64,000 bases of DNA from Cannabis sativa (Eukaryota; Streptophyta; Magnoliopsida; Rosales; Cannabaceae). Positions 1-64,000 of this stretch are shown here, piece by piece. How positions within the stretch are numbered: position 1 is the stretch's first letter; every line of letters begins with the position of its first letter. Position numbers and translations under genes: made by a program. The notes below the pieces were generated by a model. That model searched no databases. It was given only the letters and a program-made list of their open reading frames with translations, and was not told the DNA's origin. Location: the NCBI RefSeq assembly GCF_029168945.1, contig NC_083603.1:49424406-49488405 (forward strand), given 5' to 3'.

Positions 1-533
1 AAATTGTAGGTTTAATTTTAAATTTAAATTTTTTAAAAATTTCGAATTTTTCAAATTTTTTTAAATTTTCGAATTTTTTTTTATTATTTAATTAATTATT
101 TTCGAAATTAAATATTTAATTTAAAATTAAATAAATCCTACATCCAACTATCCAACTAACCTTGTTGCAGGAGTATGTGTTTTAGCTTATGTGTAAGTTT
201 TTAAAACCTATTATTACTTGATTGCAAATAGCCATAGTTACCTTTTGCCAGATCTAATGATCTGATGGCTCCCTTGGTCAAGATAATAATTTGTAACAGG
301 TATATTTACAATCTTCTTTCATCTGTGTATGACCTAGCAACATGATAGGACCCATCCAAAGTGTGCCTGTGTGAGCCTATGTGTTTAATTTTATTATAGA
401 TGCATATAGGTTAATGTTGCTAAAATAAATTATGATAGTTATTGATAGAATTTATTTAGGCCCATTTAGTTTTTAGGCCTATTCAATTAATAACAGTTGT
501 TCTTATTAAGGTTAAATTCCTCTCTTTTGGGCC

Positions 534-598
534 TTGTGTGAGAGTTGGGAGCCATAGAAGTGGGTACGACATACTGAACCCAGCACCCCCTCACACAA
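534..598 (+). other. Conserved leader stem-loop, element A copy
   Basis: A 9-base arm TTGTGTGAG (534-542) pairs perfectly with CTCACACAA (590-598), enclosing a GC-rich loop in an otherwise very AT-rich leader. The same block occurs in element B at 11165-11229, where the 3' arm differs at two positions but both become G-U wobble pairs. The position between primer-binding site and coding region is where packaging or dimerisation signals of LTR elements usually lie. The role is inference. Confidence 0.55.
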
Positions 599-928
599 AC
601 TACCCCAATTGTGAAGGCCCATTTGCCTGATTTGAACAACTGTACTAGGTTAATTACACTAGTTTAACCTAATAAAATTGATTAGCAACATAATTAATTT
701 CATTTATTTTGAAATTAATTTAAGAAAATTATAGTTTAAAGAATTTTTTATTCTAAGCTAAACTATATGTATTTTCTTGTATTTAATTAAATATAGAATT
801 ATAACCATCTAGATTCTTTCTGGAACTTAATTTAAATTTTTCATTAAATATTCTTATTTAAGTTGATATTTAGTTATCTACAACTAACCAACTTAAATCT
901 GAATATCTTTTGAATTTCAAATTTCAAA

Positions 929-2284
929 GGGAAATTTGCGGCAAAAGTCCCCAAAAAGTTCACGTTGATACAGATTAGTCCCCAAGGTCCAAAAATAGCG
1001 GCAATAGTCCTCAAGGTCACACTTTTTATTTGTCCGTTGGTCTCCAAGTTAACAGATTCGTTAAATCCAATTCAAATGCCACGTGTCGAAATATCATTGG
1101 TGGGTGTTTATTATTTTAATTTAAAAAAATAAAAATAAAAATAAATAAATAATTTAAAATTAATTTCTTTTTTTCTTTTTCTTTTCTTTTCTTTTTTTTT
1201 TTCTTTTTCTTTTTCTTTTTTTTTTCTTTCTCTTTCTTCTTCGTCTGTCTTCTTCGTCTTTTCTTCTTCTCACTGCCAGAAACCCACAGTTCTCTTCTCT
1301 CCTTTACAGATCTCCCAACCACCCACAGTTCTCTGCTCACCGCTCGCCGATCGCCGCCGCCGCCGTCATCTGAAGACTCGAGATTTTCTTTCATCGAAGA
1401 GGTTCGTTTGTTGGATTTTGAACTCTTCAAATAAAATTAGGGTATACAATTTCTTAAACCCCATTTCTTTGTAATTGTTCATACTTGAAATTTGAATGCT
1501 TAATTAATATTCATGTTTGAAGAATTAAATCCAATTCAGAAAATAAACAGAAAGGGTTTATTGAGGCAAACTTTAATATATCATTTTAAAATGCTTTTAG
1601 TTGCTATCTCCTTTGAGTTGAGTGATTTATGGAAAATCCTTTGGTTTTGATTAGTTAGAATTTGATATTCTGGTTGATATTGTGAATTTGTTATGGTCTT
1701 ACAATGAATTTTTTGTTTTCAATGAAGTAATCTAGTCTTTAAGCATGATTTTTGGCAAGTTTCTCACGATTATGTTTTCCTTGATTGTTCAAATATCATT
1801 TAGAGAGCCAATCTCTATATTGGCTTGAAATTAACATATTAAAGTACCAATTTTCTTGCCAAATTTATCATTTTTTCACACATTGTTGGGGTTGTGGGAA
1901 GCTGCTTTGAAGAATTGATGACATTGTTGGGGTTGTGGGTTTCTGGCAGTGAGAAGAAGAAAAGACGAAGAAGACATACGAAGAAGAAAGAGAAAGAAAA
2001 AAAAAAGAAAAAGAAAAAGAAAAAGAAAAAGAAAAAGAAAAAAAGAAATTAATTTTAAATTATTTATTTATTTTTATTTTTATTTTTTTAAATTAAAATA
2101 ATAAACACCCACAAATGATATTTCGACACGTGGCATTTGAATTGGATTTAACGAATCTGTTAACTTGGAGACCAACGGACAAATAAAAAGTGTGACCTTG
2201 AGGACTATTGCCGCTATTTTTGGACCTTGGGGACTAATCTGTATCAACGTGAACTTTTTGGGGGACTTTTGCCGCAAATATCCC
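929..2284. mobile_element. Non-autonomous MULE with long TIRs, inserted in element A
   Basis: Long terminal inverted repeats occupy 929-1288 and 1934-2284. They start GGGAAATTTGCGGCAAAAG on one side and GGGATATTTGCGGCAAAAG on the complement of the other. The flanks are a perfect 9-bp duplication AATTTCAAA at 920-928 and 2285-2293, the size expected for Mutator-like elements. There is no transposase. Inside lies a relatively GC-rich stretch (about 1290-1400) resembling a plant 5' leader with CT-rich sequence and GCCGCC repeats, so a captured gene fragment (Pack-MULE) is possible. The lysine-rich reading frame antisense to 1116-1430 is only the CT-rich TIR read backwards. Confidence 0.92.
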
Positions 2285-2293
2285 AATTTCAAA

Positions 2294-4870
2294 ATTAAGT
2301 TGAGGAATTTTAGGCATTGGTTATTAAGATTCTTTAGATATTTTTTAAGTTAATATCTTTTCAAATATTAACTTAAAATGGAATATTTTCAAATTAAGTG
2401 GTTACAACTTAATTTTTGATATTTAATTAAATTTAAATTTGAAAAATATTTAAGTTCTAGATTTTTTTTTTTTTAATACAACTTAAATTAGATATTTTTT
2501 CAAATTTTGTGGAAAAGATACTTAGTCAAATAAGATATTTTCTAGATAGTTATTTCTAGACTACTTATTATTTCTAATATTAAATAGGAAAATATTATAA
2601 ATTGTGAAATTAATTATTTAAATAATTAATTTTGGTACAATTTATTTTAAGTATATTTTTTCCTAGTATTAAACTAGAGATTAATAATTAAGCCTTCTCT
2701 ACACTTAATTATTTATTTCTTGAATTTAATACATTTAATTAATTTGAAAAATTAAATATCTAAGTTGATTTTTATCATGATACTTAAATATTTCTTTTTC
2801 ATGACACTTAATTAAATAGAAAATTATTTTTAGTTGAAATTTATTTTTTCAACTAAATTTAAATAATTTTCAAAATATATTTTTTTTTCTTTATTTTATT
2901 AATCAATTTTCGAAATTGCATTTCTTAAATGCTAGAATTTCGAATTTTATCTTGAAAAATAGATTAAGTTGTAAATTAATTACTTATTTTAATTAATTCT
3001 TGGATCAACTTAAATCAATGATTTTTTCATTTATTGATTAATTTAAAATAAATTGAATTAAAGTATATTATTAGAAATTGAATTAATTAGTCAAAGGAAA
3101 ATCTAGATAGATGATATTTTTGCTTGAAGTATTTTTCTAGTGTATTTAATTAAATAGAAAATTAATATTTAAGTTGATTTTCATCATCATACTTAAATAT
3201 TTGAAATTTTTCTTATATATTTAATTAAATAGGAAAAAATTAGAATAATTTTTCCAGGATTAATTTTTTATTTTAACATGCATTTTTGAAAATTGTATTC
3301 TTAAATACTTTAATTTTTCGAAATGCAATATATATTTATAGAAAATTAAATTTGAGTTGTAAATTGATTTATATTAATTTTGTAACAACTTAAATTGAAT
3401 ATTTTTCTAAATATTTATTGGAAATTATTACTAAGATGGAAATAATTCATGTTATATTATATTCATCTAAGTAAAATTTATAAATATTAAATTAAAATTT
3501 ATATTTAGAATTTTTCATTCTAAATTGGAAATTTTAAATAAATATATATTTAAAATAAATAAATTAAATAAAGAGAATCAAAGAAAATACAACTCACTTT
3601 AAATAATGAGCTTGATTATTATTAAGATATTCGATCTCCATTGTTGGTCTTACAAAAGTTAAATGTTTTCAATATAACCTCGAGACGCTAGACTTCGTCC
3701 CCCTATGGATGGTTATTCGTTGAACGCATTTAACACCGTAAGATTTCATTTGATAAGTGTTTTGTGAGTTTTCGTCTCTATTTAGACTCTCCCCTACGGT
3801 GACTACTTAGAGATAAACTCATAAAACATGAAACAATGGTGGAAGCTCATAAAATAAGAATAACCTTGACTCTCGCCTACCGGGACAACGTTGGATTCTT
3901 ATTTTGATCGAATAAAAGGTTGCTAGAATGGTTTCTATTTTAGATGAGCTGACAACTCTATTCAATAAATGATACTTTGACTCTCGCCTACCGGGACACT
4001 GTATCAGTTTGTTGAAAACCTTGGAAATTATTTAGGGTTGTATGTTTTAGTATTTTCACTTGTCATTCCTACTTGCTATGTGCTTCATAATTTCTGAATT
4101 GTGTATGAATTTGTATTGAACCATGTTATTTTCTGTTATTAAATTGTAGTTTAATTTCGAATCTTCATTGTTGGTCTAACTTGATTTGTTTTTCTAATGA
4201 GATAAATTCCTAATGGATTTTCACCATTAGACTAACATAATAGTGTTAGATCTCGAAAGATAAATATTGTATATGCAACATCAATTGATGATACCTTAGA
4301 CTAGTATTTTTACGATATGAAACAAGAAGATTACATAAATAAGATTACTTTGTCTTTCGCTAATCGAAGCATCGTTGGATTCTTATTTATAAACGAAATT
4401 ATCCTAATTCCTCTTAGCTTATTCATTTCGAATTAGCTCCATAATATATCATTGGATGAATGGTCTATAAATCATTTCATGTCATTATATTTTCTCTTAA
4501 GAAATTAAATGACGCATATGATTATAATCCCGAAATTCTATTCCCAATTGATATAAATCCTCAATCTTAGAAATCTCCTACTTGTATGGGCAAATCTGAC
4601 TTAGAGTTTGTATTAGTAGTGGTGGTCCAAGATAGAATTACTCATTATATTTGGTATAAATTTAAGTCTTTGACTTTAATTTTAGATTCCAAATAGAAAT
4701 TTTCTTATATTTCTAATTCCATAATACAATACAGTTACACTTTCTCAAGTGTTCAACATCCATCTTCTATTAATGGATTAAAACTGTATGGAATATGAGT
4801 TAGGTATTCTGTGACCAGGATCCACTTGCAGTATTCTAAGAACTCTTTGATGTAACTAAACCTATGTCAT
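2294..4870 (+). other. Non-coding leader of element A
   Basis: About 2.6 kb of very AT-rich sequence without credible coding potential, collinear with 11350-13640 of element B. It contains repeats of a short GC-rich motif, CTTTGACTCTCGCCTAC-(1-4 nt)-GGGAC, at about 3866, 3971 and (diverged) 4349. B has the same three copies at about 12729, 12841 and 13229. Confidence 0.7.
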
Positions 4871-4879
4871 CAAAAGACA

Positions 4880-6800
4880 CTACCATTTTTTTAATCTATG
4901 GCATTTGTATCTTGTTCATAGTGGATTTGACAAGATCAATCTCTGCAAAGAGTTAATATGCCTATATCCACTGAAAGTAGTTCATCTCATTCGCAGATGG
5001 ATGTACATTCAGGGGTGGATATGAGTTTTTCGTTCTATTCTTAAAACGATAACTCTAGATTATACCTTTTAGCAAAGAAATTTGAAATGTTTGAAAAATT
5101 TCATTAATTTCTAGCAATGGTTAAAACCATTAAGGTAAGTGGTTAAAGATCTTGCGAACTGATAGGGGTGGAGAAATAGTTAGTAGATATGCAGTTCAAA
5201 GGTCATTAAATTGATTTTTAAATTATATCCTAACTTACCTCCCCAGAAATTTCGAGTTGCATGTTGATGATTAGTTACTAGTCGTTGCCTAAATCCTTCT
5301 ATGGTAATACAATTTCAGAATGATGTAATGGTTGGGTACTTAATGTAAATCATTACTAGATTCATGGATGACCTAATCAAAATCTTAAGAAAAGCTAGAA
5401 CTGTTAACCATGGTTTGTTAGCTATTCTAAGTGATTAGGGGTGGACCATCCCATTTTCAATAGATAAGAAAGTGTTTGTTCAAACAAATACTACTTTTCT
5501 AAGAAAATGACTAAGTCTGAAAAACAAGTAGCAAATAAAGGAGATATTTAATTCTTGATTCCAAAAGTGTCCTATCATCTTATATAACATATGATGATCC
5601 CACTGCCTCTGTTGTCTTGTCACAACCGAAGAGATCAATACCATTTAGTTTTCTTAGACATAATTCACGGTGCCTTGTCGTAGTGGGAGAGTTTCTAGGA
5701 ACTCACCTTCTTATGACTTGGGAGACACTAGTGATTAAAATCCATTGTGAGTTTAAACAAGTAATGGATTGTCAAGATAAGAAACTAAGAAGAAAGCCGA
5801 TAGAACTATGGTTTAATCCATTCACATGGAATAACCTAAAGTTTTCTATTACAAGGACATAAAATGAAATTTTAGTTAATAAGTCTATTCTATGGACTTA
5901 ACAAACTTCTTGTTCCTAGTATTATAGGTTTGAGTTTATCTAAACCTATGGCTTGTGGTATACCTGGTAATTACTTACTCTAATGCAAGCAACTTACTTT
6001 AGTAAGATGCTGAAGCATTTTCTTTCTAATGGCAATCTATAGAAACTTCACAACTTCTTAGGCATAGATTTTATTTATCTAAGTAAAAGTCTCAACTATT
6101 CCAGAAAAGATAAAGCCATGAAAGAATTTCTTATATCAACAGTGAGAGGTCTTAGATATGCTTTTGCATGCCTTAGACCAGACACCTGCTGTTGAGTGGG
6201 AGTAATGAGTAGATATCAGATTAATCCAGATGAAGAACATTGGAAGACAATCAAGTAAATCTTAAGATTAAGAAGAGGAACAATATGTTAGTCTATAAGG
6301 GTGTGTTTAAAACTCTTAGACTACATCATATCAGATTTTGAAATTTGCCTTTGTGCTAGTAAATCTTTCTGATAAGATGGTGGTTACTCTGGGGGTGGAA
6401 TAGTGATTTTGGAGAAGTGTAAAAACCTATCTGAAGTCTCTAGGTCTACCAGGAAGGGACTGAATGTTAAAGTTACAGGAAAGGTACTTATTCAGTCTAA
6501 GGAAAGTTCTATACATTTTTGGCATCATTCCAAATTGCCTTAAACTACTAGTGTTAATTTCCTGAATAACCAAAAGTAGTCGCCAAAGATATAGAATCCA
6601 GTATCCCAAGAGAGTAGACATATAGAGTGAAATTTCACATTATCAATGATTTTGTGATTAAAGGAAGAGTAATAGTGGAGAAAAGGTTGTGTTTAATTCA
6701 ACCTTTCAGATCCTATTACGAGGAGTTTACTACTACTACACTTGATTTATATATCAAGGTGTTGAGATTATTTGAAACGCACTTTTTGTTTTATATTAGT
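4880..6800 (+). pseudogene. Degenerate copia pol (integrase, RT end, RNase H) of element A
   Basis: Conceptual translation across frames gives copia landmarks in order. A gag-pre-integrase stretch reads WHLYLVHSGFDKI, like the usual LWHxRLGH. The integrase-core motif ILRTDRGGE follows near 5150-5175. The RT C-terminus near 6150-6260 (RGLRYAFACLRPDT, then VGVMSRYQINPDEEHW) precedes an RNase H tail just before the polypurine tract. Frames are broken many times. In-frame stops TGA at 6193-6195 and TAA at 6256-6258 occur at the identical sites in element B, so they predate both insertions. The polyprotein would normally make integrase and reverse transcriptase; here it is dead. Confidence 0.82.
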
Positions 6801-6813
6801 GCAAGTGGGAGTT

Positions 6814-7673
6814 TGTTGGGTTTTATGCCCTAAATAAAACTCATTTCAATATAATCAGATTTACTTATTAATATAGATCAGAAATAACATTTAATGTTGC
6901 ATGGTTCACATGATTTATTTCATGATTATATGTACATAATGTATAAAATCATCTGAAACCCTTTTCACATACTTGATCCTGTTTATTGTGCCGTCAACAC
7001 ATTGGAAAGTAAACATGACTATGTGAATAAATTTTCCTAGATTTATCAGACATAGGGTTTTACTGATATGATAATCTACAACAGAGTTTACTTGCATTTG
7101 GAGAAGTGCTATGTTCTTTCCAGAACATTAGTTAAAGTAAAGCTCAGGTTTGATGCATGGAGTATGCATCGGAAGGGACCGATATTGAACTTTGACTTAG
7201 ATTTAATTAAACTTACCGTAAAATCTATTCAAGTCAATATCGCCAAGTTGATCCTAGATCAAATGATCTTAATCCTGTTATGATTAGGCTCAATCTTGAA
7301 AGGCTATTCGTGTTCTTTGATTTGTTAGTTAAGCCTACTTTTAGGTCAGGGTGATACGTACATTTTGGGAACGCGGTAGTGCAATTGAGTGGGAGCGCTA
7401 GCATAAACATGGAATCTATAGCTTCTAGCTGGCGAATAGTAAGCAAAGGATGATCACCTTCGAGCTTGACCAAACGAAAATAAATGGTGGAGATCTCATT
7501 TCACATAAGTTGAAATATCATTTATACGGGGTCAAGTGTTTTAAGGATAAAATACATAGTAGGGTGTTACGGTAATTTAATCCCTTTACTGTGTAGATCA
7601 TTCATATAGAGGATAATTGATCAAATTAGGATTATAACAATGGATAACTAATGATGTGTCTATATGGTGGAAC
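6814..7673 (+). repeat. 3' LTR of element A, first part
   Basis: Begins TGTTGGGTTTTATGCCC directly after the polypurine tract and matches the first half of the B LTRs. It is cut at 7673 by insertion of element B and resumes at 17500. Confidence 0.92.
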
Positions 7674-9590
7674 TGTTGGGTTTTATGCCCTAAATAAAAC
7701 TCATTTCATATAATCAGATTTACTTATTAATAAAGATCAGAAATAACATTTTATGTTGCATGGTTCACATGATTTATTTCATGATTATATGTGTATATAA
7801 TGTATGAATTCTTTTTAAGTCCAGAACATATGAGTTTGTTAAAGATTATAGTGTTGTCAGCACAGTGGAATATAATCTTTATTATATGTTCAAAAGTTGA
7901 TTCCCTGATTTGTCAGAACACTGGATTTAGACTGACATGGTATAATCAGCGATAGGTATTCTTACACCTTGGAAAAGTGTTATGTCCTTTCCAGGACATT
8001 GGCAAAGTTTACCAGTATCGGATGCATGGAGTATGCATTGGAATGGACCGATATTGAACTTTGAATTAGATTTTGAAACTTACCGTAAATATCTATTCAA
8101 TTCAATATCAACTGTTGATCCTAGATCACATGATCGAAATCCTGATATGGTTAGGCTCAATTTCAAGAGTATTATTCGTGTTCTTTGATTTGTTAGTTAA
8201 GCCTAGTTTTGTATCAGGGTGATACGTACATTTTGGGAACACGGTAATACAATTGAGTGGGGGAGCGCTAACATAAATATGGAATCTATAGCTTCTATTT
8301 GGCAAATAGAAGTAAAGGATGATTTCTTTCGAGCTTAACCAAACGAAGATAAATGGTGGAGATCTCATTTCACTTAGGTGAAATATCATTTATACAGGGT
8401 TAAGTGTTTTAAGGATAAAATACATTGTAGGGTGTTACGGTAACTTGATCCCTTTACAGTGTAAATCATCTATATAGAGGATCATTGATCACATTAGGGT
8501 TATAACAATGGATAACTAATGACGTGTCTATATCGTGGAACATATAGAGCGTTTCTATATGACTGAGAGTGCAATTCCAAGTTCTAAGTGTGGATTCAAT
8601 GAGGAATTAATAAGTTAGGGAATTTACTTGGTAAATTCGGCTCGACTTATTGGAAGCTCGGTTATATAGACCCATGGTCCCCATACTAGTTGAGGCCATA
8701 CTGCTTGTAAGACTCAGTTAATTGATTTTAATTAATCAATTATAATTCTAAAAGTTAGACTATGTCTACTTTATGAATTCTCACAGTTTAAGGATGAAAT
8801 CGTAAAGAAAAGGGTTTCTAGGTTTAATTATTAATTAAGAGACTTTGTAAGTCTAATTAATAATTATTTTAAATGAAAATATTATTTAATAATCTATTTT
8901 AGTTATTAAATAATTAGTTTTGGGATTTAAATGATTAGAATTGGAAAAATGGCATTTTTGGAGAAATTGAAATAAAATTGAGGAAACTGCAAAATCCAAG
9001 TGAGGCCCATATTCCCTCTATGGCCGAAGCACTCCCTTTGTGTTTCCCAATTATTATTTTCATTTTTAATTGCCATGTAATTGCTAATCAAAGCCTAGCT
9101 ATAATAGGAAAGTGGTGGATCACACTAAATAAGGCAGTTAATTGATTACACAGTAATTAAGGAAACTGTTTTATTTGGAAAGTTGTGCTCTCCCTTTTCC
9201 CTATATAAAGGAACCTTGCTCTCTTCTCTTGTATGGATGAAAAGCCACGAAATTGAGAGAGAAAAATAGAGAGAAATTTCGAAATCCTTGTGAGATGAGT
9301 AGTGCCCACACACATCAAGTGGTATCTCAATCATAGTATGGAAGACTATGGAATTTCTGCACCAAAGGAGGAGAAAAGAAGATCCAGGTTCAGATCTTGG
9401 TGATGCTCTGCTACAGAAAGGAATCAAGGGCTAGAGATCTGAACGGAAGGAGTCATATTATTCCGCTGCACCCACTGTAAGGTTTTCTAACTTTATATGT
9501 GTTTATTTTCATTGTTTTAGAATTCATATTAGGATGTTAATCCAACATACTTGTTAGTAAATCTAGATCCTGGTAAAATAATTTCCAACA
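7674..9590 (+). repeat. 5' LTR of element B
   Basis: Runs from TGTTGGG to CCAACA, with TG...CA ends. It is the same length as the 3' LTR. Short reading frames here (for example minus 9146-9427) recur identically in the other LTR and have no protein resemblance, so I do not count them as genes. Confidence 0.95.
9201..9210 (+). promoter_or_regulatory. TATA box of the element B 5' LTR
   Basis: CTATATAAAG lies about 390 bp before the LTR end, followed by a CT-rich start region. The 3' LTR copy is at 17105-17114, and the diverged A LTR has CTATAAATAG at 18071-18080. This is the expected U3/R transcription start. Confidence 0.7.
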
Positions 9591-9592
9591 AC

Positions 9593-9610
9593 TGGCACCA
9601 GAGCCATGGT
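9593..9610 (+). promoter_or_regulatory. Primer-binding site, initiator-Met tRNA type
   Basis: TGGCACCAGAGCCATGGT starts two bases after the LTR end. It resembles the usual plant copia site TGGTATCAGAGC, complementary to the 3' end of initiator tRNA-Met, with two differences near the start. Its position fixes the 5' LTR boundary. Confidence 0.88.
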
Positions 9611-12600
9611 AATGATTTACTTTCATGTAATATGAATTAAAACGATGATTGCATGTTTCTGTGTTGATTTGGATGGTTTCATGTTGGTTTATGTGTTGTT
9701 TGATGAATGTTGATGTTGTACAGTTTCGTTTTCCATGAAAAATATTTTTTCAATTTTTCAAAATATTTTATTTGGATTCCTTGTGAAAAATTAAGCAATT
9801 TTGTTTTTTACGGAACTCGATTCCGATAAAAATTGAGAAAGTTATGAATTTTGGAATATTGGAAATCATGGTTGCTGCATGTAGCCTATCCTGGCAGTTC
9901 CCTACAAATTGCGAATTTTTGAGGTTTTTTTTTCCAAAAATCTAATTTTTTCATGGGATTGTTTCCAAAAATTTATTTTTCCAATTTTAAATATTTCTAA
10001 ATTGAAATGTTTTCAATTTTAAATATTTTCAATTTGGAATTTTTCCAACTTTAAATATTTCTATTTTGGATTGTTTCCAATTTTTAAATATTTCCTATTA
10101 TGGTCAGATTTAAAAATTTGTTAAGTTATTTAATATTTATTTATTACTTAATTATAAGATTAGATATTTTGATATTTAAGATATTTTAAATTAAAAGATA
10201 ACTTTGTCTTTTTATTAAAAATATTATATTAAAATTATCTTATATGGTAAATTAAATAATTAATAAATTTGAAATTAACATAGATATTTTTATAGATATA
10301 CTTACCATAATATTTTTCAAATTCAAAAATTTGTTATTTTGTTAAATATTTAATTATTTATAAATTATAAGTATAAAAATGATATTTTTTCTATATATAT
10401 CATTTTTTCCTTATTAGAAATTTATAAATCATATTTTAAATATTTAAATAACATAGATATTTTTGTAGAGATTTGAATATTGCTTAATTTGAGATATTTT
10501 GACACATAATTATGGTAATTGTTATTTAACCAAATCTATTTTAAAATTGGTTTATTTTATTAAATTATAAGATCTGAAAGTGATATTGGAGATTCATTCC
10601 TTTTAAATCATTGATCTTATTAGATATTTAATTTAATTTGATTCAAATAGACCTAGATATTTTAAAATTAGTTTCCTTTATTTGGTTAGTTTAAGAATAA
10701 TAATTTAATTATATTAATATCTTGATTCACATCTGTTACATGGACAATGTTTGTTTATTTAATATTGTTTATTCAAAACTTTTTAACAAACCTATTATTT
10801 ATCTGATCTAAATTGCTATGATTAACTTGTTGACAGATCATGGTCCAATGATCTGATTTTAATCATAGTCCAATTGACGATAGATCTTATAAATAATTTG
10901 TAATTAAATTTTGTACTTCTTTCATCTGTGTAAACCTAGTAACATGATAGGGTCCATCCAAATCATTTGACCTGTGTGAGCCTATATGTTTGCTTTTGGG
11001 CTTAGATACATATAGGGAGCCCATTTAAGTTTTTACTAAGTAAATGGACTAGGTTGCTAAAACAAATTTTAACATAAGGAAATTTATTTAGGCCCAATTA
11101 GATTTGGGCTTATTCAATGAATAACAATTGTTTATTTTAAGGTTAAATTCCTCTCTTTTGGGCCTTGTGTGAGAGTTGGGGGCCATAGAAGTGGGTACGA
11201 CATACTGAACCCAGCTCCCCCTCACATGAACTACCCCAATTGTGAAGGCCCATTTGCCTTATTTAAATAATTGTATTAGGTTAATTATATTAGTCTAACC
11301 TAATTAAAATTGAATTAGCAACATAATTAACTTTTAAAATATATGAAATTTATTTTTCTTGTAATATTTTAAAGTTAATTTTAGAAAAACACTTAGTCAA
11401 TGATATATTCTAGATAGCTATTTCTAGTACTAGTTATTATTTCTAATATTAAATAGGAAAATATCATAGATTGTGAAATTAATTGTTTCCTAATTAATTT
11501 TGGTACAATCTAAGTTTAGAATATTTTCCTAGTATTAAACTAGAATTAATAATTAAGTTTCCTCTTTACTTAATTATTTATTTCTTGAATTTAATACATT
11601 TAATTAAATTGAAAATTTTCATATTTAAGTTGATTTTCATCATGATACTTAAATATTGTTATTTTCATGTTATTTAATTAAAGTTGAAAATTATTTTAAG
11701 TTTGGAATCTTATTTCAGAATAACTTAAGTCTGAATAATTTTCAGAATATATTTTATTTTATTTTATTAATCATTTCCCAAAATTTCGAAATTACATTTC
11801 TTTAATGCAGAAATTTCGAATTTTATTTGAAAAATAGATTAAAGTTGAAAATTATTTATTTAATTTTGGACCAACTTAAATCAATGACTTTTTCATTTAA
11901 TGGTTAATTAAAATAAATGAACTAAAATATATTATAATTAGAAATTGGATTAATTAGTCCATGAAAGTCTAGATAGATATTATCTGTTTTGCTTGAAGTA
12001 TTTTTCTAGTGTATTTAATTAAATAGAAAATTAATATTTAAGTTGATTTTTAATCATGATACTTAAATATTTGAGATTTTTCTTAGATATTTAATTAAAT
12101 AGGGAAATTATATTTTTTGTTGAAAATTAATTTTTATTAATTTTGGGCCAACATAAAATTAGAGTAATTTTCCAGGATTTATTTTATTTTATTTTAAAGC
12201 ATTTTCGAAAATGCAATATATATTTATAGAAAATTAAATTTGAGTTGTAAATTAATTCAAATTAATTTTGAAACAACTTAAATTGAATAATTTTCTAAAT
12301 ATTTATGGAAATTATTACTAAGATGGAAATAATTCACGTTATTTATCCATCTAAGTATAATTTATAAATATTAAATTAAAATTTATATTTGGAATTTTTC
12401 ATTCTAAATTGGAAATTTTAATTGAATAAATATATATTTAAAATAAATGGATTAAAATAAATGTTAGAAGAAAATACAACCCTTCATTAAATAATGAGCT
12501 TTATTATTATAAGGATATTCGATCTCCATTGTTGGTTTTACATAGCTATTGTTTTAGTGAGTAATCCTCCCTAATGGAGGAACGTTCATTAGCAAGTTAG

Positions 12601-13640
12601 CACCGTTTAATCTCGAAAGATAAGTAATCTTGTAAGTTTTTTATATAGTTTATGACCACCCTAATGGTGGCGACTGTATAAGACTTGCAAGAATATGAAA
12701 CAATGGTGGAAGCTCATAAGATAGAATAGCCTTGACTCTCGCCTAAACGGGACAACGCGGATTCACATCTTGATCGAATAAAAGGTTGCTAGAATGTTGA
12801 TCATTTTAGATGAGCTGACAACTCTGTTCAATGAATGGTAGCTTTGACTCTCGCCTAAACGGGACACTGATATCAATTTGTTGAAAACCTTGGAAATTAT
12901 TTAGGATTGTATGTTTTAGTATTTTCACTTGTCATTCCTACTTGCTATGTGCTTCATAATTTCTGAATTGTGTATGAATTTGTATTGAACCATGTTATTT
13001 TCTGTTATTAAATTGTAGTTTAATTTCGAATCTTCATTGTTGGTCTAACTTGATTTGTTTTTCTAATGAGATAAATTCCTAATGGATTTTCACCATTAGA
13101 CTAACATAATAGTGTTAGATCTCGAAAGATAAATATTGTAAATGCAACATCTAGTTGTTCATCAATTGATGACACTTTAGACTAGTGTTTTACAATATGA
13201 AACAAGAAGATTGTATAAATAAGATTACTTTGACTCTCGCTAATCGGAGCATCGTTGGATTCTTATTTAAAACGAAATTATCCTAATTCCTCTTAGCTTA
13301 TTCATTTCGAATTAGCTTAATGACATATCATTGGATGAATGGTCTATAAATCATATAAAGTCTTATTTTCTCTTAAGAAATTAGATGACGCATATGATTA
13401 TATTCCCGGAATTCTATCCCTAAATGATAAAAATCCTCAATCTTAGATATCTCCTACTTGTATAGGCAAATCATAGAGTTAGATTAGTAATGGTGGTCCA
13501 AGAAAGAATTACTAATTATACAGTTACACTTTCACAAGTGTTTCATAACCATTTTCTTTCAATGGATTCAAACTGTATGAGTTTAGTATTCTGTGACCAG
13601 AATCCACTTGCACTATTCTAAGAACTCTTTGATGTAACTA
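9611..13640 (+). other. Non-coding leader of element B
   Basis: Four kilobases of AT-rich sequence with no credible gag. It holds the conserved stem-loop at 11165-11229 and three copies of the GC-rich motif around 12729, 12841 and 13229, all shared with A. A long leader with dead coding sequence is typical of parasitic LTR elements. Confidence 0.75.
11165..11229 (+). other. Conserved leader stem-loop, element B copy
   Basis: TTGTGTGAG (11165-11173) faces CTCACATGA (11221-11229). Compared with element A the 3' arm has C to T and A to G changes that both keep pairing as G-U. The loop GGGGGCC...CCCCC is also retained. A function in packaging or dimerisation is inference. Confidence 0.5.
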
Positions 13641-13654
13641 AAGTAAGTCATCAA

Positions 13655-15560
13655 ATGATACAACCACATTTTATAAATCTATGGCATTTATATCTTGTTC
13701 ATAGTGGTTTTGACAAGATCATTCTCTGCAAAGAGTTAATATGCCTATATCCACTGAAAGTAATTTCATCTCATCCGCAGATGGATGTACATTCAGGGGT
13801 GGATATGAGTTTTCGTTGTATTCTTAAAACGATCACTCTAGATTTTACCTTATGCAAAAGAAATTTGAAATGTTTGAAAAATTTCATGAATTTCTAGCAA
13901 AGGTAAGTGGTTAAAGATCTTGCGAACTGATAGGGGTGGAGAAAAAGTTAGTAGATATGCAGTTCAAAGATCATTAATTTGATTTTGAATAATATCCAAA
14001 CTTACCTCCCCAGAAATTCGATTTGCATATTGATGATTAGTTACTAGTCATTGCCTTAATTCTTCTATGGTAATATAATTTCAGAATGATGTAATGGTTG
14101 TATACTTTATGTAAATCATTACTAGATTCATGGATGACCTAATTGAAATCTTAAGAAAAGCTAGAACTGCTAACCTTGGTTTGCATGTTTGTTAGCTATT
14201 CTAAGTGATTAGGGGTGGAGCATCCCGTAGTCATTAGATAAGAAAGTGTTTGTTTAAACAAATACTACTTTTCTAAGAAAATGACTAAATTTGAAAATAA
14301 AGTAGCAAATAAAGGAGATATTTTTTTCTTGATTCCAAAAGTGTTCTATCATCTTATTTTACAAGATGATCCCACTGCCTCTGTTGTCTTAACAACACTG
14401 AAGAGGTCTATACCATTTAGTTTTCTTAGACATAGTTCACGGTACCTTTTTGTAGTGGGCGAGTTTCTAGGAACTCACCTTCTTATAACTTGGAAGACAC
14501 TAGTGATTAAAATCCATTGTGAGTTTAAACAAGTAATGGATTGTCAAGATAAGAAACTAAGAAGAAAGCCAATAGAACTATGGTTTGATCCATTCACATG
14601 GAGTAACCTAAAGTTTTCTGTTACAAGGACATGAAAGGAAATTTTCGTTAATAAGTCTATTCAATGGACTTAACAAAACTTCCTGTTCCTAGTATTGTAG
14701 GTTTGAGTTTATCTAAACCTATGGCTTGTGGTATACCTGGAAATTACTTACTCTAATGCAAGCATGAGATGCTGATGCATTTTCTTTCCAATGGAAATCT
14801 ATAGAAACTTCACAACTTCTTAGGCATAGATTTTATTTATCTAAGTAAAAGTCTCAACTATTCCAGAAAAGATAAAGCCATGAAAGAATTTCTTATATCA
14901 ACAGTGAGAGGTCTTAGATATGCTTTTGCATGCCTTAGACCAGACACCTGCTGTTGAGTGGGAGTAATGAGTAGATATCAAATTAATCCAGATGAAGAAC
15001 ATTGGAAGACAATCAAGTAAATCTTAAGATTAAGAAGAGGAACTATATGTTAGTCAATAAGAGTGTTTGTTTAAAACTCTTAGACTACACCACATCAGAT
15101 TTCAAGACTTGCCTTTGTGCTAGAAAGTCTGCTGATGAGATGGTGATTACTTTGGGGGTGGAGTAGTGATTTTGGAGAAGTGTAAAAACCTATCTGAAAT
15201 CTCTTGGTCTACCAGAAAGAGACTGAATGTTAAAAGTTGCAGGAAAGATACTTTTTCAGTCTAAGGAAAGTTCTATACATTTGTGGCAGTGTTCCAACTT
15301 GCCTTAACTACTAGGGTTACTTCCTGAATAACGAAAGAGTAGTTGTCCAAAAGTATAGAATCCAGTATCCCAAAAGAGTAGACATATAGAGAGGAATTTC
15401 ACATTATCAAGGATTTTGTGATTAAGGAAGAGTAATGGTGGAGAAGAGGTTGTGTTTAATTCAACCTGTCAGATCCCATTACGAGGAGTATACTACTATT
15501 ACACTTGATTGGTATATCAAGGTGTTAATGATTATTTAAAATGCACTTTTTGTTTTATAT
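13655..15560 (+). pseudogene. Degenerate copia pol of element B
   Basis: Collinear with the A pol relic. The order is a pre-integrase stretch (WHLYLVHSGFDKI from about 13681), an integrase-core fragment (FEMFEKFHEFLA, then ILRTDRGGE near 13913-13944), an RT C-terminus (RGLRYAFACLRPDT near 14900), TIK-stop-ILR, and a decayed RNase H region to the polypurine tract. The stops TGA 14955-14957 and TAA 15018-15020 match those in A. The longest open stretch (14281-14634) has no obvious family resemblance beyond its place between integrase and RT. The function is lost. Confidence 0.82.
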
Positions 15561-15567
15561 TAGTGCA

Positions 15568-15577
15568 AGTGGGAGTT
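15568..15577 (+). other. Polypurine tract of element B
   Basis: AAGTGGGAGT directly abuts the 3' LTR start, as plus-strand priming requires. The identical tract precedes the A LTR at 6814. Confidence 0.8.
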
Positions 15578-17494
15578 TGTTGGGTTTTATGCCCTAAATA
15601 AAACTCATTTCATATAATCAGATTTACTTATTAATAAAGATCAGAAATAACATTTTATGTTGCATGGTTCACATGATTTATTTCATGATTATATGTGTAT
15701 ATAATGTATGAATTCTTTTTAAGTCCAGAACATATGAGTTTGTTAAAGATTATAGTGTTGTCAGCACAGTGGAATATAATCTTTATTATATGTTCAAAAG
15801 TTGATTCTCTGATTTGTCAGAACACTGGATTTAGACTGACATGGTATAATCAGCGATAGGTATTCTTACACCTTGGAAAAGTGTTATGTCCTTTCCAGGA
15901 CATTGGCAAAGTTTACCAGTATCGGATGCATGGAGTATGCATTGGAATGGACCGATATTGAACTTTGAATTAGATTTTGAAACTTACCGTAAATATCTAT
16001 TCAATTCAATATCAACTGTTGATCCTAGATCACATGATCGAAATCCTGATATGGTTAGGCTCAATTTCAAGAGTATTATTCGTGTTCTTTGATTTGTTAG
16101 TTAAGTCTAGTTTTGTATCAGGGTGATACGTACATTTTGGGAACACAGTAATACAATTGAGTGGGGGAGCGCTAACATAAATATGGAATCTATAGCTTCT
16201 ATTTGGCAAATAGAAGTAAAGGATGATTTCCTTCGAGCTTAACCAAACGAAGATAAATGGTGGAGATCTCATTTCACTTAGGTGAAATATCATTTATACA
16301 GGGTTAAGTGTTTTAAGGATAAAATACATTGTAGGGTGTTACGGTAATTTGATCCCTTTACAGTGTAAATCATCTATATAGAGGATCATTGATCACATTA
16401 GGGTTATAACAATGGATAACTAATGATGTGTCTATATCGTGGAACATATAGAGCGTTTCTATATGACTGAGAGTGCAATTCCAAGTTCTAAGTGTGGATT
16501 CAATGAGGAATTAATAAGTTAGGGAATTTACTTGGTAAATTCGGTTCGACTTATTGGAAGCTCGGTTATATAGACCCATGGTCCCCATACTAGTTGATGC
16601 CATACTGCTTGTAAGACTCAGTTAATTGATTTTAATTAATCAATTATAATTCTAAAAGTTAAACTATGTCTACTTTATGAATTCTCACAGTTTAAGGATG
16701 AAATCGTAAAGAAAAGGGTTACTAGGTTTAATTATTAATTAAGAGACTTTGTAAGTCTAATTAATAATTATTTTAAATGACAATATTATTTAATAATCTA
16801 TTTTAGTTATTAAATAATTAGTTTTGGCATTTAAATGATTAGAATTGGAAAAATGGCATTTTTGGAGAAATTGAAATAAAATTGAGGAAACTGCAAAATC
16901 CAAGTGAGGCCCATATTCCCTCTATGGCCGAAGCACTCCCTTTGTGTTTCCCAATTATTATTTTCATTTTTAATTGCCATGTAATTGCTAATCAAAGCCT
17001 AGCTATAATAGGAAAGTGGTGGATCACACTAAATAAGGCAGTTAATTGATTACACAGTAATTAAGGAAACTGTTTTATTTGGAAAGTTGTGCTCTCCCTT
17101 TTCCCTATATAAAGGAACCTTGCTCTCTTCTCTTGTATGGATGAAAAGCCACGAAATTGAGAGAGAAAAATAGAGAGAAATTTCGAAATCCTTGTGAGAT
17201 GAGTAGTGCCCACACACATCAAGTGGTATCTCAATCATAGTATGGAAGACTATGGAATTTCTGCACCAAAGGAGGAGAAAAGAAGATCCAGGTTCAGATC
17301 TTGGTGATGCTCTGCTACAGAAAGGAATCAAGGGCTAGAGATCTGAACTGAAGGAGTCATATTATTCCGCTGCACCCACTGTAAGGTTTTCTAACTTTAT
17401 ATGTGTTTATTTTCATTGTTTTAGAATTCATATTAGGATGTTAATCCAACATACTTGTTAGTAAATCTAGATCCTGGTAAAATAATTTCCAACA
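15578..17494 (+). repeat. 3' LTR of element B
   Basis: 1917 bp, TG...CA ends, about 13 substitutions from the 5' LTR, then the duplication GGAAC and resumption of the A LTR. Confidence 0.95.
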
Positions 17495-17499
17495 GGAAC

Positions 17500-18528
17500 A
17501 TATAGAGCATTCTATATACTGAGAGTGCAATTCTAAGTTCTATGCGTGGATTCAACGAAGAATTAATAAGTTAGTGAATTTTAGTGCTAAATTCTTGATC
17601 TACTTATTGGAAGCTCGGTTATATAGACCCATGGTCCCCCCACTAGTTGAGATAATATTGCTTGTAAGACTCAAGTAATTGGTTTTGATTAATCAATTAT
17701 AATTCTCAAATTAAACTATGTCTATTTGTGAAATTTTCACTAAGTAAGGGCGAAATTGTAAAGAAAGAGTTTATAGGGGCATATTTGTTAATTATGATAC
17801 TTTGTATGGTTCAATTAATAAATATGATAAATGACAATATTATTTAATAATTATTTATAGTTATTAAATAGTTAGAATTGACATTTAAATGGTTGAATTA
17901 GGAAATTGGCATTTTTGAGAAAATCAGATACAAAAGGTGTTAAAATTGCAAAATTGCAAAAAGCAAGGCCCAATCCACTAAGTGTATGGCCGGCCACCTA
18001 TTGTAGTATTTTAAGTTGATTTTTTCATTATTTTAATGCCATATAATTCAAATCTAACCCTAGTGGAATGCTATAAATAGATAGTGAAGGCTTCAGGAAA
18101 ATTAGACTTTTCTTCAGACTTTCTGAATCAGAAAAAACTGAGCCTTCTCTCTCCCTATCTTTAGCTGCCACTCCTTTCTCTTCCTTTGAATTTCGAACTA
18201 CCTTAGTGTATGAGTAGTGCCCACACACATCAAGTGATACCTCAATCATAGTGAGAAAGATCGTGAAGAAAGATAATCAACAAAGGAGATTCAGCATCAA
18301 AGATTCAGAGAAAGAGATCCAGGTTCAGATATTGATAATGTTCTGCTATAGAAAGGAATCAAGGGCTAGATATCTGAACGGAAGGAGTCATATTATTCCG
18401 CTGCACCCAATGTAAGGTTTCTTAAACTTTATATGTGTTTATTTCATCGTTTTAGAAAGTTCATATTTAGGATGTTAATAAACATACTTGTGAGTAGATC
18501 TAAGATCCTGGTAAAATAATTTCCAACA
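17500..18528 (+). repeat. 3' LTR of element A, second part
   Basis: Continues the A LTR after the B insertion and ends TTTCCAACA at 18528. Its TATA-like CTATAAATAG is at 18071-18080. It is visibly more diverged from the B LTRs than these are from each other. Confidence 0.9.
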
Positions 18529-19190
18529 TAGCCAAGCTCGAAGGATATCATCATTTCACTTCTAAATTCCTATAGAAGTTATAGACTCCATATTTATGTT
18601 AGCGCTCCCACTCAATTATACTATCATGTTCCCAAAATGTACGTATCACTCTGACCCAAAAGTAGGCTTAACTAACAAATCAAAGAACATGTATAATACT
18701 CTTGAGATCGAACCTAAACATATCAGGATTAAGATCATTTGATCTAGGATCAACGGGTGATATTGAATTGAATAGATATTACGGTAAATTTTAATATATC
18801 TAATCAAAGTTCAATATCGGTCCCTTTCGATGTATACTCCATACATCTGATACTGGTAAACTTTACCAATGCCCTGGAAAGGACATACCACTTATCCAAG
18901 GTGTAAGATACCTATCGTTGATTATACCATGCCAGTCTAAATTCAGTGTTCTGACAAATCAGGGAATAAACTTTCGAACATATAATCAAGATTATATTCC
19001 ACTGTGCTGACAACACTATAATCATTAACAAATTCATATGTTCTGGACTTAAATAGAATTTATACATTATATATATAATCATGAAATAAATCATGTGAAC
19101 CATGCAACATTAAATGTTATTTCTGATCTTTATTAATAAGTAAATCTGATTATATTGAAATGAGTTTTATTTAGGGCATAAAACCCAACA
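18529..19190 (-). repeat. Minus-strand LTR fragment C of the same family
   Basis: Reverse complement of the first roughly 660 bp of the LTR, ending AAACCCAACA at 19190, the complement of TGTTGGGTTT. It begins abruptly where element A ends, so A most simply inserted into LTR C, whose other part would lie left of the window. Confidence 0.85.
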
Positions 19191-19192
19191 AT

Positions 19193-19251
19193 ATTAATTA
19201 GTAAATCTGATTATATTGAAATGAGTTTTATTTAGGCCACAAAACCTAACA
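19193..19251 (-). repeat. Short second copy of the LTR tip
   Basis: About 59 bp matching the outer tip of the LTR again (ends AAAACCTAACA), in tandem with fragment C. It may be a second truncated LTR or a local duplication. Confidence 0.65.
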
Positions 19252-20805
19252 GTTAAATTTAGAGGTACTCATAGAGATATCTTAACATTATAAGGTATTG
19301 ATAATTTAAAAATGATAACTGTGATGCAAACGGTACTCTAGAAGAGACTCCCTAGAGAAGTTAGACATAACATATTTGATCATGTAATGAAATTTTTATC
19401 GGCGATAGATGTTAAATGTTTGCATATGCAATAAACTAACATGAAATAGAAATGATCATAGTATTAAATTTATCGAGAATTATTGATAGACATTTTATTT
19501 TTGGCCAAAATAATATGATGCAGTCTAGACAAGTTTACTCGCATAAAGTGAAGTAAGACCTGTATGGTGTGTAAATAAATATTTCTAATGAGAAATTTGC
19601 ATATAGGTATTTGTACACAATTAATTGTTGTACAATATTTTCATAGACATGAGATTGATTGAAATAAAGCTTAAATATTGAAAAAATATAATCATGATTT
19701 GATTATAGTCTAGAATATACTTTATGAGGATTTATAAGTGTTACGTAAATGTTACAACAAGAAGTTATTAATATGCTCCTAATATATTGAAAATTTGAAA
19801 TATGTTTTATCTAAAATTTCTAGAAGAATTTAATGTATTTCTTAAGTGGTATAAATTCAAAGTCAGGCGCACTATATGATAAAAATCTTTGTATAAAATA
19901 AAGACATGTAAGTAAATTATTATTTGAAAAACACGTATGATTGTCTATGCAATATAAATACGTAAATTATACGTTGTGATAGACTCTTCAAGAGTTTTTT
20001 TTTATTATATTATAAATGATTGAAGAACAAACTTTTATTTCTTTCTGTTTATTGAGGAATATTAAATGTATATAGCTCACAAGTATTAGTAGAGAAGTCT
20101 TGAAGTATTTCATATGCATCAAGGATTATAGATATATGATCATTTGATATGAAAATTAAGATTATACAACAAGTATGGAGCAAATATATGGTCTTGGAGT
20201 ACCATCGCAAATGAAAATTGTATTATCATTAATGTGATTTGTTCATATTACTTAAAATTTTAAACTTTTATATGAATAATATTGTATATACACACATGAA
20301 TGATTCAATAAATTGTATAAATATTAATGTTCTAGGAACCCCTCATTCATAATTTAGAAGTTCACACATACTCTTGAAGAGTTATAGTGAATATATGGTC
20401 ATAGGTAACGAGACACTTTAAATTATGCTAACATACTTGCATTTTATGAAGCAAGTAAAGAATGTGTGAGAGTGTGATCATTAACATAATATATTCATGA
20501 AACATATGGATTGCACTCAATAAAGTAATATCAACATTAACAATTCTCTATGAAGATAATGTGAAATGCATTGCTCAACTAAAACTATAATAAAGGAGAT
20601 AGAACCAAAGACACTTTCACCAAGTTCTTCTTACTGCATGATCTTCAAGAAGATGGCTATAATGGTGTCCGACATATTTAGTCAAGTGTCAGTCATGCGT
20701 ACTTATTCACAAAGTTATTACCAACATCTACATTTGAAAAGACAACATATAAGATCAGAATTCGTCGATTAGAAGATCTCCACGAATGCTTAAGTGAGGG
20801 GGAGT
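19252..20805 (+). pseudogene. Decayed copia pol 3' end of a different lineage
   Basis: Only the last 380 bp are clear. Across frames the translation near 20435-20805 reads EASKECVR, YIHETYGLHSIK, ILYEDN and CIAQLK, the RNase H C-terminus of copia polyproteins, followed by text like the usual LPTSTFEK and RRLEDLHECLSEGE. A purine tract GTGAGGGGGAG at about 20794 follows. Upstream, 19252-20430 shows only weak traces (an LYG stretch near 19560) and many stops. The lineage differs from A/B, whose RNase H text is different. Confidence 0.65.
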
Positions 20806-20940
20806 TATTTCACACTGCACTTTTTTTTTTTCATTGATCGAGTTTTTGACCCACTAGGTTTTCTAGTAAGATTTTCGAGCAGTTATTATAGACATCCAAG
20901 GCAAAGTGTTGTAAAATTATATAATACATATATATGGATG
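20806..20940 (+). repeat. Probable start of an LTR belonging to the decayed copia
   Basis: Directly follows the purine tract; it starts near TATTTCACACTGCAC and includes GACCCACTAGGTTTTCTAG, resembling LTR starts of related copia elements. The end was not found. Confidence 0.4.
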
Positions 20941-21003
20941 ACCATAATAATCGAGAATCAATTAATTACCTAAAAAATGAAAATCACTATTAATACTTGA
21001 TTA

Positions 21004-21260
21004 TATTTTCTTTTATTACATTAATTTAGTATTTTACTTTTAGTTTTATTCTTGTGTAAATAAAAATTCACTTCATTATATTAAATTAGTATAGAAATTC
21101 TCATTCACCCTATTATTTTCTTCTTTTCATTATTTTCTTTTATTACATTAATTTAGTTTTTTACTTTTAGTTTTATTCTTGTATAAATAAAAATTCACTT
21201 CATTAAATTAAATTAGTATAGAAATTCTCATTCACCCTATTATTTTCTTCTTTTCATTAT
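21004..21260. repeat. Two-copy tandem repeat, period about 127 bp
   Basis: ATTTTCTTTTATTACATTAA starts at about 21004 and again near 21131. The copies are nearly identical up to the (ATT)n tract. Confidence 0.85.
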
Positions 21261-21306
21261 TTTTTTCTTCTCTTATTTTTTTCTCAATTCTATATTATTT
21301 TATCAT

Positions 21307-21342
21307 TTTATTATTATTATTATTATTATTATTTTTGAATTA

Positions 21343-21384
<42 letters not shown>

Positions 21385-21388
21385 GTTA
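21307..21388. repeat. (ATT)n microsatellite
   Basis: Two runs of ATT/TTA trinucleotides with one short interruption. The next 250 bp (to 21640) hold no recognisable feature; a 61-codon frame at 21424 is unsupported. Confidence 0.95.
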
Positions 21389-21642
21389 TTTGTTAGACTA
21401 CATAACATGACTATTTTGACAAGTTGTGCTTGTGTTCACACGCTTTTACTATGACGTCATGCGTGACATCTAAATTTGCTTTATTTTTTTTTAATTACCT
21501 GAATTTGTTTCCTTTTTTATTCGAAAATGACCCAAAAAGTGTTAAAATCGTAAACCCGGGAGATTGGACCCAGCAATATCATATTCATCCACCTGGACGG
21601 CTAAGTTAAACTTTGTGAAAATATCGAACTCCCATCCCTATA

Positions 21643-23498
21643 TTTACTATTCAATGGTTACATTTTTATTATAACTATATGGTTATATTTTTCTTTAGCC
21701 TGTAATAACAGATTACTAATAGGTAGACTTTCCTTTTTTTAGATTTAATTAATTATAATTAACTATTTTTTTAAAATAATTAATTAAATAGACATTCTTT
21801 TTTAAAAATTATTTAATTATAATTAATTATTTTCTAATTAAATAGACATTCCTTTTTTAGAATTATTTAATTATAATTAACTATTTTCTTAAAATAATTA
21901 ATTAAATATTTAACAAGACTTCTTTTAGCAATTAATATTTATATTTAAATCCTTACTTGAATTATTTTAATAATTAAGCCATTTAATTATAATATTTACA
22001 ATAAAATTTATTTTTTTTACAAAAATTAAACTTCTTTTGACACAAATTAAAATTCTCTTCTTATAATAAATTTTTAAATAATTAATTATTTTGTTACAAT
22101 TATATGAACTAAGTATGAGGCCTCAAGCTAATCAATCGATAACAAGTGCAGCCATTTTTTTTCTAAGAAATCTTTCAACTTATTTCATTTTTTACTTGTT
22201 AAATATTTAAATAAAAAAATTAAATAATTAAGTGTAATAATTTAAAAATTAAGATTACAAGCATAATAATATTTAAATTATGAAATTATATGTGTATAAT
22301 TTTAAATTATAAAAAATTTTGCTATAAAATTTTAAATAATTTAAGTATAAAAAAATAAATTGCTAAAAGATCCTTATATAGTAATAAATTGCAAAAAATT
22401 AATTAATAATTATAATTAATTTAATTTTAAAATATAATTAATCTTAATTAAAGTTTTATAAAGAAATAAATAATTAGGTTACGCTCAGGTTACAAGTTAT
22501 TTATTATTTATTTTTATTTAATTTCCAAATTAATCACAACCATTTAATAGTAATCTAATGGCTTAAAAAAATGTAACCATGATGGTTACAATAAAAATGT
22601 AATCATTAAAACCTCTTTCTTAACTATTTTCTTAAAATAATTAATTAAATAGACATTCCTTTTTTAGAATTATTTAATTATAATTAACTATTTTCTTAAA
22701 ATAATTAATTAAATAGACATTCATTTTTTAGAATTATCTAATTATAATTAGCTATTTTCTTAAAATAATTAATTAAATATTTAACAAGACTTCTTTTAGC
22801 AATTAATATTTATATTTAAATCCTTACTTGAATTATTTTAATAATTAAACCATTTAATTATAATATTTACAATAAAATTTATTTTTTTTACAAAAATTAA
22901 ACTTCTTTTGACACAAATTAAAATTCTCTTCTTATAATAAATTTTTAAATAATTAATTATTTTGTTACAATTATATGAACTAAGTATGAGGCCTCAAGCT
23001 AATCAATCGATAACAAGTGCAACCATTTTTTTTCTAAAAAATCCTTCAACTTATTTCATTTTTTTACTTTTTAAATATTTAAATAAAAAAAATTAAATAA
23101 TTGAGTGTAAAAATTTAAAATTAAGATTACAAATATAATAAAATTTAAATTATGAAATTATATGTGTATAATTTTAAATTATAAAAAATTTTGCTATAAA
23201 ATTTTAAATAATTTAAGTATAAAAAAATAAATTGCTAAAAGATCCTTATATAGTAATAAATTGCAAAAAATTAATTAATAATTATAATTAATTTAATTTT
23301 AAAATATAATTAATCTTAATTAAAGTTTTATAAAGAAATAAATGATTAGGTTACTTTCAGGTTACAAGTTATTTATTATTTATTTTTATTTAATTTCCAA
23401 ATTAATCACAACATTTAATAGTAATCCAATGGCTTAAAAAAATGTAACCATGATGGTTACAATAAAAATGTAACCACTAAAACCTCTTCCATATTTAT
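21643..23498 (+). mobile_element. DNA-transposon-like repeat R (plus copy) with internal tandem duplication
   Basis: The two ends carry inverted sequence: ATGGTTACATTTTTATT near 21654 and the complement near 23470, each followed by a second inner copy of GGTTACATTTTT, which could form hairpins. Inside, about 880 bp is tandemly duplicated: TAACAAGACTTCTTTTAGC occurs at 21911 and 22792, period 881. Shorter repeats of about 60 bp (TTAATTAAATAGACATTC) sit at each copy's start. A minus copy is at 53371-60770. No coding sequence. The class is unresolved (a MULE-like non-autonomous element is possible) and the exact ends and target duplication are uncertain. Confidence 0.65.
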
Positions 23499-23568
23499 TC
23501 TAGTTAATTATTAATGTAAAATTACCAGCAACAAAACTATTACTGTAAAATAATTACATAAAAACTAA

Positions 23569-24038
23569 GGTGACGTTTGGTAATATTTTTTTAATCAGTT
23601 TTTTGTTTTTAAAATTGAAAAAGTGAAAATATTTTTGAAAAACATGTTTTATAAAACTATTTTTACTTTTCAATAATTGAGAATCAAAATTTTAAAAACA
23701 AAAGGAAATCACTTTCAATATTTTTTTAAACAGTTTTTTTTTTTCTCAATCATTATTTTGGACTTCGATCAGACTCGGACCCAAATCCTTCCACGGCTCT
23801 AGCACTAAACCCGTCCTCTGACCTTAACCCGAATTCGACCCCAGATCTAGACCCGACGTAAATAAAATCAAAAAATGAAAATGAAAATAAATTTTAAAGA
23901 ACACACTATTGTTTTCTGTTTTTAAAATTGAAAATCAAAAGTGGTTACAGAACGCATTTTTGTTTTTAAAAAACAAAATTTTACTTTCATTTTGTGATTA
24001 AAAAATTAAAAAATAAAAGTGTATTACCAAACGGCACC
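23569..24038. mobile_element. MITE with GGTG(A/C)CGTTTGGTAAT ends
   Basis: Starts GGTGACGTTTGGTAATA and ends with the complement of GGTGCCGTTTGGTAATAC. It is 470 bp, AT-rich with a GC-rich centre (about 23760-23860) built from degenerate GACCC-type units. The termini resemble hAT-type MITEs, but I see no clean target duplication. Confidence 0.7.
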
Positions 24039-24273
24039 AGTAAATAATATATTTTAGAAAATGTTTATAGTAAACTTCTATTGTTTTTGTAAATTTTTAT
24101 TAATTTCCGCAATTAGAATTTTTTTTTTTTTTTTTTTTTTTTATGAAAACATACGCTGTAGCAATTTAATATCACTTATAAATTTTCAGAAACTTTCGAA
24201 TAATTTATAATGACGAAAATAAAATTTAAACAATTACTTATTATGTGTAGATAAAAAAAAAAACAATCCCATA

Positions 24274-25057
24274 TCTATTCTATATAAAGTGTGTCTATAT
24301 AACAGAATTCTTAGTTTATGAGAAATTAATGAGTGACTTTTTATTTATATTAAACATAAAATGGTTTACTATTGAAAATAAAATGGTTTATGAGAAATTC
24401 ATGGGTCACTTTTTATTTATATATAATAAAATAAATCCCATTAAATCAAAAAAAAAAAAAAAATACAATTGCGTTTTTGCTGTTGTACATCTACGATTAG
24501 GTTTTCTAAATATACTTATGTTATTTAGTTAGATTTTATTCTAAATAAGAATTTACTACTATTTATAAATTTTTCTATTTGTTTTTTTTTTTTTTGGCTT
24601 GATCAGGTTATAATTGTTTGGCTCTACATTTATTCTATATAAAATATGGTTTATAACAAAATATTTGGTTTATGAGAAATTATTGGGTAACTTTCTTTTT
24701 AAATAAAAAAAATAACAAATTATTAGATGTTGCCACGTAAAGGGTCAGCATCCTACATTTAAAATAAGTTAAATTTTAAATATTATTTTAAATTAAATTT
24801 GAATGTTTTGATAGTTTAACCAGATGAGCATTTTTATTAATTTCGAAGATAAATTTAGGACGAATAATAATTTTTTTTAATTACTATTACAAAGTATAAT
24901 AGTAATTTTTATTTTTATTTAAATCACTATTATGCTTTCAAATTTAAATGATTATCACTTCATTGAATATTATTAATTTTAAAATTATGATATTAAAAAA
25001 AAATTTAAAACTAAAATAAAATTAAGATACGTGACTTGGCACGTAACATCTATCTAG
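24274..25057 (+). mobile_element. Non-autonomous Helitron
   Basis: The 5' end TCTATTCTATATAAAGTGTG follows an A at 24273. The 3' end is a short hairpin (ACGTG...CACGT) about 10 bases before CTAG at 25054-25057, followed by T. That is the standard Helitron arrangement (5'-TC, hairpin, CTRR, insertion between A and T). A second 5'-end-like sequence starts near 24629, suggesting one Helitron inside another or a duplicated tip. No Rep/helicase coding. Confidence 0.75.
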
Positions 25058-25850
25058 TACAATAAAATATGTAAATCTTATTTTAGGTATCGTAAACTGC
25101 TTGAATTTTTTTAAAAAATTAACATGTAATTTTAAATAAGTATAACATACATAAAAAAAAATATAAAAAGTTTTTAGGGTGTAAACTTAAATTTATTATC
25201 GACTTATCCTATATTTTATTGTAGTAAAATTTAACAACTAAACTATTTGAGTAGTAAAATTTGTTACATTTACAAATTACAAAACAATGATGACCATTAC
25301 AATAAAGTTAAGCAGTCAAAAATAATTTCTGATTCTCTCTACTGTCTACTACTAATGTAATGTTGTTTATACGCACATGCATATATGTGTACGTTGATGA
25401 AACTTCCAAAATTAGAAGAAGCTTTCATATCCATAAAATAATATAAAATAGTACTGTATATTATCAATTCTTTAATGGAAACATAAAATAATTTAAACAC
25501 TTAGTCAAGGGTCTGAAAACAACTGGTAGAACAGAAGAAAACTTTCATTTTTTCTTTGGAATATGAGACTATTTATAAATCTAACGAAACATATCAAACC
25601 AAAATCTGCTCAAATATCCAACTAGAACAAATCAAAGTAGTACTACTGGGACAAATATAGTTACTGGGAATAAAAAGTCTTTAATTTTGCAGAATCTAAT
25701 TCAGAATAATCATACATGACTAAGAAACTGTACGTACGACGGTACGAATTCAACGTGACTTGCGTGTATATCTATAGGAAATAAACACAATATAATTATC
25801 CAAACTAGTTAATTCAATACTAAAAAGGAGAATTAACCAATGTACATAAG
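25058..25850. other. AT-rich spacer without recognised features
   Basis: No coding similarity, inverted ends or repeats seen. Confidence 0.5.
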
Positions 25851-25879
25851 TTACACTTTTTTTTTGTTAGTTTTTTTTT

Positions 25880-26460
25880 TTTTTGTTTTTTTAAACTTAG
25901 ATTGCGATTTGAGTTGTTGTTGGAATTGCCATGTAAATTGCAAACTAAGTTGGGTTGCAATTTGTCTCTGGCAAGAATTCATGTAAATTCTCAGAATTCT
26001 CTGTTGATACGACATGCTGCTTTTCCGATTCATTTCTTTCAGGATCAGTCGGGGTCTTACAAACTCTATTGATAATATAGATGAATCCATTGCTTTATAC
26101 AAATGTGTAAAAAATGCTAGCCGCACTTAAAGGCCGAGTACTCTGCCATATTTGAGTTAGCAACCCGAATTAAAATAATTCAAATGTACAGATACAATCA
26201 GAATCCTAACAAAAATAAAAAATTTTATAATCAATTATGCACATAATAAAAATAAATAGATCTAATGAAAATAAAGATATTTGTAAACCTACTCTTGTCT
26301 CTTATGTTATCCATTATTCTATTTTAATCATTTTAATCAAAATAAAAAAAAAAACAAATAAAATCTATAGAATAGAGATAAATAGATTCATTTATTGCGT
26401 AAGTTATGATTGAAGCATTTACTGTAAAGTACGAATATTTGTAATTTATTCTTACTAATT
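25880..26460 (-). other. Nuclear insert of plastid DNA (NUPT): trnK-UUU exon 1, intron start and upstream spacer
   Basis: On the minus strand the order is spacer, trnK 5' exon (26166-26127), then the first roughly 240 bp of the trnK group II intron (starting GTGCGGCTAGC). The intron includes the conserved stretches CGACTGATCCTGAAAG and AGCATGTCGTATCAACAGAG known from chloroplast trnK introns. matK is not included. The sequence has drifted from the chloroplast version (three extra bases in the exon), as expected for an old nuclear copy. The right limit is approximate. The 91-codon minus frame here is this intron, not a protein gene. Confidence 0.88.
26127..26166 (-). pseudogene. trnK-UUU: trnK-UUU 5' exon relic
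   Basis: Reads GGGTTGCTAACTCAAATATG, then GCAGAGTACTCGGCCTTTAA. The chloroplast exon is 37 nt; this copy is 40 nt, with a changed D-loop region. No 3' exon is nearby, so no functional tRNA can form. Confidence 0.88.
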
Positions 26461-26469
26461 TTACTGTAT

Positions 26470-27920
26470 GAAAAAAAAATTGTAAATGAACAAACCCCTA
26501 ATAAAAAAAGCTAAGTAAAAGTATATTAAAGGGAATACTCGCCTCTGGTATTTTTTTAGTGTAGTGTGGTGATGTTATAATTGACTAATATTTTAGAAAT
26601 ATTGAGTTCGAAATCGATATATTTCTATTTTTTTTTGCATCCTGACTTTAATTTTTCATATAATTTTTTTTTTGTAATTATAATAGTAATGTCCTTAATT
26701 TTTTTATAAATTTTAAATAATAAAAAAAATTAAGTATTTTTTTTTTTTGCTGCAAAAAATTAAGTAGATTATTACAAATGTACACATATAGCGGAATGAT
26801 CTCAAAAAGAATAAATATATAGCGGAATGTTTTGACAATATGTTTCTAGCCACAGAAAACACAGTAGTATTATTACAAATATACGAATATTGTCCTTATA
26901 ATATCATGTAAAACTTTAATGTGTGCGTTAATATTATTGGTTGTTTCACACTGATATAAGTTGAAATTTAGAAAATATTAATTGATTGAATTTCTCAGCT
27001 CAAATTATGTTGTGATAGTATTGTCTTTTATACAATTCTCAATTACAATCAATCAATACTTTAATATAAAGAGCAAAGAATCAAATAGCTGTGGTGGTGT
27101 GCTATAAAGGATAGTGCTTGTTTCCTTGGGTAGAGGAGAAAAAAATGTCAAGACAAAAAAACAAAATTATCCAAATGTCATTTCCTTAAATATTCTTTAT
27201 CTAAATTTTCACTACCTACATTATATATTAATTTTTTGTTTTATTATAAAATCACACATGCAGTTAAATAATACTTCGCAAATTTAAAGAAAACTCAAAT
27301 TTAGATAATATGAAAACAAAACAATATTATATTTGTAAAAAAAAAAAAAAAAAAAAATCCTTCTTATTCATATGAAACTAAACTCTTTTTAGTTTCTTAT
27401 TAATTGATACAAATATGAGCTAAAAATTTTTCTTATAGATTAAAGTACCAAAAAAAAAAAAACAAAAAAATCAAAGTGATTATGCTAATTCTGCTTATAG
27501 CAGTTTTTGTTCAGATTATGATTAAGCTATCTAAGCTTAATTCAGTAGTGTAAGGAAAAAAAAAACTAGTCAATACATCGGCACTAGTAAATGAACTTAT
27601 AGATACAACTAAAAACTATTTATCTTCATTCATTTAAACATAATTTTAATAAATAATTCAAGACAAAATAAAAACTAGTTAAGTGAAGAATTTAGGTTGA
27701 ACAACCTTAATAATATTAAGACAATAAAGACAGGTAATTTGTTTTGGGTTTCACGGCTTTGACAAATGCCTTAAAATTTAGTTTTTCAGTAAATATATAA
27801 TTACAAGATATTACAGAGATTACAGAGATTGTTGAAGTTTGAAGTTTGTGTAAGAGCCGACATTGATGAAACGACAGAATGACTTAACATAAATGCAGAC
27901 TTTAATCCATTAAATTTCAG
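26470..27920. other. AT-rich spacer
   Basis: Poly-A and poly-T runs, no coding similarity. A tRNA-box-like phrase GAGTTCGAAATCG near 26606 is too weak to call a SINE. Confidence 0.5.
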
Positions 27921-27929
27921 AGTATTGAG

Positions 27930-28086
27930 AGGCACCAGTGTGCCTAGCATCTTCCTATGTGTTAGTCATATTATTGGTCTAATTAAGTATTGGGTCCCAC
28001 ATAGTTTAATATAATAGATTTTAAGGAGTATCGCTAGCCAATCACAACGTGACATGTCGAGAAGGTACTAAGCACCATTGGTGCCT
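27930..28086. mobile_element. Small MITE with AGGCACCA ends
   Basis: Inverted ends AGGCACCAGTGTGCCTAGCA and (complement of the right end) AGGCACCAATGGTGCTTAGTA define a 157-bp unit. Target duplication not clear; superfamily undecided. Confidence 0.7.
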
Positions 28087-28420
28087 AATAGGCTAATAGC
28101 AATGCTCATTGAGAATAAGGGCTTCTGACAAAAAAAATAGTGAGAATGACGATTGAGTTACACGATTCAACTAGAGAACGACGATTGAGAAATAAGGGAA
28201 AGATAGTAGGGATTCAATTGCACTTTGAAGCATAAGATAAGTCCATGTGGTATCTCATATTTCTTCTTCTTCTTATTTTTATGACAAATCTTATTATTTT
28301 GTTTGAAAAATAATTCACACATACAAACTAAAACTAAAAGTCCAAATCGTTTAAAAAACTTTCAAGTATTATTTAAATAAGTTATAAATAATACTTTAGT
28401 TGAGTTTCTTTCATTAATTT

Positions 28421-29182
28421 CACTATTACAAACAAAAGCCTTTAATTTCAATTTTTAAGACTTTTTATCCCGATTTCACTAAAATAAAAACTGGGATATA
28501 TAGTAGTGGGATAAAATATTTTTAAAAATCTGACATAAAAGGGGGACTTTTTATCCCAGTTATTACATAAAAATTGAGATAAAAGAGACTTTTAATCCAT
28601 GTTATTACATAAGTTTTTATGAAATAACCGGGATTAAAAGTTAAAATTATAATAAAAAAATAAAACCCAAAAAAATTATATTATTCCTTGAAACAATTTT
28701 TACAATCAGATTCCAAAAATTTATATCAAAATGTACAAATTAATACATCATCAAGGGTTCACAGCATAAAAAAAAAAATCATCAATGAACACCAATAATG
28801 AAGCTTCGTGCACCATGAAACGCTAAGAACCTAGAAGCACCATGACTGACGAATGGCCATTGATCAACTCTGTCAATATGAGAAAAGAAAGAAGGAGAGA
28901 GATCCAGAATGATGACTGAGAATCAGAGTTTCAGCAAATAAATAAATAAATAAATAAGAACAAGATGAAATAAAAAGTCCCACTTAAAATGCTAAGGTTG
29001 CATTAGGCAAATGCTTAAAAATCTCCTTTGCAACACCCTTTTCTGTCTGATTGCCAAACAAGGCCCTTGTTCCTAACATTTATTTAAGGTTCCAATTGTA
29101 AAAGTGGGATCAAAAGTTTTTATCTCACTTCTTATTTTATCAAATGTAAAAAGTGGGATAAAAAGTCTCTTTTGTTGTAGTG
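28421..29182. mobile_element. 762-bp non-autonomous CACTA element
   Basis: Left end CACTATTACAAACAAAAG, right end complement CACTACAACAAAAGAGAC, with a 3-bp duplication TTT on both sides as expected for En/Spm elements. Subterminal repeats of the form ACTTTTTATCCC(A/G) occur near both ends in both orientations. No transposase; the interior is unremarkable. Confidence 0.88.
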
Positions 29183-29239
29183 TTTAACAATTGTTTTTTT
29201 ATTTTTATTTTTATAGGTGATTGACTAATGTCTTACCGA

Positions 29240-30490
29240 ATAAGTATTTTATTAATATTTTATTTTAAATAATTAATTTTTTTTTATAAATTTTTATATA
29301 TATTTATGAAAATAATTTTGTTTTCATAATTTTTTTTGTACTATTTAATATTCTTATATTGTTATTTGTTCAAAAGTTAAAATTTTATTTATAAAAAGTG
29401 ATTGTTAATGTTATATATGACTATTTGAACACTCTTGATTGTATTTTTTTTTAATTTTTTTTTTATGTTTTTTTATTGTTTTAATTTTACAATATATAAG
29501 ATAATTATTTGTACAAATTTATTTATTTTTATTTTAGTATTTTCTTCTTATTTTTTTTTTTATAAATTTAGTTTAAATTATTTAAGTAGTCAAATTAGAG
29601 ATGAAAATAGGCGTTTTTCTTTTTTACTTTAATAAAAGAAAATAAAAAAGTGTTTCTATATTTTATTTATTTCTTTCTATTTTTTAAATTTTATGAGAGT
29701 TTCATTTCAATATATTAATATCAATATATATAAAATAATTTTATTTTAAGAATTTTATTTGTACTATTCAATATTCTTATATTGTTATTTGTTCAAGTTA
29801 AAAATAATTATTTACAATTAAAATATTTTCTCTTAATTTTTATTTGTTCAAAAGTTAAAATTTATTTTTTATTTTATTTATAAAAAGTGATTGTCAATGT
29901 CATATATGACTATTTGAACACTATTGATTATATATTTTATTTTGATATATTTTTTTATTGTTTTAATTTTAGAATATTAGAACATAACTATTTCTTTGAA
30001 TCGATTTTTTTTTATTTTAACATTTTTATTAGGATTTTTTACAAAAATACTGAATTTTAGACAAAAATTCACAATTTTACTGTCACGGGGTTTTTTTTAC
30101 AAAATTAATACTGTCTTTTTATAAAACAATCGTAAGACAACAAAACAGAACAATTAAAATAACAGTGGAACAACTAAAAATCAACCATAGAATAACCGTG
30201 AAAACTTAACATAGTACACAGTATAAAACTTACACATAATTTTTGAAAAGAAACACAGTATTTTTGAAAAAAATTCTGCCTCATAATAAAAAAGTTAAAA
30301 ATTTCAGTATGTGGTGTAAAAACTCCTTTTAATTATTTTTTTTATAAGTTTAGTTTAAATTATATAAATGGTCAAATTGGAGATAAAATAGGCATTTTTC
30401 TCCTTTTACCTTAATAAAACAAAATAGAAAAGTGTTTCTACATTTTTTTTTTCTTTCTATTGTTTAAATTTTATGTGAATTTCATATCAA

Positions 30491-30500
<10 letters not shown>
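29240..30500. repeat. Local duplication of a roughly 490-bp AT-rich block
   Basis: Blocks such as ATTCTTATATTGTTATTTGTTC (29350, 29770), TGACTATTTGAACACT (29420, 29908) and AGAAAAGTGTTTCTA (29648, 30426) recur in the same order. The second copy is longer because a MITE-like insert (30031-30327) lies in it. The open frame at 29435-29632 is low-complexity. Confidence 0.75.
30031..30327. mobile_element. MULE-like MITE inside the second block
   Basis: Inverted ends AGGATTTTTTACAAAAATAC and AGGAGTTTTTACACCACATAC (complement of the right end). The uninterrupted first block (about 29530-29580) serves as an empty-site comparison. The tip with repeated TACTG resembles the right tip of the large MULE at 52924 (TTTACAAAAATACTG), suggesting a deletion derivative of that family. 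Confidence 0.68.

Positions 30501-30526
<26 letters not shown>
30493..30526. repeat. (TA)n microsatellite
   Basis: Uninterrupted TA dinucleotides. Confidence 0.95.
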
Positions 30527-30529
<3 letters not shown>

Positions 30530-31431
30530 AAAAGCACAAAGAGAATGAGGTGACATCTTATACGAGTTTTCTTTTATTTTCTTTGTTTTCTCATTTTTTA
30601 TACTTTTAGTAATATGAGAGCTATTTTCAAAAAGTCTCAATTGATTTAGAAACTATTGTATAGATGATATACTTTTATGTATATAGATCACTATCTTTTA
30701 ATTTCGTTTGTCTTAGAGTTAGTATTATTTATTTTCTATGTGAGCGATTGATCAACTTAATCGTGTATTATATATATAAAGGAGAGTCCAAACAAAATTG
30801 AGGTGGCATGCTATAATTTTTTTTTTTTTTTTTTTGTATTTTCTGCTTTTGTTTATATTTAGAATATTAGAGTTATTTTAAAAAAAAGTCCCACATGGTA
30901 TACTTGTAGGTTATATATCGATCACTATTCTTTCACTTTAATTTATCACAAAGTTAGTATTATTTATTTATTTTTATGTGGGTGATTGAAGAACTTAATT
31001 ATGTCAAATTAATTGTATTTTTTTAAAAAAAAAAATGAATGCAAAACACAATTTTGCTTTTTTCAATATTTGTATAAAAAGCATTTTTGTAAAAAAAATT
31101 ATTGTAATTTTTATTTAAATATATTTAAAACAATATATATATATTTATATAAAAATATATCTAACAGAGTCTAAACAAAATTGAGATGACATGCTATGAA
31201 TCTTTCTTTGTATTTTCTCTTTTTTCTCCTTTCTTCACATTTTTTTTATAAATTTTTCTTTATATCTTTAGAATGTGAGAGTTATTTTAAAAAGTAACAC
31301 ATGGTTTAGAAACTATTGTGGTGACATAGATTCAGATTATATATAGATCACTATTTTTTCACTTTAGTTTATCCCAAAGTTAGTGTAATTTATTTATTTT
31401 TATGTAGGTGATTGAAGAACTTAATCATGCT
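30527..31431 (+). repeat. Three diverged tandem copies of a 240-290-bp unit
   Basis: Units at about 30527-30765, 30774-31007 and 31146-31431 each start with a phrase like GAGTC(C/T)AAACAAAATTGAG-GTGACATGCTAT. They continue with ATATAGATCACTAT and end TGATTGAAGAACTTAAT. The starts resemble Helitron-type 5' tips (compare 53070, AAAGGAGAAGTATGGAGTGG), so they may be stacked Helitron ends. Confidence 0.7.
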
Positions 31432-31974
31432 TGTAATTTTTTTTAAATATGCAAACCATATATTTTTTTACTTTTTAATTTTTGTCAAGTATTTCATATA
31501 AAAAGTATTTTTTTTTTAAAAAAAATTATTGTAATTTTTATTTAAATATATTTAAAACTATTACTTATATAAAATAATTTAAAGATAAATTCTTAGTCTC
31601 CCTTATAATTTATTTTTTAAAATGAAAATAACACGTATCTTTGTATTTTTAAAAATTTGTAATATATTAAAAATTAAAAGAAAAAGCCATTTCAAGTTCT
31701 TTAACAAATAGAAAAATAGATTTTTTTTTTTATTTTAAACTATTAATTTTAGTTGAATATACAATATTATTATATAATAATAAAAAAAAATTATTCCATT
31801 TTTAATCTTCGTCAAAGTATTTTATGTCCTGAAATGCCTATAAAAATATTTTTGATTATAAATAAGAGTTGAATATTTTAATATATGCATGAATGTTAAA
31901 TTACTATTATTTAACATTGAATAATTTACATATAAATATTAAAAAATTATATATTCATATATGAGGCGGTGACT
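31432..31974. other. AT-rich spacer
   Basis: No recognised feature; homopolymer-rich. Confidence 0.5.
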
Positions 31975-32639
31975 TGTAGTTGTACGAAGAATTAAAATCA
32001 CTTAGCCATGAATACAATAGTCAGCACAATATTAAAGTTTGGGAATCTTTAATCAATGGTTGCTAGTAAGGTTCACTGATGCCCGTTATCTGTTACAAGT
32101 AATCTCAATTTGGATTACTGATGTACCATGATATCCAAGTGAAGGTGATGATGATATATGACTAGGACTGATATGAATAAATTTGTCTTTATAAAACTTA
32201 TCATTTACTATAAAGACATAATTCATATCATAATGATGATCAATAGTAGATCGATATAAATTTTGAGTAATCATGAACTCATGTTCATGTTATTAGTTTC
32301 TTTGATTCACTCGTTAAAATTTCTCAGAGAAGATGATTCTTACAGCTTCTGTTTTGGGAATCTAATAATGTGGAAGGCTGGAAACATGATCTACAATAAT
32401 AGAATCCTAACTTTCCTAACGGATTGAATGTTTGTTCATTATGTGTTAATTCTAGAATTAGAAAGGTGCACACAAATTTAGATGGCATCTAAAGTATACT
32501 TCCACTAGTGAATTAATGGTACTAAAGGATAAAGAAGTAATTGGAAAAGTAAAAGGGTAACTTGACCAAAACTAATTAAGAACCAATACATGGAGTGCTA
32601 ATCACTGGAATTGGTTATATCAATGGACACTGTAGTAAA

Positions 32640-33374
32640 TAGGGGTGTTCACAAAGTATCCGATCCAATCCAATCCGCACGATCCAATCTAATCCAATCC
32701 GCAAAATGCGGATATCCGCACTTGTGCGGATTGAATTGGATTGAAAAATCTAAAATCCGCACTTGTGCGGATTGGATGTTGTTTGACCTCAAAAAGTAAC
32801 CGATCTAATCCAATCCGCACTTAATTATATATATTTTAAAAAAATTATAATATGTAATATATATTAATTAAAAAAAGACATAAACTTTTAATTTCTTAAT
32901 CTTTTTTAGTAATATATTGAGTTGGTGCATTTTATTTATTTTGTAATAAAAAAACACAAAAAAAATAATTCTTATTAACATAGACACACAAATATAAAGA
33001 TTATATATATATATATACTAGCTTATTTACTTTAGTAATTAGATACATATATATTTTAGTGTAAATCTAAAGATAAGTATATATACATTGATATATATAT
33101 ATTGGTTTAATTTGTATATAAATAGAGATGGAAATAGATTATTATTGGAGATTAAGAAACAATAGTCTTTTTTTAATTTTTTTTCTATGAAATATTAAAT
33201 AATTTATTATTAAAAAAATAACCGATCCAATCCGCACTATTGCGGATTGGATTGGATTGGATTTAAACTCTTATGCGGATCAGATTGGATCCAAAATATG
33301 AAATCCGCACTTAGTGCGCGGATTAGATGTTGTTTGACCAAAAAAGTGGGGATTGGATCGGATGAATACCCCTA
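32640..33374. mobile_element. Non-autonomous hAT element with perfect 8-bp duplication
   Basis: Ends TAGGGGTGTTCA and (complement) TAGGGGTATTCA, flanked by GTAGTAAA at 32632-32639 and 33375-33382. Many copies of ATCCAATCCGCA and palindromes such as ATCCGCACTTGTGCGGAT crowd both ends, as usual for subterminal transposase-binding sites. No coding sequence. Confidence 0.93.
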
Positions 33375-33667
33375 GTAGTAAAACTCAGTAAATATAATTC
33401 TATAATGACTAAGAGCTCAATTCTATATTTATAGTGGAGTAATTACGAATTAATAAATATGATTATTTGGTTGATGAGACTCAATAAATAATCTAGTTTA
33501 TTAGAGCTTAGAATTATAGGTCCATGGTTCCCGAATTACCACCTTGAAATACTATCAAGAGTAGGGATAAGAGTTGTATAATGTTGTTTGGAAAAATTTA
33601 TTTTGAATGGAAAAATAGTAATTAATTATTTTTTGTAGTAAATTTTTTAAATTAATTAAATAGGGAA

Positions 33668-33797
33668 AAATACAAAAATTGTTAAGATAAAAATTGCTAA
33701 GATAAAAATTGTTAAGACAAAAATTGTGAGGACAAAATTTGTTAAGACAAAATATGACAGGATAAAAGTTATTGAGACAAAAATTTGTCAGGATAGG
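33668..33797. repeat. Minisatellite, about 8 copies of a 16-bp unit
   Basis: Variants of AAGACAAAAATTGTT in tandem. The asparagine-rich minus reading frame here is an artefact of the repeat. Confidence 0.85.
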
Positions 33798-34309
33798 AGA
33801 CACCTTGTCTTAATTGAGACAAGGTAGGCACCTACCCTATAGTAGGTATTATCCTAAATTTTTTCCACTTTACGTGGCACCTCCACATGGCAAAAAAGAA
33901 AAATATGTTGAAGACAACTCAGCACTAACCTGCCAAGTTAGTGTCGTGCTGCCTCCCAACCTTTGAAATTCCATTGCTGCATGGTACACACAAGCTAAGA
34001 TAGAAATTTTCACAAGCCAACAAGGTCCTAGCTGGGCCTATAGCTGACCGGCTAGGGGTGACAGCTTCCAAGCACCGGGTAGCCTTCAACAAGGATGGCC
34101 GACCATGTGTACAGAAGCATGCCAACATTTGTGTTTTTCTCATAAACCTTCCAACTCGCCTTCAACATTCCTGCAACATCAGAACAGTTCAAACTACCCA
34201 TAAATATAAGAATTCCCCATAAACAAATACAACCCTATTCTTTAGGGATTATTAGTTATCTACTTTAAATTTCAAATATATGATGTAACTTCCCTATTCT
34301 CCAGTGATA

Positions 34310-35165
34310 TTTTGATGAGAAGAATAAGTTAGAGCTGGACCAACTTAAGTTCCAACTGTTGACTCTCCAGGACGATCTTTGCAAGGCTGACACGGAAAAG
34401 GATATGCTTGAAGCACAACTTACTGACACAAATGTGACTTTTCTCGCTTCAATAAACAAGGTGTACCCTTTACAAAGCGAAGTTTGTAAGAAAGGGCCAG
34501 TGATACAGGGCTTATTGGGTCAAGTTGAGGATTTAAACAAACAGGTCGAGGACTTGACAAGAGAAAAAGACTTCTGGCATGTTAAACATGAGCAGCAAGT
34601 TATAATCACGTAGGGCATCTGCACAGTCAGCAACGCTCGCTTGAACACTATCCTACAGCTAGAGAGGAAAATTTCCCACCAACTAGCCAATGCGATTAAA
34701 GCTTTTATTTTGTTGGGGGCCATGCAAAGGGCTAGAGAGACTGTTGAACAGTCAATCCGTGATGCTATCAACTTAGTGAATCTTGCCAAAACACTTTGTC
34801 TTTGATTTGTTAACTTGTCTTATGCATTGCTGCTCCACGCTTGTGGAAGAAGGATCCTTCCATCCTCAGGCATCTAGAGGGGGCCAGGAAGATTGTCTAC
34901 AGAGGGTTCTTACTGTCGAAAAAACACGTATCTCAAAAAGTACTTTTATGAAAACAATAATGGCAAGTCAGATGGAGATTCAACTGGCCATACAGAGGCA
35001 CGACACTCAGCAGAGGTAGTGGCTTCTTCAAGAACCACCTCCCAAGGTCTTCCCCAAGATAGCCCAGTAGACCCTTTGGCTCTGACTCATAATGCGCCCC
35101 TAGTCCCACCCCAGGAGCAGCCTTGTGTTTCCACTGAGGAATTCCTTCCAAGCCAAGTCTAGGAG
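34310..35165 (+). pseudogene. Coiled-coil ORF, antisense to G2
   Basis: Follows a splice-acceptor-like TTCTCCAG at about 34301. Translation reads heptad-rich text (LELDQLKFQLL, then KADTEKDMLEAQL, then VEDLNKQVEDLTREKDFW), a stop at 34612-34614, then AMQRARETVEQSIRDAINL. Further frame changes lead to a proline/serine-rich tail ending FLPSQV, with a stop at about 35160. A poly-T run (35219-35244) follows. It resembles the coiled-coil proteins often encoded antisense in plant Tat-type retrotransposons. It is broken by stops and shifts, and its function is unknown. It could instead be a relic of a separate element. Confidence 0.5.
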
Positions 35166-35218
35166 TAGCATGTCGCCCAAACTGAGAAATGAACCTCATC
35201 TCATAACTCCTCCCTTTC

Positions 35219-35219
<1 letters not shown>

Positions 35220-35249
<30 letters not shown>

Positions 35250-36600
35250 TAGGTTTGTAGAAATAATTTAGTTACGCCCCTACCGAGAGGCCGTCTATAA
35301 TAATCTTAGAAACGTCTATTTGCTTAATTTATTTCCAAGTTCATTGCACGCTTCTTTTTGCCTTTGTTTTCTTGCTATGCCAACGGATATATTTATGTTT
35401 AATATTTTGCCAAGTTTTTTGTTACTACAGCCAAAGCTTGATACTTTCTGACTCAATCACTGCTTTGTTGAACCTTTGAAGTATGCAACTTCATACATTC
35501 GATAGGTGTCAACTTTTGTTAAAGTTCTCATCGTGGCATTCCTCAAGCTTTTGGTGAATTAACCTTACTTGTAGGAATTACAAACTACGTTCCTAAATCG
35601 CTACAGGAGTCGCAGAGTTTGCTTTCTGTCTACATTCTTCCCAATTAACTACCTTAGGCAAGATATCACAACACTCTTATGTTATTTGGATTAGTGAGAG
35701 CAAGGGAGACCAAACATACAATAGAGTCCTAGCCAGGTTCTTTTTAGGGAGACGAGGCTAGACTTGTATTAATGTTTTGACCGCCCCTCCTCAATCCAAA
35801 GTGACATGGCTGATTTAGCACTTAGATAAATTTTTCCTAAGTTTGTATTGTGAGAGCTGCTGGATCACGAAGGGCCTCCAGACGTGCTTCATCTCTTACT
35901 CCTCATGGGAAACTTGCCAATATGGCCAACAGGCCAAAGTGACTGTAATAGCATTCAAACAAATGGTTTTCTTGAGGGATCATGTTAAAGGCATATTAGC
36001 TATGCTTTTTGTGAGAACCATTTTGAGCTCTTCAATAGACTTTGAAGTGAATCCTACTTCCAAGAAGGAGGGTTGAAGATGTACTGGGGCTCAGGTGATA
36101 GCTTTGCTTCCAAGAATAAAGGTGAAAATTAAATCGGTCATACAATAGACTTCAAGTTTAATACAAGACTTTTAAGGGCACATAGCTAGGTATACTACCC
36201 CTAAGTGACTTAGGAAGTTTGGACGTCTCCAAGTTTATGGTTCTTATTTAAAACATAGCTTGTGTGTGAACAAACATGTGAAATCTTGTGTAATTTTTCT
36301 TCTACTTTCATTTCATTAGCCCAGAGGTTTACATTTAAGAAGGAAATTTACAAAGCATTACATGTGACTCGTAGAGGTATGTTGGATCTGAGTACCCCCA
36401 GCCTACTGACGGTAGTAATGAAGTCAGCCTACACTTCAAGCGTGAGAGATCTTCGATCCAACAACTCTTTTGAGTTGAAGTGTTTCACTACTTACTTTGT
36501 GCTACAACCTATGGAGTTCTTATGGGGAGATCAGTATGATTCTTGGTCTAGTTCTTTTTACGTTTGTTCCATTCCTAACTAGGTAGTTCAGTTTTTCCTT
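35220..36600. other. Part of G2 between antisense ORF and protease, no coding recognised
   Basis: Moderately GC-rich, 25-base T run at the left. Frames at 35843-36076 and 36262-36582 have no family resemblance. This is where RT, RNase H and integrase would be expected. Confidence 0.5.
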
Positions 36601-36609
36601 AAAATTCTC

Positions 36610-37060
36610 CTAGATGGCTTCAATTTTTGCTTGATTTTCTATTCCAGGAGCAACGAGTGTTTCTTCTTGGACTATGAATATTGTTCGAATAAAGACGTTG
36701 TAGTAGTTCCTTGGACTCTTCTGGTTGCCTATAACTGTCCCAATACATCCATTATCGTAGGGGAACTTCATAAACATATGTTGTAATGAAGTTACTGCTC
36801 CAAAATCTACTAGGATGCCCATTAAAATCTTACAACTGAATGGGACAAGGTGACAAATCTGCTTTAGTGAGTCCAATTGCTTGGAAGATGAATTTAAACA
36901 AGATTTTTACGGAACTCCCATTATCCACCAGGACTCTAGATACCCTTTTTGTTTTTAATTTGAGCTTCAATGACCAACAGGTGATTATGGGGAAATGTAC
37001 GTGTCGAGTGTCCTCCTCTGTGAAAGTGATGGGCAAACTCATTATTCGAGGATGTTAGGC
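36610..37060 (-). pseudogene. Gypsy aspartic protease relic of G2
   Basis: Reads FTEEDTRHVHFP, then KRVSRVLVDNGSSVKILF with the active-site-like DNGSS, then IGLTKADLSPCPIQL. After a deletion and frame change it ends HMFMKFPYDNGCIGTVIGNQ. This is the retropepsin-like layout of Tat/Ogre elements (VLVDNGSS ... LSPCPIQL ... KFPT..G.G...GNQ). It lies directly downstream of gag on the minus strand. The central part (substrate-flap and GRP region) is missing. Confidence 0.78.
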
Positions 37061-37407
37061 AGGAGACTGAACCAACACGCATGTTTCTCCTTCCCTGTCT
37101 AGCTCTCTTAAGGACCTCTTATGAGAGTTCTTGGTGGTTCATGCGAGCCTTGGGGGATATGGATTTCTTGGTCCTAGAACCACAATGGTTCACACAACCA
37201 AAGCCGGGAGCAATGAGTGCTAAAAGTTACAGTCCTGGGCCTTGAGGATGACCTACCCTATGTGGAGGATTTATGGTACTGTGCTGTCCGAGAACAATTA
37301 CTTATTCATGAATCACCTCAATCTCATCCGTTAGGTGTTTGCAGTCGTTGGTGGAATTTCCAACCTCTTTGTGGTATTCACACTTTTAGTTCGGGTCTTT
37401 CTTGAAA

Positions 37408-38990
37408 TTATCCCCCTTGAGGTGTTCGTGGGGGCTTTCTGTAGTGGACCATATTGTAGGTCACTTTATAAACATTATCGCAAGTTTCCATTAAGATGGA
37501 GTACTTAGTGTACCTTGACTCATACTCTTGCTTGACTTTCTTTGAATTCTCACCTCGTTTGGAGCCCTTTCCACCTCTTTTACTTTGGGTTTGGCTCATG
37601 TCCTGTTTAGGAACTTCCGCCTTTGTTTGTTTAGGAGCCACACCGCATCTAGTTTGTGCTGCTCCATACCAGAGAAATGAGTTCGAGTGAGTGCGGGTAC
37701 TGATGCGGAGGGCCTGTAAATCATTAAAGTCTATGAAGTTTCGGGAACGGGAGTGGATAAGGTGAATCTAGGAGCAGAGACTACAGGAGCTAGTGTAGGA
37801 GGGACTCCAAATGCCGGTTGATATGCATCTTCTAAACTAATAAAGCCTTGGGCCTTAGCCTTAAATTTGAACAGTGTCTTGGCCCTCTTTCATTGCATTT
37901 CTCCCCACAACAAGGATCCTAGTGCGAGTCTAGACTGTAGGGCCATGAGCTTCATGTCTTCATTTACTTTGGCTCTAGCTGTTGCCTTCATCATTCATTG
38001 AATGAAACCCTTTAGGCTTTCTTCCACATGCTTCTTGATGTTGGTGATTGATCCCATCTCCAAATCATATTTGTGGGAAACTATGAATTGTTTTCAGAAG
38101 ATCAATTGTAAATCCTTCTAGGAGTGTATGGATCCAAGAGTCAACCTCTTCCACCAATCCTCAGCGAACTTGATGAGGATCAGCGAGAAACATAAGCACT
38201 TGGTATCATCACTTACTTTGGCCACTTGCATCATTTTCATATATTTGGCTAGGTGAGTTTTCAAGTATGTACGCCTGTCACACATCTCAATTTGGAGCAT
38301 CTTGAAATTATCTGGGAGGGGAGCCTGTGTGGTCCTCCTGATGCAGGGCTCAAGGTCCTCATCTTCACAATCAGTGAGGGCCCCGCTCTAATTTTGAACT
38401 AGCTTGGTTAAGGCAACTATTTGGTCTTCCAATCTCTTTGTATTAGTGTCTGGGAGGTCCCTTACATGGACCTTGTCATTCAAATTGTTTATGAGATTGT
38501 AACCACGTGGCCTTGCCTTCTGACTTTTTTCCTTTTTGTATTTCGCGTCCAAATGCCTTTAGAGGTCAACGATGAACCAACTATCATTAGAACACTGCCT
38601 CTATGCTCCCCCATCCTGGTTCACTGAATCACTAGGGCGGTCTTCCTCCCTTTGGGTCCTGGTACTTTCGTACAAGCTTCCTTTGGCGTCACAGGGCCTT
38701 TCTGGATGAAGGACATCCAAGCCTAGAGGTGATGCACATCTTCTACATCGAAAAATGCCTAATTGCCTGAATCATGTTTTTTTGAGGAGGTTTAGGGGCA
38801 CGAGAGCTTTTAGGGTCAACCACTTTTTCCTTCCCCTTTTTTTTGTATAGGAGTAGAGCCTTTAGCATTAATGGGGTTTTCCCTGGTGTTTCCTCTGACG
38901 TATTCCACCAAAAGGTCATCATTAAAATCCCCTTCGTCCAGGTCCCCAAACATGCTTTGAAGGAAATCTAATACTTTTTCCATTTTTTTA
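37408..38990 (-). pseudogene. Gypsy gag relic of G2
   Basis: The retrotransposon-gag domain is recognisable near 38300-38118 ([20 protein letters not shown], then FAEDWWKRL), preceded by an acidic/lysine-rich N-terminal part (38949-38743). A basic linker KRGGKGSKRGENSKK lies around 37560, before the protease. Several stops and shifts. Gag would form the particle core. Confidence 0.75.
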
Positions 38991-39392
38991 GAGAATTTCT
39001 TCTATCGGGCCAACTTTTGCTGAGCTTTGAACAATTCTTGGGAAACTCTTGTTACTTCAGGGCTGTTCTCATAGTGATAGTTGTCTTTGTAAAATCCATC
39101 CTTGACATAATTGTCTTCACCATATTCTTCCTCTTCATAGTTCTTAGCATTCTTGTCATGGCTGACATGGTCATGTTGGTTGTCCAGGCCTTCCTTTTAA
39201 TAATACATGTTGGATGTGCCTTCGCCTCCCGCGTCGCTTGTTTGGGGGTGTTCCAATGAGAAGGGGTTCACTTCCTCCATGACTGTTTGAAGGCCATCTT
39301 GACAAGCCTTTTTGTTACCTGTTTTCCGTGTCAATACCATGGTAGTAACAATGGTGTTCATCTTTCTGTGGCTCTCAATGAATGCACCAAAA

Positions 39393-40031
39393 TGTTTACC
39401 GAGATTTTAGAAACTAAAATATTTGAGAGCTAATAAGTAAAAAATTCCAGAGATGAAAAGAGGAAGATTTTTATGTGGTTCAGGTGTTAAAGAACCTTAG
39501 TCCACGAGTTAGTCTATTAGCCTTAAATGGCAGTATTGCTGAAATTACAATATTTTACAGGAAACCTTAACTCTTAACCCTTAATTTCTCTTTGAAGAAG
39601 AAGAAATCTAAGGGCAATTTTCGTGGAGTTTTTTTTATGTGTTTCTTTGTCTCTCCTTCTTACATGGAAACAAAGAGGTATTTATAGGCTGAGTGGCGGG
39701 TATGGGTAATCCATGACTCGCCTAACATTTTTGCTTAAATCCCACTATTAGGGTAAATTACATGTCATTTAGAGTTGAATGGTTAATTTTGTGGGTAGCA
39801 TTATGCCCACGCGTTTAGCAACTGGATAATGGGACCACTTTGTTCTATTTGGACACATGTCACGCAAAGGTTTAACCTTCAAAAGCGAAAGACACGTGTC
39901 ATTCAAAGCTTGCTCCTTTATGGGTAGAAGTTTGTATTTCCTACCTGGTAAAAAGAGGGTGGCGATGCACACACTACAATGCTTAGATGTAGGGGACATG
40001 ATCTAATCTATTAGTAAAAGCATAACCAACA
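39393..40031 (-). repeat. 5' LTR of G2
   Basis: On the minus strand it begins TGTTGGTTATGC and ends CTCGGTAAACA (TG...CA, 639 bp), followed by TTTTGGTGCATTCATTGAGAG, a primer-site-like leader also seen in other Tat-type elements. A minus-strand TATA box GCCTATAAATACC is at about 39680-39692. The R-like phrase near 39475-39487 (plus TTATGTGGTTCAG) is a landmark of this group. It abuts G1 sequence, so G2 probably inserted into G1. Confidence 0.68.
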
Positions 40032-40289
40032 TTTGGTGACCTAGCATATGGAAAAAGTCGATATCCGCAACACCTAGTGAAGGTCGACATCAACTTTAGG
40101 CCCTTCAGGTGTGTATCTAAAAATTAGCCAAAAGAGCCTCTCTGCCATACCCCTCCGGTCCGAGAGAGACATTTCTCATCCCACTCTTTGGGAAGCATAT
40201 GTTGACAAAATTAGCCTCCCATGTGTCTTCTTATTCTGGATGACCCTCAATTCGAGAAGATCTCCTAGTTGTACTATAGGATTTCGACA

Positions 40290-41140
40290 ATAGGGTTATG
40301 GACGCAGGTTTTTTCCTTCCATGCCACATGTCTTGCCTTGTAAAAATGTGGATAATAGAGGGAGTGACAAATAACGTTGGAGTCGATCCCAATAATTTCC
40401 TCATGCAACCAAAAAAAGATGTCTTAATTTCTCTTGAGGCATGCCATAAGCGATGCACATAAGGCCCCTATCAGATTTGTTCCAATCTTGAGAATCTTGG
40501 ATGGGTCCATTGCTGTGAGGGGGATTTCTTTGAGTTCCTCATTCATACCAACTCTTGATTCAATATCCCCAAAACAAGGGTGGATATCGTCCTCATCTTA
40601 GGCAAACCTTCAAGCAATTTTGGGTGCAGTCTCCATCGTCTCCTTAGTTATAACTTTAGTGGTCTTTGTCGCCTCTTCAGCCATGGTGAAAGAGGTCTTG
40701 ATCATCCATCCAACTATTAGAACAGTTGAAGAGATCTTCTTTTCTAATGCCAATGAAGTTTTGTAGCACTCTTGGGTGGCCTATTGGTTACCAAAGAGGC
40801 GACCATTGTCGGTTGCTACCGAAAACGTCACAGACAGATGGTAGATGGATAAGATGCCTTGGAAGTCGTATAGGCCTGGCCTTCCAATAATAATGTTGTA
40901 TGGAGACTTGGTGTTGACCACTATGAAAGTTGACATATTAGTGTTTTTCGTTGGGGCAGTGCCGATAGTAAATGGTAATTTGATCTTACCATAGGGACTA
41001 ATTCCATCCCCACTGAAACCATACAAGAGTTGTTCGCATGATTCCAAGTCTTTCAAAGATAAACCCATTCTCTCCATGGTTTTCTTAAAAAGTACTTTTG
41101 ACGATGCTCCATCATCGATCATCATTCTAGCCACAATCAT
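40290..41140 (-). pseudogene. G1 aspartic protease and protease-RT linker
   Basis: Protease reads MMIDDGASSKVLF (active-site motif, usually D-[TSN]-G-[SA]), then LYGFSGDGISPYGKIKLP, then YNIIIGRPGLYDFQGILSIYHLSV and a final GNQ, nearly complete over 41140-40781. Further on (40600-40290) the linker is recognisable: VGMNEELKEIPL, DPSKILKIGTNL, then HEEIIGIDSNVICHSL with one stop. Compare the usual DPS..KIG..L and H.DM.GIDP.VICH. The protease cleaves Gag-Pol in the particle. The RT active site is not reached before the G2 LTR. Confidence 0.82.
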
Positions 41141-41779
41141 GTTGGCTATTTAGACCTCAACAATAAGAGGATTGTTGTGAGGGAACTGAATGTGGTCCCA
41201 ATCAGATTCCCTGAATGTGATTGGATCACACTCGAAGCTTTAACATTTTTGAGGCCCCTTCACAACCTCTAACATTTTCAATCTCGGTTCATGTCGGAGA
41301 GATCTAGCATACTTCTCCAATGCTCTTCTTGAATTACTGAGAAGGTGTGGACCATCAACTACCACATCAAGCTTGTCTACCACTGATGTAGGCTGGAGAG
41401 GACCGTTGCCTCATGTAGGCACCTCTAGCCTCCAATACCACTGTAGAGCGACATGCTTTTAACAGATCAAGAATTGTATCTCGTCTCACAACTGACTACA
41501 CTCATTAGTGTCATCAACGTAATAATTATGGTAGGATAGAACTTGTTCATGTCTCTCTTCCCTTACTCTTTAAAGGGAAGAGGCTTGCGGTATGGCACTG
41601 TTGACTGAGTTACTGCAAATATTTCTTCTCTTTGGGCAAAGAGAATAGAATAGGAGGTGAATATAGGCTCATACTCCTTATTGAACCTGTCTCCAGTTTT
41701 AGCTTTCTTTCTATTAAAGAAGTTAGCTTATTTACCACCATTATTTAACCTCTAACCCCTGCTTTTTCCTCTCTTTCCA

Positions 41780-42610
41780 CTTCCCACTTATGCCTCAATT
41801 TTAGGGGAAGAATTTTGTGGCAATTTCTTCTTTTTATTTTTCATACCAGTTGCTTGAGAAATAGCTTCTTCAAGTTTGATAAAGCCATATGATATATCCA
41901 AGAAGTCATTCATAGTGTAGAGTGCTTTGAGGTGAAGGTTTGACCATAGGGGACTCATCTCCTTAAGTATGGCCGCGAGTTCCACAACCCTCATGTCCTC
42001 ACTAAGTATTTTTGTCTTAGAGGTTGCCTCTAAGAACTATTGGATATAGTCCTTGATGGATTCATCATCTTGTTGCTTCACATCTACCGAATCATTTGGT
42101 TCGATCTAGAGTTGTAGGATGGAGCGAATTGACTGTCAAAGGCTTTCACAAGCTCTTTTCATGAATCGATAGATCTAGTAGAAAGCTTGAGATTTGCTGA
42201 GCTAAACTTGTAGCCATGGTAGGGAATATTCTACACTTGACATCATCTCTTACTCCTTGCATATTAGTTTTCACTTAGAAGTAGATGATATGAGAAAACG
42301 AATCTGCTTTTCCAGTGTATTGATGCCAGGTGAAATTCTTGAATTCTAAAAGAATCTCCAATGCTTTGATTCAATTTTAGAGTAGTGAGTATTGTGATAT
42401 AGCTCAAAGTTTGACAACTTTGGAGTTGAAATTCTTTTCACCAAGGTGGTGAAGGAATCAAACTCGGCCCTGTTGATACCACGGGTGGTAGTCTGCGTCC
42501 CAGTTGGACCTTCAACTACCCGATTAACGAGGTCACCACTAGAAGCTCCTACTTCCACCAACCTTCTCTTGTTCGGGATGTCATGTAGGTCTTTCTATTT
42601 TCCAATTAGG
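41780..42610 (-). pseudogene. G1 gag relic
   Basis: Minus frames 42561-42346 (INRAEFDSFTTLVKRI, then PKLSNFELYHNTHY) and 41994-41788 (SPLWSNLHLKALYTMNDFLD, then GFIKLEEAI) match the start and end of gypsy gag domains. The link between them is frame-broken. Confidence 0.65.
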
Positions 42611-42691
42611 TCAAAAATATTTTTTAACTTGGGTCTGGCTGTAGCCTCCTGACCATGGGGTCATGAAGCCAATGTGGGGAATTTCCCCTCA

Positions 42692-43030
42692 TTACGTAGG
42701 ATCATAAGCGCAAAGAGAGTTGAAATGATTGCTTAGGTTCAGCTCTTTCCCATGCACTCGAGGGAAGTACTCATATTGATGGCCATTAGGACCACGAGCA
42801 AGGTACCTACACAAAACACCCCTTTCACCATGGAAATACTTCTGCGTATGGAGTGGTTCGTTAGTCCTCACCCTTAGAATCTCATACCTTCTAGTTTCAT
42901 GGTAGAGCATCGGGGTCCCTCCCCCAAGGTTGACTACAGCTCCTTTTCCCTTTGCAAGGTCAAAGGTCCTAGAGTCATTGGACTTGTGAGGAGAATCCCG
43001 TGGAGGAGAAATTAGAATAGACTTTGACAT
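42692..43030 (-). CDS. Unassigned ORF upstream of G1 gag
   Basis: Open for 112 codons from ATG at 43028-43030, with the start placed after the GA repeat (an upstream in-frame ATG at 43162 would translate the dinucleotide run as a poly-LS tract). Text such as VVNLGGGTPMLYHETRRYE and GERGVLCRYLARGPNGHQYE has no family I recognise. It could be a gag N-terminus or an extra ORF of the Tat type. The opposite strand carries a TATA-like ATATATAAATA just above, so part of this may be LTR sequence. Confidence 0.3.
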   Translation of the reverse strand: MSKSILISPPRDSPHKSNDSRTFDLAKGKGAVVNLGGGTPMLYHETRRYEILRVRTNEPLHTQKYFHGERGVLCRYLARGPNGHQYEYFPRVHGKELNLSNHFNSLCAYDPT

Positions 43031-43039
43031 AACTTTTTC

Positions 43040-43054
43040 GATATATATATATAA

Positions 43055-43104
<50 letters not shown>

Positions 43105-44170
43105 TTTTTCTCAATTGTTCTTGCTCATGTGTTGAGAACTCAACAAGAACAACACTATACACTTTATCCTAATAGCCCACACAATTCCTTGTGTGAGGTT
43201 GATTGATTTGGAAGATACTGGTGTGAGTTCAATTGCATCATCCTTATCCACTAGATTAAGGGATACAACATACAAGAAGTTTTGAGGATACCCTGATAGT
43301 TTTAAGATGTATATGTTCTAAACATGTTATTTTTTTGATTTGATTTAATGTACACACACATATTGAGATCCATTGGGTTATGGTACAATGATAATCAGAT
43401 AATACGAAACCCTTCCGATGCGTACCTAATTTAGTACCATAAACCAACACTAGCACATACTCACATCTTGGTAACATAGTAACATAATTGAGTGGGAGTG
43501 TTAATCATAGATATGAATATCTATAGCTTCTATTATGTTAGAAGTGAAATGACAGTTTTCTTTGACCTTGGTTGAAACATTAAATATATAGAGCTTTATT
43601 TCAGTAATTAAATTTGTTTACTGAAATATCATTATGTCAACTAAGTATTTTAAGGATAAATATAATTAAAGGGTAAAATGATAATTCTAGGTCTCTATTA
43701 ATTATATACTGTATGTATAAGATCATTGATTGATGTGATAGAAATAATAAATAATTTATAGTATATCTATATTATGTATATAGAGCGCTCTATAAAATCT
43801 GGAGTACAATTATAAGTCTATAGTGGAGTCATTAAGAATTAATAATAAAAAATTTATATGTTAAATTTCAGATCTACTTATTGGAAGTTTAATTTTATAG
43901 GCACGTGGTACTCGTAGTATATAGGGTAATGTTTAACAACGAGGGTACAATAATTATTTATTTAATCAAATAAAAGTCACACTATTTATTTTATCAATTT
44001 AAGAATTTTTCACTTAGTTGGTTAAATTTAGAAGAGAGAATAAAATTTTAATTATTTATTAAGACATTTTTTGTTATAATTAATAATAATATTTAAATTA
44101 TATTTTTATTTGAATAATTATTTAGATATGATTATTTAATTAAAACTAGTGTAAATATATATAAAAAAAA
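43040..44170 (+). repeat. Copia-like LTR remnants E
   Basis: 43490-44160 follows the A/B LTR layout: TAATTGAGTGGGAGTG, TATCTATAGCTTCTAT, TATTTTAAGGATAAA, TATAGAGCGCTCTATA, then CTTATTGGAAG. The preceding 43040-43330 instead resembles an LTR 3' part (TATA box, GCCCACACAATTC). The order suggests two abutting LTR pieces rather than one intact LTR. Confidence 0.55.
43057..43101. repeat. (AG)n microsatellite
   Basis: About 22 uninterrupted AG units directly after TATATAAATA. Confidence 0.97.
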
Positions 44171-44514
44171 ACATATTAATTAAATATGGCAAAGATTAAA
44201 AAAAAAAGATGACAAGATTTTACGTATATTAAGCTAACATATGTAAAAGAGAAATTTTTAGGGGAAAATTACAACTATTTTTGGTTAAATTTTTACATTT
44301 TACGTTTAAAATTTTATTTATTTATTTTTTTACGGTATTCTACAAAGACACAAATAAATCACATGAAAGTAAATAAGATTTTAAAGACTATAAAAATACT
44401 TAAAATTCCGTACAATCGTATTTTTGTATTTTTTTTATTATTTGTGTGTGTTTTAAATTATCCCAATTTTTAGCCCATCAACACATGAAGTGGGTGCTAA
44501 GCTCTTTTATTTTA
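44171..44514. other. AT-rich spacer left of the large MULE
   Basis: No coding. The last nine bases, TTTATTTTA (44506-44514), are the left target duplication of the MULE. Confidence 0.6.
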
Positions 44515-44982
44515 GGTAAATTTACACCCATTACTGTTTTTTCCCAATTTTTTTCGTTTATACTGTTACACGCTCAAGTTTTCTTTTCTATTGTTTTTTT
44601 TTTTGTGGCAGTATATTGACTTTCAAACTTTAACATTCAATGGGTTAATGCTTCACACTTGTCACGATAGGGTTTTGCCACGTTTTTTTTTTTTTTTTAA
44701 AAAAAAGAATTCATTTTTAATTTTTTGATTTGACGGTTTTCTATTCTTATCAAAAGGTTATGTACTTTTTCATTTTTCTTTTATTTTTTTTTATTTTTTT
44801 CGAATATAAATTTTTTACTTATAACTCTCTCTCCCCTCAACTATTCATCTTCTTCCCCCATTTTCAGTTTTCTTTTACAGTTTCGAGTAGTGGGTGGTTT
44901 TTGCATTTGAAAAAAATTTCAAATCTCATCCCACTTTCTTAAACTTCCCTCTCATTTTCCCCCCCATTTTTATTATTTTTGT

Positions 44983-44990
44983 CTATAAAT
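44983..44990 (+). promoter_or_regulatory. TATA box of the ULP-like gene
   Basis: CTATAAAT about 20-27 bases before the ATG at 45010, after a CT-rich leader. It is unusually close to the start codon, so the true transcription start may lie further upstream or the leader is very short. Confidence 0.55.
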
Positions 44991-45009
44991 ACCTTCATAA
45001 TTCCTTATA

Positions 45010-48000
45010 ATGGCCGTTACTCGTTCATCTCCATCTCCGGCTAAAGCTACAAAACCCACAAAACAATCCCAGAAAACCAGACCTAAATCAAAAATTGGTA
45101 AAACAAATATTAAAGACAACCCTCCTAGCCCCACTTCCCCTTCTGCTAAAAGAAAAACTCATGGTGGACCTTCGAAGAACACTCGAGGAAAAAGACCTCG
45201 AACTGTGGTTGAAAACTCAGACTCAGATTTTGAGTTGGAATCTGAATTTCTTAAGTCGCCTGTCTCTGTGAAGGTATTTTACTATTTATCTTTTGTTGTT
45301 TTTGAGGTTTTTTTTTGTTAAATTCGATTTTTGAAGTTCATATAACTGAGTATATGTTTGTTTTTGTTTTTGTCTCTGTATTTGTAATTGTTTTATATAT
45401 CTTGTTTGATTTATTTATGTGTTTTTTTTAAATTTTTATTTGTTGTTTTGTTGGTGTTGTTTCGTTTTATTGTAGGGCAAGGGTAAATCCCCTGTAAAGG
45501 TGTTGTCATCATCAGGTGTGGCTGAGAAAATTCCTGTTAATAGGATTGTTGAGGTTTGTCATGTTATGCATTCTGTTCTATGTTTTTTTTTTATTGTTTT
45601 TTTTATTGTTATTTCGTAGTGTTTTATGGTGTTTTATGAGTGTTTTTTATTGTTCTGTTTTTTAGGATTGGGAATGCAAGTACACTCGATCTCAATTCTA
45701 TCATTCTAGAGTAGTAACATCTGGGTATTACTCTGTACTTGGAGACATTAAGAGAATTCTAACTGAAAGCCAATTGGAAATTTTTTCAAAATCTGTGTTT
45801 GGTTATTTTCTTCGGATTCCGGAGTACATAATTCATTACCAATTGCTTCATTGTTTGCTGTTGAGGGAGGTTCAACAGCCTAATGGGTTGGAGTTTTGGG
45901 TTTGTGTCCAAGGGAAATATCTTAGGTTTAGTATCGAAGAGTTTGCGTTGGTCACGGGGTTAGATTGTCATGTTGATTCTGATTTTTATCAGTTTAAGCA
46001 AGATGATAATGAATTGGTCAAACATTGTTTTAAGGGGTACAAAAAAATTACCAAGGGTGCTATTCAGACTGCTTTTATTGCTGACAATCTTAAGGATAAC
46101 GACGATCTTGCAGTCAAGTTGGCTGTCTTGTATTTTGTGCAGTGTTATTTGTTGGGTGGTCCCCCGGGTAAAGTTGTTTCGTCTGAGGAAATAGATGTTG
46201 TCGATAGTGGTCGATATAATGAATTTGGTTGGGGCAAGCATTGTTTTGATATCACTATGCATTCTTTGAAGGGTAAGATAGATTCTGGTTATAAGAGGGT
46301 AGTTCGTAGTGACGAGGATGGTGGGTATTACAGGTTATTGGGTTTTCCTTTGGCTATTCAATTCTGGTTTTTCGAGTGTTGCCCGTACGTTATTGGGAAA
46401 CTGTCGTTGTACTCAAATGTTGGCATTCCAAGGATTTTGAATTGGCCTAAACTACCCAAGGACAAGGAGGGTCAAGTGAAAATGGATGTCATGAACACTC
46501 TCATTTTCGATCGGTCTTTGAAAGAGGTAATTCTGTTGTTTTTTTACACTATTTCCACTGTTGTTTTAATGTTGTTTTTGTGTACATTAGTTATACTTTA
46601 TGTTTTGATTGTTGTTGTTATTTTATAATTTCAGTTTCATGTGCATATTTTTTTTTTTGGTTTTTGTTGTTTCAGTTAAAATTAAGAAACATCACTCCAA
46701 CTTCTGTTGAGAGATTGAGTTTGAGCCTTACTGATTTTTTCTCTGGTGAGACTACTCCCGATGCTGTCAAATTCAAAATTAAAGGTGGTTCCAAGTCTGT
46801 AGGTCAACCTGGCTTGATGGGTGCTTCTTCATCATCTGCTCATGAGAATGTCTCCCGAGTTGAGTTTGAGGAATTTAAAAAGAGTCTATCTGTTGTTGTC
46901 AGCCAGCAAGGGATACTTATGAAATCTGTTGCTGAGATGAACAAGAAGTTGGACATTCTTATTGAGGTGTTTTTTTAATTGTCTTTACTTTTTTCTGTTA
47001 TTTTTTTAGTAGTGTTTTTATGTTGTTTTATACAGTAAATTAATTTTTTAAGTTTTTTTTGTTCTCAGTCATCCCAAGGTGGTCTTACTCACAATGAATC
47101 TCAGTCTGAAGATGCTCTTTGTTCTTCAGAAAATGAGGATGATGAAGATTCCACTTCAGAGGAAGATGAGGATGATAAAATCGACGATGACAAAGGAGAT
47201 GATCATCATGACGATGAAACTGATGATGATGATGATGATCTTGGTGGAGATGGTGTTGGTGCTGGTCAGGATGAGGCTCACACGGGGGATGTTCGTAATG
47301 ATGAGGGTGTTGTTGTCCCCGAGGTTGTTTCGAGGGATGATGATACCGGCAAGGTGGATGATGCCAAGAATTCTGACCCTGTGGAACCTGTTGCAGAGAT
47401 CAAACAGGTGTATTTCTTGTTTGGCCATCATTTTTTTTGTGCCCTTTGTGTGGATTTTGTGTTTTGTGTTTGTTTTAATAGTTTTTTAATGTTGTTTTTG
47501 TTGTCAGCCTGAACAGTCTCAAGGTGGGGAGGAGAACATTGATGTTGATGCAACAATTGCATCTGTTGTTAAAGCTGTGGATAATTTGGTTTGTATTTCT
47601 CTTTTTTTTCCTTTGTAATTTGTGTTTATATGGTATTCTATTGTTGTTTTAATAGTGTTTTGATTGTACTTTTTGAAATAAAAAAAATCTTCTATTTTTC
47701 CTTTTTCTTTTTTAGATTGGTTCCTCAACTCATGTCCCTGCTTCTGTTGAGACTTCTGAGAAGACTGATCTTGAAATGGTTGTTTTTCAAGAGACTCCTA
47801 TTTTACGTCCTCAAAAGAGGGATCGGAAGAAAGGAGCTGTTTTGAAATCTCCATTCATTGAGCTTGCTTCTGGTGCATCTAAATCAGGTTCATCCTCAGT
47901 TTCTCCTGATGATTCTGTTTATAAGGTCGTTAAATATGTGCGTGGTTTGTGCCCGTTGGACAACAAGATTGGTGAACCTGTCGATCCGCAATTGGAAGCT

Positions 48001-49199
48001 GAGTTTGTCACGTGGGTTGATACAGGTCTTAGAAAGCATAAATCTAAGTAAGTATTTTTGTAGGTGTTTTCAGTTATATATCTCTTATCGTTTTCCATTT
48101 AGTTTTTAATTTTTTATTTGTGTTTTGATATTTTTTTATTTGTTTTTTTTAGCACAACAACTAATGTGTATTGTAAGGGTAAGGACACAATATTTCCGCC
48201 TTTTCGTTTTGGTGTTGAGGACATTAGCAACAAGATGTGGTTTCACAACCTTGCCTACCCTAATTGTTTCCTTACCAATTCTGTAAGTTTTTTTATTATT
48301 ATTATTATTATTTATATATTTTTGTTGTTTTTTTTTTTTAATTTTTTTTATGTTTTTAAGTGTTGTTCTGTTAGTTTTTTTATAAGTTTGAATGATTTTT
48401 ACTAAATTTTTTTTCTTGTACAACACATTGACATTCGAAAATCAAAGTCACCACAACTGATTGCCTTTTTTGTTCTAGCATAACAAGTTTGTATGAGAAG
48501 TTTGTTGAGAAAAATAACGATATATCGGTGTTGTCTCTTTCTCACAATGTGGCCCAGTACATCCAAGGTGGTAAGATATTATGTGCCACTCCTTGGCATT
48601 TGGTTGATCATGTTGTTATGCCTATCAATGTAAAATTACAGGATCATTGGATTTGTGGTCGTCTAAACATAGTTGACAGGCGGATATATCTGTACAATTC
48701 ATTGCGTTCTGGAAGGTATATGACAGCTGCAAAAGAGGCTTGCAAGCCTTTTTCTGTTATTTTACCATATTACTTCTCTATGTTAGACTTCAAAGGCCTT
48801 CGCAACGAAGCTAAGTTTAGCACGATGGAACCGTTCCCTATTGTTGCTGTTGATGGTTTACCCGAGCAGGTCACAGCGTAAGTTTTATGTATAGTGTTCA
48901 ATGTTTTTCATTGCTTGTTTGTATTGTTATGTTTTTGTTATGTGGCTTTGATTTTTATTAGTGTTCTCATAGTGTCTGTTTTTGTGTTTTCTTATTGTTT
49001 TTTTTCCAGTGATTGTGGTGTTTTTGTAGCATCATTTGCTGAGTATTTCATTGATGGCAAACTCATCCCATCCTCTGGTTTTGATGTGGAAATTCACCGC
49101 GATCGTTTGGCTGTGTTATTTTATCAATATGGCATGAAGAAGCAACTTGAGGACATTGAAAGTGAATCCGAGGCCCCTCCCAGCCTTCCCAAGAAGTGA
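45010..49199 (+). CDS. ULP1-like (C48) cysteine protease with DUF1985 domain, MULE-borne; probably damaged
   Basis: Predicted exons by GT-AG sites: 45010-45273, 45476-45553, 45666-46526, 46676-46966, 47069-47407, 47508-47588, 47716-48047, 48153-48282, about 48430-48877, 49010-49199; roughly 1000 residues. The N-terminus is basic (KKTRPKS-type, nuclear-signal-like). Exon 3 is a DUF1985 domain (FWVCVQGKYLRFSIEEFALVTGL). Exon 5 is strongly acidic (D/E runs). The C-terminus is a ULP1 peptidase: His in DHWICGRLNIV, Gln in GLPEQ, Cys in DCGVFVASF. The usual catalytic Asp position reads YNSL, an Asn. Such enzymes remove SUMO; transposon versions are of unknown substrate. Lesion: at the exon 9 start no AG acceptor is seen (TTGTACAACACATTGAC) and the frame shifts between HIDI and KVTTTDCLF. 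Confidence 0.78.
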
Positions 49200-49712
49200 T
49201 TTGTTTTTTCAATCAGACTGTCATTGTTCTTATAGTTTTTTAATGTTGTTTTTATGTTTTTTTATGTTGTTTTCGTAAACAAACATTGGTGTTCTGTTAT
49301 GTTTTCTTACGTTTTGTATGGACAATATGTAATCTTTATTTTTGTATGTTTTTTTTTCTTCTTCTTATGTACAAACAAGTTGTTATGTTAAATTTGGTAG
49401 TATTTTCATTTCACATCCCTTCTTTTTATGTTTTTTTTTCTTATAGTTTCTCTGTGTTTTTGAATACAAATATTCATTTCAGTATTAAAAACACAAACTG
49501 TTTCAAAAATAAACTTCATATATTTATTCAATTTAGTATCCAACATCTTTTAATATCTAATCTAAAGTATCATTAAATCCCAATGTAATCAATGTTTTCA
49601 AATAAAAACTGTATTCCCTTTGTATTTCAGAAATTTAAATTCCTCAATATCTCATTCTCAAAACGTATGTGTAGTTTTCTTTTGTTTTTCCACTGTTGTT
49701 CTGCTGTTGTTT

Positions 49713-52387
49713 TTATTCCCTTCTACGTCTTCTGCTGCATGTTCTTTTGTTATGCCCCAGTTCACCACATTTGCTGCACTTGTTGTGTTGATCCTTTTAC
49801 CATCCAGCCTTCCTTCTTAATGTTTTTGGTCTTCATGATTTTACTCTTTCATGCGGAGGCAAGACTATAATATTCTTCACTTCTTCCGGTACCTCCCACT
49901 CACTTTGGTGTCCTATTGGGTAAACTGTCCCTGAATAAGTTGCCAGCCAATTTTTTTTTGTGTAGTAATCTGAACAGTAGGTGTACGGGTCCATGTTCAT
50001 CTCCCTCATCACGGTCACAGCGTGCCCGCATGGCATTTCATCTATTTGGAACCTGTTGCACGTGCATGTTCTTTTTTCTAGGTCTACTTCCCACGATTCT
50101 TTCATTCTTGTTACCTCAAACAAGTAATCTGTTGTTGCTTTAACCTGTTTTAAATTTTATTACAAAAAAAAAAAAAACAAACATAGCTGATATTCTTACA
50201 ACAACAATACAAAACTATTAAAACAACACTACAGCAACACATTTTACTTACTGTTTGTTTTTTTTTTTTTTTACAAAAAAAAAAAAAACATAATTAATAT
50301 GTTACCTCCAGATTCAATGAATATGTGTAATTTTTCAACAGTATGTCTTCTCCAGTTGGTGATAGCTTAGTGAAGGTGTTGTGTGCTTTTGTCCTATTAG
50401 TATGCGTCCATTGTTGCACCAATGCTCTCAAGCATTCTAGCAGCGTTGTAATTGGTAGCTCCCTTGATACCAAATTTGCAGCGTTCAGTGATTCTGATAT
50501 GTTTGAGGTCATTGTAGAATACCTCGTGTTTTGGCTATGAATTCTTGACCACTTTTCATAACCGACTTTTTTTAGGTAAGGTCTTATGCGTTTGTCCAAT
50601 CCATCCAATTCATCCATGTGGAACTCGAATTACTTTTCATGTGTAGGCTTTGACTGCTCCAAAGAATGGCAGATTGTATTTGGCAGCATGTTGTTTGAAG
50701 CTTGTTTTAAGGTTGCTCAAAATGTGGTAACCGCAGTAACTGTGTGTAATTTCTGGATAGATTTCTCTTGCTGCTTTGATGAGGCTTTCATTCCTGTCTG
50801 AAATTAGGCATTGGTGTTCCCGGACCCCATACGCTTCTTTAAATTTTTTGAAGAACCATTTCCAAGATTGGTCATTCTCAGAATTTGCAACACAAAACGC
50901 TAGTGGAAAAATATGACCTACTGCATCTTGTGTGCATGCGCACAACAAAGTTCCCCCATAAGCTGCTTTGAGGAACGTTCCGTCCACAACAACTATCGGT
51001 CTGCATGCTCCCCACCCTTTTATGGATGCATCCAACGCCATGAAAACAAAGAGCAAGCTGTTGTCTTCTGTTGTTTTAAGATCGACAAATGATCCCGGGT
51101 TTGTTTTTTCCACCATGTGTAAGAAACTCGGTATTAGGCTGTACGAGTCACTAGCATTACCTCTCAAGTCGTTTACAGCATGTTCCTTACTTCTCCAAGC
51201 TTTCATATAGTTCATTTTGATGCCATATCTGTATTTCAACTCCCCTTTTATGTCCATCGGTGTTGCCTTTGTCTTTATGTTCAAGAACTTCGGTTTTATG
51301 CATTCCCCTATCAGTTTCGATGTTGCTTGCCTTTGGTCTTCATGCCTAATATTTATGGGGCATGTGTGCATATTTGAGAACCTATTAAAACAAAAAACAA
51401 CATTAAAAAACTTTTAAAACAAAAACAACTAAAACAACATTAAAAAACTATTAAAACAAACCTGTTGCAGAGATCAAACAGGTGTATTTCAGTACAAAGT
51501 GTGGAAAAAGGGCATTTTTTCAGGCTGACAACAAAAACAACATTAAAAAACTATTAAAAACAAACCTCCTGATTATGAATGTGTTTGTTGGGCCATTTCT
51601 CGATGCTCGTAGTGACCAATTGCAGCTTTCGTAAACACATTTCAGACTGTACTCTTGAGAGCAGGACTTCCACACTTTGTACTGAAAGTTGTTTTTGATT
51701 GCATAGTAGCTGAGGACATTCTTTAGAGTTTCTTTGTCTTTGTATGCCTGTCCTTTTTCCACTTCGGGGTGATGCTTGTCTGTTATTAACTTTGCATTGT
51801 TGATGTCGATTTCTGGATCCACTTTTTTACTGGTGTTTTCAAGTTTTTCTACCATTTCTTCAAAGAACTTGATTTGCATAGTCAATTATGTCGAATTTGT
51901 CGTTCTCATCTTCTATTGTTTCTGACTGTTCCCCTTCTTCTGTTTGCTGTCCCGTTGTGTATGATTCTGTTGTTGTTATGTTGTTTTCAAGCGTTGTTGT
52001 GTTGTTTTCGATCATTGCCACATTATATTCATACGGTGTTGTTGTGGATATCAAATTTGGTGTTGCAGCAGGTGTTGTGTTGTTGTTTTGCTGGTTGACG
52101 CATAGTGGATATGTGGTGAAATCTGTTTCCTTGATTTTCAATTCCAAGTAAAAGTAGAGGCTTCGATTGTTGCATATTTTGATCGATGGTATTCCTTCTT
52201 TAGCTTGGTACTGTATTTGTAGTGTTGTGCTGGTATTTTCGCACCCCAATGAAGTAAGCAGTATTTGCAGTAGCTCTTCGTAGTTGCATTTTGTTGGTAT
52301 GAATTCTCCACTAGCCACATAGTTCACATAATTGTGATCTTCATTCCATTGTCCATTGCTCTTGATGAGTACTGGTAGACGTTCCAT
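49713..52387 (-). pseudogene. MuDR-type MULE transposase (MURA-like), broken
   Basis: Exons about 52387-51567, 51381-50306 and 50134-49713. N-terminal PB1-like region (LIKSNGQWNEDHNYVNY), a N/T-rich linker, then the DNA-binding domain typical of Mutator transposases (ETLKNVLSYYAIKNNF ... CVYESCNWSLRAS). The DDE core follows: Asp in VVVDGTF, Asp in LISDRN, Glu in NISESLN. Next come a SWIM zinc finger (CTCNRFQIDEMPCGH) and a C-terminal zinc knuckle CSKCGELGHNKRTC. Lesions: an extra T near 51872 shifts the frame before the DNA-binding domain; a shift plus stop lies near 50640; in-frame stops sit at 49833-49835 and 49797-49799 between SWIM and zinc knuckle. It lies tail to tail with the ULP gene, 514 bp apart. 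Confidence 0.88.
51459..51559. other. Patchwork filler DNA in transposase intron 1
   Basis: Three pieces in a row. 51459-51490 equals 47385-47416 (ULP exon 5 end plus the start of its intron, direct, 32 bp). 51488-51506 equals the complement of 51668-51686 (transposase exon 1, 19 bp). 51519-51559 equals the complement of 47473-47513 (end of the same ULP intron plus the start of exon 6, 41 bp). The short overlap TTC at the first junction is a microhomology. This is what template-switching repair leaves behind. Confidence 0.85.
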
Positions 52388-52933
52388 TACCTGTCATTCC
52401 AGTGTCTTATTTCATGTTAAAACAATAGTACAACAACAGTAAAACAATAGCAAATCAACAGAAAAAAAAAATCAACAAAAAAAATAATACAACAACAATA
52501 AAACAACACAAAAACAACCAAATAAAACTACCCATTATATTTTTTATTAGTTTTTATTATTCTATTTTTTTTTTTTAGTTTCTTAAGAATTAGATTAATT
52601 TTTGGGTTTTGTTGTATTTACCTCTGTTTTTTAGGGGGACAATGTTCTGTAGTTCTTGTTCTTCGATTATGCTTCCATTTACCAAAAACTCTTCGCCGGA
52701 TTTAATGGTTTTTTCTTGGTGATCTCCGACTCCGGCGACTCCCCACACACGAAGCAGGTCGTTTTCCCGTATTTTTTACTGTTCACAGTATAAATGTTAA
52801 GTTGTTGGGCTTGGGCAGTACAAAAGTAAAGAAAATGGGCTGGGGCAGTAAAAAAGTTGTTTTTGCCGTGTCCCAGTATTTTTGTAAAGTTTTGGTCCAA
52901 AAACAGTATATATGTAAATTTCCCTTTATTTTA

Positions 52934-53370
52934 TTATTTAATTAAAGAAAAGAAAATGGCTAATTACTTCCTATAAATAAAAACTAATAAAAGAGCATTC
53001 TACCCACTTCTATAATTCAGAAATTTTAAAAATTTGCTCTGTTAATTAATATATATATATATATAAATATAAAGGAGAAGTATGGAGTGGTGACATAGCG
53101 CTTTAAAATCACTCAAAATATTTGTATATATTCTCTGCTTAATTCTCTCATTTAAATTAATAAAATAACACACTAAAATTACTCAAAATATTTTTATTTA
53201 ATTTTTTATTTTTAATTTTTAATAATTAATTAATTAACTAAAAAATATTATGTACTTATAACCATTGTATAAGAATTTTTTTTTAACCCCGAAAAAAATT
53301 ATTTTTTAAAACTCAAAAAAATATTATTTTTTAAAACTCTACAAAATTTTAACCAAATATAATATATAGA
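52934..53370. other. Spacer right of the MULE; Helitron-like tip
   Basis: AT-rich. 53053-53090 (AAATATAAAGGAGAAGTATG) resembles the unit starts at 30774 and other Helitron 5' tips, but no 3' end was found. The left part may continue LTR remnant E, which the MULE would then have split. Confidence 0.4.
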
Positions 53371-53569
53371 AGAGGTTTCAATGGTTACATTAAATATGCA
53401 ACTAGGGTCGGTCCTGAGCTAAGACGAAGGAGGCGGCTGCCTTAGGCCCTCCACCGCTTAGGGCCCCATTTCGAAAAAAATTAAAATATAGTTAGTAATA
53501 AACACTACTACAAAAACCCCCTTTAGAGGCAGTTTTTAAGCCCTTTCAGCGTCGGTTTTCGCGAAATTC

Positions 53570-53740
53570 GCTACCGACGTTGATCAGGGTGACGCTAAAG
53601 GGTTTATATGAACCGACGCCGTAGGTACTCCTATGGCGTCGGTTATTGGCTAATAACCGACGCCATAGGGGTACCTATGGCGTCGGTTCCTAGCCAATAA
53701 CCGACGCCATAGGTGGCGTAGCAACCGACGCCATAGGTAC
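53570..53740. repeat. Left subterminal repeats of the CACTA
   Basis: About five copies of CCTATGGCGTCGGT or its complement, several arranged as hairpins (TATTGGCTAATA loop). Arrays like this bind the TNPA-type protein in En/Spm. Confidence 0.88.
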
Positions 53741-54017
53741 GCGAATTTCAGTTTTTTCATTTTTTTTTAATTTAATTATATATTTATTAATTTATATATT
53801 ATTTTATTTAATTTAAATTACATATTTATTTTTTAAAATGTAAATTAAATATTATTTAAATTTGGATAAAATACATAATTTAATTTCATAAAAGTAATTA
53901 AATATTACACAAACACTAATGTAAAATTAGTTAAAAATATTAATAAGTTAATAAATCTAACTACAAGTTAATCTATAAAAATTACATCATGAAGAAAAAT
54001 TCTTCGACCTTTCAACC

Positions 54018-57000
54018 TCAATCGTCACCGTGAATCACCGCCATCAATTGTTCGATCCACTTTCGCTGTAGTGGTAACAATTCTGTTTTTGGATCGTATT
54101 GCTTCTTACCCCCAAACTGTTAAAAAAATTAAAAATTTATATTAGTTTATGTATATGTATATTATATATTTGTTATTATAGAATTTATATACTATAATCA
54201 ATAATTAAAACTTACAGCTTTTTGATCTTGTATGTAACGGCTGGGGTTGGCACGTGCGACGATGTCGGTGATATATTTCAAAACATAAAAACCGCATTCT
54301 TGGCTTTTAGGTTGTCTTGGACAGTTTGCTTGGTTAATTCCTTGACACGAACCAAGATACTCATGTGCGTTCCCTATATACATGAATGCCCTGTTTGGGA
54401 AAATTATATTAGCATTTCAATTCGTTAGTTAATTTAAATTCGTTACATAAGAAGTCATTAAATTATTACCTTCCGATCATTTGTTCTATTACTTCGAGAA
54501 TTGGGCGGCCACTTATAGGGTTTAAATGGATAATTTTCCTTGGCGTAACCACCACTAGCGTCCAATGCATCCTAGAAAATTATATTGGAATATAAGTAAG
54601 ATAGTATAAAAATAATTTGAAGACGTAATATAGAAATGAACAATTAGCACTAAAGAATTTAATAAAGTTTACCCGATATTCCAAGGAATAAAGAACATTT
54701 GGTGGTTGCTGTTCATTAATGATAACCAATTAGCCAATCGTCTTGCCGCATCGTCAAAAGACTGACTCTTTTCTTCATCGTTGATCCCATGCACTATGAG
54801 AAGCTCTGGGTCGTAAAACTTGAAAATTTTTCTCAGACCGTTGATGCTCTCCCATATGTGCCTGCCAAAAAAATTGTTAGTGTCTTATAATAATTTAACT
54901 ATAATTTGATATAAGGTTAATTAGATTAAAGAAGATTATACATCATTCCAAACAGCATTCCCTGGTTGCCGATGTAGTCACACGTAGCAACCTGCTGCAA
55001 ATCCTCTCCAGATAACGTGATCTGGGTACGCGGTGCAATGAATCCTCGGGGGACATGAATTGTGATTATATCATGTTTATCTTTGAGCCTCAGGAATTCA
55101 TGAATCATCTATTTTAGCGAATTAGGGATCAACGCCATCTTCTCTTCCGTGAACAAGTCATCTTCCCGTGCACCACGGCCTTGTGGAGAAAGCATCGGAG
55201 CTTTCCCCTTTGACGCATCACGTCTTGAGGGCGGTTGAGCGAGTGGACCCTAAACAAAACAGAACATAATATATATATATCAAATTTTATCCAAATTCTA
55301 CCGAAATTTCGGCAGCATAACGGTTGTAATTGAATGACCCCAAAAATTTTGAACATGGCTGTATAACGACAAATAACACATATATAACAGTAGTTTGTTC
55401 ATCCATCCCACCGCAGCACATATATTCGCAGAACCTACTTCACTACGGATGAATATTGAAGATATTCAAACTCCACTAATCATTAATAATTAATTTGAGT
55501 TGAGAAGTTACCTCGGTTGTTAAAATTAAGTGTTTAGGCCAAGGAAGGAACATCTGGTATACGTCCCTAACATGTCTGCACTCTTCAATTGGGACTGGGA
55601 TTTCAGCGTCCTCTTGCAGGATTTCCGAAACCATAATCCGGGCATGTGAATCATCGTACTCCTGGCAGTGAACTTTGATCATACCAACATGCTCGTACAA
55701 ATACGCTCGGGCCACAATGTTGTCGATGTTGTCAGAGCAGAGATGTACTTGCTGATTAAGGGCCGCATGGTCATCGAAATTGTACAGGATACCTTGGTCG
55801 TTGAGGGAAATAAACTCCTCAGCATAAGTTTGTGGTTATACCTCATCCTGAGGAGCGTATGGTTGTGGAACATACGCCTCACCAGCCACCTCTCCTTCTT
55901 CCTCTTGTTCGGCAGCGTTTCTCTGCTGCTTAAGGGATTGGACTTCGGCTTTTAATTTTTCAATCTCCTTCGCTTGCCGAGCCACAACATCAGACACTTC
56001 CCTTTTCTTCCTGCCGAACAGTTGAGATGCCCTGGTGAGGAACCTACAAATCATAAAATACAAATTAGCTACGATTTTATTTGTGCAACTAAATAAATAA
56101 CATTTCAAGTAATAGCATACCCAGTAGCCCTGACACGTCCAGGATGCTCTGGTGTCCCGAGCGCCTGCGTCAGGATATCGTTTTGGCCCTGGACCTGAAT
56201 TTGTCCCTGACTAAGCTTCTCCTCTAATTGAGCCTAATACACGCATATATTCAAGCAATTAGTATATGAATTATATACACTAACTCATGAGTAGAACTGA
56301 ATTAAGGATTAATATATACTTACTATCTTCTCCGCAATTTCCTTGTCGTAATCAGTGACAAGTTTTCGACTCTTGGTGCGAGATTTAATCCAAACACGGT
56401 GGCGGGGGGATCTGCAACTTCGAGATCATTTTTCTACATCACGTTATAATAATTAAATGAGTACCAATTAAATTTTATAGCAAAATTGTAGCACATTAAA
56501 TTTGAAGCATTACTTACCACAGCTTCCCGTACGTTCACCATTCCACTCCGACCACTACGATGTCTGGATTGAATTTTCGATGAACGTTCACGTTGCACCT
56601 TACTCAATTCCTACAATGCCAAAAAAATACATTAGATACATGTATTTGTATTTAAGAGTTTATCTTAGTGTTAATATAATTAGCGTACCTGAAATTCAGG
56701 AGTTAGTCGACTTTCAACAAAAGTGCACCAATCAGCAGCGTCGATCTCGGGGTGCTTTTCAGGGACTTGTGCCAGTCGTCCCAGATCCTTCTCTTGCAAC
56801 GCAGGCATTATGATGTCTTTTGTCATCCTATTCTTGAAGTCTTTCATTAACTTCCCAGCTAGGATGAGACAATCATGTTTGAAGGAGTCCGGCACAATGA
56901 ACCCCGTCTAGTTTGAAGGGAAACAAACACGGTTAGAGTGAACATTTGAATGAATAGAAAAACAAATCAAAATTCTAACAAATAACAGCTTACTTGTATG

Positions 57001-57275
57001 TCGTTCCACACTTTATTTTTCAGAGTCGGGTTGACTTCTTTCCAGTTTTTATAGGACAACCCTATCGTCTGCGGGCATCTGACACCTAGAGTGGATACGA
57101 GCTTAGCATAGCTTTTCCCACAGTATTGTCCTTTGTCATTAACCTCGAGGGCCACTCTTTTGCCTTGATCCATTAGTTTGGATATTTCATTCATTTGAGT
57201 AGGCCCTCTTGTAGGTATTACTGTTGGACACTCTGCCTCTGGGTCTGAATCAGATCCTGAACTCGAGTTGGCCAT
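54018..57275 (-). pseudogene. CACTA-borne gene: Ptta/En/Spm-type protein with C-terminal ULP1 (C48) domain
   Basis: About eleven exons from ATG 57273-57275 to TGA 54018-54020. N-terminus RGPTQMNEISKLMDQGKRV and LGVRCPQTIGLSYKNW is the hallmark of plant Ptta/En/Spm proteins. Then HRVWIKSRTKS, then ILTQALGTPEHPGRVRATG, a coiled coil (56040-55930) and a DUF8039-like segment (KVHCQEYDDSHARIMVSEIL ... WPKHLI). The C-terminus is a ULP1 protease: His in MHWTLVVVTP, Gln and Cys in CPRQPKSQECGFYVLKYI, and Asn (IIHLNPI) where Asp is usual. In-frame stops TAA 55836-55838 and TAG 55109-55111 are single-base lesions in otherwise open exons, so this copy is dead or nearly so. It may have bound the subterminal repeats. 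Confidence 0.88.
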
Positions 57276-58539
57276 ATCTACACCATTAACAAATAAAATT
57301 GAATATCATGCTACTAATAACACTAAATTCTACCGAAATTTGATCCAAATTCTACCGAAATTTTGGCAGCATAACGGCTGTAATTGGACGTTCTCAAAAA
57401 TTTTAAAAGTGCCTAAAGTAACAAACAAAACAAATATAACAATACAGAACAAAGAAACTAACATAAACAATACAAAATTTATCCACCAATCCGACCGCAG
57501 TACATGTATTCGCAGAACCTACTTTACTACGGATGAATATTTAAGATATTCAAACTCAACTAAGCATACATTGATAATTAATTATACTAACAAAAGGTTA
57601 GCGGATGGATATACCTATTGCAAATCCGATCAACACCGAAATATGTCGATCGACTCTCAAATATTAGCACACAACCTATAACATAATGCAATATACAACC
57701 AAATTAAAATTTTAATTATTAAATTACTTACTAGTTATTAAACAAAGTAGCAAGTTACTAGTTACTAATTTCCATAATTTTTTTTAAAAATAACATATAC
57801 ATATATATACATATATAATCAATTAAATATCACACTACCATTATTTTAAAAACTTTAACTCTAAACTAATTAAATTCCTACTACCTCTCATTCTCATTCC
57901 CAACAAATATATATACAATACAAATACACAAAATACACAAATAGTATATATACAATATATATACACACAACATATATATAAACACATATTCAATAATAAA
58001 ATACAAAATATATACATATATATTATATATCAAATAAATAAATATTTACCTTATAAACGCAATCCGGCGACAAATTGCGACCAAAAATCCGGCTACCTAT
58101 ATCACACACAATAAAATAAAAAAAATGAAAAAATCCTAAAAAAAATTTACAAAAATGAAATAATACCAATGTAAATTAATAAAATGAACAGAAATCATAT
58201 TTATACCTTAATGAACGTTGAGATTGAACGATTTCTCCGCTAAAAGCGGTGGTCGGAGTTAAACCACCACCTTTTTTTAAAATAGGTTCGGGTACAGTGT
58301 AAATGGGTGAAAAAACAAAACTTTTTTAGTGTATGGGATTAGATATTGAAAATAGAAACTTTTAAGACAAAAATGAGGTGAAATGGTGAAGAAATGAGAG
58401 AGATATGTGGGTTTTTAGAGGTGGTTGGCGAGGGTTTTCGTGGGTTTTTCGTGGGTTTCTCTCTGCTGTAAGTGGCTGGGTAGGCTGGAGAAGAAGAAGT
58501 GAGGAAGAAGAAGACGATGCAGAGGGTTATTGAGGGGAG

Positions 58540-58700
58540 ACCCTATGCCGTCGGTTCCTAGCACAGAACCGACGGCATAGGTGCACACGTGTCAATAAAG
58601 TGTGCACCTATGCCGTCGGTTCTTTGCTAGGAACCGACGGCATAGGGTCTCCCAGAAACCCTTAAAAAATCCCAATTTCCAACCGACGGGATAGGGTTTA
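58540..58700. repeat. Right subterminal repeats of the CACTA
   Basis: About four copies of CCTATGCCGTCGGT or its complement, again in hairpins (around GTGCACACGTGTC). They differ from the left motif by one base (TGCC for TGGC) in all copies. Confidence 0.88.
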
Positions 58701-59444
58701 CTAATATATATACCTACGGTTTTTATCAAAAAACCGCCTCTAAATGTCAATTTCGAATCTGGTGGGTGTTCTCACACCCTTTAGCTTCCCTTTTTATAAA
58801 ATGGGTTAAAAAAAGGGAAGCTAAAGGCCCATATTGTAGTAGTGAAAATAAATATTAATACTTTTAATGCTAAATATGTGTTGTAGCCAAGTGATAATTT
58901 GATTAGTTTAACAATTAAGAGGTGGAGAGTTCAAATCCCAATAGCCTCACTTTTTCACTGGGCCTTAATTTTTATTTTTCCCTAAGGCCCAAATTAACAT
59001 AGGGCCGGCCCTGTACAACCATCATAGTTACATTTTTTTTTAGTCATTGTATTACTATTAAATGATTGTGATTAATTTAGAAATTAAATAAAGAATAAAT
59101 AATAATTAACTTATAACCCCATAGTCACCTAAAAATTTATTTCTTATAAAACTTTAATTAAGATTAATTATATTATAAAATTAAATTAATTATAATTTTT
59201 AATTAATTTTTTGTAATATATTACTAAATAAGGATCTTTTAGTATTTTTTTTTTTGTCCTTAAATTGTTAAAAATTTTAATAGCAAAACTCTTTATAATT
59301 TAAAATTGTACACATAATTTCATAATTGAAATTTTATTACACTTATAACCTTAATTTAAAATTATTACACTTAATAATTTAGTTTGTTTTTATTTAAATA
59401 GGTTGAATGTATTTTACAAAAAAAAAGGCTAAACTCCTCCCTCC

Positions 59445-59555
59445 TTTTTTTTTTTTTTTGGATAAGGAGTCATTTATTGAAAAAATCAATTCAAAGTCAA
59501 AAAACACAAAGCCAAGCTCTCCAAGAAAACGAAGCAACCTCAAACTCGAAAAGAA
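59445..59555 (-). mobile_element. 5'-truncated LINE-like stub
   Basis: On the minus strand about 95 bp end in TGACTCCTTATCC followed by a 15-base A tail. A 14-bp duplication AAACTCCTCCCTCC (59431-59444) and AAACTTCTCCCTCC (59556-59569, one mismatch) flanks it. Poly-A tail, long variable duplication and extreme 5' truncation fit LINE target-primed insertion; a SINE is possible. Confidence 0.68.
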
Positions 59556-59689
59556 AAACTTCTCCCTCCTTGCTTCGACTTGTTTTGCACAAAATTGTAG
59601 GGCCCTTTCACTTGAATACCCTTCGCTAGTAATCTCCTATATTGATTTAGTTTTCAAAAAAATCTGAGAGCAATTTCTACTTTTAAAGA

Positions 59690-60095
59690 AACAAAAGTCT
59701 AACATCAAAAATAGAGAAACCTATCTTCGTCGATCCCTTCTCCACATCGCTTTCTCTGATTTTCGTCGCTATCTTTGTTTTCTCAACAACACAATAAATC
59801 TCATTAGTCTTATCAGGTAAGGTACTCTAACCCTCACTCTATGTATCATAATAGCTTTGATTTCTTTTTATTTTTTATGTCACTCTTTCTCGTAATTAAC
59901 GTTAATTTTTTGTAAATTTTGCATTGCAATAATAGCAATAGTGGTCTAGAAGTATCTCAACTCTTAAGTTTTATCCCTTGCTTTGAATTGAATACTGAAG
60001 CTTGAAATTTATGCCAATACTATAACGAGAGAAAACTTCTGATTTCTTTCATCTCTCGCTTTGAATTGTTGCTAGAAAGGTAAGTATGTACGCAC
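59690..60095 (+). other. Gene-leader-like segment within R
   Basis: More GC-rich than its surroundings, CT-rich (CTTCTCCACATCGCTTTCTC), with donor-like CAG/GTAAGG at about 59816 and AAG/GTAAGT at about 60079. It looks like a captured 5' untranslated exon and intron start. No parent gene can be named. Confidence 0.35.
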
Positions 60096-60796
60096 AACAA
60101 TAATGATTATCAACTTTTCATAGATTTATTATGTATATTATTAACCCTAGTTTGTGCTACTGATTTGAACAACGTGCTATTTTTAAATTAAAATTAAACA
60201 AGATAAAGCTATATTAATAGAATTAAATGTAGAATTTTTCCCAAAGTTTTAAAAGTGTTATAAGACTAAAGAACAAAATGATGTAGTATTGTAGGCAGAA
60301 TCATTACTCTAGTCCAATGGTATTTGAACATATACCACTTAGGCTTCAACTTGAGGGCTCATACTTAATTTTTTTAGTTGTAAAAAAATAATAAAATATC
60401 ATTCAAAAATAATTAATTATTTAAAAATTTATTATACAACAAAAGAATTCTAATCTATGTAAAAAGCTGAAGTCTAACTTTTGTAAAAAAAAAAATAAAA
60501 TTTTATTATAAATATTATAATTAAATGACTTAACTATTAAAATAATTATAGTAGGGATTTATATATAAAAAAATTATATATAAATATTAATTTCCAAAAA
60601 AGGGCTTGTTAAATATTTAATTGATTATTTTAAGAAAATAGTTAATTATAATTAAGTAATTTTAAAAAAGAATTTTTTACCTATTGATAACCTGCTATTA
60701 TATGTCAAAAAAAAAAATGTAACCATCCATGATGGTTAAAAAAAAATGTAACTATTGAGTAGTCACCAATATATATATATATATATATATACACAT

Positions 60797-61168
60797 GGGT
60801 AAATACCATTTTAGATCCTATGTTCTACAAAATTACCAAGTGGACCATCTGTTTTGTTAAATGATAAAATAGACCCTATATTTTCCAAAATAGTAAAATA
60901 GGACCCTGAGCTTAATTTTCAACAATTCATTTTTTAATATAACAAACTTTAAGAAAATTTCTAACATGAACAGATACAAAAATTGTAACTAGTTTTATCA
61001 TAACATATTTAGATTAGATTATTATTAAGTTTTATTTTGACAAAAAAATCAGTTCAGTATCCTATTTGTACAATTTCAGAAAATACATGGTCTATTTTGT
61101 CATTTAACAAATCAGAGGGTCCAATTGGTAAATTCTGCAAAACACGGGATTCAAAATAGTATTTACCC
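60797..61168. mobile_element. 372-bp MULE-type MITE
   Basis: Inverted repeats of about 120 bp starting GGGTAAATACCATTTTAGAT (left) and GGGTAAATACTATTTTGAAT (complement of right). Flanks TATACACAT (60788-60796) and TATATACAT (61169-61177) form a 9-bp duplication with one mismatch. Confidence 0.85.
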
Positions 61169-61210
61169 TATATACATTTGTTATTTTATTTTTAATTTAT
61201 TTATTACTAA

Positions 61211-62262
61211 TTTATATAAATCCTAACTCTATAATATGCAATTTTTATTACCAATACCATGAATCTCTATTATTGCTCTCTATAATATGTGACTATAACT
61301 CTTTTATTTTGCCAACACCAGCAATTTCTATTATTGCTTTTTTTGTTAGTCAATATCACCATTATAATCTTATATGCATAATATATTATTTTTCTTTTGC
61401 ATTACTCTATTTTTTTCATGCATAATTACATTATTTTTTTGTACTCCATTATTTTTTTATTTCTTTTTATTTTTTTCTTCTCCTTTAGTTACAGCTTAAT
61501 TACATTTTCTTATTCTAAAGAAACTTATAGTTTTACTTTTCTAGTGTTAAACATTATGAAAGTTTTTTTATTTGATTTCTTTAAAATAATTTTTTCTAGG
61601 TCCATCCATAAAGGCAAACACAGGGATACGAATCCACCTCTAGTGGTTTCCGTGACAAGATTCCACGTTATCTATCTTCACAATGTTATGAGTGAATTTA
61701 ATTTGTATCTTTTTATTTTACTTATAAAGAAGCACTAGTTTTAATCTAAATAAATTGTTTTGCTTGTAAGAGAAATCGCTTTTTTTTTTTTTTTCTAATT
61801 TATGTATTCTAATCTGTCTTATTGATATTGATTAATGCTTATATTTAAACTTCTAATATTGATGTTGTGCTTTATATAAATCGAAACTAAAACTCATGTT
61901 TCTTTATCAATACCATGAATCCCTATTATTGCTCTCTATAATATGTGACTATGACTCTTTTATTTTGCCAGTAATTTTATCAATACCAGCAATTTCTATT
62001 ATTGCTTTCTCTATTTGTCAATATCACCATAATAACTATCAAAATTAATATTTATAGTTAAATTTGTTTAGTAACTAATTATGAGTAATACTCATTAAAA
62101 AGTGTTCCATATATATATATATGCATAATATATTATTTTTCTTTTGTATTACTCTATTTTTTTTTTTTCATGCATATATACTAGATTATTTTTCTTTTGT
62201 ATTACTTAATTTTTTTTTTTTTTCTGTCTATGTTTACTTCTCCTTTAGTTATAGCTTAGTAC
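61211..62262 (+). repeat. Direct duplication, copies at 61211-61500 and 61871-62262
   Basis: Shared phrases in order: TTTATATAAATC, AATACCATGAATC, TTGCTCTCTATAATATGTGA, GCATAATATATTATTTTTCT, CTCCTTTAGTTA(C/T)AGCTTA. The copies differ by small insertions. Frames at 61397-61738 and 62121-62459 are AT-rich and unsupported. Confidence 0.8.
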
Positions 62263-62369
62263 AAGACATCTTGATAGTCGATTATTTGAATTTTTTTCAG
62301 GTAGTGGAAAGACTTTTGCTGAAATTCTTGCATGTGAAGGCATTAGTACAAGACATCTTGATAGTCGAT
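62256..62369 (+). repeat. 27-bp direct repeat pair
   Basis: ACAAGACATCTTGATAGTCG with its flanks occurs at 62256-62282 and 62343-62369, 87 bp apart, just left of LTR D. Confidence 0.9.
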
Positions 62370-62388
62370 GCATCACATATAGTACAAC

Positions 62389-64000
62389 TATTGGAATATA
62401 TTTTACTAGGACCTAAATTAACTAAGTGTGTTTTTAATATTCTAAATATGAATTTTTAAAACAATAAAACTTAAACACGTATAAAGTTTGAGAAACCTTA
62501 CATTGGTTGCAACAGAATATAATGTCTCCTTCCATTCAGATCTCTAACCTTTGTTCCTTTCTATCGTACAGTATTATCAAGATCTGAGCCTGATTCTCCT
62601 TCAATTGTTTGGATTCTTCACAGTATTACACACTATAATTGAGTACTAGACTTGCTATGGTTGGGCATGCACTCAATCACTAAGGCTCGAAAATTTGAAT
62701 GAAGAACACTTAATTTCAAAATTAAAAAGAAGAAGAAGAAGTCTCAAAAACTCTTGTCTGACAAGTTGTAAACTAGGTTTACAGTCATTAGTTGGATTAT
62801 GAGACTATCCTATTCTTTTTATACTAATTCACTTAGGGTTAGGATTGAATTATATGGAATAAAAAAATAAAAAAAAAAATTAGCCAAAAATAAGCCTATA
62901 GTGGTCGGCCATGAGAGTGGGCCCCACTAATTATATTTTTGCCATTTTTTCAACCATTTATCTATTATTCCACAAATGCCATATTTTTCAATTTCAATTC
63001 TATATAAATGCCAAAACTATTTATTTAATAATTATAATTAATTATCAAATAAAATTATCATTTATATTATTTATTAATTAGACTCCACAAAGTCTCTTAA
63101 TTAACAAATAAACCCTAAAATCCTTTTTCTTCACAATTAAGTCATAACTTAGTAAAAATTCATGAATAAGACAATCTAATTTAGAATTATAATTGATTAA
63201 TTAAATCAATTAACCGAGTCTTATAAGCAATATTGTCTCAACTAGTATGGGGGCCATGGGCCAATATAATTAAGCTTCCAATAAGTAGATCTAAAATTTA
63301 GCAAGTAAATTTCCTAACTTATTAATTCCTCCTTGCACCACTATAAATTTAGAATTGCACTCTCAATTATATAGAGCGCTCTATATATTTCACGATATAG
63401 ATACGCTAAAAATTATCCATTTATTATAATCCTAATAATCAATGATCCTCTATAGATAATCTACACTAAGTAGGGACAAATTTACCGTTACACCCTTCAA
63501 TGTATTTTATCCTTAAAATACTTAGCTACCTATAAATGATATTTCAGTGAACTAATATAATCACAGAAATGAGTACTTAACCATTTATCTCTATTAAGCC
63601 AAGCTCAAAGGAAATCATCGTTTCACTTCTATGTCTAGATAGAAGCTATATATTCCGTATCTATGATTAGTGCTCCCACTCAATTAAACTACCATGTTTT
63701 CAATCTATATGTCACGAGAAGATCCATTGGTCGACTTTAACGAACATATTGAAGAACATAAATAATGCAACTGAACTAGAACCTAACCATCTCAGGATTA
63801 AGGTCATTTGATCTAAGATCAATAAGGTGATATTGAATTGAATAGATATTACGGTAAGTTTATTATATCTTATCCAAGTTCAATATCGGTCCCTTCCGAT
63901 GCATACTCCATACATCCAACCCAAGCTTACTTTAACTAATGCCCTGGAAAGGACATATCACTTATCCAAGGTGCAAGTAAACTACATTGTAGATTCTCCT
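62389..64000 (-). repeat. Minus-strand LTR D of the A/B copia family, running off the window
   Basis: Reverse complement of the LTR 3' end (ACTATTGGAATATATTTTAC for the usual TGTTGGAAATTATTTTAC) through to the first part near 64000. Landmarks are CACTCTCAATTATATAGAGC at 63358, CTCCCACTCAATTAA at 63672 and CGGTCCCTTCCGATGCATAC at 63886. It is more diverged than A or B, with a damaged TG end, so it is an old insertion. About 300 bp more are expected beyond the window. Confidence 0.85.

Follow-up and report, generated by a model that had tools for sequence, protein, structure and literature searches.

The window analysed here, a stretch of 64,000 nucleotides of the Cannabis sativa genome (NC_083603.1), contains a MULE DNA transposon that carries two genes, for a ULP-like protein and for the transposase (Table 1). 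The element combines the PF10551, PF03108 and PF04434 domains with terminal inverted repeats and a target duplication whose length, 9 bp, falls within the 8-11 bp range for MULEs. It resembles MULEs carrying ULP genes, of the Kaonashi/KI-MULE type. In the window copy, an additional base disrupts the reading frame of transposase exon 2, and ~249 bp found in most full-length siblings (e.g. L009 8568-8816) are absent at 52567. Elsewhere in the window, positions 2512-19191 contain segmental duplications (15578-17494 versus 7674-9590, 99.3% alike; 13518-16445 versus 4729-7673, 88%; inverted copies at 18534-19190), and ~860 bp are duplicated in tandem at 21759-23488 (95.6%).

Table 1. Features of the MULE element and of transposase intron 1 (positions in the window)
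Feature	Position	Strand	Description
MULE element	44515..52924	.	ULP and transposase genes tail to tail; from sequence
MULE element ends			GGTAAATTTACA/TGTAAATTTCCC; from sequence; ends common to siblings
9-bp duplication	44506-44514 and 52925-52933		TTTATTTTA; short flanking duplications also in sibling copies
ULP-like gene, main part	45666..49199	+	DUF1985, Ulp1 C48 peptidase domain; gene start near 45012
ULP intron 5 (donor intron)	47408..47507	+	exon borders read from sequence
Donor of patch 1	47385..47416	+	ULP exon 5/intron 5 border
Donor of patch 3 and of the repeated unit	47468..47515	+	end of ULP intron 5, start of exon 6
Transposase exon 2	50310..51381	-	MULE domain, PF10551
Gained intron 1 of transposase	51382..51565	-	184 nt, GTTTGT...AATAG, phase 2; absent in 18 relatives and the sister family
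Short-intron equivalent	51382..51461	-	repeated passes over ULP 47468-47502; 79 nt in L078
Templated block added to short intron	51462..51565	-	104 nt here, 103 nt in basal copies
63-nt exon-like block	51462..51524	-	between ULP-derived acceptor TTGTCAG and donor CAG/GTTTGT; open, in frame here
Patch 1	51459..51490	+	direct copy of 47385-47416, 32/32
Patch 2	51487..51506	-	inverted copy of 51668-51687 (exon 1), 20/20
Probable fourth patch	51501..51511	-	inverted copy of 51752-51762 (exon 1)
Patch 3	51517..51565	-	inverted copy of 47468-47515
Transposase exon 1, last part	51566..51882	-	DNA-binding domain, PF03108

The original prediction described part of transposase intron 1 as filler assembled from three patches by template switching. 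This interpretation is supported, as is the assignment of the donors to the ULP gene and transposase exon 1, with both ULP patches taken from around a single ULP intron. Patch 1 was recovered in its full predicted length, and so was the 41-bp inverted patch 3 (51519-51559 matching 47473-47513, 41/41); patch 2, predicted as 19 bp of inverted exon 1, is a real match that turned out to be one base longer. Beyond its exact core, patch 3 extends to 51565/47468 with one extra T in the window, and at 51518 the window carries a private G>T substitution, the other 39 aligned copies having TGTTCAGG, which matches ULP up to 47515. The three patches are beyond chance. In Markov shuffles of the whole patched intron (n=200), the longest exact match to the rest of the element had a median length of 14 nt and a maximum of 21 nt, and in shuffles of nucleotides 37-103 of the patched intron (n=300), a median of 10 and a maximum of 14; the 20-nt patch is longer than the match in every shuffle of its own segment, and the 32-nt and 41-nt patches exceed all shuffles.

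Read in the sense of the transposase gene, the block consists of ULP 47468-47515, ~10 nt, 20 nt of exon 1 in antisense, and ULP 47416-47385 in antisense. The ~10 nt perhaps derive from exon 1 as well (51752-51762, antisense), as suggested by an 11-nt exact core within a 13/14 match, which is weak on its own and has TTCCAC in common with patch 2. At the joints, as read from the sequence, adjoining pieces have in common TTCCAC (6 nt, provided that the fourth patch is genuine), GAAA (4 nt) and AGGTT (5 nt); for ~5 nt of the block (AATGC) there is no convincing source. The intron sequence flanking the patches is the same ULP intron-5 unit. Patch 2 and its donor (51487-51506 and 51668-51687) make up a 20-bp inverted repeat that might fold, in the transposase pre-mRNA, into a hairpin spanning the intron 1 donor (5') splice site.

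We searched the genome from which the window comes at the DNA level and scored 40 of the 198 candidates; all 40 loci, window included, have the patch, and because the query contained the patch, this search favours patched copies. Using exon 1 in a protein search, in which 150 of 1623 candidates were scored, we detected relatives whose reading frame is uninterrupted through the intron site. Among the next 20 loci, L048-L065 (18/18), with 73-98% amino-acid identity in exon 1, have no insertion, and their empty sites read exactly CAGGAGG/TTCTC in 12 cases and differ by substitutions in the remaining 6; L066, which represents a sister family (~60% identity), has no intron, and L067 is patched. The following 20 loci included 18 patched copies and two with short introns, L072 (70 nt) and L078 (79 nt), which were also the only short introns retrieved by a whole-genome pattern search with the exact border sequences. 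Three further loci are patched, one of which ends inside the intron. In a derived group of patched copies, one tandem unit has been lost, leaving a 157-nt intron. In one patched copy, L099, sequence without a match in the element breaks up the intron behind the initial portion of the block.

Comparison with related copies, as proposed originally, thus uncovered patched, short and empty sites, and these coexist in one Cannabis sativa genome. The 83 examined loci comprise 62 patched, 2 short, 18 empty and 1 empty in the sister family; the loci were chosen, so that these counts are not population frequencies. Given the many independent loci that carry the patched intron, an assembly error is excluded, and the notion that the filler is a private scar of the window copy is refuted.

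In an exon tree restricted to aligned stretches (L013 and L076, with fewer than 600 columns, were dropped, and the short loci L029-L047 were not entered), all 40 intron-bearing leaves form one clade, nested within a ladder of the 18 intronless copies. The SH-like support of the intron-bearing node in this exon-only tree is low (0.341); when ULP sequence was added for 22 elements (3 empty, 2 short, 17 patched), the clade was recovered in 983 of 1000 ultrafast bootstraps. In a first tree built from over-extended sequences, the patched L013, L067, L070 and L076 appeared with the intronless L055 and L062 on long branches, a scattering caused by extension of the sequences past homology. Because the divergent copies and the sister family are empty, we conclude that the intron was gained and that transposase intron 1 was inserted recently in its entirety. 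The intron around the filler is therefore not old but itself new, and built from the same ULP intron; the patched arrangement, which in distant copies would have pointed to an ancestral intron, occurs only inside one young clade, and more distant copies are intronless.

The 70-nt intron of L072 is fully tiled by three exact overlapping passes (nt 1-35, 30-63 and 58-70) over ULP 47468-47502, 47469-47502 and 47469-47481, re-primed at 6-nt overlaps; the next best place in the element matches 22 nt. The 182-nt intron of L017, a basal patched copy, equals 103 nt followed by the 79-nt intron of L078 with one substitution. The donors are older than the intron: beside intronless transposase genes, the ULP donors are present exactly in L090 and L091 and with 3 substitutions in L094 (2 of the 7 estimated places, L092 and L093, missed ULP intron 5), and the donor of patch 1 is identical in L090 and L091, with 2 substitutions in L094. 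Since these elements have an empty transposase gene, copying proceeded from ULP to transposase; of the suggested exchange between the two genes, the transfer is real and the reciprocity is not. Concerted evolution of patch and donor was considered and rejected, as the two differ independently within copies (L013, L014, L016, L019 and L029-L047, in which the apparent ULP match may be the patch itself, were not used in this comparison).

Across the short intron and the block, the overlaps at the joints are GTT, TTTGTT, GAAA, AGGTT and AG. Short nearby templates, both orientations and microhomology joints are all features of Pol-theta templated filler, from which we infer the polymerase itself. 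A tandem duplication of exonic AGGT does not account for the insert, which is ULP intron with only 20-31 nt of exon 1, in antisense. As a separate observation, the words TTTTAATAG and TGTTGTTTT recur in sense at 47644-47664 (ULP intron 6), 49219-49253 (ULP 3' end) and 50200-50226 (transposase intron 2), and the introns of the two genes may share further copied sequence.

The 103-nt block was probably added after the short intron had formed. At ULP 47508, the 3 empty elements and the L072 element all have T, whereas the L078 element, 17/17 patched elements and the patch have C, which places L072 before the patch. L072 falls outside L078 and the patched copies in only 562 of 1000 bootstraps, and L078 may owe its short form to loss of the patch by deletion. 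We consider it unlikely that the patched intron arose in the exon at one stroke, through a single complex event, and that both short introns are later deletions between its 36-nt direct repeats. If the two ULP-unit copies recombined, the outcome would be exactly the L078 intron, loss of a tandem unit did occur in the 157-nt group, and L078 groups with patched L023, the patched copies alone forming a clade in 57 of 1000 bootstraps. Against a single event stands the distribution of T and C at ULP 47508; furthermore, L072 and L078 retain ancestral bases at exon columns 113, 434 and 491, as do some basal patched copies.

GT stands at the start of 60 of 61 introns (L019 has CT) and AG at the end of 61/61; the T content is 66% in the short intron and 62% in ULP intron 5, compared to 19% in exon 1. 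Exon 2, behind the intron, evolved under purifying selection on the internal branches of the intron-bearing clade (N 33, S 41, neutral N/S 2.68, p = 3.1e-7, one stop; dN/dS ~0.30, by parsimony on one FastTree topology), and not on the terminal branches (N 211, S 77, p = 0.89, eight stops; dN/dS 1.02). The corresponding counts for exon 1 are N 2, S 10 on internal (dN/dS 0.09) and N 39, S 36 on terminal branches. Such selection on exon 2 implies splicing of the intron, and splicing during the spread of the element best explains this pattern. Gene models disagree: the intron is cleanly excised in P0045, which matches the L078 element, and in P0046, which matches L014, whereas four NCBI models (P0001, P0042, P0043 and P0044) take in the 63-nt block rather than excising the full intron; models are not RNA.

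That the insertion is unspliced and the intron-bearing copies are dead passengers, mobilised by the transposase of intronless siblings, appears improbable to us. Non-autonomous MULEs are common, many intron-bearing copies, including that in the window, contain stops or frameshifts, and an unspliced reading meets a stop 15 codons past the junction. Dead passengers, however, would not account for the purifying selection on internal branches behind the intron, which is found again in a derived 19-leaf subclade (exon 2: N 21, S 29, p = 7e-6).

Retention of the patch for a function, as a 63-nt alternative exon or as a 20-bp hairpin with exon 1, we regard as distinctly improbable. The length of the exon-like block is a multiple of three, the block is open in 35 of the 59 patched introns, and four gene models (P0001, P0042, P0043 and P0044, with 19 member sequences) include it. 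Yet there is an in-frame stop in 8 of the 59, a shifted frame in 2 and a lost border motif in 14, so that the block does not look maintained. Moreover, if it were used along with the normal donor, the upstream intron would be 41 nt long and 21 residues would be inserted within the zinc-binding region, and patch 2 does not covary with exon 1.

Precise loss of an old intron from the 18 intronless copies, for example through cDNA, is scarcely credible: precise loss is an accepted process, as the available text of PMC3443670 indicates, and the empty sites are exact, but all divergent sampled copies (L059, L063, L064, L065) and the sister family are intronless, which calls for many separate losses, a scenario we reject, and the intron is made of neighbouring-gene sequence still almost identical to its donors. 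Transposition of a spliced intron by reverse splicing into transposase mRNA and return through cDNA has just as little to recommend it and is rejected because no whole donor intron is present from border to border: the new intron is indeed intron-derived and sense-oriented, but the short form has neither the first 60 nt nor the splice borders of ULP intron 5 and goes repeatedly over 35 nt of its interior, and the block holds exon pieces and antisense pieces.

Our preferred reading, to which we assign a probability of about 0.8, is that templated DNA repair gave rise to a spliceosomal intron within the transposase gene of a MULE, in a step-wise manner, through the short, the patched and the multiplied form. 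In a first step, a break, probably double-strand, would have occurred at the proto-splice site CAGGAG^GTTCTC in the uninterrupted exon; the sense end would have paired, by means of GTT, with ULP intron 5, either in the same element or in a sibling, ~35 nt would have been copied in sense with two slip-backs at TTTGTT, and the other end rejoined through AG. The product, 70-79 nt and two-thirds T, its GTTTGT contributed by the joint and its AATAG by the interior of ULP intron 5, would have been spliceable and left the protein unchanged. A second event, presumably later, would have been primed in the unit now common with ULP, run into ULP exon 6, continued with antisense copies of exon 1 and of the ULP exon 5/intron 5 border, and come back via AGGTT to where the intron begins, a gain of 103 nt. 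In the third step, the element would have multiplied, a derived group losing one tandem unit. The likely mechanism is break repair with repeated template switching, Pol-theta-like.

The origin of spliceosomal introns is a long-standing open question, and the mechanisms of intron gain were termed "exceptionally enigmatic" in a 2012 review, as quoted from its available text (PMC3443670). The present case is a recent gain for which an empty site, a donor, the direction of copying, the joints and a probable intermediate are found in one genome. We consider it likely that introns can seed introns through DNA repair, an exon break being filled in sense from an existing intron and the filler spliced at once because it is already U-rich and intron-like. 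If so, this MULE family has kept all three states (empty, short, patched) alongside a known donor, target and direction of copying, and suggests why the filler was spliceable, namely, as a sense copy of an intron; other multi-copy transposons could be searched for similar cases.

In the literature searched (open-licence PMC only), we found no account of this case. New, in our view, is the interior of an intron as the template, together with the survival of a probable intermediate; unusual, too, are the repeated passes and the spread of a new intron by its own carrier element. MULEs of the Kaonashi/KI-MULE type likewise combine ULP-like and transposase genes within one element; what we describe concerns intron gain rather than the kind of element. 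That introns may arise in the course of break repair is a recognised idea for which clear cases are scarce, according to the part of PMC3443670 available; there, too, new DNA at a break becomes an intron of the GT-AG type, bordered by short direct repeats (in our case AGGTT). That part cites mitochondrial filler and flanking repeats, and 5 unambiguous cases with no plant among the species listed, whereas the donor here is the intron of another gene in the same element, copied repeatedly and with a likely intermediate; for Drosophila, the available portion of PMC3296678 reports that flanking repeats are not in excess. In plants, filler DNA and templated insertions are familiar, among them complex filler in an existing maize p2/p1 intron, and, as far as the accessible text of these papers goes, share with the present block the mosaic of short copies in both orientations, the microhomology joints and the nearby templates (PMC2686159, PMC10923293). 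Those fillers are scars, whereas the filler described here became an intron that has since spread through dozens of copies. Introners, single sequences inserted independently many times as introns of different genes, are likewise recent introns linked to transposable elements, and the available text of one survey records none in land plants (PMC9860276); unlike introners, this intron shows no sign of self-movement and is carried within its element. Finally, intron transposition by reverse splicing also derives a new intron from an existing one, but here the copying took place at the DNA level, was confined to an internal part of the donor, was repeated, and ran partly in antisense.
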